64,000 nucleotides of DNA from Terebella lapidaria (Eukaryota > Annelida > Polychaeta > Terebellida > Terebellidae): NCBI GenBank assembly GCA_949152475.1, contig OX424564.1:27030165-27094164 (forward strand), given 5' to 3'. A program made the position numbers and the translations under genes. The notes under the pieces are model-generated. The model was not told the DNA's origin, did no database searches, and was given only the letters and a program-made list of their open reading frames with translations. This document shows, one piece after another, positions 1 through 64,000 of the stretch; within the stretch, counting starts at the first letter, position 1, and every line of letters starts with the position of its first letter.

Positions 1-720
1 ATTAAATTTGTGTTTGATTGCTGTATTCAATGTGCATTTGTATTTAGGGAAATATTTATTAAACCATATCAAAACAGATTGTCTTATGGTAACTGTTTGT
101 GGACGCAGGGTTCAGCCATGAAGGTTTTTTTTATAAACTGAATTTGTTGATTTATAGACAACATTTTGATATTAATTCATTCAGTATTTTGCAAATCTGT
201 TTCTTCTAAATAAGCCAAGATCAACTGATAATAAGTCAGAATTACTAATGCAATCATTGACAATTAATTCAAACTATTTCAATCCAATGTTCTATTTTCT
301 TCCTTTGAATTATATCTGAAAACAATACCTTTTCTCTCCCTGCGATTTTATTCACCAATTTGGAATTCACTTCTTCAAGACTGAATGTTCACCAAACTTT
401 CAGTAATGGATTTGCTTTGAACTGTTGTCATACGATCATGTGCATGGAATGATGCCAGTTGAGATTTAAATTTGGAGACCACTTTTATTGTACATGTACA
501 TTATGAATCAACAAAACTGCCTGTTTCAATGTTTTACTGAACAATATTTATCAAATAATACAAAGTACAAAGTACAAACTAATAGCATGAGTGGAATTTA
601 AATGCAACTGGAACGTATATTTATACTTTTGGTCTACATCTTCAATATGTCCAATATATTCGTTTGTATAAAAAACATTTCACTAACACTAGAAGCTTTG
701 ACACAACAATAGACTGACAG
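1..720. other. AT-rich stretch without a recognisable gene
   Basis: No open frame of note and no family resemblance on either strand. The stretch is AT-rich with scattered AATAAA-like strings. It lies downstream of the PHF14-like gene, and any missing 3' exons of PHF14 or NOP9 (both minus strand) would have to lie here or beyond the left edge. I could not identify any. Confidence 0.5.
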
Positions 721-888
721 TGATATATATATACTGGTACTACGTGTATATATATATTTATTACATGGACACGGAGTGTATTGATGCAGTTGAAGGTGAT
801 TTTTTCATTGTATATTCATAATATGAATCAGCAAATATACAGCACGCAATGCCAATATCCACTACAAGTGGGCCTACAACAACAAGAA

Positions 889-1222
889 CTAGCCATGGAG
901 GTGGAGACTGTGCCGATATCCGGATATCGGCACAGGTATCGGATATAGGCATGGGTAAGAAACTACAAAGTGTAGGATGAGCAATGCAGGATATCCGGAT
1001 ATTGGCACAGGTTGCATCAAAACGTCATGACGTTCTGTATCCATGGATTTCCTAACGACGGTCTGATGCCATGTAATAAATAGGTTACATGATGGGGTAT
1101 CGGATATCGGCACATGTATGGACACTCGTTTGTTGGACATCAGCACTCGGCTAAAGCCTCGTGCCGATATCCACAAACTCTTGTCCATACATGTGCCGAT
1201 ATCCGATACCCCATCATATAAC

Positions 1223-1223
<1 letters not shown>
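889..1223. repeat. GATATC-rich palindromic repeat cluster
   Basis: The motif TGCCGATATCCG and its reverse complement recur many times. A long imperfect hairpin has arms near 1070-1122 and 1183-1223: about 42 bp pair with a single mismatch, and the inner part is more degenerate. A shorter palindrome sits at about 909-925. This could be a foldback or MITE-like element or a nested pair of them. No target-site duplication was identified. It lies 80 bp past the PHF14 stop codon. Confidence 0.6.

Positions 1224-1225
<2 letters not shown>

Positions 1226-1271
<46 letters not shown>
1226..1271. repeat. (TA)n microsatellite
   Basis: About 23 uninterrupted TA units sit between the palindromic cluster and the 3' end of the PHF14-like gene. 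Confidence 0.95.
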
Positions 1272-1272
<1 letters not shown>

Positions 1273-1301
1273 TGGCGCTATATATCACACTAATAAGTCA
1301 T

Positions 1302-3386
1302 TTATTTCCAACTCTGCAATAGTCCTTTCGTGACTTCACTCCTGCGTCGTTCGTGCATTTTCAGCAGTGTCGGACTGAATTTCATGGGTTCTTTGATTTT
1401 TTCGCGAAGTTTTCGCGGGGCGTTCGGGTCAATATCCGGGTCATCAGAGTCCTCACTCCCGGAACTCGCACATTCTGAACATTGCCAGCCAAAGAGTTTG
1501 GTCTTCTTTGGCATTCGCGTCAGCGGTGGGTCCAAGCACCCCAGATGGTAGTAGTATCGGCAAGTGTCGCAGTGGGCAAGCAGATGTTGATCGTTTGTCT
1601 TGTGGCAAAGATTGCACTGGTGTATAACGCCACCAATGCCACACAATGTAGGCGATCTTTGATTCTTTCGAACCGGAGTTTTTGCGGGCTTCTTGCTTGG
1701 ATTTTTAGGTGCTGTGACTGTGAGTTTCGCTGGACTGAGAATTTCCGGTGTTTTCAGCTTGCGGCCAGCACAACCACTCAGAGCATCCCACAAGCTCTTT
1801 GCGACATCTTGTAAATTTGCGTTAGCTTCCTTTATTTCATTAGTGTCGTGCAAAAGTTTATCGTATTTATTCCTCAGTGCTTTCTCTTGACTCTGGAGCT
1901 TGTCGCGTAGTGATGTTAGTTCCTTGCATCGAGACTTCATGCTTTTCATCCTCTCATTCCGATCAAGAAAGTAGCCAATGAAATCCACGGAGAGAGCTGG
2001 TGGCACATGCCACTTTTTACGAATGTCTTTTTCACTGCTGTGATTTTGTGCTTGTTCAGTAATGCCGAGTAACTCAGCCTTTTTCAGGAGTTTTCTTGTG
2101 GCAAATGGACTAGAAAAGAGCATTCTCGGCATTTTCTCAGGGGGAACCCAATTCGGAGGCCTCGTAGCCAACCCAGCCTGGTACTTTTTCTGATGTCTTT
2201 CCAATTTGCGCTGAACTCTGGCCATTTCTTTAGACTCGCCATTGGCATGGAGCTCCCCTCTCTCTTTCATTCTTGACTGTATGGCCAGAAAGTTCCGTTT
2301 CTTCGCCCGCGCAACAGACTTCTCGGCATGCTGCTTGCAGTAGGCAAAGAATGGGTCTGCAATATCTTCATCTGGAGATGCTTCCGACAGCAAGCCCTCC
2401 TTCTGCGCACAGGTCACATGGAAATAAGTACGACACATTCCTGCATCACATCCGATACACACACCAGTCCTGCTGAAGCGATCATCTTCGCACAACGTAC
2501 AGTCCTTCGCTCCCCACTTAGAATATGGCATTTCAAACAGTGTGACTGGAGTGAGTTTGTCGACATCACCAAATGCAACACCAGGAATGTACAATGCACA
2601 GGCTAGATGCACCCATTTCCCAGCATCCGTTTCCTTGTAAATTCCTCCTGAATTGGGGCAAAGTTCACAGTGTGGCTTGACTCCGGCCTTACAAGCATCA
2701 CAAAACCACGGCTCTGTGCTTGCAGAAGACACGGTACTGGCCACAGATTCCACGTCAGTGATGCCATAGCAACCTTCATGGACGGATATCCCGCAACTGT
2801 CGCATTCAACAATTTCATCGTCATCTTCATTTGAATCGCCAAGGCAAACAGTACATATTGTGATCTTCATGCGTTTGGACGAACCAACTGAACTTGATAC
2901 TGTTTCTTCTGATGGTGCATTGGATAATGCGACTGTATTTGATGGTGTCGCAACATTGAAATCTCCGGTGAATTGACTATTTGAATCCAAACTCACAACC
3001 TCAACGTCCATTGGACTTGCACTGTTCTGTCCATTTTCATCGTCATCATTTGAAGAGCCGCTTTCTTCATCAGAATCAGAGTCACCGTCGTCATCGTCGT
3101 CAACATCATCAGATCCTTCCGACGATTCCCCCTCCGAGTACTCCATTCCTGGATGTGATCCTAACGCTTCCTTCCCATGTTTACCAGATTTTTTCAGTTC
3201 ATAATCACTGTCGTCAGAACTGTCTCCGCCTCCAAAATCCAACTGCAGAAGATGGGGTTGAACCGGTTTGACACGACGCTTGTTTGGATCTCGTCGGAGC
3301 ATCGTCTCATAAAGAAAAGCGACGCTCGTCTCCAGTTCCAGGTCTTGCATCAGTGACGGATCAAAGTCTTCTCCTGCGTCATCCAT
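1302..3386 (-). CDS. PHF14: PHF14-like PHD-finger chromatin reader (single long exon)
   Basis: An uninterrupted 694-residue frame. An acidic, serine-rich stretch (about residues 54-118) is followed by a PHD finger with Cys178 as its first ligand (about 178-236), a linked zinc knuckle and extended PHD (about 240-355), a basic coiled-coil-prone middle, and a further PHD finger (about 590-640). This is the PHF14 arrangement; the PHD-knuckle-ePHD cassette of that family reads the histone H3 tail in the nucleus. Vertebrate PHF14 is spread over many exons and has one more C-terminal PHD finger. Here the frame stops 54 residues after the third finger, with an AATAAA overlapping the stop codon. A possible donor (GGA|GTGAAG) lies about 40 bp before the stop, so a missed 3' exon is possible. 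The start chosen is the first ATG. Identification is strong; completeness of the C terminus is uncertain. Confidence 0.93.
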   Translation of the reverse strand: MDDAGEDFDPSLMQDLELETSVAFLYETMLRRDPNKRRVKPVQPHLLQLDFGGGDSSDDSDYELKKSGKHGKEALGSHPGMEYSEGESSEGSDDVDDDDDGDSDSDEESGSSNDDDENGQNSASPMDVEVVSLDSNSQFTGDFNVATPSNTVALSNAPSEETVSSSVGSSKRMKITICTVCLGDSNEDDDEIVECDSCGISVHEGCYGITDVESVASTVSSASTEPWFCDACKAGVKPHCELCPNSGGIYKETDAGKWVHLACALYIPGVAFGDVDKLTPVTLFEMPYSKWGAKDCTLCEDDRFSRTGVCIGCDAGMCRTYFHVTCAQKEGLLSEASPDEDIADPFFAYCKQHAEKSVARAKKRNFLAIQSRMKERGELHANGESKEMARVQRKLERHQKKYQAGLATRPPNWVPPEKMPRMLFSSPFATRKLLKKAELLGITEQAQNHSSEKDIRKKWHVPPALSVDFIGYFLDRNERMKSMKSRCKELTSLRDKLQSQEKALRNKYDKLLHDTNEIKEANANLQDVAKSLWDALSGCAGRKLKTPEILSPAKLTVTAPKNPSKKPAKTPVRKNQRSPTLCGIGGVIHQCNLCHKTNDQHLLAHCDTCRYYYHLGCLDPPLTRMPKKTKLFGWQCSECASSGSEDSDDPDIDPNAPRKLREKIKEPMKFSPTLLKMHERRRSEVTKGLLQSWK

Positions 3387-3935
3387 TCTGAAACTTTCAG
3401 TAATCAGTTGACTCTGAACGACTGGATTCTACGCTCATAAACTCCTTGTATTAAATGTTGGACAGCATCCGTGAATCAATCCGGCATTGTCAATGTTGTA
3501 GACCTATGCTCCAGCAAGTCAACAGGTCAAACGAGTCAGTCATCATAGTCATCACTGGTCATGGACCGCCCTGGGACCGCCATTGTCACATAAATTACAG
3601 ACATCTAAATGCGTCTTGCAATTTCCCACGCAATTTATGCAAACTGAATACATTGCACGCAAATACTGATGATAATTCGGTCCATAAATATCAACACAGA
3701 CACGATCTTATCATGTCAAAACAAAAACCACATTTTCGCCGACAAAAACCATCGATATTTTACGCAATATGGCGGCCGATCATTGATTTGTAAAATACGG
3801 ACTGCGGTTTCACACAACGCACGGGGCTACCATAAAACATGTTATCATTATGCCAAAATAACAATCGATGTAAATAGCGTAGTAAATGCTGTCATACAGT
3901 AAATTAAATTACTGTCAACAAACTTAGACCTAAAC
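3387..3935 (-). promoter_or_regulatory. Probable PHF14 upstream region
   Basis: Non-coding DNA between the PHF14 start and the MITE next to NOP9 exon 5. I looked for NOP9 3' exons here on the minus strand and found none. It contains a perfect YY1-type motif at 3766-3776 and a second GCCATTG-type core near 3578. The short plus-strand frames here match no family. Confidence 0.45.
3766..3776 (+). promoter_or_regulatory. YY1-type motif AATATGGCGGC
   Basis: Matches the YY1 consensus AANATGGCGGC exactly. It lies 380 bp upstream of the PHF14 ATG. YY1 sites of this form commonly sit close to transcription starts of housekeeping genes. Function here is inferred. Confidence 0.5.
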
Positions 3936-4107
3936 ATAATTTTTATATTCGTTGTGGATATATCTGCTATGTATTATTTGATCATATAGGGTTATTGCAC
4001 AATATGGGGTTTTATGCCCAAGGGCCAAGTCTTTGAGAAGCCCAACGCGAGGGCTTTTTGAAGACTTGGCCCTTAACACATATATCCACAACGAATATAA
4101 ACATTAT
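3936..4107. mobile_element. Small foldback MITE beside NOP9 exon 5
   Basis: Near-perfect terminal inverted repeats of about 27 bp (3936-3962 against 4081-4107, one mismatch) enclose a second inverted pair, AGGGCCAAGTCTT and AAGACTTGGCCCT. Total length is about 172 bp. No transposase and no clear target duplication. It begins 37 bp beyond the NOP9 exon 5 donor. Confidence 0.75.
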
Positions 4108-4143
4108 CTTATTCGTTAAAAAAAGATTATGTTTGGTACACAC

Positions 4144-6275
4144 CTGTTCTGCAGTGCGAGATGATTTGATTAATTTCTGAAGCACAAAGTTTGCAACTGG
4201 ATGAACAGCCATGGCCAAAATTTGAGGTTTCAGCTGATCCAAAATCTCTTCAAACAGCTCCACATTAGCAACACTGATGACCTGCTCCACGCAATGTGAG
4301 GCTATCTCATGCTGAATCAGTGGTGACAACCTGACGAGGGAAATGTATATACTCCAACACATGATATTTCATGTTGATTCAATCCACAGGGATTTGGTGT
4401 AGCTTTCCACATTGAACTGTTCACTTTCCTTTCCACATCGAGGTTCATATTTTCATTAAATAATCAATATCTCATAATTCAAGTTGGATACATGCCATCA
4501 AAAAACATGGTGGGAACATATTTGGTCATAATTTTCTCACCTCATTTTCCCATCTTCTTCATCATCGGTAGTAGGAGTGATAAACATTTCTGTCTTCTCC
4601 ACAAGCTTTTGACAAATATCATGACATGTTGACTTGTCTGTTTCGTGCAAGACAAGTAACATTGTTTGAAGCACTGGGTTGGACAAGTTGTTCTCCAAAT
4701 GATCTGTGGAAAAGGGTAATATATCATATATGTATTATATGACTTAGTATCAGAGATTGAAATTCTGAACTGAAATTCATGTCATTTGGCAAACATTTGA
4801 TTTGCCAAAAAAATATTCAGCACAAAATTTCCACCTGATATTTTCTTGAGTTGTGATATTTTTTCACACATTTCTCGAAGCAGGTGTGCAAACTTTCCAT
4901 TTCTGCAAAGTCTGGTTTCAAGCTCCTTTTTCTGAGGCCCTTGAACACAATGAATCATAAATATAATAACTATACAATGTATTTAGCTTTAATATAGATA
5001 ACATGATTCGCACACAGCGATCTTATATAACAGAACGTACCTTTGGAATGTCGAGCAACACTGCTTCGTATCACCCTGTCAGAAACCTTGGTGCCCCCAA
5101 GCACTTCCAACATCACTCTAACTATGTGACTTGTGTATGTATTCTGCATGTGAAATGCCAAGTTGGACACCAGGAAAGCATACAGTTCCAAAATCAGGTC
5201 ATAGCCTTTGTCTATTGGATCCTGTTCATCCTCCGAATTTGTCTTCTCCAGTGTCAAACTCAACTGTATCAGGAAAGTTTGTGTGACGTGAGATGCAAAT
5301 CTGTCAGTACAGGCAAGTTCCCAGTCCTTCGAGATCGCCAGACCGAAGTGAATGATCTGAGAAAGAGTGGCTTCATGAAGCAGTTGTTCAACAATATTGC
5401 TGACTGTTTGGTTCTGCGACACTTTGAGGGCTTCATCGCATAAGGTGTTGAAAACATTCTTGATGAACAATTCTGAAGAGGAAAAAATACAACCCTGGTA
5501 TATGCAAGAATGAAGGTGTTTAATTAATGTTACCGTATTGGTCCTAATAGTGGCACATGCCCTAATAGTAGAGCATCCCCCTCTTTTCCCCAAAAGTGTT
5601 CGATTTTTGGAACCTTGTAATTCACTTCATATCTTTCTAATGAGGTCTTGAAGTGTTCCAATCTACACATTTATGTTATTTGAATCATAATAAAGGGGAT
5701 TGAAGGCTAATATTCAGTGCTTTTCTTAAATTTGACCTCAAGTTTGACATCATTTTTACGTGTGCTGCTGCAGGATGTCTTGCTTTGGCTCGCCGTGCTA
5801 CTATCAGGACCAATACAGTATTACAAATCAACTTGTGTGTTAAAAAAAAAATCATTTCAAGTTTCCAACTGTATTTAATGAATAAATTTAAATTTGAAAT
5901 CTACTTATTGACTTTCAAAGAAGAAAATAATACATTTAACTAATAGACACTGTTTTCACATGATATAGCCTAGATGCATAAAAACACGCGATCGATCGGC
6001 TATATTGTAAATAAACCGCAGTTCGCATGTAACAAATAGAAAACATAACCACGTGCTCGAAAAGAGCGATATTAGAGAACGTATACATATATTGGGCTAC
6101 CTTTTTCATCTGATTCATCTGAAAATCCATCAGCAAGTGTTTGATTAACTCTTCTGTAGTAGCTCAATGTATTTTCCTCCAGTCTACCAATTCTCCCGTG
6201 CCATTCACCATCATTTTGGTATTTTTTCGATGACTTTCTGTGTTTGTTTTGCTCCATATTGAACGAAGTTAGCAA
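4144..6275 (-). CDS. NOP9: NOP9-like Pumilio-repeat ribosome-biogenesis factor, 5' exons only
   Basis: Five consecutive exons join in frame on the minus strand: 6275-6101 (start ATG 6275 or 6257), 5472-5041, 4939-4835, 4703-4541 and 4330-4144, about 354 codons. All have AG/GT borders. The product has a basic N terminus, then helical Pumilio-like repeats with stretches such as NTYTSHIVRVMLEVLGG, HLENNLSNPVLQTML and AVHPVANFVLQKLIKS, typical of NOP9, a nucleolar protein binding pre-18S rRNA during small-subunit maturation. Vertebrate NOP9 is over 600 residues, so some 250-300 C-terminal residues are missing. Exon 5 ends in phase 0 at a good donor (CAG|GTGTGT), but no following exon is visible before PHF14. 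Reading through instead adds a 38-residue tail partly encoded by the MITE. Family assignment is good; gene completeness is doubtful. Confidence 0.85.
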
Positions 6276-6564
6276 CCATCACATAGCTTGTTGTATAGTT
6301 TCGTATTACATTTTCTCAGGTAAATCTGGGGAAAAAACCCGACTAGAATCAATGGAAAATAATTATATTCCTATATATACTCTACGAACAAAAATACAGC
6401 TTCAATGTATAACATTTCCCGGGTTTATATTTCTATTCGAAAATAAATGTTTCATCTGACCTTGACCTTCGGTGGACGTGAGTCCGGGATTTTCACAGAA
6501 ATTTTGACAAAGTCACCAAAAAAGTGATGTAAGAGTAGTTTACGACGCAATCCTTGGCCAGTAA
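6276..6564. promoter_or_regulatory. Shared head-to-head promoter region NOP9 / AFG3L2
   Basis: Only 289 bp separate the upstream NOP9 ATG (minus) from the AFG3L2 ATG (plus), so the two genes very likely share a bidirectional promoter. No TATA box stands out in either direction. Confidence 0.6.
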
Positions 6565-13275
<6,711 letters not shown>

Positions 13276-14020
13276 TACAGGTTTCTCCATAGACATTTGT
13301 GAACTATAGCCAGCAATCAATAAGCTCACTGTATGGCTTGATTTGTAATCTTTTTGTAGAGGTTCAACCTCAAAGTGCGTGCTCCAAGGTTCAAAATGAA
13401 ATACGGAATATGCCTGGAATTGCTTGAAGTTTTCAACAAGAGCGCATTCTGGATACCTGTATTCAAATATACTTGAAGAGCAGTCGTTTCATTTGCCATA
13501 AATTTATGAGTGTTTTTCATTGCACGCAATATTGTTGAAATTTCCAAAGAATGGAAAAATGTTATTTGCACATGTCAGTAAACCCAAGTGTGACTATGAA
13601 TTGTTCCGTATGTAAAATGTATGCCGAGCAGAGTGAAAGCTGATAAAAATTTGAAACGGTTGTTCGGTTGTCCTATTTTGTTTTTATTCACAAAAATAAC
13701 TTTGTACATCGAGGCAACGAAAAACATGGCTGCAAAAAACATCAACTTCAGATCACCCAAACGAAGAGTTTTCTCGCCCATAAATGTTAAAAAATTGTTG
13801 ACAGAAAACAAAACCTAACATTCAGTCATGGAAGGACCTGAATACCAGTAATCAGATTACCTGCCTGTTGTAACACTTAAATTAAAAATATTCTTCCATA
13901 TTCTAATTACTGGTCGATATTCTGACTACTACTGTTTATTGTACAAAATTGTGTTGACAAAATTCACTGGTATTTGAATGGTCACTGAATTATGATCTTA
14001 TAATAAAAATTTTACAAAAC
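13276..14020 (+). other. Probable AFG3L2 3' UTR with AATAAA at 14002
   Basis: AT-rich sequence after the stop codon. The first convincing AATAAA is at 14002-14007. The antisense frames at 13326-13571 and 13575-13811 resemble nothing I recognise and have no splice context. Confidence 0.4.
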
Positions 14021-14695
14021 ACCCTTGACATAACAGATAGATGTTGTAATACAATGAGATCATTGTGGAACTTTGGCCTCAAATTACTCTCCTGACCAGA
14101 ATTTTCATTATCCCTTAATTTTCGCATCTCACAAAATGATCATAACAATAAATTAGTTCCATATTTTACATTTAATTACAATTGCCTCAGAAAATACATA
14201 TTCACGTGCACTGATACATTTCAGATCCACAGTAAAGATTACAAGTTTACATATAAGGCAAACGGTGAACAGGTTATATTCAGATATATTCTATAGCTAT
14301 ATGCCTATGTTTTCCCTAAGATATGCATTTGGAAACTACAAGTAATAGGAGTGCTGAGAGTCTACTTACTAAGTTGATTAAAAGGAATGCTGCAGAGTGA
14401 ACACAGTTGCAAAGTCCTTGAACACAAGTCTTCGACACCTTGTGAGGATATGAACCATCAATATGAACACTTAGACATGCATACACGTGCCAAAGAAACA
14501 ATTTGTTTGGTCAAACGTTCTAGATCTGTGCGAATACAGGGAAACGTGTACACATGATCGAGTGGTCATTGTGTAAAAAAAAATTATGATTAAAAAATTT
14601 CATTGATGTGTGCAGTGGCATAGTTAGAAATTGTAGACGACAGCAATTCAATAAATGCACACAACACCAGACTCAGCACTCCACAAGGTATCTGG
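14021..14695. other. Intergenic spacer, nothing recognised
   Basis: AT-rich, without extended frames or repeats that I can identify. Confidence 0.4.
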
Positions 14696-15137
14696 TATTT
14701 AAGGTAGTCCGCTCCAAACAGTGAGGGAAGGGGGGTCAAAAGGTTTTTTTAAATAAATACCTGTATCAACATGATCTAGAGCTTCAAAATGATATACATT
14801 TGTACTTTATAGAGTAAATGTTCAGCATCCTAAAACTGAAAAGAAAATAGGGGGTCACCATATCCGTTCGCATGGAAAACACGACGCAAGATGTGAATAT
14901 GGACTAAAAAATATGTGCAAAAATGCCAGAATTTATGTCATTTTAGGTAAATATGTGTGATTTTGATCGAATATGTAGAAGAAACGAGCACGGTGACCCC
15001 CTATTTTCTTTTCAGTATAGGATGCTGATCATTTACTCTATAAAATAATGTCATTTTGAAGAGATAATATTCAAGAAATGACCTTTAAATTTTGACTCTC
15101 CGTTACCTCCATGTTTGTAGCGGACTACGTTAAACAT
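14696..15137. mobile_element. Foldback element (about 440 bp)
   Basis: The outer ends are inverted repeats (TTTAAGGTAGTCCGCTCC against the reverse complement of GTAGCGGACTACGTTAAA). A second, longer inverted pair lies inside: 14814-14865 (with AAAATAGGGGGTCACC) against 14992-15050 (with GGTGACCCCCTATTTT). It has no coding capacity. The general form is a MITE; the superfamily is not assignable. Confidence 0.7.
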
Positions 15138-16670
15138 AAACGAATAGTCTCTGGCATTTTGCACGTAGCATGATCACCATTGAACATCAATACCATATAT
15201 TTATATTATGATTAGTCGTGTATTCTCGTGGCACTATAGATTAGTATTGTAAAAGTTGAAAATGTCGTGACACGATAACTCTGTGGTCCATCAACATTGA
15301 ACCACTAATACATTAATATGAACATGTAATTAAAAATATTTCATAGCCGAGAAATTATGAATTTTAAGTTGACCATAAAATCACTGAACAATTATCAATT
15401 GCATGCACCATTCAAAGTGCAAGCATGGCTTTGTATACAAACTCCTTTTGAGCTTTTACAGAAAAGGCAAGCAGCATTTATAATGGATCACATCTGCACC
15501 GAGATTTACTTCTATTTTTCATCGTGGAAAATATTCTAATATGCTCAAACCCACACGAAGTCAAAATTATGCTCGATTACTGATTAGCCCATTCACGTCA
15601 AAGGTTTGATAGTCATGTAATATGCTTCAACAAAACTTGTCAACCCGTAAGAGAAACAACTGCACTTTGCATTTTGTTTTTGCCAGGATATAAGTTGGGT
15701 AAATATACATACTATTGTCATGTTTTTGGTCAGTGATACGTTTTTCCAATAGAGGGATGAACACAATTTTCAGAATATATTTTGTAATACCAATGAAGAG
15801 ATTCACTGAAGACAGGTTCCAACAATAATTGTCATGGATACCGAAATAGTTCAACCATATTTTTCTTGTCAAATATATGTGTTCAGATAATATAACATAC
15901 CGATACAAGGTACATGAGTTTACATATGGGACGAAATAATACAACTGGACAAGCACAGGGTTCATAACATGACAATTACACGAAATACAGAATACAAGAA
16001 ATACATTTGCAAAAATATAATTGCAGAAAAAGAAGTATACATGCATTTGTACAATGGCTCCGACACTCAATTAAAATGCTATGTTTCGACGTGCACAACC
16101 ACGCACATGGGCAACAAATGAACTGAGCATTGTCTTTGACCTTACATCATCTGAGCAAAAATGGTCAGTCATCGTACGTTTTCAAATCAAAGTACATTGA
16201 ACATATGAAATGCTCGAAAAATATACGGTGTGTAATTTGCTGTTCGAAGCATTATGCATGCTTTTAAGTGGCTCATATGATCACTAACAGACTAGTTTTC
16301 ACTATTTCAATACTTCACAATAATTGAAGCTCACTCAAAACTAATAGATGTACATTTGACACACATTCATTTGCAGGTAAATGAGAGACAAAGTATACAA
16401 GAATTTTGTCTCAATTTTCAATGTTGTTCTTCTTTTCAGTGTTGTAATTTCGTTACCTGTATTTGGGTCTTTTCATGCCCACACACAGTGATCACAGGAC
16501 ACCTTCTTCATGAGAATAATTCTTCAGAAATGTCACAGTATCTCCATTTTTTTCCCCAGGGGAATATTAATGACAGACGGGTTTTAAAATCATCACAAAG
16601 ATAGCAAATGGAATGTTGTTTCATTGCTTTCCATTGCTGTCTATTGTTGGTCATTTACTCACAAAAAAAA
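15138..16670. other. Intergenic spacer, nothing recognised
   Basis: AT-rich DNA. The longest frame (15627-16070 minus, 147 codons) is hydrophobic and low in complexity, without family resemblance or splice context, and is probably chance. Confidence 0.4.
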
Positions 16671-16740
16671 CTAGACGTCAAGGCCTAAAGATGCCTTGGA
16701 GGCATTTCGGTGTGATGATTAATTTATAATATATACTAGA

Positions 16741-18050
16741 TTTCGACGAAAATGAAAAATGTCGACTCCGCAAAAAAATTTACCGTTAAAATAATACCCC
16801 TTAGACATGTTTGTCTAGGGCGACGAGTCCGAAAAAAAAGTCTGTTTCGCTCTCAACTCAGTGTTTCCGAGATCTCGACGAAAACGAAAAATGCCAACTC
16901 GGCAAAAAATTTTTTAGTCAAGGTCAAAGTTCATCCATAATACATTTAAGATAAATGTTGTCTAGAGCGACAAGTCCGAAAATAACGTCCGTTTCGCTCT
17001 ACGAAGCACCGTTTCCGAGATATCGACGAAAACGAGAAATGCTGACTCGGCAAAAAAATTTCGTGTCAAGGTCAAAGTTCATCCATAATACCCCTTAGAC
17101 ATGTTTGTCTAGGGCGACGAGTCCGAAAATAACGTCCGTTTCGCTCTACGACACACCGTTCTCGAGATATCGACGAAAACGAAAAATGCCGACTTGGCAA
17201 AAAAATTTGGGGTCAAGGTCAAAGTTCATCCATAATACCCCTTACACATGTTTGTCTAGGGCGACGAGTCCGAAAATAACGTCCGTTTCGCTCTACGAAG
17301 CACCGTTTCCGAGATATCGACGAAAACGAAAAATGCCGACTCGGCGAAAAAATTTCGGGTCAAGGTCAAAGTTCATCAATAATACCCCTTAAACATATTT
17401 GTCTAGGACGACGAGTCCGAAAATAACGTCCGTTTCGCTCTACGACGCACCGTTTCCGAGATATCGACGAAAACGAAAAATGCCGACTCGGCAAAAAAAT
17501 TTCGGGTCAAGGTCAAAGTTCATCCATAATACCCCTTAGACATGTTTGTCTAGGGCGACGAGTCCGAAAATAACGTCCGTTTCGCTCTACGACTCACCGT
17601 TCCCGAGATATCGACGAAAACGAAAAATGCCGACTCGGCAAAAAAATTTCGGGTCAAGGTCAAAGTTCATCCATAATACCCCTTAGACATGTTTGTCTAG
17701 GGCAAAGAGTCCGAAAATAACGTCCGTTTCGCTCTACGAAGCACCGTTTCCGAGATATCGACGAAAACGAAAAATGCCGACTCGGCAAAAAAAAATCGGG
17801 TCAAGGACAAAGTTCATCAATAATACCCCTTAGACATGTTTGTCTAGGGCGACGAGTCCGAAAATAACGTCTGTTTCGCTCTACGACACACCGTTCCCGA
17901 GATATCGACGAAAACGAAAAATGCCGACTCGGCAAAAAAATTTGGGGTCAAGGTCAAAGTTCATCCATAATACCCCTTAGACATGTTTGTCTAGGGCGAC
18001 GAGTCCGAAAATAATGTCCGTTTCGCTCTACGACGCACCGTTTCCGAGAT
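16741..18050. repeat. 147-bp tandem repeat, about 9 units
   Basis: The landmark GTCTAGG recurs at 17254, 17401, 17548, 17695, 17842 and 17989, exactly 147 bp apart; earlier units are slightly irregular. Each unit carries GACGAGTCCGAAAATAACG, TTTCCGAGATATCGACG, an imperfect palindrome CCCTTAGACATG/TTTGTCTAGGG, and AGGTCAAAGTTCA. Most units are over 90% alike. Confidence 0.95.
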
Positions 18051-18640
18051 ATGCAGGATGCCTCAAGGATGACTCAGCAAAAAATTATTTCGACCTCTAG
18101 GTCAAAGGTCGTTTGACGTATCGATCCCAAAATCAATAGGGTTCTTCCCTGTTGATATATAAACCTCCGTGCAAAATTCTGCAACTATTGCCTGAATATT
18201 TTTCGAGTTATCATCCGGAAACCAAGTTTCAAGATCAGCCTCGATTTCATCCTCAAGGACCTCACGGACCTCGGAGCCGGATCAAAAAAAATAATACACC
18301 CTAGAGATGTTTGTCTAGGGCGACGAGTCCGAAAATAACATCCGTTTCGCTCTACGATGCACGGTTTCTGAGATATGCAGGAAGCCTCAAGGATGAATCA
18401 GCAAAAAATTATTTCGACCTCTAGGTCAAAGGTCGTTTGACGGATCGATCCCAAAATCAATAGGGTTCTTCCCTGGTGGCATATGAACCTCCATGCAGAG
18501 TTCTGCAACTATTGTGTAAATATTTTTCCAGTTATCGTCCGGAAACCAAGTCTCAAAATTAGCCTTGATTTCATCCTCACGGACCTCACGGACCTCGGAT
18601 CTGGCTCAAAAAGAATAGGGTTCTTCCACATATCATTTCT
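18051..18640. repeat. About 320-bp direct repeat next to the 147-bp array
   Basis: A block starting at GATATGCAGG (about 18045) recurs at about 18371 with the same internal order: CCTCTAGGTCAAAGGTCG, ATCCCAAAATCAATAGGG, and CTCACGGACCTCGGA. Between the two copies lies one further partial 147-bp unit (GTCTAGGGCGACGAG near 18312). Confidence 0.8.
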
Positions 18641-18789
18641 GACTTGTGTTGAAAATTTGACGAGGATCCGTCAAGGCAATCTAAAGTTATCGTCTGGAAA
18701 CCAAAAGTGGCGGAAGAAAAAAAAAAAAATTCTGCTAAAACCATAAAGGCATTTCTGCCGAAATGCCTTAAAAAAAATTGCATTACATA

Positions 18790-19703
18790 TCGATTAAAAA
18801 AAATCATCTACTTTCCTTAATACCTACAATATTTACACCAATTACCTACTGGTACATGAACTAACTCATGCAGTTTATAATCCCTGATAGTTGAACCTAC
18901 ACCCTACACTGAACCATTGTTTGGTCAGTTTCACTATTTTATTTATTTACAGACAAGTTACCGCTAGTTACACTTACATATATAATCTCATCTTTTAGTG
19001 TGACTCTACTTTTTTTACGTACAACAACGAACATAATACTTAACACATGTATGAGATCTCAAACCATGTTTTTTTTTTCCCCAGGTACATCTAGTTTTAT
19101 TACGCACAGTGTATGAGAAGACTTTGTCTGAAATATCTGGTACTTCAAAATTTGCTGAGTATTCACAGTAAAGTTGCGGAAATGTACAATGTAGAGCGAT
19201 GGTAAATGCAATTTTCTGTTTTTCCTTTGGTGTCCTAGTTGTGTTCTCGGAAAATTACAAATGCTAAGGGACATGGAAATTGCCTACAAAGTGAGTCAGA
19301 GGTGAGATTTCTCGAACAGTACATACGATGGTTAAAGTCACGAACGGACAATATCACGAACATCACGTGTAAAATTTAACACATACAAAACACAAAAACA
19401 AACTTAGTAAATTCCCAGTCAATAATATAGATATTCTGGTCAAATATATGAAGAAAAAAAATATCATTCATAGTGGTCATGCAGGAAAACTTGCCAAAAT
19501 AAGTATTTGATGGCATATGGTCAAATTTAAGATGTAGAAATAGTACATTCGCATAAGATTACGCAAAGTGGCTCATAGGAAACAGTTCCTAATCGTCACA
19601 CAATACATAACTCAATATGAACAATTCAGTGTAAAGTATTTTTCCTACCAAAAACAACAACAAACGGCACGAACGTGAACCCATTAACATAAGCGTTGTA
19701 TGA
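18790..19703. other. Spacer / probable 3' UTR of the LAT transporter
   Basis: AT-rich, no coding signal on either strand. The last part presumably is the 3' UTR of the minus-strand transporter gene that ends at 19704. Confidence 0.35.
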
Positions 19704-22700
19704 CTAGTCATCTTTGGGATCCTCACGTATACATAGCAAGGCTTTCTGTACCATCACTGTGAAGCATTCTGAAATAAAAGTAATGAATTTTATGATTAAA
19801 ATCATTGGAACATCAGAAAATCGCACTGTATTTCATTTCCCAGTTTGAGTCTGTCTTTGTAAGATGGAAAACTATATGCTGTATCCTTCCAATACAGTTA
19901 TTCAAAGCCAAAAGTGAACTGAACCGTTCCATACCTGTATACTTGATAAAGACTTTTGGTTTTGACTTCCACGCCACTCCAATTGCATACACGGGAATCC
20001 CCAAGAGAACGATTAACAGGCCGAAGAAACACTCCGTCGCATTCGTAAACAGCGGGAACAGGACAAGGAAGACCGTGACGAAGAAGAAAAAGATTGGGAA
20101 AAAGAGGTTCACCTGGAAAAGAAGAAAATATTTTCTCATTTTTTTTTATGTCATTTGTGCACTTACGCCATTTTTCATCTGACTCAAACAAAATCAATCA
20201 TCTAGTACATTTTTACAAAAGTCATTTCTATCAAAAGCCATTGACATCATAGATATATTGAGCTAGTTGATTGCCGAAAGGAATGTCTGACTTTGATTGG
20301 TCGTTTCATGTTGGGGCGTTTCCATCGGAGGTACAGAAGGCCGACAATGGATATCCCGAGGAACAAGGTCTCCACGAAGCTGACGTAGTTGATAAGTACG
20401 TACACGTCATTTGTACACAGCATGATCAACGATAGAAGACACTGTGACAGAACGGGAATAGCATGGTTACAATTTCTATATACACAATATCAGAAACCCT
20501 GAGAGACCCATCTCTCTTGCTGGTTTCTGACACGATATACATGTTCTTTAGCCTGTGCAATTTAATTTTAAAGTTTTTCTGGACGCTAAGCTTGATCATT
20601 GTGGTTGTTTATTGAAAAGAATACAATGATTATACTAGTATTATATATATGAACATGAATAATTGTTATCTTTTTGTAACCTCATGAAGAATTTTATCTG
20701 TTCAACAAAATCTATGTCAGATGTGAAAATCAATAATTTCAGCAACAATGCTGCATCGATCATTAATCACTCTACAATGTTTTCAATTAGTAGTACTTCG
20801 TTTGAAACAATTATTGCCCATTTAAACTACATCAAACTGCATGCTAGTGACCCACTTTAAACACAGCTTTCAGATATAAATCATCGCTGACAATGGACAC
20901 AGATCTGACTTTTATCATGTTTATCAATGGCATCGTTAGCAAGCCCCCCCCCCCCCCCCCCCCCCCCGGGAATAAACAAGCCATCAATCTGAATGCCCTG
21001 TGCGACTTGCTGACGATGACCATATGTCAAACATTAAGGACAGCTGACCAAAGTCCATCCATGCTTGAGCCGAGTCATTACACAGACAGGCTTGCCATCC
21101 ACTTGTCGTTTTCGATTAAAAGCAGCTATTTATGTGACTTACGCTGAACATGAGCGCTGGCATGGGAGTGTAGAACTCGGTGTTGATCAAGGCCAGGCAG
21201 TCCGGCAAGTGTCCATTACGAGCACCGACAAAAAATAATCTGCAAAAAATACACAGAAGATATAACATGGTGAGCATGGGAATAATAAATCTGTTCTTAA
21301 TGAGTCATTTTATCCGACATTTGCTGAAAATGTCCCTTCATCGTAATTGCCGTCAAGCTAGTATAAATATACACTGATATTATGTGAATACAAATGAACA
21401 CATGGCCTGGTATTATATGTTACATTATTCCCCTTCAAGGCCCTCAGGAATTACCACCCCACCCCACCCCTTGTCCGTCACAACAAAGCCTGCCATCAAC
21501 GATAAGAATTTTCTTCTCTGATGAACCAGCCCTCCCGTACTGTACATTACTGTATTGATTTTTTGATGATGCACCTGTGGCTACTGAGGATCTCTAATAG
21601 TAATTCACGATTTTTTTCTGAAGAGTCCACTAATTTCGCCTTTAGACAGCTATTGATCACATCTACCGGGAATGTGACAAACAAGTGTCCACTAATTGAG
21701 TTTACACATTTGCTCTGTAGTCCACTTAATATGCTAAACATACAGCGATAAAATATATTAGGTTTTGATGCCCAAAATTCTGAAAACATACTTAAACAGC
21801 TTAAATTGCAACTAGAACCCCAAGCTTTACAAAACTGATGCGCATACCTCCCTGAGGTGAAGATGCCACCGTTGAGTCCACCGAACGTGGAGGCAGCAAC
21901 TAGCAGCGGCATGATCCAAGCCATCACGCCTAGAAGCTGGTCCGCGAACGACTGACGGAGAAAAAAAAATACTCAATCAATATAATATTTGTACCTTTTT
22001 ACCTTGTCATTTTTCCTCGCTGTACTGGGATGTGTAATTCACCTTGTTACTTTGATTGGAAATCAAATTTCCAGTTTTTTTAACTGGTACCGTCTTAGTT
22101 CTGTGTTGAATAAATTGACCATGTGATAATTTTTACAGAATGGTAACTTAATGGTAGCAAGCCTTCGAATCGTACAGAAGAGCCATTAGTTTTTTTCGTA
22201 AAATGTCACGTCCAGACAGAGACCTATAGGTTTCTGATGCGATGATATGAGTCGAATTTTACCTGCCGAATAAAAAACCGAATGATTTTTAACAGTGTTT
22301 GCGCAGGCCACACATGACTCAAATTTCTCGTGGAAGTTATAAAGCTCGTAGAAAATCAAACTCACCACAGCTACTGCATTGGAAGCGAGCAGTTGTTGGG
22401 GATTCAGTATCGTGAAATACGCGATATTGGCTAAGACGTAGATGATCGTAACAAGCGGCAAGGAAATCCATATAGCACGCGGTAGATTCCTGGAAATTAA
22501 TACGAGAAGAGGTTTTTAAGCTGAATATTTACACAGAAACGCTTCTTCCAGCTAATAAGAACAAACAAACCATGTTGTTGATCTAATCACCCAGTTTTAA
22601 TTAATTTCCATTCACTTGTTGTGAATTGTCCGTCTGTATTAATTCTTGATTAGCACCGCTGGGTAACTTACTTGTATGGTTCCTTGATTTCTTCCGTCAC

Positions 22701-25700
22701 AAAATTCAGGTAATTCCTGGGAGGGAAAAAACAAATAATTTAAATGTCATGCAAAAACTTAAAGACACGATAGCGTATTGATTGACAAAAGTTGCACGCT
22801 TCCAAGCCTATTAAATCCTGTATTTTGCAATGTGATATTTTGCAATATTTACCATGATGGTTATGTTTATGTTTACTGCCGGTAGCAGTATTTGTTGCAT
22901 GCTAAATATATATGAAGGTGCCTCTTTAGTTATTATTAGTATACCAAGTATGTTCATACTTTGAAAAATATTTTCAGGGCAGTGAAGCTCAACACATGAA
23001 ATGCAAACAATATTTTATGCCAATTAATGTATTTAAATAACACAGCCCGAGAGCTATGGTAACTTGCTCTATTATAATATTTTTTCCCGGACAGCGGCAC
23101 TGGACCTCACAGGGATCATGAAACCAATATCAAGGATCAGAATGAACTTGACAGTACATGTATGTTGTACTGGAAATGGCTGGTGGCTTGGCGTACAATA
23201 ATTTTCAAAAAATGAAGATTATTGCACTATACTAGAACATTACAATTGCATTGTGATATAATACAAAACCGATTTATAAGGCGATACGAAGCCCGACACA
23301 AATGTATCAATGATGTAGGGTTTAGCCTTGAGCAATGGAAATAGCAAACAATAGTAAGTGACAATTTTTTTTTTTAAAAGAACATCTGCCACCAACAGGC
23401 AATACTATGCACTAGTGCATTAATCATGATAAATGTGCAGTGTCAAATATCCCGGTGAATGTATGTGCAAATTTGAGTAGTTAAAATTAAAACCCTTCTT
23501 GTAAATAGAGATGATGATGTTCTCAAGTTCTGTATAAATTTGTATGGTACGCAGTTGGTATACTACTTGGTACATAAAGAGGAAGGGAAATCTATTTCTA
23601 ATATTTTGCACTACAGCTTCCGCGAGGGAAGGGGAGGGGGGTGGGTTGAAGGTGTAGAGAGAAACAGGATGTTGGAGAACATGCACCGTATTATACTCAT
23701 GATAATCAAGGCTATGAAAAACCAACTGGACTTTTCAACATCACGCATTTCAATTGAGCGACAATAGTATTGATTTTTCACAACATGGTGGTGGCAGTTG
23801 GTTGAAACAAATCTGTAAATTTTTCTCTCAGAAATCCATAGTAATGGGCAGATTCATGAATATATAATTGATTTGGAATTGTTTTTCATGTCGGTCGGAT
23901 GTGAATTTAGTTCAGTTCTTACAAATAGGACAGGGCCGTTATCTTGCATAATTATATCCATACTCTCCCAAGTTTTTTTTTTTTTCAATGATTGTTGAGT
24001 ACTTTTGATAATATTGTGTACATGCATGTACATTGCCATGACAATTGATGTCCTTGGGGTCACGAGAGTGCACGAAAATTGGATAAACATCAAACGCAAA
24101 TAAAGCCATTGAAATACAGGAAGAATTCAATTTGAACAGGCAACCTTGCTTCTAAACCGCATCAAAACACCTTTTATGGTGCTTTGCATGTTGATTCTTT
24201 TTTCTGTTGAATGCTGAAATTCCCATGTGGTAAGGCTAAAACATTTTGTGTAAAGAGGCCCTGTTTTATCTGTGCATTGATGTGCGAGAAACAATGAGGC
24301 GTCTAAACTGTAGTGGCATGAAATTAAACGAAGCAGTCACCATAGCACTCTTCTTGTTTCATTTAACATTGAATTACTGGGGAAGCCCCAGGGGCCAAAT
24401 AAGGGACATGGTGTGCACAGAGCCAAGTAAAGTTTGGAGACGGGGTGAGATGGTCATTTGTCATGAAGATAATTGTGATAAAATTACTCCTCAGTTTTGG
24501 TCAAATTATTGACCAAAATTGTAGTGAATTTTATCTCTGGACATTTTTTTGCTTGGTGAACTGCAATAAGGCAGAACTGTGCAATTTGAACAAAATACCC
24601 GGCAAAAAGGCAGAAGTTGATTCAAATAAATATCTGTTTTGTGACCCCTCACCCACTCCCCTTGTGACTTTTATGAATGCCCTCTCACATAATATTTTTT
24701 TTACTTTAGTGTACATTGTCTCCTTAAGTTTCATGCACGAGTCTTGAAAGTGGTCTCCTGTCCTTTGCACCATGCAAAAATTGTAGATGGCATACTACTG
24801 AGCAAACATAGCAATAATCTTTGACGAAAACAACAGGTCACAAAGATGTGTGTTGTCTGTAAAAACGACTGCTGATGGATGTGTGTCATGCGTCCAGGAA
24901 CTGGGGGTAAAACTCACTGGGGTGATACATTGACAGCCTAGAGGTTTAGAGACACTTAAATAATTAAGCCCAAATAATGATGTACCAACAACTATATATG
25001 TCACTCTGCCCAACTTCCATCCAAGGGTATTCTGTTACAACATTGTGTCTTGTTTTTTCGACACCTGTCAAAACAATATCTCCACAGCGACAATAATACG
25101 TCTACTGTACTGTTTTTTTGGGTGTTTTCTAGCGAGAAAAATTAAGTTCTCACCATCCTGCATATGAGAACAGTCCCGAGTAGAACGCCAGTGCGAAGGA
25201 GCCGGGGTTCGTGTTTGTGTCATCAAATGCATTCTTGAAATTCTCGATCTTCCCTGGAATAAAAAATGTAGGATTTTTTAAATTTTGAATTAGATGAAAT
25301 TATGAATGCTACATGGTGATGTGAATTAGATCAAATAGATATTTTCTGTTTTTGATTTATAGGAAATATGAACTGAAGATAAATTCGCAAAGATACATGA
25401 AAAGGCGTAGATATCAGATGATCATCACAAGCGCATCGATAATCGATTTACAGTGGATCCTGTGTTAAAGACCACCTGGTTTGAGAGACCACCCTGTGTT
25501 TTAAGACTGCTACACTTTGTCCCAAGTAGCCTTTTATCATGTAAATGAACCTGTCATGAGAGACCACCTGTCATTTAAGACCACCTTTTTGGGGTCCCTT
25601 GTGTGGTCTTAAAACACAAGATCCACTGTATCTCCAAACGATATTTTCTTATCTAGTTACATGTGGTCACTGACTGGTTACATATATGACACAGATGAAT

Positions 25701-27230
25701 TCAAATAAATTAGCGATCGGTAAAGATAATTGCACTATACAGGAAAATTAGCGATGCATGCAAACTGATGAAACAAAAAAATTACACTCCATAATTTCTA
25801 TACAGTAACCAATCTGAATATGAAAACATTATGTTGGTTTGAAAATACTGGTAAACCTTGGTCAGTCAATATTTTCTCATGGTTATTAATCATATCCTCG
25901 GTGATCATGGTGATTACCAGAATCAATGATGACTTCTCGTGGCTCTCAAATTTCGTATCACACATGTGCACAGCAAATCAATTGAAAACTGGGTCATAAA
26001 GTCACATATATTTTGGACAAAAAAACACATCCAAAATAAAACACGAAAATCCATAATTCTATCAGATATATGAACTATGTGTCGAGGGGCGTGTTATGTT
26101 GTATTATAACGAATTCCAAATCACATTTCCGATTATATTGATCAGCAGATTGGAAAAATTTTGACACTGGACAACTGCTGGGTAGAATCAACTAGTAACT
26201 GATGATTCGCGGCAATGCAGTGCCTCTCAGAAATACCTTACGGAGTGTACTCAACGGAATCATTTGGTTTTCATTTGTTTCTACGACTACGTACCTCGAG
26301 CAATTTGAACGAAGCCTATGATGATGATCATGATCAGAGCCAAGACTTTTGCCACAGTGAAAACGTCTTGAACTCGCGCGGCCCATTTGACATTCCAGCA
26401 GTTTATAAATGTCAGTGTCACTGAAAGTAAAAGGTTTATTAATTGAATTATTGATGAAATGGTCTTGATTATGAACAATTAAGAAAATATATTTTGCTGT
26501 CATGAGCTGATCACACATTACATATACAGTATTGCAAGATTAATTTAGAATCCATACAATACTGATATCTAATTTTAACTATATAAACACATAATATTGT
26601 ATTACAATGGCTCAAAAAATTAACGTTGACTACAATTGTAAATTTCTGACATTGACAATACACATTGAAATGAAACTAGACTTAATTTGTGTACTTACAA
26701 ATGGCAAGTGCGGCTAGCAAGGCTATGGCCGTTTCTGGGGGATCACAGGTTGGGAACAAAGGTTGTAACACATAATACGAGAACGTCAGGGCTATGACGG
26801 CGTTCCCAGTTGGAATAATGACAACTAACGCCACCCAAAGATACAGGAACGCGGGAAGGGGTCCAAATGCTTCGTTGATGTAGGCGTAATCTGCTCCGGA
26901 CTTGGGTATCATAGTCCCCAGTTCAGCATAGCACATAGCGCCAATCGTAGATACGAGGCCACACAGACCCCAGATCGTGAGGGCCCCGCCAACGGATCCG
27001 ACTTCTTGCAAGACACCTTTCGGCGATACAAAAATCCCGCTGCCGATGATAATGCCCACAATGATCGCGACTCCATTGTGAAGGCCGAGGTTTTTTTTCA
27101 GCTGCACCGCGGAGTTCATGCTCACGCTTGCGGCACTGTTTTTCTTCTTTGTGCTGCCATTTGCTAAGGAATGGTTACTGTTGGTCAGAGGACTGCTGAC
27201 GTCCGGCACAAACTCTGTATTATCGCCCAT
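19704..27230 (-). CDS. LAT-type heteromeric amino-acid transporter light chain (complete, 10 exons)
   Basis: Exons on the minus strand: 27230-26699, 26420-26295, 25253-25154, 22716-22672, 22489-22366, 21951-21848, 21239-21143, 20441-20292, 20112-19935, 19768-19704. They join in frame to 506 residues, the usual length for the SLC7A5/SLC7A8 (LAT1/LAT2) group. The first span carries the unwound GSGIF motif at 63-67 that binds the substrate backbone. Cys162 in LFPTCDPPE corresponds to the cysteine that forms the disulfide with the SLC3A2 heavy chain. Twelve hydrophobic spans are expected; [13 protein letters not shown] and LLYLRWKRP are typical family strings. Family role: sodium-independent exchange of large neutral amino acids at the plasma membrane. 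LAT1 and LAT2 cannot be separated from this sequence. The exon 8 donor (AAA|GTCAGA) is weak but the frame demands it. Confidence 0.95.
20944..20967. repeat. Poly-C tract in LAT intron 7
   Basis: 24 consecutive C on the plus strand. Tract length may be a sequencing estimate. Confidence 0.9.
22717..25153 (-). other. Large intron 3 of the LAT gene
   Basis: 2.4 kb between exons 3 and 4. AT-rich, with no repeat family or nested gene recognised. The short frames at 23420-24130 and 24246-24773 look like chance. Confidence 0.6.
25451..25628. mobile_element. Mariner-like MITE in LAT intron 2
   Basis: 178 bp flanked by TA on both sides. The ends are inverted repeats (CAGTGGATCCTGTGTT and the reverse complement of AACACAAGATCCACTG) and continue imperfectly through AAGACCAC. 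Inside are direct GAGACCACC/AAGACCACC repeats. TA flanks plus a CAGT start fit Tc1/mariner-type MITEs. Confidence 0.8.
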
Positions 27231-27484
27231 TCTTCTGGATTTGTGGACTTGTCAGGACTCGGGTATAGCTGGAAATGCTTCTCTGGAAAACAAAACAGAA
27301 CAATGGCGATGGTAGATGTGTCTAGATAGATCTGGAACTACGCCTTACAACTCAAAACACAATGTAAAAGATTCCTGACTTTAGTCTGCACGGTCTAGAC
27401 GGTCACTTTTCCCAGGACACTGCACCCAAAACAAAAACCACAAATTAGTGTATTGGGGGCCCACTTTCCCACGCCGTGGTTCGA

Positions 27485-27858
27485 CACGTGCTGGCCAAAA
27501 TAAACAAAACAATACCTTCGCTCGTGCGTCACACACAGCGCTGTTGTTTTCCTTGGACCGCGCGCACGTGAAGAATGGAACACAAAACGGCGCCGTATTT
27601 TCTTTCAAATTTCCACGACCGCAAACTCCAAGATTTCTCGCCAATTATCCCTATACCGTCCTGAATTTCATATCTGGATCGATCTTTACACCAGACAATC
27701 ACAATCCACATGTATCTCCAAGCTCATCACCATAACAGACTGGTGAACAAAATCCCCGTTTGACAAGCACATGGCCTTTAGCGAGCGGGTCCACCCCCCT
27801 CTCTTGTGTTGCATTTTGTGCGGTTCTAGCCGCTGATTGGTCGGTTGAAACCCACGTG
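27485..27858. promoter_or_regulatory. Three CACGTG E-boxes and a CCAAT box upstream of the LAT gene
   Basis: Perfect CACGTG at 27485-27490, 27565-27570 and 27853-27858, with an inverted CCAAT (ATTGG) at 27836-27840, in a locally more CpG-rich segment 255-630 bp upstream of the LAT ATG. CACGTG binds bHLH-ZIP factors (Myc/Max, USF, MITF/TFE). Mammalian SLC7A5 is a Myc target, so the grouping is plausible as a core promoter. Not tested. Confidence 0.55.
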
Positions 27859-27952
27859 GTACGGGAAAAGGGCGGGAGATTTGCACGAATGAGTAGTTTC
27901 GATCAATTAAAATGCGGGGGCGGTCACTCATTGCTTGTGGAGCTTTAGTGGG

Positions 27953-27961
27953 TGATGCAAT
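27953..27961 (+). promoter_or_regulatory. Amino-acid response motif TGATGCAAT (CARE)
   Basis: Exact C/EBP-ATF composite element as found in amino-acid response elements, where ATF4 binds during amino-acid starvation. It lies 723 bp upstream of the LAT start codon and about 95 bp beyond the distal E-box. Confidence 0.5.
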
Positions 27962-28040
27962 CTCCTGCGGGCAACTGGCAACGTTATATTGCCTAGCCCA
28001 GTTACCGCGGTAAGCCCTCTATTTGATGTTTCCCCAGATA

Positions 28041-28049
28041 TGATGCAAT
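28041..28049 (+). promoter_or_regulatory. Second amino-acid response motif TGATGCAAT (CARE)
   Basis: An identical 9-mer in the same orientation, 88 bp from the first. A related TGATGCAAC lies at 29006-29014 on the minus strand. Confidence 0.45.
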
Positions 28050-28059
28050 ATGTTGATAT

Positions 28060-29240
28060 TTCCTGGCAAAGGGTGCTGGGAGAACCCAGACACATAATTT
28101 ATAAGGAGAAATGCCGACAGCCAGACATAGTAAAAACACCATGCTGGCTTGAATTGTCGCAAAAATAAAGGTCCGTGTCAAAATCACTTGACCTTTGTAC
28201 TTTTGTCGGTTATAAAGATTAGGTTGGAGAAGTGAATATCCCATGGAAATGATAGGAATGCTCTTTTTTCACTGGCACAGACAGCTGTCCTGGTATAAAC
28301 AAAAGATATAAAATACACCAAACGCTTATAGTCTATAGCCTAGCTTCAGTTCGAATAAATTTATCACCACCATAAGGAAAATGCCATTTAAAAAGCCTTG
28401 GGAGGGGGTCAACAGATGTTTCAACTTAAATATTTACGACACATTGTAAACTTTGTCCACCGTCTTGATTGTGTTGTGGGACACGCCCCCTAGGTCATAC
28501 ATATTTCAGTATTTTCACTCCTCTTCAGATTGTGTATTGCGAACTACACGAATATAAATAGGAATAAGCAGCATCTAGTTTACCAGCTCGATCTTTGTAG
28601 CCTATTCCGGTCATAACCTAATTATCCATCATCTTAAATTTAATCTTTGTTGCCAACACTTGGGCTGGTTATTTTCATCATGAATAATTACATTTGATAG
28701 AAAACAGTTATCTATAGGCCTATATTACACGTACGTGCTCTTAATTATATCTCCACCATGTACTAATTTCTGGAGGACCGATCAAGATTTGAATTCCTCT
28801 TGTACTGTGCCTAGATATGAAATCCGATGTATTATCTATTTATGTATATGCCATGTGGGTGTGTTTTAGCTGAAAACCTTGCAAACCAATAATTTAATCA
28901 TCTTCTTCATGCCTATTTGATCGTGCAGATCCATTCAATGCATTATAGCTTTAATGTTATGTTAGAAAAAATGATGAAATTCCTAAACAGCCGTTCATTC
29001 CAAATGTTGCATCAGCGAGAACTATTAACCACGAATATGGGCTGTATGCCGTATACAATATTGTGCATGAATATGCCCCTATAACTACACAAAGGTGTTA
29101 TGTAATAATCATTACATGTAGCTTTATAATGGAGCAATTAAAGTGCTTGATCAGTTTCATCCTGTTGCACTTTTCATTGTTGAATATACAATAGGTGTGT
29201 ATTTGACCTGTTTGAGCTATATATGGTGTCTCTATCGAAA
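28060..29240. other. Spacer upstream of the LAT gene, nothing further recognised
   Basis: AT-rich, without coding frames or repeats beyond the CARE-like motif at 29006. Confidence 0.4.
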
Positions 29241-29249
29241 AGTCAACTG

Positions 29250-29549
29250 TTGTTGCAATTTTGGGGTGATTGCAAGGGCGAGTTTTGTTTCTGGCAATTC
29301 TGGCTAATACTGTCATTGTATCGGCTAAAAGTATCATACACCGTAATTAAAGATTCGCAATCATTTGCTTGAAAAGCACAAACTACAAAACTTGAAAAGC
29401 ACAAACTTTTGTTGCAATTTTGGGGTGATTGCAAAGGCGATTTTTTTTCTGGTAAATACTGGCTAATACTGTCATTGTCTCGGCTAAAAGTACCATATAT
29501 ACCGTAATTAAAGATTCGCAATCATTTGCTTGAAAAGCACAAACTACAA
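29250..29549. repeat. 159-bp tandem duplication
   Basis: The block beginning GTTGCAATTTTGGGGTGATT (29252) recurs at 29411 with minor changes and ends in CTTGAAAAGCACAAACTAC in both copies. Two copies only. Confidence 0.85.
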
Positions 29550-31770
29550 TTAACCATTTATCTGAAATTACTGCATGCATTAGTGCGTTTTTCACGAGTC
29601 GCCGTAATTGTAATAGGGAAGCTCCGTGAAAGCAGACATTTTGACATTGTATCAAAATGAAATTGTCGGCTTTATGTATTTTTAATGACACCCGTATTAT
29701 CATTCGTCGCCATCAATTCGGCCGTGAACTGCAACCTCATTAACATTGTCAACAATTTTGTTCGACCGCACATAAACACCAATCAATGCTTTTACAATCC
29801 AGGATGTTTGTCTTTTCGTGTGTCTGATTTGTCATGTGATCGATTTGGAATTGGAAAGAGTGTTTATATGCAATAATAATAAGTTTATTCTATATTGTGG
29901 GTGTTGTTTTAGCGTGTTTGCAATGTACCCGTTAATATCTTTGTGTGCATTGGTAAAACTGTTTGATTTTCACTATAATTGCTATAACCATGCACTCTCC
30001 AAGAATTGCCAAGACATTTTCAAAGTTTGGTGACTGGCGATGTCACAAAGACTTGTTTAGATTACCATCACGTTTAAACACAAGTATAACGCCATGTTTT
30101 AGAAAACATGGCAGAAAAAACCCGGCCCTTTTATGTGTACGTACGTGTTTCCCACGGACTCACAAAACTGAAATCAACACATTCAATACACAATCAACAT
30201 GCGAATAACTCACAACAATATTTGTACAGTTCATATAAAAAGTCACACAATCAGTCACATCAAAGTAAATGAAACGGGAAATTGTGTACACCCTCAGCCA
30301 ACTTATCTCCCCCAAGTCCACTTAGATGTACGGTATCCTTGTCAGATCGCCAGTGCCAGTCTTTGGCCCTGAGGTTACCTAGCCGTCGTTACCTAAAACA
30401 TCATGCTAAATTCCTGCTCCATAAGTCGCCCAAGAATCTGGAAACTATCTTCTAGTTTAAAATCCCACATTTCCAATATGCCCCAAAACATCATCATAGG
30501 TTTAAATATTCACGTAGAGGCGGCAGGATTTGATGAATAGGCCTAAGTGTATGTGTACAGCCGTATTACAATGGATAGATGTCTAACCGTTCCAGCACAT
30601 TAGGACCCTAGGCATATATGTACAAAATTCCATAGCAGGGCTCATATAAAACTGGAATAAAGGTTATACCTATTGCCGGGTATACCCGTGGTCGAAAGCA
30701 CGGATTCGTCACGGCTTCGTTATGGCGGTCTTGGCTATTAAAGGCGATCGCGCTTGTGAAGCAACAAAATTTCTCATGCTTCAGTTTCGTTATGCTACAC
30801 GCTTGATCGCCCCACGAAAAATGGCCTAACAGGCCTAATGCAACTGTAACAATTCGAAAAGATAATTTTAAACTATTCTCTGAAATGCTTACACCTAATG
30901 TATCACTGTCTGTCGCTGCAATACAACATATTCTTAGTGATTACTTGTTGGCGTAGTTATATAACGCAGTGATTATATCTGGGGCGGTTCAAATATGAGG
31001 AGTTCCAAAATAACCGGCAGGAGAATCGGTAATTACACTTGCGAATACCAGCCGAAAACTCATTTGAAACAGCGCTTCTCATTGGCATCCAAATTCTTAT
31101 TGTTAGTATAGTGATATTAGCAGTGTTTAAAATCAGTTTAGCGGAATTTATCGGCCTTTATTGCAAATTCGCGAAACCAACACCTATGTATGTTGAATCT
31201 AAGAGAGTCGTCCGAGAGAGTCGGAAGACAGGAGATACATAGGGTTAGGTCAACGACAATCACATATACCCGGCCCTGAGGGGCCGGGAATAAACAGCAA
31301 GGCGAGCGAGAACCAGGGCAGCCAGCAGGGGCAGATTTAGGCCCGGGAATATAGGGGGGTTGGAGCCCCCCTCCTCCGACCACACACACACACACATATG
31401 TACAAGCCCACATAGCCCTCTAAAGCAGATCCCACAAAGGGATATGTACCGCAATGCTTGCTTTCATTCAAAATGACCAGCTTCAGTAGGCTCCTCAAGA
31501 CATATCTAAAAAATGTGATGTCCAGAGATCGCCTAGAAACATTCGCGTTCATGTTTTTGACCAGCACCATTTTCATTTATATGCCAAAGGGTGTTCTCAC
31601 ATGTATAATTGAACTGATTCCCCGATCGAAATCATATACCTAGTCTGTACACTTGTATATATCACCACATGTCATGTACAAATGTAAAAATTTTGACAAA
31701 AATAGAAATATTCAATCCTTAGTTATGATACAAATCTACTGCAACGTTTGATGCCGGCTCACTAGGGATT
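29550..31770. other. Spacer with no gene recognised
   Basis: No frame with family resemblance. A (CA)n tract of about 18 bp lies near 31379. The GC-richer patch at 31260-31370 marks the approach to the retroelement region. Confidence 0.4.
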
Positions 31771-32310
31771 TGCATTCGCTATCAACGGCGCATGGCAGGT
31801 GCAGATCTCTCCGTCAGGCATACACCCCCAATACCAAATCGTTCGCCAGCGTCAGGGGACGGGTAGAAATGGATGGTCATGTCAGACTAAAAACATTTTC
31901 AGATTTGACCATACAAAAGCATAAAACAATGCATGAAAAATGTGCCGAAAAACGTCACTTGTGCGGCTCCCGTCCCCTCAGTTCTGAGTAAAGGGTTCAC
32001 AGGGCCTCGGGGACGATTCAAATGAGGGACCCAGGAGAAGGTTCGTTTTGATCCGGTGCTCACACACCTGGATTAGCAGCTTCTCGCTCTGGGGTGGTGC
32101 GTACAGGCTCTGACAGTACATTGGGCAATCTGGAGTTCTATCCCCGTTGATTGGCAGACTGGCCAGTAACATGCGACACACACCATGTATCAGTCGGAGC
32201 TCGTCCGGTGGACTAGTTACCTGGTTTACTGAAGTCGACAGTGACCATGCTCCAGGGCTAGGTGCTTGCACCCTAGAAGTTGAAGCCAAACACTACATTA
32301 GTACCGTGAC
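31770..32310 (+). repeat. Degenerate Ty3/gypsy LTR (plus orientation)
   Basis: The string GATCCGGTGCTCACACACCT near 32053 is shared with the LTR units at 37.6, 38.5 and 39.4 kb. The segment ends in ACTACA followed by TAGTACCGTGACCAGGAT (about 32293-32312), matching the LTR-end/primer-binding junction (ACATTGGTGCCGTGACCAGG) of the younger copies. The left border is not resolved. Confidence 0.6.
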
Positions 32311-32689
32311 CAGGATTAGTTCGACAATGTCTTATCACCTCCTACTGCGTATCTCTCTCCATCCCTCGTCCCTGGGGAAGTCCCACTCTCCTCAAGGAAT
32401 TATCAGGAATGCAGCAGCAGCAAGGCAGCAAAGCGAGCCAAACACTCCCACTCAAACCGTGAATCAGTCCGCGAGAGTCCTGACTCAGTGTAATATCGCC
32501 CGGATGACATGCAGGACAATTCTCTGTCCGCAGAGACATCTGAAATGTCTACGGCCGTGTCTCCGGATAGACGTCACGCCTGTCAGGGCCACAATCAAGA
32601 ATGCCTTCGAGGACACTCCCTGAAGATCTGTTTGTGCTTGGCGTAACAGGAGGAGTTGAGGGCAGACAACCACCTCATGTTCCGACGCC

Positions 32690-33770
32690 ATGACCTGGAC
32701 TTTATCCCTTTACCCCTGCCGGGGCTAGGAATAAACCCTGATGGTGCCACCCTACAGTGACCGCCAGGCGGATCAGATATTCAACTTTGCAGCCGCAGAT
32801 GTCCACATCAATGAACTCCGGTCGTGGGGTTGGACGTTCCATCCAAGACCAGGTAGACCAGCGAACTGAGACCCTCAGTGAGCTGGCTCCATCTGGCCAC
32901 AATGACAGTGGCTGGTCACCTCCCGCGATGTAACAGGAACATAGGGCCCACTCGCCCTCTCCACATGGTCGACCCTCTTGAGACGGGCTAACAGCAAGAG
33001 TGTGCACGACAAGTACAAGTGCGGCCAGGCTAATGCCTACATACAGTTCGGGGATAGTCCCAACCAAAACCCTGGTCCAGCCCTCGACACCCATGACACC
33101 GTATGCACCAGCGGCCCGGTACCCAGGGCCTGCACCTATACCGAGGCTTGGGGGATGTCAGCTGGTACGGTGATGGGCTGTGTGGTCAGCTGGCCAGGTG
33201 CAAATGCTCCGGCAGGCACGCTAGGGTATGGCTGGCAATCGCTGGCTACTCTCCTCTGCCCAACACTTACCCAATGGGGTAGGTGAAATTCCCTTTCACG
33301 CCAGCAGAGATCGGGATGTATCAGGCCCTCTTCACTTTGGTTCTAGCGATAACCAGCTGTCTCCCTTCTGCATGATACAAACCAACATTGGTCATTCTTG
33401 GTCTTGGGAAGGTGATGGGTCTGCTGCCTTATGAATCATGGACTATCTTTCCGGCCTCTACAAGCGCCTCCTGCATGAGAAACGGCAGAATCAGTTCGTG
33501 TGAAGGAAGCAGCTCTAAGGCAAAAACTCCACTCTAGAGGATTACTAATTCAACTAGGTATGGCTGCCTCCTATGAAGGATGGACTGGCAGTCAGTCTGG
33601 ATACATCCTTGCCACGAGTCTGTATGGGAAAGCTCTCTAGGTCATGTCAAGTATTTCACCGGATGCCCTTCATTTGCAGTGGTTGCTGAGCAACTGCCGC
33701 TTCTATTCGCACCCACGGCAAATACCGTTTCGTAGGAAAAAGAGTTCCAGGCTTGACCAGCTGAGCCAGT
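32690..33770 (+). pseudogene. Degenerate gag region of Ty3/gypsy element (plus orientation)
   Basis: Scattered matches to the Pro/Ala-rich gag of the younger copies: a LSELAPSG stretch near 32880, RAHSPSPHG near 32940, and a GPAP-like stretch near 33125. Many stops and frameshifts. Dead relic. Confidence 0.6.
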
Positions 33771-35960
33771 CATGGAGTATGCCTTAGAACTGGTTCGGCC
33801 GTTTCTCCACTGGATTCGGAGTTTCTGGATGACTCACTGCGAGGTCAGACAGTTTGTGCACAGGTCTGTGATGCATGCTGACACCTACCTGATCTTCAGA
33901 GGTGAACCAGTGCTTTTCCTAATTAATCTGGGTTTGGAATTTACTCTCATGGCAACAATAACTTATTGGTGGCATCCCTCCCTGCACATCATCAAGCTTC
34001 GTGATCGAGGAAGTCAGCTCTACAGGGCTGGTAACAATTGCACCTCTATCAACAGATTGATCAATTTGCAAATTACACTTGAGGCAAGATTTATATGCAG
34101 CTGGGATCATTTGAATGAGCTTCCTCCAGACTAATGGAGTGACCATGGACTTCAATGTTGGTGATTTCCGGATGGGGGATGAAATTCATTTTCCTTTTCT
34201 CGATGAGTCTGATTCGCTCGCTCCAGCTTCGAGTGATACACTACAGTGTGCACTCGATCTGGCCTCCGGGCAATGAATGCCTTTCAATGGTCTTCCCTGT
34301 ATAATACAACCGGTGAGCAATTTCGCCCGGGATATGAGACCCATGCCGGGTGTGGGGCTCTGGTCAAGTCTGACCCCAGTGGAATTCCTCTTTTTGTGGT
34401 GAATCCCACAGATATTCCTGTTGTACTAGGTTGTGTGTTACATGTAGTTGCAGCCAACTGCACGATCATGTCGTCATGCAGGGTCGTCATGCTCTCCTGA
34501 TGACCCAGTCTGCTGTGACACTTGTGCACATGCAGTCACCAGGGATGACCCTTTTACCCTGCCGGATCATTTGGAATCTCGAGTTCTGAAAGAAGGGCTG
34601 GATCATGAGCAACAGCTCGCACTTTGCAAACTGTTCTGGCAGTATGCAGATGTGTTTATGGGTCCGGACATTGCGGTTGGCAAAACAGATGTCGCCAAAC
34701 ACCACATCGACCTCCTGGATGTGCGTCCAGTCAAAAAGTGTCTATCTATGACATTATTGACAGGGAGGTGCAGAAGGTGCTCGAGCTAGACATCATCAAA
34801 GCCATTGATAGCCCTTAGAAAATTTCTGTGGTTATAGTGGAAAAGGAGGACGGCTCGTGCAGGTTCAACACTGACTATTGGAAGCTTAGTGATGTCACCC
34901 AGAAGGACTCATAACCTCTCCCCCATATCAAAGACACATTCAAACCCCTGGCCTGGTGCCATTACTTCTGTGCACTCAATCTGGGCTCCGGGCAAGTCCA
35001 CTCAGCAAGAATGGCTCTGACCAAATTACAGGTAATGCTGTTTAGGGTGTGCAAAGCCCTGCGACGTTCAAGTGCTTGATGGAAATGGTGTTTAAAAAGT
35101 TCCTCTGGAAGAGGTGCATGGTGTACATCAACGATTTCTTCATCTAAGAGCACTCTTTCAAGGAAACCCTGATCAATCTCCAGATGTTGCTTCATCACAT
35201 CCAGGATGCAAGGCTCAAACTGAAGCCTACCAAGTGTGAACACCTCGCCCAGGAGATTCTTTACTTGGGCTTCATGGTGACTGCAACAGGCATCCGACCA
35301 GACCATGCAAAGTTTGATCCGACCAGACCATGCAAAGATGGCCCCGGCAGTGTAATGTGGCCTATGTGAGGTCCTTCTTGGGATTCGCAAGCTACCACCA
35401 CTGGTTCATTGAGGACTTTGCAGAGATTGCGCATCCTTTGGCTTTCCTTACAGAAAATGAAGTCAACTCTTTCTGAGATGCCTCCAAGGAGGTGGACTTT
35501 GCTGACATCTGGAGAGCTTTGATGTCTGCTTCTGTGTTCCGGCACCCCTTCTCGAATAAGTTAATACTGGACACCAATGCTAGTAACTTCCTGCTCAGCA
35601 GTGTCCTCTCACAGATCGTGGATGGGCTACACAGGAACGCATAATAGCCTATGCGGGTGTAACTCTCAGCCAATTGCAAATGAACTACTGCACCATTCAC
35701 CATGAGCTCCTGAACAAGACGTGCTTCTGGCATTACCTGTTCGGGACGGCACTTCTGATGGCGGACTGACCACAGTTTGCTCCAGTGGTTGCTGAACTAC
35801 AGCGAAACCAATAGCTAAGTAGTTCGGTGACTTGTCAAACTCCAGGAGTATGACATGCAGATAGAGTACCATGCCATGAGCCACATGGTAATGTTGATGG
35901 CCTGTCATATTGCCATTAGTGCAAGAATTTGGATTGCGCATAAATGACCCTGTTCCAGCA
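33770..35960 (+). pseudogene. Degenerate protease / reverse transcriptase / RNase H (plus orientation)
   Basis: In order: a protease-like segment at about 33890-34180 in which the DSG active-site triad reads NLG; the linker with LPDHLESRV near 34557; RT with a broken palm; the YxDD motif reduced to YIND near 35122-35135; a LILDTNASN RNase H start near 35560. There are frameshifts and stops throughout. Domain order protease-RT-RH is Ty3/gypsy. Similarity to the 44-53 kb copies is clear but low, so this is an older relative. Confidence 0.8.
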
Positions 35961-37000
35961 GGATGAGGATCGTCTTTCAGACTCTGAGCTGGCCCTTCCA
36001 AAGAAGCTGCAGGTTGCCGCAGCAACTGCCATCTGGCCGTATAGCATTCCATGTGGGGTCACCCAGGTCGGGACAAAATCTGACGACATGTATGTCATTA
36101 AGACATATGGGAGGTAGTCATCCCAATCATTTGCGCGATCTTTCACTAGGGCTGCCAGCATATTGAAGACAGATCAGTTGATTCTTTCGACCTTCCCTGT
36201 CAGAAGGGGGCCTGTAAGGGATGGTACACATCTTGGTACTCTCTAGCATTTCTGAAAGGCCCTGAAACAGAGTGCTTTTGTACCTGCATGGGTACGCCAT
36301 GGTGCACCACCCACCTATTCACTGTATGGGTACGCCATGGTACATCACCCACCTAGTCCTTTGGATGCTCGAATGACCAGTTACTCTAAGGTAGTGCAAT
36401 TGGTGGAGCACCTGTGTCCACAGTTCCACAGGAAGCACCAGCTGCCACATCAAAGGCTTATAGTGCAGGGGCTCATAGCGCCAGTACAGGAGGTCAAATG
36501 TTCCACGCATTTGGGCTTCTTCCCATCCCCAAAGGCTGTGATGACCGGCACCAGGGCGGCGTCTGTCCATTGCCTCATCGTCAGCTGCTCAGTGAAAAGC
36601 CACCCAAGTAAGATGGTTACTTAGTCTGTACCTCTGACTCTGGTTTAGTGGCCAATACCAGTGCTGACACTTGGAGGCAAACAAGGTCAGCTCCGAGGAG
36701 GAAAACACCCCGACTGAAACACCCCACACAATTGTGGCGCTATGATGCAAAGTGTCCATCCACTCAGAGTGGACCACCACATACCAGCGGACCACCACAA
36801 AGTAGTGACTGTGGCATTCAGATGTCCAGATTCCTGTGGAGCTACCTAGAATCGATCCCTGGGGTGCTTGATGGATACCGAACATGCGTCTGGATGAGGG
36901 GAACTTCAGTCCAACCCAAGCCGCGGTGGAGGACATGTTCGGCGACGGGCGACGCTCATGCAGTCCTCCTGCAGTATCAAGTGCGTAGGTTTTGCAGGTG
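35960..37000 (-). pseudogene. Degenerate integrase fragment in inverted orientation
   Basis: Minus-strand reading gives integrase-like segments: KDRANDWDDYLPYVLMTY (35916-36161 frame) and the N-terminal region with VLHQLHYLRVTGHSSIQRT (36319-36570 frame), then 3' pol sequence related to 43.0-43.7 kb. The orientation flips relative to the RT relic just to the left, so the two were joined by rearrangement or come from different insertions. Confidence 0.75.
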
Positions 37001-39480
37001 TCCGGTGCAGTTAACAAAACGCCTGTGCCAGCTAGACCACCTTTGTGAATGTGCGGGATGACCAATAGTCCCAGGGCAACCTCTTGTAAAGACAGGAAGA
37101 GTTTGGGACATTCGTCCACTGCAGGAGATGTGAGGTCCCACGTTATGAGCAATTTGGTTGTGGATGCGGAGGTAGTATCAGGATGTGTGGGTTGACATCT
37201 GTGGTTCGTCCGCATAACTCGTCTAGTGTCAGGATGCTTTTAGATGGCATACTTCGGTGTGCCACCACTCTTGGACCTTGTCCAGCGGACTAGTTACCTG
37301 GTTCACTGGTGCCATCAGTGATCATGCCACAAAGTGGGGTGCTTGTGCCCTAATAGTTGCAGCAAACATTACAAACCCCATATTCTGGTGTAAGTGTCCT
37401 TTGTGACGCATGTCATTTATCGATCCACTCAACTGTTTCATTGGCTGTGACATCACATCCTGGTTCTCGAGCGATGGCTGCTATAAGTAGAGCCAGCCCG
37501 GTTTGGTTTCTTTGAATTGTCTGAGTGCTACCAAAGTAAGAGGACAACGGTGAGGCATGGCCATGTGTTTCTGTCCCCTTCATTCTGGCTAGAGGGTCCT
37601 AGAACCCCGGGAACAAGTCCCAGGAGGGAGGCTACATTGATCCGGTGCTCACACACCTAGATTAGTTTCTCACCCTGGGATGGTGCGAACAGGCTCAGGC
37701 AAACCGTCGGGCTCTTCGGGGCTCTATGGTCGTGGCGGACCATCAGCAAGGCCTGTCAGCAACACGCCCACATGCTTGTGTTCTGCTATGGCTCTCATGG
37801 CTCTCAGGCTCGATACACTGGTGTCCAGCGCAGTAAACAAAATGCCTGTGCCAGCTGGACCACCTTTGTGAATGTGCGGGATGACCAATAGTGTCATGGC
37901 AACCTCTTATAAAGACAGGAAGAGTTTAGGACATTCGTCCACTGCAGGAGATGCGAGGCCCACGTTATGAGCAACTTGGTTGTGGATGCAAAGGTAGTAT
38001 CAGGATGTGTGGGTTGACATCTGTGGTTCATCCGCACGACTCGTCCAGTGTCAGGATGCTTTTAGGTGCCATACTTCGGTGTGCCACCACTCTTGGACCT
38101 CCTCCAGCGGACTAGTTACCTGGTTCACTGGTGCCGTCAGTGATCATGCCACAAAGCAGGGTGTTTGTGTGCCCTAATAGCTGCAGCAAACATTACAATT
38201 GTGTGGGGATTTTGCCCAAAGATCGCGATAGGCTTTTGGACACATTAGGACCCCATGTTCTGGTGGCCTCACTTTCGAAGCTCGCATCTTCTTAGCGACG
38301 CATGTCATTTATCGCTCCACTCCACTGTTTCATTGACTGTGACATCACATCCTGGTTCTCGTGCGATGGCTGCTATAAATAGAGCCAGCCCGGTTTGGTT
38401 TCTTTGAATTGTCTGAGAGCTACCAAAGCAAGAGGACAACGGTGAGGCATGGCCATGTGATTCTGTCCCCTTCATTCTGGCTAGAGGGTCCTAGAACCCC
38501 GGGAACATGTCCCAGGAGGGAGGCTACATTGATCCGGTGCTCACAAACCTAGATTAGTTTCTCACCCTGGGATGGTGCGAACAGGCTCTGGCAAACCGTC
38601 GGGCTCTTCGGGGCTCTATGGTCGTGGCGGACCATCAGCAAGGCCTGTCAGCAACACGCCCACATGCTTGTGTTCTGTTATGGCTCTCATGGCTCTCAGG
38701 CTCGATACACTGGTGTCCAGCGCAGTTAACAAAACGCCTGTGCCAGCTGGACCACCTTTGTGAATGTGCGGGATGACCAATAGTGTCATGGCAACCTCTT
38801 ATAAAGACAGGAAGAGTTTGGGACATTCGTCCACTGCAGGAGATGCGAGGCCCACGTTATGAGCAACTTGGTTGTGGATGCAAAGGTAGTATCAGGATGT
38901 GTGGGTTGACATCTGTGGTTCATCCGCACGACTCGTCCAGTGTCAGGATGCTTTTAGGTGCCATACTTCGGTGTGCCACCACCCTTGGACCTCCTCCAGC
39001 GGACTAGTTACCTGGTTCACTGGTGCCGTCAGTGATCATGCCACAAAGCAGGGTGTTTGTGTGCCCTAATAGCTGCAGCAAACATTACAATTGTGTGGGG
39101 ATTTTGCCCAAAGATCGCGATAGGCTTTTGGACACATTAGGACCCCATGTTCTGGTGGCCTCACTTTCGAAGCTCGTATCTTCTTAGCGATGCATGTCAT
39201 TTATCGCTCCACTCCACTGTTTCATTGACTGTGACATCACATCCTGGTTCTCGTGCGATGGCTGCTATAAATAGAGCCAGCCCGGTTTGGTTTCTTTGAA
39301 TTGTCTGAGAGCTACCAAAGCAAGAGGACAACGGTGAGGCATGGCCATGTGATTCTGTCCCCTTCGTTCTGGTTAGAGGGTCCTAGAACCCCGGGAACAA
39401 GTCCCAGGAAAAAGACTACATTGATCTGGTGCTCACACACCTAGATAATCTTCTTACCCTGGGATGGTGCGAACAGGCTC
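36998..39480 (+). repeat. Tandem array of about 892-bp LTR-derived units
   Basis: Landmarks repeat 892 bp apart: identical 63-codon frames start at 37680 and 38572, and GCTATAAATAGAGCCAGCCC recurs near 38371 and 39263 (GCTATAAGTAGAGCC near 37471). A first, shorter unit precedes them and a third is truncated. Each unit carries a TATA box, a GATCCGGTGCTCACA block and an end AGCAAACATTACA that runs directly into TGTGTGGGGATTTT, the apparent next LTR start. Units 2 and 3 are nearly identical. Confidence 0.85.
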
Positions 39481-39659
39481 CGGCAAACTGTTGGGCTCTC
39501 TGGGGCTCTATGGTCGTGGCGGACCATCTGTTCTGTTATGCCACTCTCATGGCTGGGCTACATAACAGTGATGGAGTATTTCTGAGTTATGTATCGGGTC
39601 GGATCTCATCCAGCAGACTACTACCTGGTTATAGTTAAGTAGTTACTGTGCCCGCCGTG

Positions 39660-40340
39660 ACTGTGCCATAGAGCAGGGTACATGCACCGCTATGACAGTG
39701 GTCGGTTGCCACAGACCCGGCGATCTGATCGTAGGGCTCACTCACCCTCTCCACGACAGCAACCCTCGTCGGAGCGGATGACCAAGAGGGTGCTACGGCT
39801 GATCCAGATGGCGCTTGATGAATACGAGCCTGGATCCCACTATTCCTTACAGCCTGAGGATGGCCTCAGCCAGTCTGCTGGTGTGACCCCCAGACCTGTC
39901 GACCTGTCCTAGCTGTCCATATTGATAACCTGAAGCGGTATGAAGGTCCGCTCGTCCTGGATCCGCTCATTCAGGATGCAAAGCATTGCAATCTTGGATA
40001 CGTCTGGCCAGCATCTGCGGACCCCAGATGAATGAATACTCTGTACGGTAGGTCTGCTGGACCTCACCGATTCATCAGATGAGAGTCTGTATGACCAGCC
40101 GCCGGCAGTGTGTACTGATCCGCTGGTACCTCTAAAACTCCAGACACAGCGGAACAAGCGTGGCCATGACGCCACATACGTGCGCTGTCACGGTATGGCT
40201 GGGATTGACATTCCACTTGTACGGACGCGGGTTTGGTATCCATCTTCCACTTCCGGGATGGATTTTAGGCAGCTCCACGGGAGTCTGGACCGCTTGACGC
40301 CGCAAATTTCATCTTTCTACTTGTATCCACGGTGCAATTT
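39660..40340 (+). pseudogene. Internally deleted gypsy remnant: gag piece joined to integrase C terminus
   Basis: Frame 39682-39912 gives gag sequence (RRAHSPSPRQQ, LIQMALDEYE) that is followed within about 10 bp by the integrase C-terminal string VHIDNLKRYEGP. All of protease, RT, RNase H and most of integrase is gone. LTR-related DNA lies on both sides. Confidence 0.75.
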
Positions 40341-40409
40341 TGGAGTCACCGGGAGGAAATGCCTGCCCCTGTATGAGCTTATGCTGTGTATGTTATATTG
40401 GTCTGGGCA

Positions 40410-41000
40410 GTGTGTCATTAAGACCGTGAACAGATGTTTTCAGGACACTGCGTGCCTTGTTGCAGTGGGTACAATTGCTGTCCTGTTTGATGTTATTTAT
40501 TTTAAACGTTGTACCAGATTTTAACCAATCTATTTATATATTTGCGCATGTATGTTGTGCACCTTGTGCTTCATTGCCCAAAACTTTCTCTGAGTTGTCT
40601 CAGAGCTGCCAAAACGAGAGGATGACGATGAGGCACACCCACGTGCACGGCCATGTGTGGACAATTCCAATTGGGGGCCCAGAAGGGAGGCTACTTTGAT
40701 CCAGTGCTCACGCAAGCTATCCGGGGCTATCCAGACCGTCAAACTATCTGGGGCTCTATCCCTGTGGTGGACCATCGGTGAGGCCACCCAGCAACACGCC
40801 CACATGTTCGTGTTCCGGGATGTCACTCCCATGGCTCTTGGGCTCGACACACCAGACTAGATAACAGTGATGGAACAGAGTTATGTATTGAGCCTTATCT
40901 CGTCCTGTAGACTACTACCTGGTTATAGTTAAGTAGGGCCGTGCCGCAGAGTGGGGCACATGGGCCCTAGGTAGCGGGCGTCAAACATTTTCAATTGTTT
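40410..41000 (+). repeat. Degenerate LTR, 3' of the internally deleted copy
   Basis: Shares TGTCTCAGAGCTGCCAAA and GATCCAGTGCTCACGCA blocks with the 892-bp units, in the same order. It ends near CGGGCGTCAAACATTTTC. Confidence 0.65.
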
Positions 41001-41034
41001 TCTGACTTTCCACAATCCACATTGTGGTCTAGTC

Positions 41035-41520
41035 TGGACAAGAGTTTTTTACTACCAGGGATCCCCGTATTTAAGCCCTGGGCTTATAATTGGGGGAAGG
41101 GTGTTGTGTTGAATGAAAATGGGCTTATATTTGGGGAATAATTATTTTATGACTGTTATTTTGCACACTCCAATTTACAATGGATTAGAAGGGAAAACAC
41201 TTGCTGGCCGACCTCACCGACGGCACTGCCGCAGGGATAGAACCCTGGACAGCCCGACGGTCTGCCAGAGCCTGTGTCGCACCATCCCAGGTGGGAGACC
41301 GGTGATCCAGAGGGCGTACACCCCCGAGTCATCAAGATCTTCCCCACCTCGGCCCCCTATTGGAAGTCGTCCCCGAGGCCTGACTGGCCTTTACCCGAAC
41401 AGGGACAAGGAGCTCATGGCATGAGCTCACCTGTCGTGCTCAGTTTCTGGACAACTCCGGCCACAAAACATGTAGCCACAGTACTTATAGTCGAGTCGTG
41501 AGCACGAGAGATCACGTAGT
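41035..41520. repeat. Composite LTR fragments in opposite orientations
   Basis: 41050-41140 resembles the LTR start of the younger family in plus orientation (GGATCCCCGTATTTAAGCCC). 41205-41510 matches 48195-48492 of the younger LTR in minus orientation at roughly 90%. The join between them is a rearrangement. Confidence 0.7.
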
Positions 41521-42600
41521 ATTTGCATACTACAATCTGGGCAGGCCAGTGTGGAGACGCACGGACGGACGGACATCCACAAATACATGCAGATGCCCGA
41601 GCACCCATACATCCTCGGACACGGCCCGCACAGGGAGTACACAACTGGCAAAACACTCGCACCCCAAACACCGGCCACGTCAGACCCCTCTGGATCTGAC
41701 GCCGCAGCAGCGGTCGAAATGCGAATGGCACAATATAAATGCGCAAACAACTGGAGATTAATTCAAATCTGGGTACAACATTTTACATACATATGCAACA
41801 AATGTTGACAGCAATTCTACCCGCGCAGCAGTGCACACGGCGTCACTGTAAACTTCTGTCCCCGGTCACAATGACACACTGCCCGGACCAAAATACAAAT
41901 ACTATAAACTCATGCGGGGGCAGTCATTTCCCTCCAGTGACTCCAAATCAAACCATGAATATGGGTAGAAAATGAAAATTTCTATCCCGGTGGATCTTAC
42001 AAATAACATACAAGCAACAACATCTGTCATTAGCTATAGCTGCCGCGCTGGCGGTCAATGACGAGAAATTATTGCTCCCAGCAAGGTAGAAATTGTGCTT
42101 AAATTAAGTAACCACTAACTTGTGGGTGTTATGAATATGTCAGACGAAAACAACAATAAATTGCGGTTCTCCAGTCTTCTCGGATATCACATCACACCAT
42201 CACTGTCTAAATTAACACAATTCCTTACACCCCTCTTTCGAGAGCGGATCCTGATTTCCAACCTTCTGTTGCACCAGAAAGGAAATTTCACAAACTTGTC
42301 TCCATTGTGTCATTAAATGAGCAAGAACAGAATTCTCCAGAAACATGCCGCATACTTGTGGTTTAAATAATCCACCTAGTAAATAATAACCTGAGATGGA
42401 TAAATAAATATAAACACTCCCCATAGCCGCTGGTACGCTTACAAGGCGACCGGGTATGCCCATGATAGCCCTAAAGACAATTGAGCACCTTGTGGGCGTT
42501 CGCGACGTGCCCACTAGCAACCCCAACGTACAATGAGGCCACGGAGCAATGCACCGGTCAAACCCAGAGCCCATACAACGACCACCGGACCGCGGATCCA
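41521..42600. other. Unassigned sequence within the retroelement region
   Basis: Contains several overlapping short frames, the longest 42212-42631 minus (139 codons), none with family resemblance. It may be degenerate LTR or 3' UTR of the neighbouring element, or older host DNA. Confidence 0.35.
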
Positions 42601-43805
42601 ATAAATTTAGACGAGATGCCGACAGGTCCATAATCTCAATGGTTAGGTGGCGAACCTTTCATGCCGGCGCCCAATCTAGAGAATCCCAAACATGGTGAAG
42701 TCAATAGCCAGCGGTCATTCGGACCTGCCCACGGACGGAGTTCAGATCCAGACAATCACCATAGAATGGCATATTGATCTTATCCGATGATAATGACAGG
42801 GATTAAAAAACCACAAAGTATGCTACGCATGTAGAATACGACCCCCTTCTTAGAAGGAGGCCGGGGTTCCGGTCATTCCGGCCAGACCGCGTTTTATAAG
42901 GTGCGATCCGGACGAAAATGAGCGTCACTCACTGCCGCGGCTGGTCCGCGCGTGCGGACTTAACAGCCGGTCCATCAAGAATAATGGTAAAACGATTTCC
43001 TGCCGTTAGAAACCTTATTCTACTATAAACAACCTTATGGTAGTGGCTCACGGGTGACAATGCACCTAAAGGCGTCATCTGAAAGCGTCCGGAGCGCCGG
43101 ACGAGTCACGCGGAAGAACAGCAGACATCAGTCCTCACATCCGGATACTCTTCCCGCGCCCATATGCCAGTTCCCCAAATCCGTAGCGGACGTAAATCCC
43201 AATCTCAGTCTGGCTATATCATTGGCTGTTCCGGGACCAAGGGGCATTCGGCAAATCCACAAAAGTGGTCTGGCCAGCATAGGCGTTGGGTTAACTACGC
43301 TGGACAGCAGTCCACATGGTGCGGATAGGCTTGCCACACGTCCCTAGTGCTAGAAACAACGGGAGGGCGGATGCGCAGCGTTACGACGTAAAGATGTCCA
43401 GAGACCTCAACTCCGGAGAGGAACACTCACAGAGGAAAGTCATCCGGATTCCTACGGAAAGGCCTAAAATCCATCCCAGGTGTGATAGATGGATACCACA
43501 GATGCATCCGCATGAGCGGAACATTAGTCCCACCCATAACGGGATGGCGCATGACGTTTCCGGCATGGCCATCATCGAGAACAGGTGTAATGTTGTTCAG
43601 ACTTCCATCTGACGCATCAGAGAGGTCCGGAAGACCCACCATACGGCGCACACGCTCGTCCAGTGTCCGCGGATGCTGACCAGAAGTGTCCAAAAGTGTA
43701 ACATCATCCGGTTCCGCATCCAGTATGAGTGGATCCATGAGATGCGGGGCCCTCGTATTTCTTCAGGTTGTCGATATGGACCACCAGTACTCTGTCCGGA
43801 TCGGA
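42601..43805 (-). pseudogene. 3' end of the gypsy element, beyond the duplicated unit
   Basis: Continues copy A past its duplicated part. Just after the integrase GPY/F module the minus strand reads a VHIDNLKKYEGP-like end, then 43427-43738 gives a 103-codon Asp/Pro-rich frame. No intact 3' LTR follows; only the degraded LTR piece at 41.2-41.5 kb is in a matching orientation. Confidence 0.6.
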
Positions 43806-43879
43806 ATCCCGATGAATCCGGTAGCCCACCTCTGTCACCTGTTTCAGTACAGTAAACGGGCCTACCCACGGCCGTGCAA

Positions 43880-46520
43880 ACTTGTTGCCTTGCTTAGCCG
43901 GTGGATACTAATAGTGCGCCTTGTCACCTTCGTTGAAAGCGGGCCTACCCTTAGCATGGGCGTCATAGCCGCGCTTTTGCCGGATAGCCGACTTATCCAG
44001 GCGCGCTCGCGCGAAGTCATGGGCGTTCGCCAGGGCATGGTGAACCCACTCAACGTACTCCGGACTGCACTGGGGTACCGGACTGGTTTCTGCCGTGGTT
44101 TGATACATGATATCCACAGGCAGATTGAGCTCCCGGCCGTACAACATCGCGTGCTGAGTTACTCCGGTCGAAGAGTGGACCGACGACCGGTATGCCATTA
44201 AGACATCCAGGAGGTGGTCATCCCAATCATTCGCACGATCATTTACAAAGGCCGTTAGCATATTCAGGATGGATCGATTGAATCATTCGACCTGTCCTTC
44301 AGACTGGGGCCTGTAAGGGGTGGTCCGGACCTTGGTACTCCCTAGCATCTATGCCAGGTTCCGGAACAGGTTGCTCTCAAATTGCGTGCCCTGATCCGAA
44401 TGTACCTGCATAGGTGCGCCATGGTAAACCACCCACCTACTCACCAGCAACGGAGCCACCTCTTCTGCGGTCTGGCGCCGCAGGGGATAGGTATCGGTGT
44501 ACTTGGTAAAATAGTCCGAGATCACCAGGATGTACCAGAGCTCACGCAAAGTGACCCAGTGAGTATCCAGTATGTCCAGGGCTTTCCGGTCAGAAGGCGC
44601 GACACCCTTAATGACCGGGACACCAAGCCGTTGGCCTCACTATCTGCAACCGGAATTGCTGCCCCAACAAGTAATGCCGGAACCGCTTGGTCATAGTTAC
44701 CACCGTGAGGAGCTCGCGGTGAGTCTTGCAGTAGTTCATTTGAGAGCGGCTGAGAGCCACACTTGCATAAGCCACTACACGCTCCTGCACGTCCACGATC
44801 TGTGAGAGGACACCGCCGAGTGCAAAGTTACTCGCGTCAGTGTCCAGGATGAATTCACAGTCCGAACGGGGATGCCGCAGCACCGGGGCTGCCACCAAAG
44901 CTTGCCGGAGGTCGGAGAAGGCGATTGCCTGCTCTGGTCCCCAGACGAAATCGGCGCCCTTTTCTGTGAGGATGGTAAGGGGGCGCGTGATCTCTGCGAA
45001 GCCTCAAATAAAACGGTGGTGGTAGCTCGCGAAGCCCAAAAAGGACCTCATGTCTGCCACGTTACAAGGCCGGGGCCAGTGTTGTATGGCCTCGATCTTC
45101 GAGTCTGGTCTAACTCCGGTGCCTGTTACTTCGCGGATGCGATGGAGCACCATCTGGAGGTTGGTGAGGGTTTCCTCGAACGACCAGCCATACACGACGA
45201 CATCGTCAATGTAAACTATACATCACTTCCAGAGGAACCCTTTTAGGACCATCTCCATGAGGCGCTCGAACGTCGCGGGGGTGGAGCAGAGCCCAAACGG
45301 CATTACCTTAAATTGGTAGAGCCCGTTCTTGGTAACAAAGGCAGTTTTTGCCCTATCACTCTCGTCCATCTCAACCTGCCAATACCCGGAGGCCAGATCC
45401 AGAGCACAGAAGTAGTGTGATCCAGCCAGGGCATCGAAGGTGTCCTCAATGTGTGGGAGAGGATATAAGTCCTTTTGCATGGCATCGTTGAGTTTACGAT
45501 AGTCCATGCAGAACCTCCACGAGCTGTCCTTCTTCTTCACCACATTGAACCACAGGACTGGCCCAAGGGCTATCACTGGGTTTGATGATGTCTAGCTCGA
45601 GCATCTTGTGCACCTCCTAGTCAATGACCTCTTGGTGCACAATAGCCGCTCGTCGTAGACGCTGTTTGATCGGACACTCGTCCAGGAGGTCGATGCGGTG
45701 TTTGGCCACATCTGTCTTGCCAACCCCACCACCAGGACACATCTGCATACTGCCAGAGCAGTTTGTGGAGAGCCTGGCGCTGATCTTCATCTAGCCGGTT
45801 CTTTGGAACACGAGATTCCAAATGGTCCGGCAGGGTGAACGGATCATCTCTGGCGGCGCGACAAACAGGATCATCAGGGAAAACCCGTCTAGATGCCACG
45901 AGTGTGGCAATGGCTGCCACACAACCGCGACGCAGTACAACTGGAACATCGGTGGGATTTACCACGAGAATAGGCACCGCATGGGCATCGGACTTGACCA
46001 GAGTCCCACCCAGTGCGAGCCCCGTTTCCCGGGCAAAATTACTCACGGGTAGCACTGTACATGGACGACCATCAAGGGGCATGCATGGGCGACGCGGCCT
46101 CGCCTCAGTGATCATCTCGCTCATAGGCGGCACAGTGGTTGTTCACGCCGCCCGCAGTTGGAATGAACGAGTCGGACCTGCCCGGAAGAGGAAGTGTGTG
46201 TCCTGTCCCATCCGGAGTTCGCCGGCACTGAAGTTGGCGATCACCCGGTGGATCTGGAGAAAATTCATCCCAATGATCCCGGCCGGTCCGATATCTGCAA
46301 CAATTGCCTCTGTCATGTACATCTTGTCAGCAAGGGTAATAGGCAGATCGATGATACCATGGATACGGACGCTATTGTTACCAGCCTCGAAGAGTTGGTA
46401 ACAGCCAGGATCCCGCAACACAAGGTCCCGCTTAAACGTCCCTGTATCCACGAGGGTAACCTCCGAGCCGGAGTCTACAAGAAACCAGACCGGTTCTCGC
46501 CCAAAATACGAAAGCAGATA
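43880..46520 (-). pseudogene. pol: pol of copy A: protease, RT, RNase H, integrase (inactivated)
   Basis: Protease with DSG active site near 46478. RT frame 45223-45576 with SSWRFCMDYRKLND; YIDDVVVYG follows after an in-frame TGA at 45220-45222. RNase H starts FILDTDASN near 44850. Integrase core carries SDYFTK and HSDQGTQFES (44349-44549), and a GPY/F module (ARPWVGPF) lies near 43870. Breaks shared with copy B: TAG after gag, TGA after protease (46143), a frame change near 45.6 kb, the TGA before YIDD, and stops within integrase. Copy A has one private stop at 45006 (CGA to TGA). Not functional as read. Confidence 0.85.
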
Positions 46521-47513
46521 CTAGCACGGGTCCTTTATCAGTGCGCACGTCGAATGACAGGGGTCACCCAGGGCGCTGGGTTCCGCTACGGAGTCCTCGT
46601 TATCTGCCTCAGCTGCGGAGGGACTAGACGGATCCTCAAGGACCACTTCCGGAGTAGTTATATATACTTGAGGGTCGTCCGGCTTGTCCGCAGGTGGGGC
46701 AGCCTCAGGTGCCACAGGACAACTGTCCCTGGTGTACGACAGCAGCGATCGAGCATCAGCCCTGCCCGCGGCAGAATTCGCAGGTGCGGATCCGTACACC
46801 ACAGACGTGGGCGCAGGAAAGCTAACAGCCGCCGCCGGATATGAACCCACGGACATCCCACCCGGACCAAATGCGGACGGAGCCCATGCCGATCCTGAGG
46901 CAGGGTAGCCGGCGTAGCTCGGGGCTGAGGCCACTGGTTGCCAGCTAGCTCCTGGAGCACTGTGCGGGGCAGGATAGGTCCACGTGGCCATGACTCCGGC
47001 TGCCAGAGCAGCGGAAGCGGTGGCCAACGTGGTCCCTCCAAGCCGCAGACCAGGTGCGGGTCCCATGGCATGGGTTATCGGCACCTGTGGGCTTGGATAA
47101 ACCAGGGGGAGGACCGGCAGACCAGTCATCCCTGAGTTGAAAGGGGTCGCAGGACTCACGCTCGGCGTGGCGGGCTGACAGCGCTTATACTCCTCCAGTG
47201 CCATCTGCACTATCCGCCGCTCCCTCTCCATCAGCTGATCTGAGGGTGGCTGGTATCGCGGAGAAGGCGAATGTGTCCTACGATCAGGTCGCCCAACGTG
47301 GGGCGGCCGGCCGCGGTCATAGCAGCCTGTGGGGGCCAGCTCATTGAGTGAGTGGGTGAGCTGGTCCATCATATTCTGGACAGACTGCCCGACATCCAGG
47401 CCGGGGGCTCTCGAGGGAGTCAACCTTGCCGGCGGTGGTAGCCGGTTCAGCCTGTCTGCCCATACGGAGCTAAGCTTGGTAGCCGGCACTCGATTCCAGA
47501 CGTCTGGAGACAT
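46521..47513 (-). CDS. gag: gag-like protein, copy A (330 codons)
   Basis: Pro/Ala-rich frame with a basic region RPDRRTHSPSPRYQPPSD and a predicted short helix ERRIVQMALEEYKR. No CCHC zinc knuckle is visible, unlike many gypsy gags. It ends in TAG, and the same frame continues directly into the protease. The product would form the element's particle if expressed. Copy A and B frames differ at a single residue (P/S). Confidence 0.7.
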   Translation of the reverse strand: MSPDVWNRVPATKLSSVWADRLNRLPPPARLTPSRAPGLDVGQSVQNMMDQLTHSLNELAPTGCYDRGRPPHVGRPDRRTHSPSPRYQPPSDQLMERERRIVQMALEEYKRCQPATPSVSPATPFNSGMTGLPVLPLVYPSPQVPITHAMGPAPGLRLGGTTLATASAALAAGVMATWTYPAPHSAPGASWQPVASAPSYAGYPASGSAWAPSAFGPGGMSVGSYPAAAVSFPAPTSVVYGSAPANSAAGRADARSLLSYTRDSCPVAPEAAPPADKPDDPQVYITTPEVVLEDPSSPSAAEADNEDSVAEPSALGDPCHSTCALIKDPC

Positions 47514-47941
47514 CCAGGGAAGAGTAGCGGTCGTGACGGACGTCTAGACGAGGGTAGGTGCGGAGTAGAGCTGTTCCCAGCTCCGCCCATAGCACCTAAA
47601 ACAGCAAGGCTCGGTCTCGAAGGCAACTGCTGTTGCAGCCCCACAGGGCTTGACTCTATGTCCGGAGACGGACACGTCGGGGACGTGTCCGTGGACTGGG
47701 ATTGGTCCTGCGGATCGTCCGGACGTCCTCCCGGACGACCGGAGTCCTCGCGAGTTTGCTCTCAGATGTCATGGGAGCGTGTATGCCGAGATACACTGTC
47801 GTTTTCGTTTATTTTATTAATTTTCTTCCTTGTCTGGAGTGTACTGGAGGAGCAGGCGGTCCCCAGGGATGAGGGGGCGAAGACATTGCGACGTTAGGCT
47901 GCCATGGGACGCCGTTGGACTGATCCTGGTCACGGCACCAA

Positions 47942-48856
47942 TGTAACGTTCAACGCCCGCGGCGCACAGGGCGCACACGGCGGGCGTCGGTAATTACTAG
48001 AACTACAACCAGGTAACAGTCCATCCGGACGAGTCCGGCCGTCATCATTATCATCACCATTATCATCACCAACATCAACAACATCATATACAACATGCAT
48101 AGTACATAGTTATGGTAATGTAGTCATGTGCAGAGCCTGAGATGCCATGGGGGCGGCACCACAGAACTCGCGCATGTGGGCATGTTGCTGGCCGGCCTTG
48201 TCGACGGCACTGCCGCACGGATAGAACCCTGGACAGCCCGACGGTGTGCCAGAGCCTGTGTCGCACCATCCCAGGTGATCCAGAGGGCGTACAACCCCGA
48301 GTCATCAAGATCTTCCCCACCTGAGCCCCCTATTGGAAGTCGTCCCCGAGGCCTGACTGGCCTTTACCCGAACAGGGACAAGGAGCTCATGGCATGAGCT
48401 CACCTGTCGTGCTCAATCTCTGGACAACTCCGGCCACAAAACATGTGGCCACAGTACTTATAGTCGATTCGTGAGCACGAGAGATCACGTAAACAGCCAT
48501 TGTTACAGTATAGTGAATAAAAGGATTAGAGAGCGTTGCGTAGTGCTTCGAACACGAAGCGGCCAAAAACAAGAAAGTGTTTAGAAAGAATCTCCTGCTG
48601 CGACCTTTGGGCAAAATTGCCACATTAATTTAATTTCAGTAGCTTATTCTAGCTACCAGCACTTATAACATCTGGGCAAAACAAAACGTCACCTACGTTT
48701 TCCCCAAATATAGGCCAGCCCTGATGCGAGGCAAAATTTTATTCCGTTTATAAGCCCACATGGGCTTATACAAGAGTATTTCTCCCCTTGTATTAGCCCA
48801 TGGGCTTATTCAAAGAGGGGCTTGAATACGCGGATCCCATGTTGTATTGTGTCACA
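47942..48856 (-). repeat. 5' LTR of copy A
   Basis: Begins TGTGACACAATAC and ends GAACGTTACA (TG...CA), and is followed at once by TTGGTGCCGTGACCAGG, a plausible tRNA primer-binding site whose tRNA I cannot name. It includes an imperfect (ATC)n stretch at 48050-48092. Confidence 0.85.
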
Positions 48857-48944
48857 TTGGTAGCTGGTAAATCCCGATGAATCCGGTAGCCCACCTCTGT
48901 CACCTGTTTCAGTACAGTAAACGGGCCTACCCACGGCCGTGCAA

Positions 48945-51585
48945 ACTTGTTGCCTTGCTTAGCCGGTGGATACTAATAGTGCGCCTTGTCACCTTCGTTG
49001 AAAGCGGGCCTACCCTTAGCATGGGCGTCATAGCCGCGCTTTTGCCGGATAGCCGACTTATCCAGGCGCGCTCGCGCGAAGTCATGGGCGTTCGCCAGGG
49101 CATGGTGAACCCACTCAACGTACTCCGGACTGCACTGGGGTACCGGACTGGTTTCTGCCGTGGTTTGATACATGATATCCACAGGCAGATTGAGCTCCCG
49201 GCCGTACAACATCGCGTGCTGAGTTACTCCGGTCGAAGAGTGGACCGACGACCGGTATGCCATTAAGACATCCAGGAGGTGGTCATCCCAATCATTCGCA
49301 CGATCATTTACAAAGGCCGTTAGCATATTCAGGATGGATCGATTGAATCATTCGACCTGTCCTTCAGACTGGGGCCTGTAAGGGGTGGTCCGGACCTTGG
49401 TACTCCCTAGCATCTATGCCAGGTTCCGGAACAGGTTGCTCTCAAATTGCGTGCCCTGATCCGAATGTACCTGCATAGGTGCGCCATGGTAAACCACCCA
49501 CCTACTCACCAGCAACGGAGCCACCTCTTCTGCGGTCTGGCGCCGCAGGGGATAGGTATCGGTGTACTTGGTAAAATAGTCCGAGATCACCAGGATGTAC
49601 CAGAGCTCACGCAAAGTGACCCAGTGAGTATCCAGTATGTCCAGGGCTTTCCGGTCAGAAGGCGCGACACCCTTAATGACCGGGACACCAAGCCGTTGGC
49701 CTCACTATCTGCAACCGGAATTGCTGCCCCAACAAGTAATGCCGGAACCGCTTGGTCATAGTTACCACCGTGAGGAGCTCGCGGTGAGTCGTGCAGTAGT
49801 TCATTTGAGAGCGGCTGAGAGCCACACTTGCATAAGCCACTACACGCTCCTGCACGTCCACGATCTGTGAGAGGACACCGCCGAGTGCAAAGTTACTCGC
49901 GTCAGTGTCCAGGATGAATTCACAGTCCGAACGGGGATGCCGCAGCACCGGGGCTGCCACCAAAGCTTGCCGGAGGTCGGAGAAGGCGATTGCCTGCTCT
50001 GGTCCCCAGACGAAATCGGCGCCCTTTTCTGTGAGGATGGTAAGGGGGCGCGTGATCTCTGCGAAGCCTCGAATAAAACGGTGGTGGTAGCTCGCGAAGC
50101 CCAAAAAGGACCTCATGTCTGCCACGTTACAAGGCCGGGGCCAGTGTTGTATGGCCTCGATCTTCGAGTCTGGTCTAACTCCGGTGCCTGTTACTTCGCG
50201 GATGCGATGGAGCACCATCTGGAGGTTGGTGAGGGTTTCCTCGAACGACCAGCCATACACGACGACATCGTCAATGTAAACTATACATCACTTCCAGAGG
50301 AACCCTTTTAGGACCATCTCCATGAGGCGCTCGAACGTCGCGGGGGTGGAGCAGAGCCCAAACGGCATTACCTTAAATTGGTAGAGCCCGTTCTTGGTAA
50401 CAAAGGCAGTTTTTGCCCTATCACTCTCGTCCATCTCAACCTGCCAATACCCGGAGGCCAGATCCAGAGCACAGAAGTAGTGTGATCCAGCCAGGGCATC
50501 GAAGGTGTCCTCAATGTGTGGGAGAGGATATAAGTCCTTTTGCATGGCATCGTTGAGTTTACGATAGTCCACGCAGAACCTCCACGAGCTGTCCTTCTTC
50601 TTCACCACATTGAACCACAGGACTGGCCCAAGGGCTATCACTGGGTTCGATGATGTCTAGCTCGAGCATCTTGTGCACCTCCTAGTCAATGACCTCTTGG
50701 TGCACAATAGCCGCTCGTCGTAGACGCTGTTTGATCGGACACTCGTCCAGGAGGTCGATGCGGTGTTTGGCCACATCTGTCTTGCCAACCCCACCACCAG
50801 GACACATCTGCATACTGCCAGAGCAGTTTGTGGAGAGCCTGGCGCTGAGCTTCATCTAGCCGGTTCTTTGGAACACGAGATTCCAAATGGTCCGGCAGGG
50901 TGAACGGATCATCTCTGGCGGCGCGACAAACAGGATCATCAGGGAAAACCCGTCTAGATGCCACGAGTGTGGCAATGGCTGCCACACAACCGCGACGCAG
51001 TACAACTGGAACATCGGTGGGATTTACCACGAGAATAGGCACCGCATGGGCATCGGACTTGACCAGAGTCCCACCCAGTGCGAGCCCCGTTTCCCGGGCA
51101 AAATTACTCACGGGTAGCACTGTACATGGACGACCATCAAGGGGCATGCATGGGCGACGCGGCCTCGCCTCAGCGATCATCTCGCTCATAGGCGGCACAG
51201 TGGTTGTTCACGCCGCCCGCAGTTGGAATGAACGAGTCGGACCTGCCCGGAAGAGGAAGTGTGTGTCCTGTCCCATCCGGAGTTCGCCGGCACTGAAGTT
51301 GGCGATCACCCGGTGGATCTGGAGAAAATTCATCCCAATGATCCCGGCCGGTCCGATATCTGCAACAATTGCCTCTGTCATGTACATCTTGTCAGCAAGG
51401 GTAATAGGCAGATCGATGATACCATGGATACGGACGCTATTGTTACCAGCCTCGAAGAGTTGGTAACAGCCAGGATCCCGCAACACAAGGTCCCGCTTAA
51501 ACGTCCCTGTATCCACGAGGGTAACCTCCGAGCCGGAGTCTACAAGAAACCAGACCGGTTCTCGCCCAAAATACGAAAGCAGATA
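48945..51585 (-). pseudogene. pol: pol of copy B: protease, RT, RNase H, integrase (inactivated)
   Basis: Same domain order and same shared stops as copy A. The connection/RNase H frame is longer here (49673-50260, 195 codons) because codon 50071-50069 reads CGA where copy A has TGA. The integrase core frame is 49414-49614 and the C-terminal frame is 48973-49326. Confidence 0.85.
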
Positions 51586-52578
51586 CTAGCACGGGTCCTT
51601 TATCAGTGCGCACGTCGAATGACAGGGGTCACCCAGGGCGCTGGGTTCCGCTACGGAGTCCTCGTTATCTGCCTCAGCTGCGGAGGAACTAGACGGATCC
51701 TCAAGGACCACTTCCGGAGTAGTTATATATACTTGAGGGTCGTCCGGCTTGTCCGCAGGTGGGGCAGCCTCAGGTGCCACAGGACAACTGTCCCTGGTGT
51801 ACGACAGCAGCGATCGAGCATCAGCCCTGCCCGCGGCAGAATTCGCAGGTGCGGATCCGTACACCACAGACGTGGGCGCAGGAAAGCTAACAGCCGCCGC
51901 CGGGTATGAACCCACGGACATCCCACCCGGACCAAATGCGGACGGAGCCCATGCCGATCCTGAGGCAGGGTAGCCGGCGTAGCTCGGGGCTGAGGCCACT
52001 GGTTGCCAGCTAGCTCCTGGAGCACTGTGCGGGGCAGGATAGGTCCACGTGGCCATGACTCCGGCTGCCAGAGCAGCGGAAGCGGTGGCCAACGTGGTCC
52101 CTCCAAGCCGCAGACCAGGTGCGGGTCCCATGGCATGGGTTATCGGCACCTGTGGGCTTGGATAAACCAGGGGGAGGACCGGCAGACCAGTCATCCCTGA
52201 GTTGAAAGGGGTCGCAGGACTCACGCTCGGCGTGGCGGGCTGACAGCGCTTATACTCCTCCAGTGCCATCTGCACTATCCGCCGCTCCCTCTCCATCAGC
52301 TGATCTGAGGGTGGCTGGTATCGCGGAGAAGGCGAATGTGTCCTACGATCAGGTCGCCCAACGTGGGGCGGCCGGCCGCGGTCATAGCAGCCTGTGGGGG
52401 CCAGCTCATTGAGTGAGTGGGTGAGCTGGTCCATCATATTCTGGACAGACTGCCCGACATCCAGGCCGGGGGCTCTCGAGGGAGTCAACCTTGCCGGCGG
52501 TGGTAGCCGGTTCAGCCTGTCTGCCCATACGGAGCTAAGCTTGGTAGCCGGCACTCGATTCCAGACGTCTGGAGACAT
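51586..52578 (-). CDS. gag: gag-like protein, copy B (330 codons)
   Basis: Identical in layout to the copy A frame, including the terminal TAG in frame with the protease. It is Pro/Ala-rich with no CCHC knuckle. Confidence 0.7.
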   Translation of the reverse strand: MSPDVWNRVPATKLSSVWADRLNRLPPPARLTPSRAPGLDVGQSVQNMMDQLTHSLNELAPTGCYDRGRPPHVGRPDRRTHSPSPRYQPPSDQLMERERRIVQMALEEYKRCQPATPSVSPATPFNSGMTGLPVLPLVYPSPQVPITHAMGPAPGLRLGGTTLATASAALAAGVMATWTYPAPHSAPGASWQPVASAPSYAGYPASGSAWAPSAFGPGGMSVGSYPAAAVSFPAPTSVVYGSAPANSAAGRADARSLLSYTRDSCPVAPEAAPPADKPDDPQVYITTPEVVLEDPSSSSAAEADNEDSVAEPSALGDPCHSTCALIKDPC

Positions 52579-53006
52579 CCAGGGAAGAGTAGCGGTCGTG
52601 ACGGACGTCTAGACGAGGGTAGGTGCGGAGTAGAGCCGTTCCCAGCTCCGCCCATAGCACCTAAAACAGCAAGGCTCGGTCTCGAAGGCAACTGCTGTTG
52701 CAGCCCCACAGGGCTTGACTCTATGTCCGGAGACGGACACGTCGGGGACGTGTCCGTGGACTGGGATTGGTCCTGCGGATCGTCCGGACGTCCTCCCGGA
52801 CGACCGGAGTCCTCGCGAGTTTGCTCTCAGATGTCATGGGAGCGTGTATGCCGAGATACACTGTCGTTTTCGTTTATTTTATTAATTTTCTTCCTTGTCT
52901 GGAGTGTACTGGAGGAGCAGGCGGTCCCCAGGGATGAGGGGGCGAAGACATTGCGACGTTAGGCTGCCATGGGACGCCGTTGGACTGATCCTGGTCACGG
53001 CACCAA

Positions 53007-53921
53007 TGTAACGTTCAACGCCCGCGGCGCACAGGGCGCACACGGCGGGCGTCGGTAATTACTAGAACTACAACCAGGTAACAGTCCATCCGGACGAGTC
53101 CGGCCGTCATCATTATCATCACCATTATCATCACCAACATCAACAACATCATATACAACATGCATAGTACATAGTTATGGTAATGTAGTCATGTGCAGAG
53201 CCTGAGATGCCATGGGGGCGGCACCACAGAACTCGCGCATGTGGGCATGTTGCTGGCCGGCCTTGTCGACGGCACTGCCGCACGGATAGAACCCTGGACA
53301 GCCCGACGGTGTGCCAGAGCCTGTGTCGCACCATCCCAGGTGATCCAGAGGGCGTACAACCCCGAGTCATCAAGATCTTCCCCACCTGAGCCCCCTATTG
53401 GAAGTCGTCCCCGAGGCCTGACTGGCCTTTACCCGAACAGGGACAAGGAGCTCATGGCATGAGCTCACCTGTCGTGCTCAATCTCTGGACAACTCCGGCC
53501 ACAAAACATGTGGCCACAGTACTTATAGTCGATTCGTGAGCACGAGAGATCACGTAAACAGCCATTGTTACAGTATAGTGAATAAAAGGATTAGAGAGCG
53601 TTGCGTAGTGCTTCGAACACGAAGCGGCCAAAAACAAGAAAGTGTTTAGAAAGAATCTCCTGCTGCGACCTTTGGGCAAAATTGCCACATTAATTTAATT
53701 TCAGTAGCTTATTCTAGCTACCAGCACTTATAACATCTGGGCAAAACAAAACGTCACCTACGTTTTCCCCAAATATAGGCCAGCCCTGATGCGAGGCAAA
53801 ATTTTATTCCGTTTATAAGCCCACATGGGCTTATACAAGAGTATTTCTCCCCTTGTATTAGCCCATGGGCTTATTCAAAGAGGGGCTTGAATACGCGGAT
53901 CCCATGTTGTATTGTGTCACA
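53007..53921 (-). repeat. 5' LTR of copy B
   Basis: Same limits as the copy A LTR, shifted by 5,065 bp. The flank to its right, TTGGTAGCTGGTAAAT (53922-53937), is also present next to the copy A LTR, so host flank was duplicated together with the element. Confidence 0.85.
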
Positions 53922-53935
53922 TTGGTAGCTGGTAA

Positions 53936-54478
53936 ATGCTGCAGACACATGTCTTCGTGGACCTGGTTTTTTATCGGTCCAGCGGTCCAGCCTCGTCGAA
54001 GTTGTTTGCTCAGCATATTATATTGTTCACACGTTTGTCAAATGGAATGGTTTATTAAATCATTAGCTCGAATAAATATAAACAAACCGATTCATTCAAT
54101 AAACTTAACAAACCGAGGAGACGACTCAACATATGGAGCAAATGGTTTGAACAATATATTGAGAGAACAATTTCTTTTTTCAGTGAACTGCATAATTTAT
54201 CTTGAACGAATGAATTGATAATTTGAGCGAACAGTTTGTAAATTTAGCAAGCGATTAATTTGATGCCCATGTTATTTCCTACAAGGTGCTCCGTATAAAA
54301 TCTCCGACGATATGAAGAAGTCTCTGGAGTCCAATTAGTAGAAATTTAGGCCTGGTGCATTTTGGCCTACCCGAAACTGTGCTGCCACCTGATGACTGGG
54401 AGCCAGGAACGAAGTAGACGGCTCATCCAAGCTATCGATTTCGGAATCAACATTCGACGATTCGTGTCAAAAGTCAAA
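53936..54478 (+). promoter_or_regulatory. Upstream region of SAC1
   Basis: AT-rich DNA between the copy B LTR and the SAC1 ATG. No TATA box or CpG cluster stands out. It must contain the SAC1 promoter unless a 5' non-coding exon lies beyond the retroelement. Confidence 0.35.
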
Positions 54479-57400
54479 ATGGCAGTGCACGAAACGATGC
54501 GGCTGTAAGTTGTTTATTGGCGATTTATGTCGTAATGTGTGCTAAATGAATGCAAATCATTGTGGTGAATTAATTTACTAGCAACAAGGCTACGATTTTA
54601 ATCATCTGAATCATTGATCACCAATTACAAATCACAATCAACAGTGACTGACAGTGACAGTCATTTTGACAACCCCCCCCCCCCCCCCCCTCTCCCCCTA
54701 TGCCTATCCCCTCCCTCACTGTAAACGAGTTAGAAAAATCAGAGTATAGTGTACCGAGTGAGGCACACAATGTTATAAAATAGGTCAACAGAAATAATTG
54801 ACCAATTATTCCAGAATCTATATTCTGAGCTGTTAATATTTCCGTTCGACAGAAATATTGAAAACCAGAATGTGGCAGCGCTATATTACGAGCAGTTGCA
54901 TGTTACGATATATGTTTGATCCTCACTCATTGCAATCGATTGCTGAGATCAAACAACATGTCAAACAATGCATGAAATTTGAAATATACTTACGTACACA
55001 GAGACTGATATTGAGCAAAAGCAATGGCAGGCTATCAGGATGATAATACTAGTTTCATCTGTAAGTTGTTCGATCTCATATCATCTTTTGATACAGTGTC
55101 ACTCTACATTTTTAGCTTACCGGCCCTTTGGGCCGATAAGCTATTGTCGTGGTATTTCGTCCGGCGTCCGTTGTCCGTCCATCGTCCGTCGTCCGTCCGG
55201 CGTCCGTCCGGGTCTGTAACTTTTTTTTGACATGATGAATTTCCCCATAAATTTGTCAGAACATACCTTGGGCCAGTATCTAAAGACGTTTTTTGAATTT
55301 TTTTGATTGAATCGTTTTTGCCCATTTGGCGGCCATTTTTGACGAAAGTTCCCAATTTTGGACTTTGGAGGCCATTTTCTCAAAAACTGTCTGATCAGTT
55401 TTGAGATTTTTGTTTCAAAACATTCCTCTCATGTACCTTCATGACGTGTATAAGTTTCGTTGCCCTTGAATCGTCGGTCTGCGTGTGGCGGCCATTTTGA
55501 TTTTTTGACGGGTCGGCCAAAAAAAATGTTTTCGTCCCAAATCAAGTCACTATTCATTTTGAGCCATTTCCAGCAAAAAAAAAAAAAAAATTTTTTTTGG
55601 CCATTGAAAAATTTTTTGGACTTGGAAAATTTCACCCAATTTTCCTTCATAATGGGAGCTGTGCGGAGTAAACTCATAGAACACTTGAAGATAGAGCCTA
55701 AGTATTGGCACATTCAAATGGGAAATCATATATTGCGGTTTGAGTGATGACCTTGAATTTGACCTTCAATGACCTTGGAAGGTCAAAACGACCTTTTTTG
55801 TCGAAAAATGGCCAAATTGGATTTTTGATGGCCATTTTCTCAAAAACTGTCTGATCAGTTTTGAGATTTTTGTTTTAAAACATTCCCCCCATGTACCTCT
55901 ATGATGTGTATAAGTTTTGTTGCCCTTGAATCGCCGGTCTGCGTGTGGCGGCCATTTTGATTTTTTGACGGGTTGGCAAAATTTTTTTTTTTTCCAAAAT
56001 CAAGTCACTATTCGTTTTGAGCCATTTCCAGCAGAAAAAAAACAAAATTTTTTTTTGGGTCATTGAAAAATTTTTTGGACTTAGAAAATTTCATCAATTT
56101 TTCCTTCATAATGGGAGCTGTGCAGAGTAAACTCATAGAAGACTTCAAAATAGAGCCTAAGTATTGGCACATTTAAATGGGAAATCATATATTGCGGTTT
56201 GAGTGATGACCTTGAATTTGGCCTTCAATGACCGTGGAAGGTCAAAAACGATGAATTTTGTCTTTGGTGGCCATTTTGTCTAAATCTATTCAGACAGTTT
56301 TTCTCAAAATCATGTATGAGATTATCTTTAAGTACCTTTGTGATGTGTAATTTGATTTCGTATTATAGTCCATACAGATAATGTGTTTCCAGCAACATTT
56401 ATGAACATCTTTTGACAATTAGAGTTCAAGATCAGTGTAACAAATTATATGTTGGAAAATCAATACTCTGCGTTTCTCATCATTGCCGGTAAGCTACAGC
56501 ACCCTTGGTGCTATGTTTTTTATTCTTTAGCCATGTCAGTGGAGACCGCTTCTATCTGGAACCAGTCGGGACGACCGACAAAACGGATGAGATACTTGTC
56601 ATTGACAGAGTCAGCCAGGAGCTACGGCTTGGTGTGTGCATCAAATAACTCTCAAGAGCAGAAGTTTCATTGGAACTCAGCAGCAAACTTTGTCAAATAT
56701 AAAAATTACTTAGAACTATTTCAGCCGTTCAAAATTCAGCACATAACTGTAATATATATTGCCCTGTTTGGTATTTTGTTTTAACCATGTCATATTTGTG
56801 TTATGTAATTTCACAGAAACTAACTTGACTATTCCAAGCAACACAGAAGTCAAGTTAATTCATGGACTTTTCGGAATAATTCGCCTGTTGGCAGGTATGT
56901 TACACACTTCCTGGGATTCTTGGTAGCTCCGTTTATTTTACCCCCTGCTCATCCATTGTACTGAATTCTACACAGTTTTATGCATGTTTTGCAGGTCCAT
57001 ACCTTGTTGTTATCACCCGTAAAATGAAAGTCGGTGAAATAAACGGCCAGTCCATCTACAAAGTCATGGGCACAGAGGTGATACCCTACAAAAAGACAAC
57101 TCTTCATCTCAATGAGCAACAGGTAAATCAAGAGCCATACACATATACTTCTACTTCGTAACTTATGATCATTCTATATGTATTTATTGCCATAGTAGTA
57201 GTATTAGTTTATTGACTTTTTTATCACAAAAATGGTACATAGACGGGATGAAACACGTATTGAATATAAATGTCCAAAGATTAAGAATAAATTCAGAGAC
57301 AATAGTTCCAGTAATTCCAAGAATACAAGTACACTATATGGTATGTAAGTATGCAAAATTGCAAGATAATGTTTGCACAGGAAGTTGAACATACATCTAC

Positions 57401-60400
57401 TTCTGTTGATATCATAATTGTTTAATATAGGGGGAGTATGTTTTAAATAATGGTTATATGGAATACATGGATTACTGTTATGTCTATTTTATCAAGATTT
57501 ATTCGCAGAGGCGGAAGATGCAGGTTTTGTGAGCTTTCCTATCATATAATTTCAGATTGCTGACAACAATAAATATCTAGCCATGATCGAGCATGTCCTA
57601 TCACTTGATGGTTACTACTTTGCGTACACGTACGATATTACACACACCATGCAACGCCTGGATAACACTAGTCCCGACTTTGTTCATATGCCTCTCCATG
57701 AAAGGGTTTGTATATCTATTTTTTATGACCATGAGTACCATAGGTAATATAGAATGTAAAGAATCTATCTTGAATGTTTCTGTTTTGAAAGACCCTATGT
57801 CATGTATATGGGAATGGAATGTAACATGTAGGCAACATAAATTTTGTGAATGTTTGCAATGTAATGTGTTGATGATGAAAAAGTATAAATGGCTGATATA
57901 AATGTTCTACCCGTTAGCCTGTTTGGCAGTTGTAAGTGTTACTTACCATTGCCTATTCTGTTTTCCAGGCAGACACACGGTTCGTGTGGAACGGTCACTT
58001 CCTTCGAGAACTCAGTCAGCAGCCAGAACTAAGTCGTTTCTGTCTTCCTCTGCTACATGGCTGTATCCTTACAACTTCATCCGTGATGGTGATGTGTTGA
58101 CTTCTGTGATTGAGACCACTGGAAGAAACTCAAAAGTGGTTCATCATAATAAAAATATCGAAAATAATAATCATAATGTTAGAAATATATTTTAGAGTGC
58201 TTTTTCATGAAGATCATGCTCTATGTCTTTCACGATATACATGATATATCTCATTTTGTCCAGTCATTTCCTTGACCAATGACATGACAGATATCAATAT
58301 TAGCAGTCGTCGAGTGAAGGGCCACAGTTTCCAGTACATCCTGGTCTCTCGGCGATCATGTTTCCGGGCGGGAACGCGCTACTACGTCCGTGGAGTCGAT
58401 AGCGAGGGCCACGCTGCAAACTTCGTGGAAACCGAACAAATCGTCGAGTTCGAGGGCATGAGGACATCGTTTGTGCAGGTTTGCAACTGTTTTAATTAAT
58501 GTCCATTGCTAACTACCTTTTGCGACAATGTTGACCTCTATAGTAAACAGTAAAAAGTTGGGCGATGAGCATACAACATTTTATGCATGTTATGACAAAT
58601 AGTATGAATTTGGATGTGTTACTTAAAGTACTAGTAAAGTGCAAATAGGATATTAAGTCATATGAAAAATATCATTGATCTGAGCAGAATGGTTTTTACG
58701 GTATATCAATATCACTATCCGTTCAAAAGTTACAGCCATTTGAAGCTGCGATTCTGGAACTATATTACAGAAGCCACTTGAAAAGTTTTAACAGCTCATT
58801 TATATGCAAATTAGATGTTAATGAGAACTCATGACGTCATGAGGGAAACATATTTTAATTACTGGTAGGATATTTTAAGCAATTAATATAATGATTCTTA
58901 TTGAAAGTTTTGACGATCTGACTAGTGCATATTATTATGTACCATACATAGTCAATATCCACGAAACCCATAGTGTTGCTATGGCTACCAGTCGTTCCCA
59001 ATAGCCGTAGTTACCCATGGTTGCCATGGCCGTTAACTGCCAAGTCAATCTATCTCGAGACTTTCTGTCGATTATTTATGAATTAATTTAATATAGAGCT
59101 CAAGTTGGCACCATTTTTATTTGTGCATACCCTGTTCTATGTGGGTTTCTGGCCCTGGCAACCATGGTTGCTATGGGCCATACCGGGTCACTGGTTACCT
59201 TGACAACAACAGAAAAAGTGAAAACACTGATTATTCATATTGAAAACTGTATGGAATAAGTTTTGATGAATATGCATAGCATTCAATGAATGAATAATAC
59301 ATATCATAGTTCCTAATTAAAACAGCTTCCCCCGATGGTGTCATGAATATCTCATTTGCATACTAATTAGTTAAATTGTTTGGAAAAAGCAAATTTGCCG
59401 ATTTGAGTCTTTAAAGTGCTGTAACCTTTGAACGGATTTTGATATATTCACGTGCCGTAAAGACCATTTTGCTCAGATCCATGAGATCTTTCATATAAGT
59501 TCACATCATATTCGCACTACCGGGTATACCAGTACTTTAAGACTAATACATATATGTTTGAAATATTGAATATTTTATTATTATGAGTCGATTACTTTGA
59601 AATATGAGATCATACTTTATTATTATTAAAGGATTAAATATTAAGGATATTTGGCATATGAGTAGTATAATGATCTGTATAAATTATGTCATTTTGACAG
59701 ACGAGAGGTTCAGTGCCACTGTTCTGGTATCAGTACCCAAACCTCAAGTACAAACCTAACCCGGTGATAGTCTCCACACAGAACCAGGTAAATCTACCTC
59801 TACCTCTATAATAAACACAAATGAAAATTGGTGGAACATGTAATGAACATTGATTTTAAGTAGAAGCAAGTTTAAACTTCCCCTGAAAAGTGCATTATAT
59901 TACTGTATTCAGATATGTTGCTAAATATACTGAATTTCAATGAAATGCACAAAATTGGTCATCTGTTTCAAAATTTCTTTATAACCTTTGACCTTGGATT
60001 TTATTGTCGTAATGAAGGTGGACGGCTTCCAGCGGCACTTTGCAGCTCAAATCTACAACTACGGCAAACAAGTTCTCATCAATCTGGTGAGAAAATTCAC
60101 TGAGTCAACCAACACTCAAAGACTCACAGATCTATCATACTCTGCAAAATCATATCTCTTAAATTGTTGAAGAGAATTGAAAATTGGTGGAATCTTTGAA
60201 TCTGGGAGATGCTCATCAACACTCAACAAATCTGATATGTGTATTTTTAATACTGTTTTGTTCAAGGTAGAACTTTCTTTCAGCTGGACCAGAAAGGACA
60301 TGAGAAACAACTGGTTCAGGCTTTTGGTGATGCAGTGCAAAGGTGTAACAACAACAGCATTAGGTAATGCATGACAAACTAAATAACATTGTGCTTTGGC

Positions 60401-63400
60401 CTTGCCTATGTTCCCTCACATCAGGAATATTGGATAGAGATTCTAAAGGTCACATGATATTACTTTCATTCAAGGTATGAACCATTTGACTTCCACAAGG
60501 AGTGTCGGAAGATGCAGTGGCATCGGCTATCATTGCTGACGGACCGATTGGCTGATGACATCACAAACTTTGGGTGAATAATTTGGTTTTTTCTTTGATT
60601 TGGAAAGGTTCACAATGACCTGGGAAAGCTGTATCTTGAAGATCGAAAGATGTCATTCAATAAATAAACTGCATGTATTAGGAAGTTTATGTAACAGATG
60701 AGGATATTTTGAAAATCTGGTCATTCCACAGCCGATATTTTGCAGGTACTTCATGATTCAAGGGGAGAAGGTGTTAGCCAATCAGGAGGGAGTGTTCCGT
60801 ACGAACTGTATCGACTGCCTTGATAGAACCAATGTAGTTCAGAGCCTTCTAGCTAGGAAAAGTCTTCAACAGCAGTTGGTCGTGAGTTCACAAAATATGT
60901 ACCGGTATACCTTTGTGGTGTGGTTCAATATTGAAAAATATAAGCGTTGGCCTATTTGTCGATAATGTGCCATCTTGAGTTTTTTCGTTGATTTTTTCTC
61001 ATAGAAAATGGGAATTCTCAACATGGGAGAGAGAGTGGAAGACCAGAAGGACTTCTACTATTCCTTGAACAACAGTATGTATCAATATATAAATAGAATA
61101 TACGGTACACAGTAGAAAAATACAGGAATAGATAAGAAAATATGCTGCTGTCAGACAGACTTAACTAAATAAAATAACGTGTCTGCAGTAATCACAACTG
61201 CAACATAGATATACAAAGCAGTCGGTTAATGTTCGAATTTCCGTGAGATTTTTGGTTTAGTTTTGATTGGGATTTGCTGAAAGTGATAGTATCATGCTTT
61301 CCATTGTCTCGCAGTCTGGGCAGACAACGCAGATGCCTGTGCAAAACAGTACGCTGGAACAGGGGCGTTAAAAACAGACTTCACCAGGTACGTATGTAAA
61401 TACAGGAATAGAAAGAATATTGGCAAAGTTTTTCCTAAATTGAGACCCATGGTTGTCAAGTTAGGATTATTTTGTTTATATTTAGGTAATTGTGAAATAA
61501 CTACTTTTTGTTCCTGCACAATGGATTTTGCCGTGTGTCCCTCAAAATACAATGTGTGTGTTTGCATTAGCAGGTATTCAATGCCATATTTTACCACTAT
61601 AATAAACACAGTGAAGTGTTCATTATAGAGGTATGTATGAAATAAATACTGGTGCTGAGAATAAAACTGGTCATGTTGAATGAAGTATGGTTCAAATCAT
61701 ATGTACAGTTCTAACCATTTAGTGTCAAAATTTTCAGAGTGGTCTTTTGTGAAGAGGTGGTCTTTATCACATGTATAGGTTCTACCATATATTTATTCCA
61801 GCATTAACATCTTTATTTACTCGTCACAGGACAGGCCGGAGGACGATTCTAGGCATCGTCAGGGACGGCCTACGAGCTTCCTACCGCTATATCATAAACA
61901 ACTTCCACGACGGTTATCGGCAGGTAGAGAAGATGAGACACAAAAGTTCCGCAATGTTGCCTGGCTTGGCTCGGCTTCAGTTATGGGTTGTAGAGTCAAC
62001 CTAATTTTCAGTTTTCTCACAACGGCACCTGGCATTTGTTTATATAGTTGTAGCAGAAACCCATAATCTGTTTCTGATTGTGAAAAGTACGATTTACACT
62101 TGCATAATTGCTTACAGTTCATGGGATATTTTAGACTCAACATTTTAAAAATGAGGCTTGCATGGTCCTCGATAAGTTTTACCTGAAAAGTCCAATTCAA
62201 TAGAATGGTTTCCATACTTGATCAAGAAGCAGATTGGTTAGGAAACAGATACCAGGTGTTTGCATTGGCAAAATTATATATGTACAAATTGGTTAACATT
62301 TAGCCAACTGAAAGACTCCCAACTTATGTTCTGGACTGGCTTTCATAGTTGCTCCTGAGATGGTTTTGGGACAATTTTGTTTCTGTTGCAGAGTCCTGAG
62401 TCCATTGATTACTAAACATTACTAACCGTGTATATATCTCACTTGTTCTTATATGTTTCAGTTATTGTTTGCCGGTTCCCATCCCAAATATATTTAGTGT
62501 TGTTTCTGGTTCATTTTGTTTCTGGTTACAAATCAATAAATTCTCCAAACATTGGAAAAATCTGATCATGACAACTTACAACCAAAAATAATGATGTTAC
62601 ATTTTGAAAAAAATGGATTTGAAACAAAGCAAACCAGTAGCAAAAACAAAAACACTTGCATGCCAGCAAAAGAATTGGATGCCAGCTGAATTTGGATGCC
62701 TCTACAACAGTAAAATTCCAACCACGAATCTTGCAATTCTAATGCTTGGCATCCGCTGAAATTTGAATATTCACAGAACGGGTAAACGCACGAAGATGGG
62801 TCTCCTAAGAGATGGTTGGAACTCGGGCGTTCGCTATCTGATGAATAATTTCTATGATGGGTTTCGACAGGTATAACCACTTTTGAAACTTGTAGGACTA
62901 ATAATTGTAGGCCATATTGCAGAATTTCAAAAAGAGATTGTAACACAACAATTTCCAACTTTTCAAATTTCAAGTCTAAGATTTTATAGGCCTTGTAAAT
63001 AAACCTATAGTACTAACTGTGATGGTGTTTTCGTTTTCGTCCATGTAGACTCCCATATTCAGCACTTGAATTGAATAAACTTTCATATTCGTGGCTATGT
63101 GTATACTATATACTAGATATCATTGATTTCAATATAAATATTCATTGGGGAGAATGGAAGTTGGAACTGATGTGTCAGCTATCATAGTAAATACCTGCAT
63201 GTAGAAAAAAACCTTTGCTATAAGCGAATAAAACAAGTACTTGCCTGTAAATATGAACGTATATCGAAATGTGTCTGTCGTCTTCCCCCAGGACTCGATA
63301 GATTTATTCCTCGGAAACTATGTCGTGGAGGACAGCGAAGGCATCACAAAACCTTCACCGCTTCGACCGGAACGGGACTGGAAGTTTTTCGCAGTAAGTT

Positions 63401-63911
63401 ATGTGACAGTCATTCGATGTCATGACTTGAACGGGCGTAAATCAGTTTCACACTTCAGTGCACCTTGCATATATATATGAAAACAAATCTATCATAAATT
63501 TTTGACTTGAATATCAATGTTATTTTCATTTTCTAGCTCCCAGCCATCTTCCTCGTTGCGTTCTCGATGTGTGTCATCAGTCTGCTTATCCCTGATGGTA
63601 AGACCTCAAATGAAAACATGACAAAAAGTTATTGCCACCCTGATGTCAGCCTTGTATGTTGCGAAAACTTTTTAACGCATTCCAAGATGATTTAATTTGA
63701 AGTCATTGAATCGATAACTGTCATCTCACACTCGGAATTGGATATACGTGATGAGTTTTATCCTTTATTTTCAGAAAACCCGAGTGAGCAGATCATGTAC
63801 ATTCTGTTTTGGGGCGGAGCAAGTGCGATCACGCTCGCGATCATGTACTACTACGGGAAGGAATTCGTTGATAAACCGCGACTCGTGCTGACGAAGGGCA
63901 AGACCGATTGA
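54479..63911 (+). CDS. SACM1L: SAC1 phosphatidylinositide phosphatase (complete, 18 exon positions)
   Basis: Exons: 54479-54504, 56531-56631, 56817-56894, 56995-57122, 57556-57705, 57969-58062, 58264-58478, 59701-59787, 60018-60086, 60284-60363, 60475-60573, 60746-60881, 61005-61074, 61315-61387, then either 61830-61923 or 62777-62870, then 63292-63393, 63538-63598, 63775-63911. All borders are AG/GT and frames join to 599 residues (human 587). The SAC domain contains the catalytic CX5R loop [10 protein letters not shown] with Cys397 and Arg403. Two membrane spans (about 535-553 and 561-581) and a C-terminal KGKTD, which fits the K-x-K-x-x COPI retrieval motif, place it in the ER/Golgi membrane. 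The family dephosphorylates PI4P. The short exon 1 has a good AAAATGG start context. Introns 1 and 7 hold transposon relics. Confidence 0.97.
54673..54690. repeat. Poly-C tract in SAC1 intron 1
   Basis: 18 consecutive C followed by a CT-rich stretch. Confidence 0.9.
55113..56496. mobile_element. Non-autonomous element in SAC1 intron 1
   Basis: Ends are 12-bp perfect inverted repeats (TAGCTTACCGGC and GCCGGTAAGCTA). After a CCGTCC/GTCCGTC-rich left part, a block of about 459 bp is repeated twice (from about 55370 and 55829), each with CTGATCAGTTTTGAGATTTT, GCGTGTGGCGGCCATTTTGA and TGACCTTGAATTTG. No coding capacity. Superfamily uncertain. It ends 34 bp before exon 2, inside the normal branch-point zone. 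Confidence 0.75.
58622..59541. mobile_element. 920-bp foldback element in SAC1 intron 7
   Basis: Ends are CTTAAAGTACT and AGTACTTTAAG, and the inverted similarity continues imperfectly for about 140 bp (GATCTGAGCAGAATGG against the reverse complement of CCATTTTGCTCAGATC; CCGTTCAAAAGTTACAG against its counterpart at about 59411-59433). No transposase frame. Confidence 0.75.
61830..61923 (+). CDS. SACM1L: SAC1 alternative exon 15a
   Basis: 94 nt, entered in phase 2 and left in phase 0, with a TCACAG acceptor and CAG|GTAGAG donor. Encodes [19 protein letters not shown] and ends FHDGYRQ. It aligns residue for residue with exon 15b and with the human segment before the first membrane span. It lacks the Trp-Asn-Ser that 15b and human share. 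Confidence 0.85.
62777..62870 (+). CDS. SACM1L: SAC1 alternative exon 15b
   Basis: 94 nt, same phases as 15a, with a TCACAG acceptor and CAG|GTATAA donor. Encodes [19 protein letters not shown] and ends FYDGFRQ, closer to the human sequence than 15a (shared KRT, DGWNS, DGFRQ). It is probably the ancestral form. Confidence 0.88.
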
Positions 63912-64000
63912 ATCGTAGACGTCTAGGGAATGTATATAAAGGCTTTCCGACCCTGCTGTCATGTCATGAATTAATCTGCATTTACTGAGAGCTCTGATTG

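Follow-up and report, generated by a model that had tools for sequence, protein, structure and literature searches.

The window, by which we mean the whole stretch of 64,000 nucleotides analysed here, carried a SAC1 (SACM1L) gene in which two versions of exon 15, named 15a and 15b, were modelled in tandem, with the following features.

54479-63911, forward strand: SAC1 (SACM1L) gene, coding part only; 19 coding exons were modelled, 15a and 15b both included
61315-61387, forward strand: exon 14, 73 nt, ending in ...DFTR, in a phase common to both exon 15 copies
61388-61829, forward strand: intron 14, 442 nt
61830-61923, forward strand: exon 15a, 94 nt, the divergent extra version
61924-62776, forward strand: intron between 15a and 15b, 853 nt
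62777-62870, forward strand: canonical exon 15b, 94 nt
62871-63291, forward strand: intron after 15b, 421 nt
63292-63393, forward strand: next exon after 15b, 102 nt, read in the correct frame only when a single exon 15 precedes it

In the 19-exon model the coding region was complete, AG/GT borders were present at every intron, and an uninterrupted SAC1 product of 598 aa was obtained with 15a alone and likewise with 15b alone. The product matched yeast Sac1 (4tu3) with an E value of 1.3e-108, carried the CX5R(T/S) motif of the Sac catalytic domain (NCIDCLDRT) and could be aligned with yeast Sac1 through the region of the two C-terminal membrane helices, which in a model of the Paralvinella orthologue, made from the Paralvinella protein, occupied residues 522-543 and 549-572. 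It therefore shares with yeast Sac1 (3lwt, 4tu3, 8c81) the character of a full-length orthologue with both the CX5R motif and the C-terminal membrane segments. The SAC1 proteins of the annelids Paralvinella and Capitella ranked first (best 120 of 5196 matched). In a protein tree of 44 rows, from which the exon-15 segment had been taken out, Paralvinella adjoined the SAC1 of the window (77% identity, support 100/99) and Capitella fell outside this pair (support 98/96); judged by this tree, the genome is that of an annelid, nearest to Paralvinella. One SAC1 locus of this type was found in the 761.6-Mb assembly.

Other repeats and frames were observed around the gene. Intron 1 of SAC1 contained a direct repeat of ~460 bp (55330-56251, 90% identical), and just upstream of the gene a 5,068-bp block was repeated directly in tandem (43805-48872 and 48870-53937) with 99.8% identity, each copy having open reading frames of 330 and 216 aa at matching places. 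The 330-aa frame had no Pfam match, and the block could be a recent duplication, a mobile element or an assembly effect. At the other end of the window, an open frame of 694 aa on the reverse strand (1302-3386) encoded PHD and PHD-like zinc fingers.

The original prediction had described 15a and 15b as alternative versions of one exon, and its coordinates, lengths of 94 nt, AG/GT borders and phase all proved exact. The two are adjacent homologous exons of one gene with the same borders and phase, as is characteristic of mutually exclusive tandem-duplicated exons, a well-known type of event. Their products were identical at 17 of 31 residues and their DNA at 51 of 94 bases (43 differing), and the split codon encoded Arg with either exon. 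With a profile built from 83 unique segments, the window excluded, 15a reached 53.4 bits (E 1.8e-18, two-sequence search), which makes a chance resemblance between the two untenable. The prediction that exactly one exon 15 works was likewise confirmed, since with both exons or with neither the stop fell on codon 3 of the exon that follows, at codon 502 and codon 471, respectively; this breakage of the frame by double inclusion or double skipping is again typical of mutually exclusive tandem-duplicated exons. The two stops lay 248 nt (both exons) and 153 nt (neither) before the last junction, which by the usual rule is enough for nonsense-mediated decay. When the assembly was searched with 15a, scoring the best candidates only, the matches at an E value of 10 or better were 15a itself (2.4e-15), 15b (7.9e-7) and one weak match (0.031) on a small AT-rich contig with an in-frame stop. 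The search of the 761.6-Mb assembly revealed no third copy of the exon and no further SAC1 gene of the same kind.

The segment encoded by 15b was closer than that of 15a to the corresponding segment in all 120 listed proteins (best 120 of 5196 matched), and we therefore take 15b as the canonical exon and 15a as an extra, diverged copy. Each of these best 120 of 5196 proteins, fish SAC1 included, had one version, of the 15b type; a 15a-type segment was absent from these 120, which included molluscan, vertebrate and cnidarian proteins, and 15a reached at most 19/31 identities with any of them. What sets this gene apart from its relatives is thus that residues 462-492 exist in a further version, one absent from the listed 120 (best 120 of 5196). 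Among 46 short proteins, 35 held the segment (P0121-P0156 without P0152), and one of these fragments, P0145, was nearer to 15a than to 15b (BLOSUM62 96 versus 86; 18 versus 17 identities); it had kept Asn at residue 476 and was unconvincing as an orthologue. Proteins of Pinctada and Actinostola considered as relatives of 15a proved to have segments of the 15b type. Scans of viral contigs with the 15b segment and of prokaryote genomes with the 15a segment returned nothing, which says little, both being non-animal collections. No orthologue of 15a was obtained in the protein searches, and no sign of its conservation in another species, the lack of which in sister species the original prediction had named as refuting, appeared among the proteins searched.

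An odd feature of 15a, which the original prediction had not remarked on, was residue 476 (segment position 15), which is Arg in 15a and Asn in 120 of the 120 listed proteins (best 120 of 5196). Asn476 was also present in yeast Sac1 and in 33 of the 35 fragments, the exceptions being P0147 (Arg) and P0135 (Val), which suggests that the protein could accept the change. FIG4 (chain 7k1w) had Gln at the residue aligned to 476, as read by eye.

Identity between 15a and 15b at codon positions 1, 2 and 3 was 19/31, 24/31 and 8/32, respectively (position 3 versus positions 1 and 2, Fisher p 4.5e-5), the third-position value being at chance level, and dS was saturated (NG86 undefined, ML 24). The 120 listed proteins gave 83 unique segments, across which 14 residues were invariant, and 15a kept 13 of these; some of the 14 do vary in more distant proteins, for example in yeast. 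The amino acid differences between 15a and 15b affected 1 of the 14 invariant positions as compared with 13 of the 17 variable ones (Fisher p 1.3e-4). Saturated third positions together with 13 of 14 invariant residues kept indicate that 15a has been under coding selection, as originally predicted, its divergence having gathered at third codon positions and at freely varying residues; a short recent idle phase is possible. The statement that neither copy shows a stop or decay also held, as 15a had no stop, no length change and both splice sites. A neutral simulation was started from 15b, in which a copy counted as a survivor if its splice sites and reading frame were intact and 17/31 or more residues were retained; indels were omitted, which favours survival. 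Survivors made up 14.5% of copies at 0.25 substitutions per site and 0.245% at 0.5, and there were none among 20,000 at 0.75, 1.0 and 1.5. By a rough position-weight score, the splice sites of 15a and 15b were within the range of the other exons of the gene, and the pyrimidine share before 15b (0.52) was the lowest of 18 acceptors. Both versions were thus found to have been under coding constraint in this one genome.

Exon 15 encodes residues 462-492, a numbering on which the Paralvinella protein and the 587-aa fish SAC1 (Cys389) agree. When the Paralvinella protein was modelled with AlphaFold2 (mean pLDDT of 87.9), the exon took in the last part of a short helix and the greater part of a long one, 467-498. 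Alignment to this model extended only to residue 453 for the crystal 3lwt, whose sequence runs further, and to residue 446 for the crystal 4tu3, and 8c81, which was solved with the membrane anchors, aligned to residue 590 (ranges only). The exon had been predicted to lie at the end of the catalytic domain just before the membrane anchor; the site is not simply the end of that domain, and falls in the stretch of ~70 residues between it and the anchor. According to the cited sections of PMC5829913, the ~70 residues that follow the catalytic domain of SAC1 lacked order in the crystal, and PI4P was not depleted by a construct from which 452-587, and with them this region and the anchor, had been removed. 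In the membrane-embedded complex the post-catalytic region of Sac1 is reported to be structured (PMC10550967, in extract). Modelling with low agreement between methods has singled out Y482 and K483 as residues that probably touch an OSBP-related protein (PMC13081691, in extract). Positions 482-483, checked on fish SAC1, fall in exon 15, where 15a has I-I and 15b has L-M. Among the near-membrane helices considered in the same extract, 464-500 included, notable hydrophobicity was given for 119-135 only (PMC13081691), which speaks against a simple membrane role of the swap, and the helical moments of the 15a and 15b versions were about equal; a membrane role is accordingly no more than a possibility. 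Judging from the model, the swap would alter the helix between catalytic domain and anchor and not the catalytic loop, and it is there that an effect would be expected.

With 43 of their 94 bases different and with unrelated flanks, the copies far exceed what an allelic or assembly duplicate would present, and a misassembly or two alleles placed in tandem can practically be dismissed as the source of the pair, even though the separate upstream 5-kb block repeated at 99.8% demonstrates that near-identical duplicates do occur in the window. A relict, that is, a once-used duplicate exon that was preserved by earlier selection, is no longer spliced in and has recently become idle, would account for the lack of an orthologue in the protein searches and for the missing Asn, which all 120 of the 120 listed proteins have. 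We nevertheless consider a relict distinctly unlikely: 15a has no stop, no length change and two splice sites of ordinary strength, its residues and third positions show long constraint, and its idle time must be short, only 0.245% of neutral copies being this good at 0.5 substitutions per site. Still less probable is that 15a serves mainly as a poison cassette, which would bring a stop into a transcript that already has 15b and lower the dose of SAC1 through nonsense-mediated decay. The stop that double inclusion brings at codon 502, with 248 nt to go to the last junction, is as such a cassette would have it, but a poison cassette needs no conserved protein, and 15a keeps 13 of the 14 invariant residues in the SAC1 frame.

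With regard to age, no residual similarity was detected between the flanking 200 bp or the introns of 15a and 15b, and this lack of similarity in the flanking 200 bp indicates that the duplication is old. On a profile score that contrasted 13 annelids with 27 others, 15a obtained +6.7 bits, annelids left out singly obtained 2.4 to 21.2 and others -31.7 to -0.7; Owenia (-15.1) and Dimorphilus (-0.6) both stood outside the set of 13 annelids. The score of 15a fell to -1.8 when its two best positions were left out, and because its score depends on these two positions the annelid estimate is fragile. The sequences thus weakly suggest an old duplication that took place inside the annelids. A duplication older than the annelids and lost in most lineages, which would be compatible with two retained alternative exons, appears unlikely to us; the saturated third positions (8/32) and an identity of at most 19/31 to any of the 120 listed proteins are in line with it, but 15a scores as annelid (+6.7 bits, though by a margin that depends on two positions) and no 15a type occurs in the molluscan, vertebrate and cnidarian proteins of the listed 120.

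The reading we prefer, with a probability of about 0.74, is an old tandem exon duplication of which both copies have been kept as mutually exclusive alternative exons. The ancestral exon 15 of SAC1 would have been duplicated in tandem long ago and both copies retained, each productive transcript carrying one of them; the choice may be regulated and may vary with tissue. Splicing in of 15b would yield the ordinary SAC1, and splicing in of 15a an isoform with 14 of the 31 residues changed in 462-492. Transcripts with both exons or neither would reach an early stop and be removed by nonsense-mediated decay, and such decay could by itself ensure that exactly one exon is used, with no need of a device dedicated to exclusion. 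Between the two isoforms a difference would be expected in the seating of SAC1 on the membrane, in partner docking or in uptake of the PI4P substrate. That the 15a isoform is functionally different, Arg476 and the rebuilt helix changing lipid substrate use, membrane angle or the docking of partners such as OSBP-related proteins, is a tentative proposal which we hold to be rather less probable than its opposite.

Several devices that might enforce exclusion were considered. Steric hindrance was rejected, the intron between 15a and 15b being 853 nt long and the other modelled introns of the gene 100-2026 nt, and a clash of U2 and U12 sites is unlikely, as the AG and GTA sites that flank each exon look ordinary and lie within the range of the gene's others. 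RNA pairing between the 15a-15b intron and the intron after 15b (62152/62883) reached -28.6 kcal/mol, with 1 of 40 and then 9 of 240 shuffles as strong; for the other two intron pairs, 14/40 and 26/40 shuffles were as strong. Support for a docking/selector pairing, for which the original prediction had proposed a search, was thus not convincing, 9/240 falling short for the best of three intron pairs. The SAC1 exons share the tandem arrangement and the only-one logic of the docking/selector arrays with competing RNA structures described in the cited part of PMC6071210, and differ from them in that their introns showed no pairing convincingly above shuffles once three pairs are counted.

A second pair of tandem exons was recognized in the same genome. 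Searching exon by exon with TIGR01474, below the curated cut-off, we obtained a coq-2-like pair in the animal's own assembly (G000, C2:3592367-3592497 and 3593481-3593614, L021) of 131 and 134 nt, 983 nt apart, in which one exon works and both or none breaks the frame. It may represent the a/e pair linked with the synthesis of rhodoquinone in annelids. As a control, the coq-2-like pair shows that an animal of this kind does have such exons, their use in SAC1 being a separate matter. Mutually exclusive coq-2 exons have been reported in helminths, annelids and molluscs (PMC7434440, in extract). The SAC1 pair resembles the coq-2 exons of that extract in consisting of tandem homologous exons, in belonging to an enzyme of lipid-type metabolism from the same phylum and in a swap that alters enzyme helices; it differs in that coq-2 comes with transcripts and functional evidence of a substrate switch and the SAC1 pair is known here from the genome (PMC7434440). 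The exon lengths also differ, being equal in the SAC1 pair (94/94) and unequal in the coq-2-like pair (131/134). Human tandem duplicated exon substitutions, in which a homologous exon pair likewise alters one region of a protein, are described in the cited sections of PMC9741552 as mostly ancient and mostly conservative in their substitutions. SACM1L is absent from the main text of that report (PMC9741552); the SAC1 pair was seen in one annelid only. Should the 15a isoform differ, the worm would switch its ER sink for PI4P by splicing, as helminths switch COQ-2.

To our knowledge SAC1 is a single-form housekeeping enzyme, and no earlier report of mutually exclusive exons in SAC1/SACM1L was found in the literature searched, at the level of titles and the starts of abstracts. 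The region between its catalytic domain and its anchor is required for activity and poorly understood, and a natural second version of the helix, kept under selection, would reveal which of its residues may change. SAC1 removes PI4P at the ER and thereby drives lipid exchange at contact sites, according to the cited sections of PMC5829913; a second version of the helix, kept under selection, would place control of the lipid gradient under control of splicing.

The remaining matches of the SAC1 search were a FIG4-like frame (C7), an exon-size match (C12) and AT-rich contigs with in-frame stops. Two loci of the animal's own assembly, G000 (C250:12836-14155, L005, and C110:1897-3208, L008), encoded SAC-type phosphatases interrupted by several in-frame TAA/TAG codons, with a G+C content of 0.31 and 0.35, respectively, and two of the stops on C250 coincided with Glu of SAC1. 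These frames are perhaps DNA of a living associate, a ciliate on or in the worm. The FIG4-like gene (C7:14305933-14307573, L012), assigned by eye, formed one open frame of 940 aa and was apparently intronless, unlike the many-exon SAC1, and is perhaps a retrocopy.
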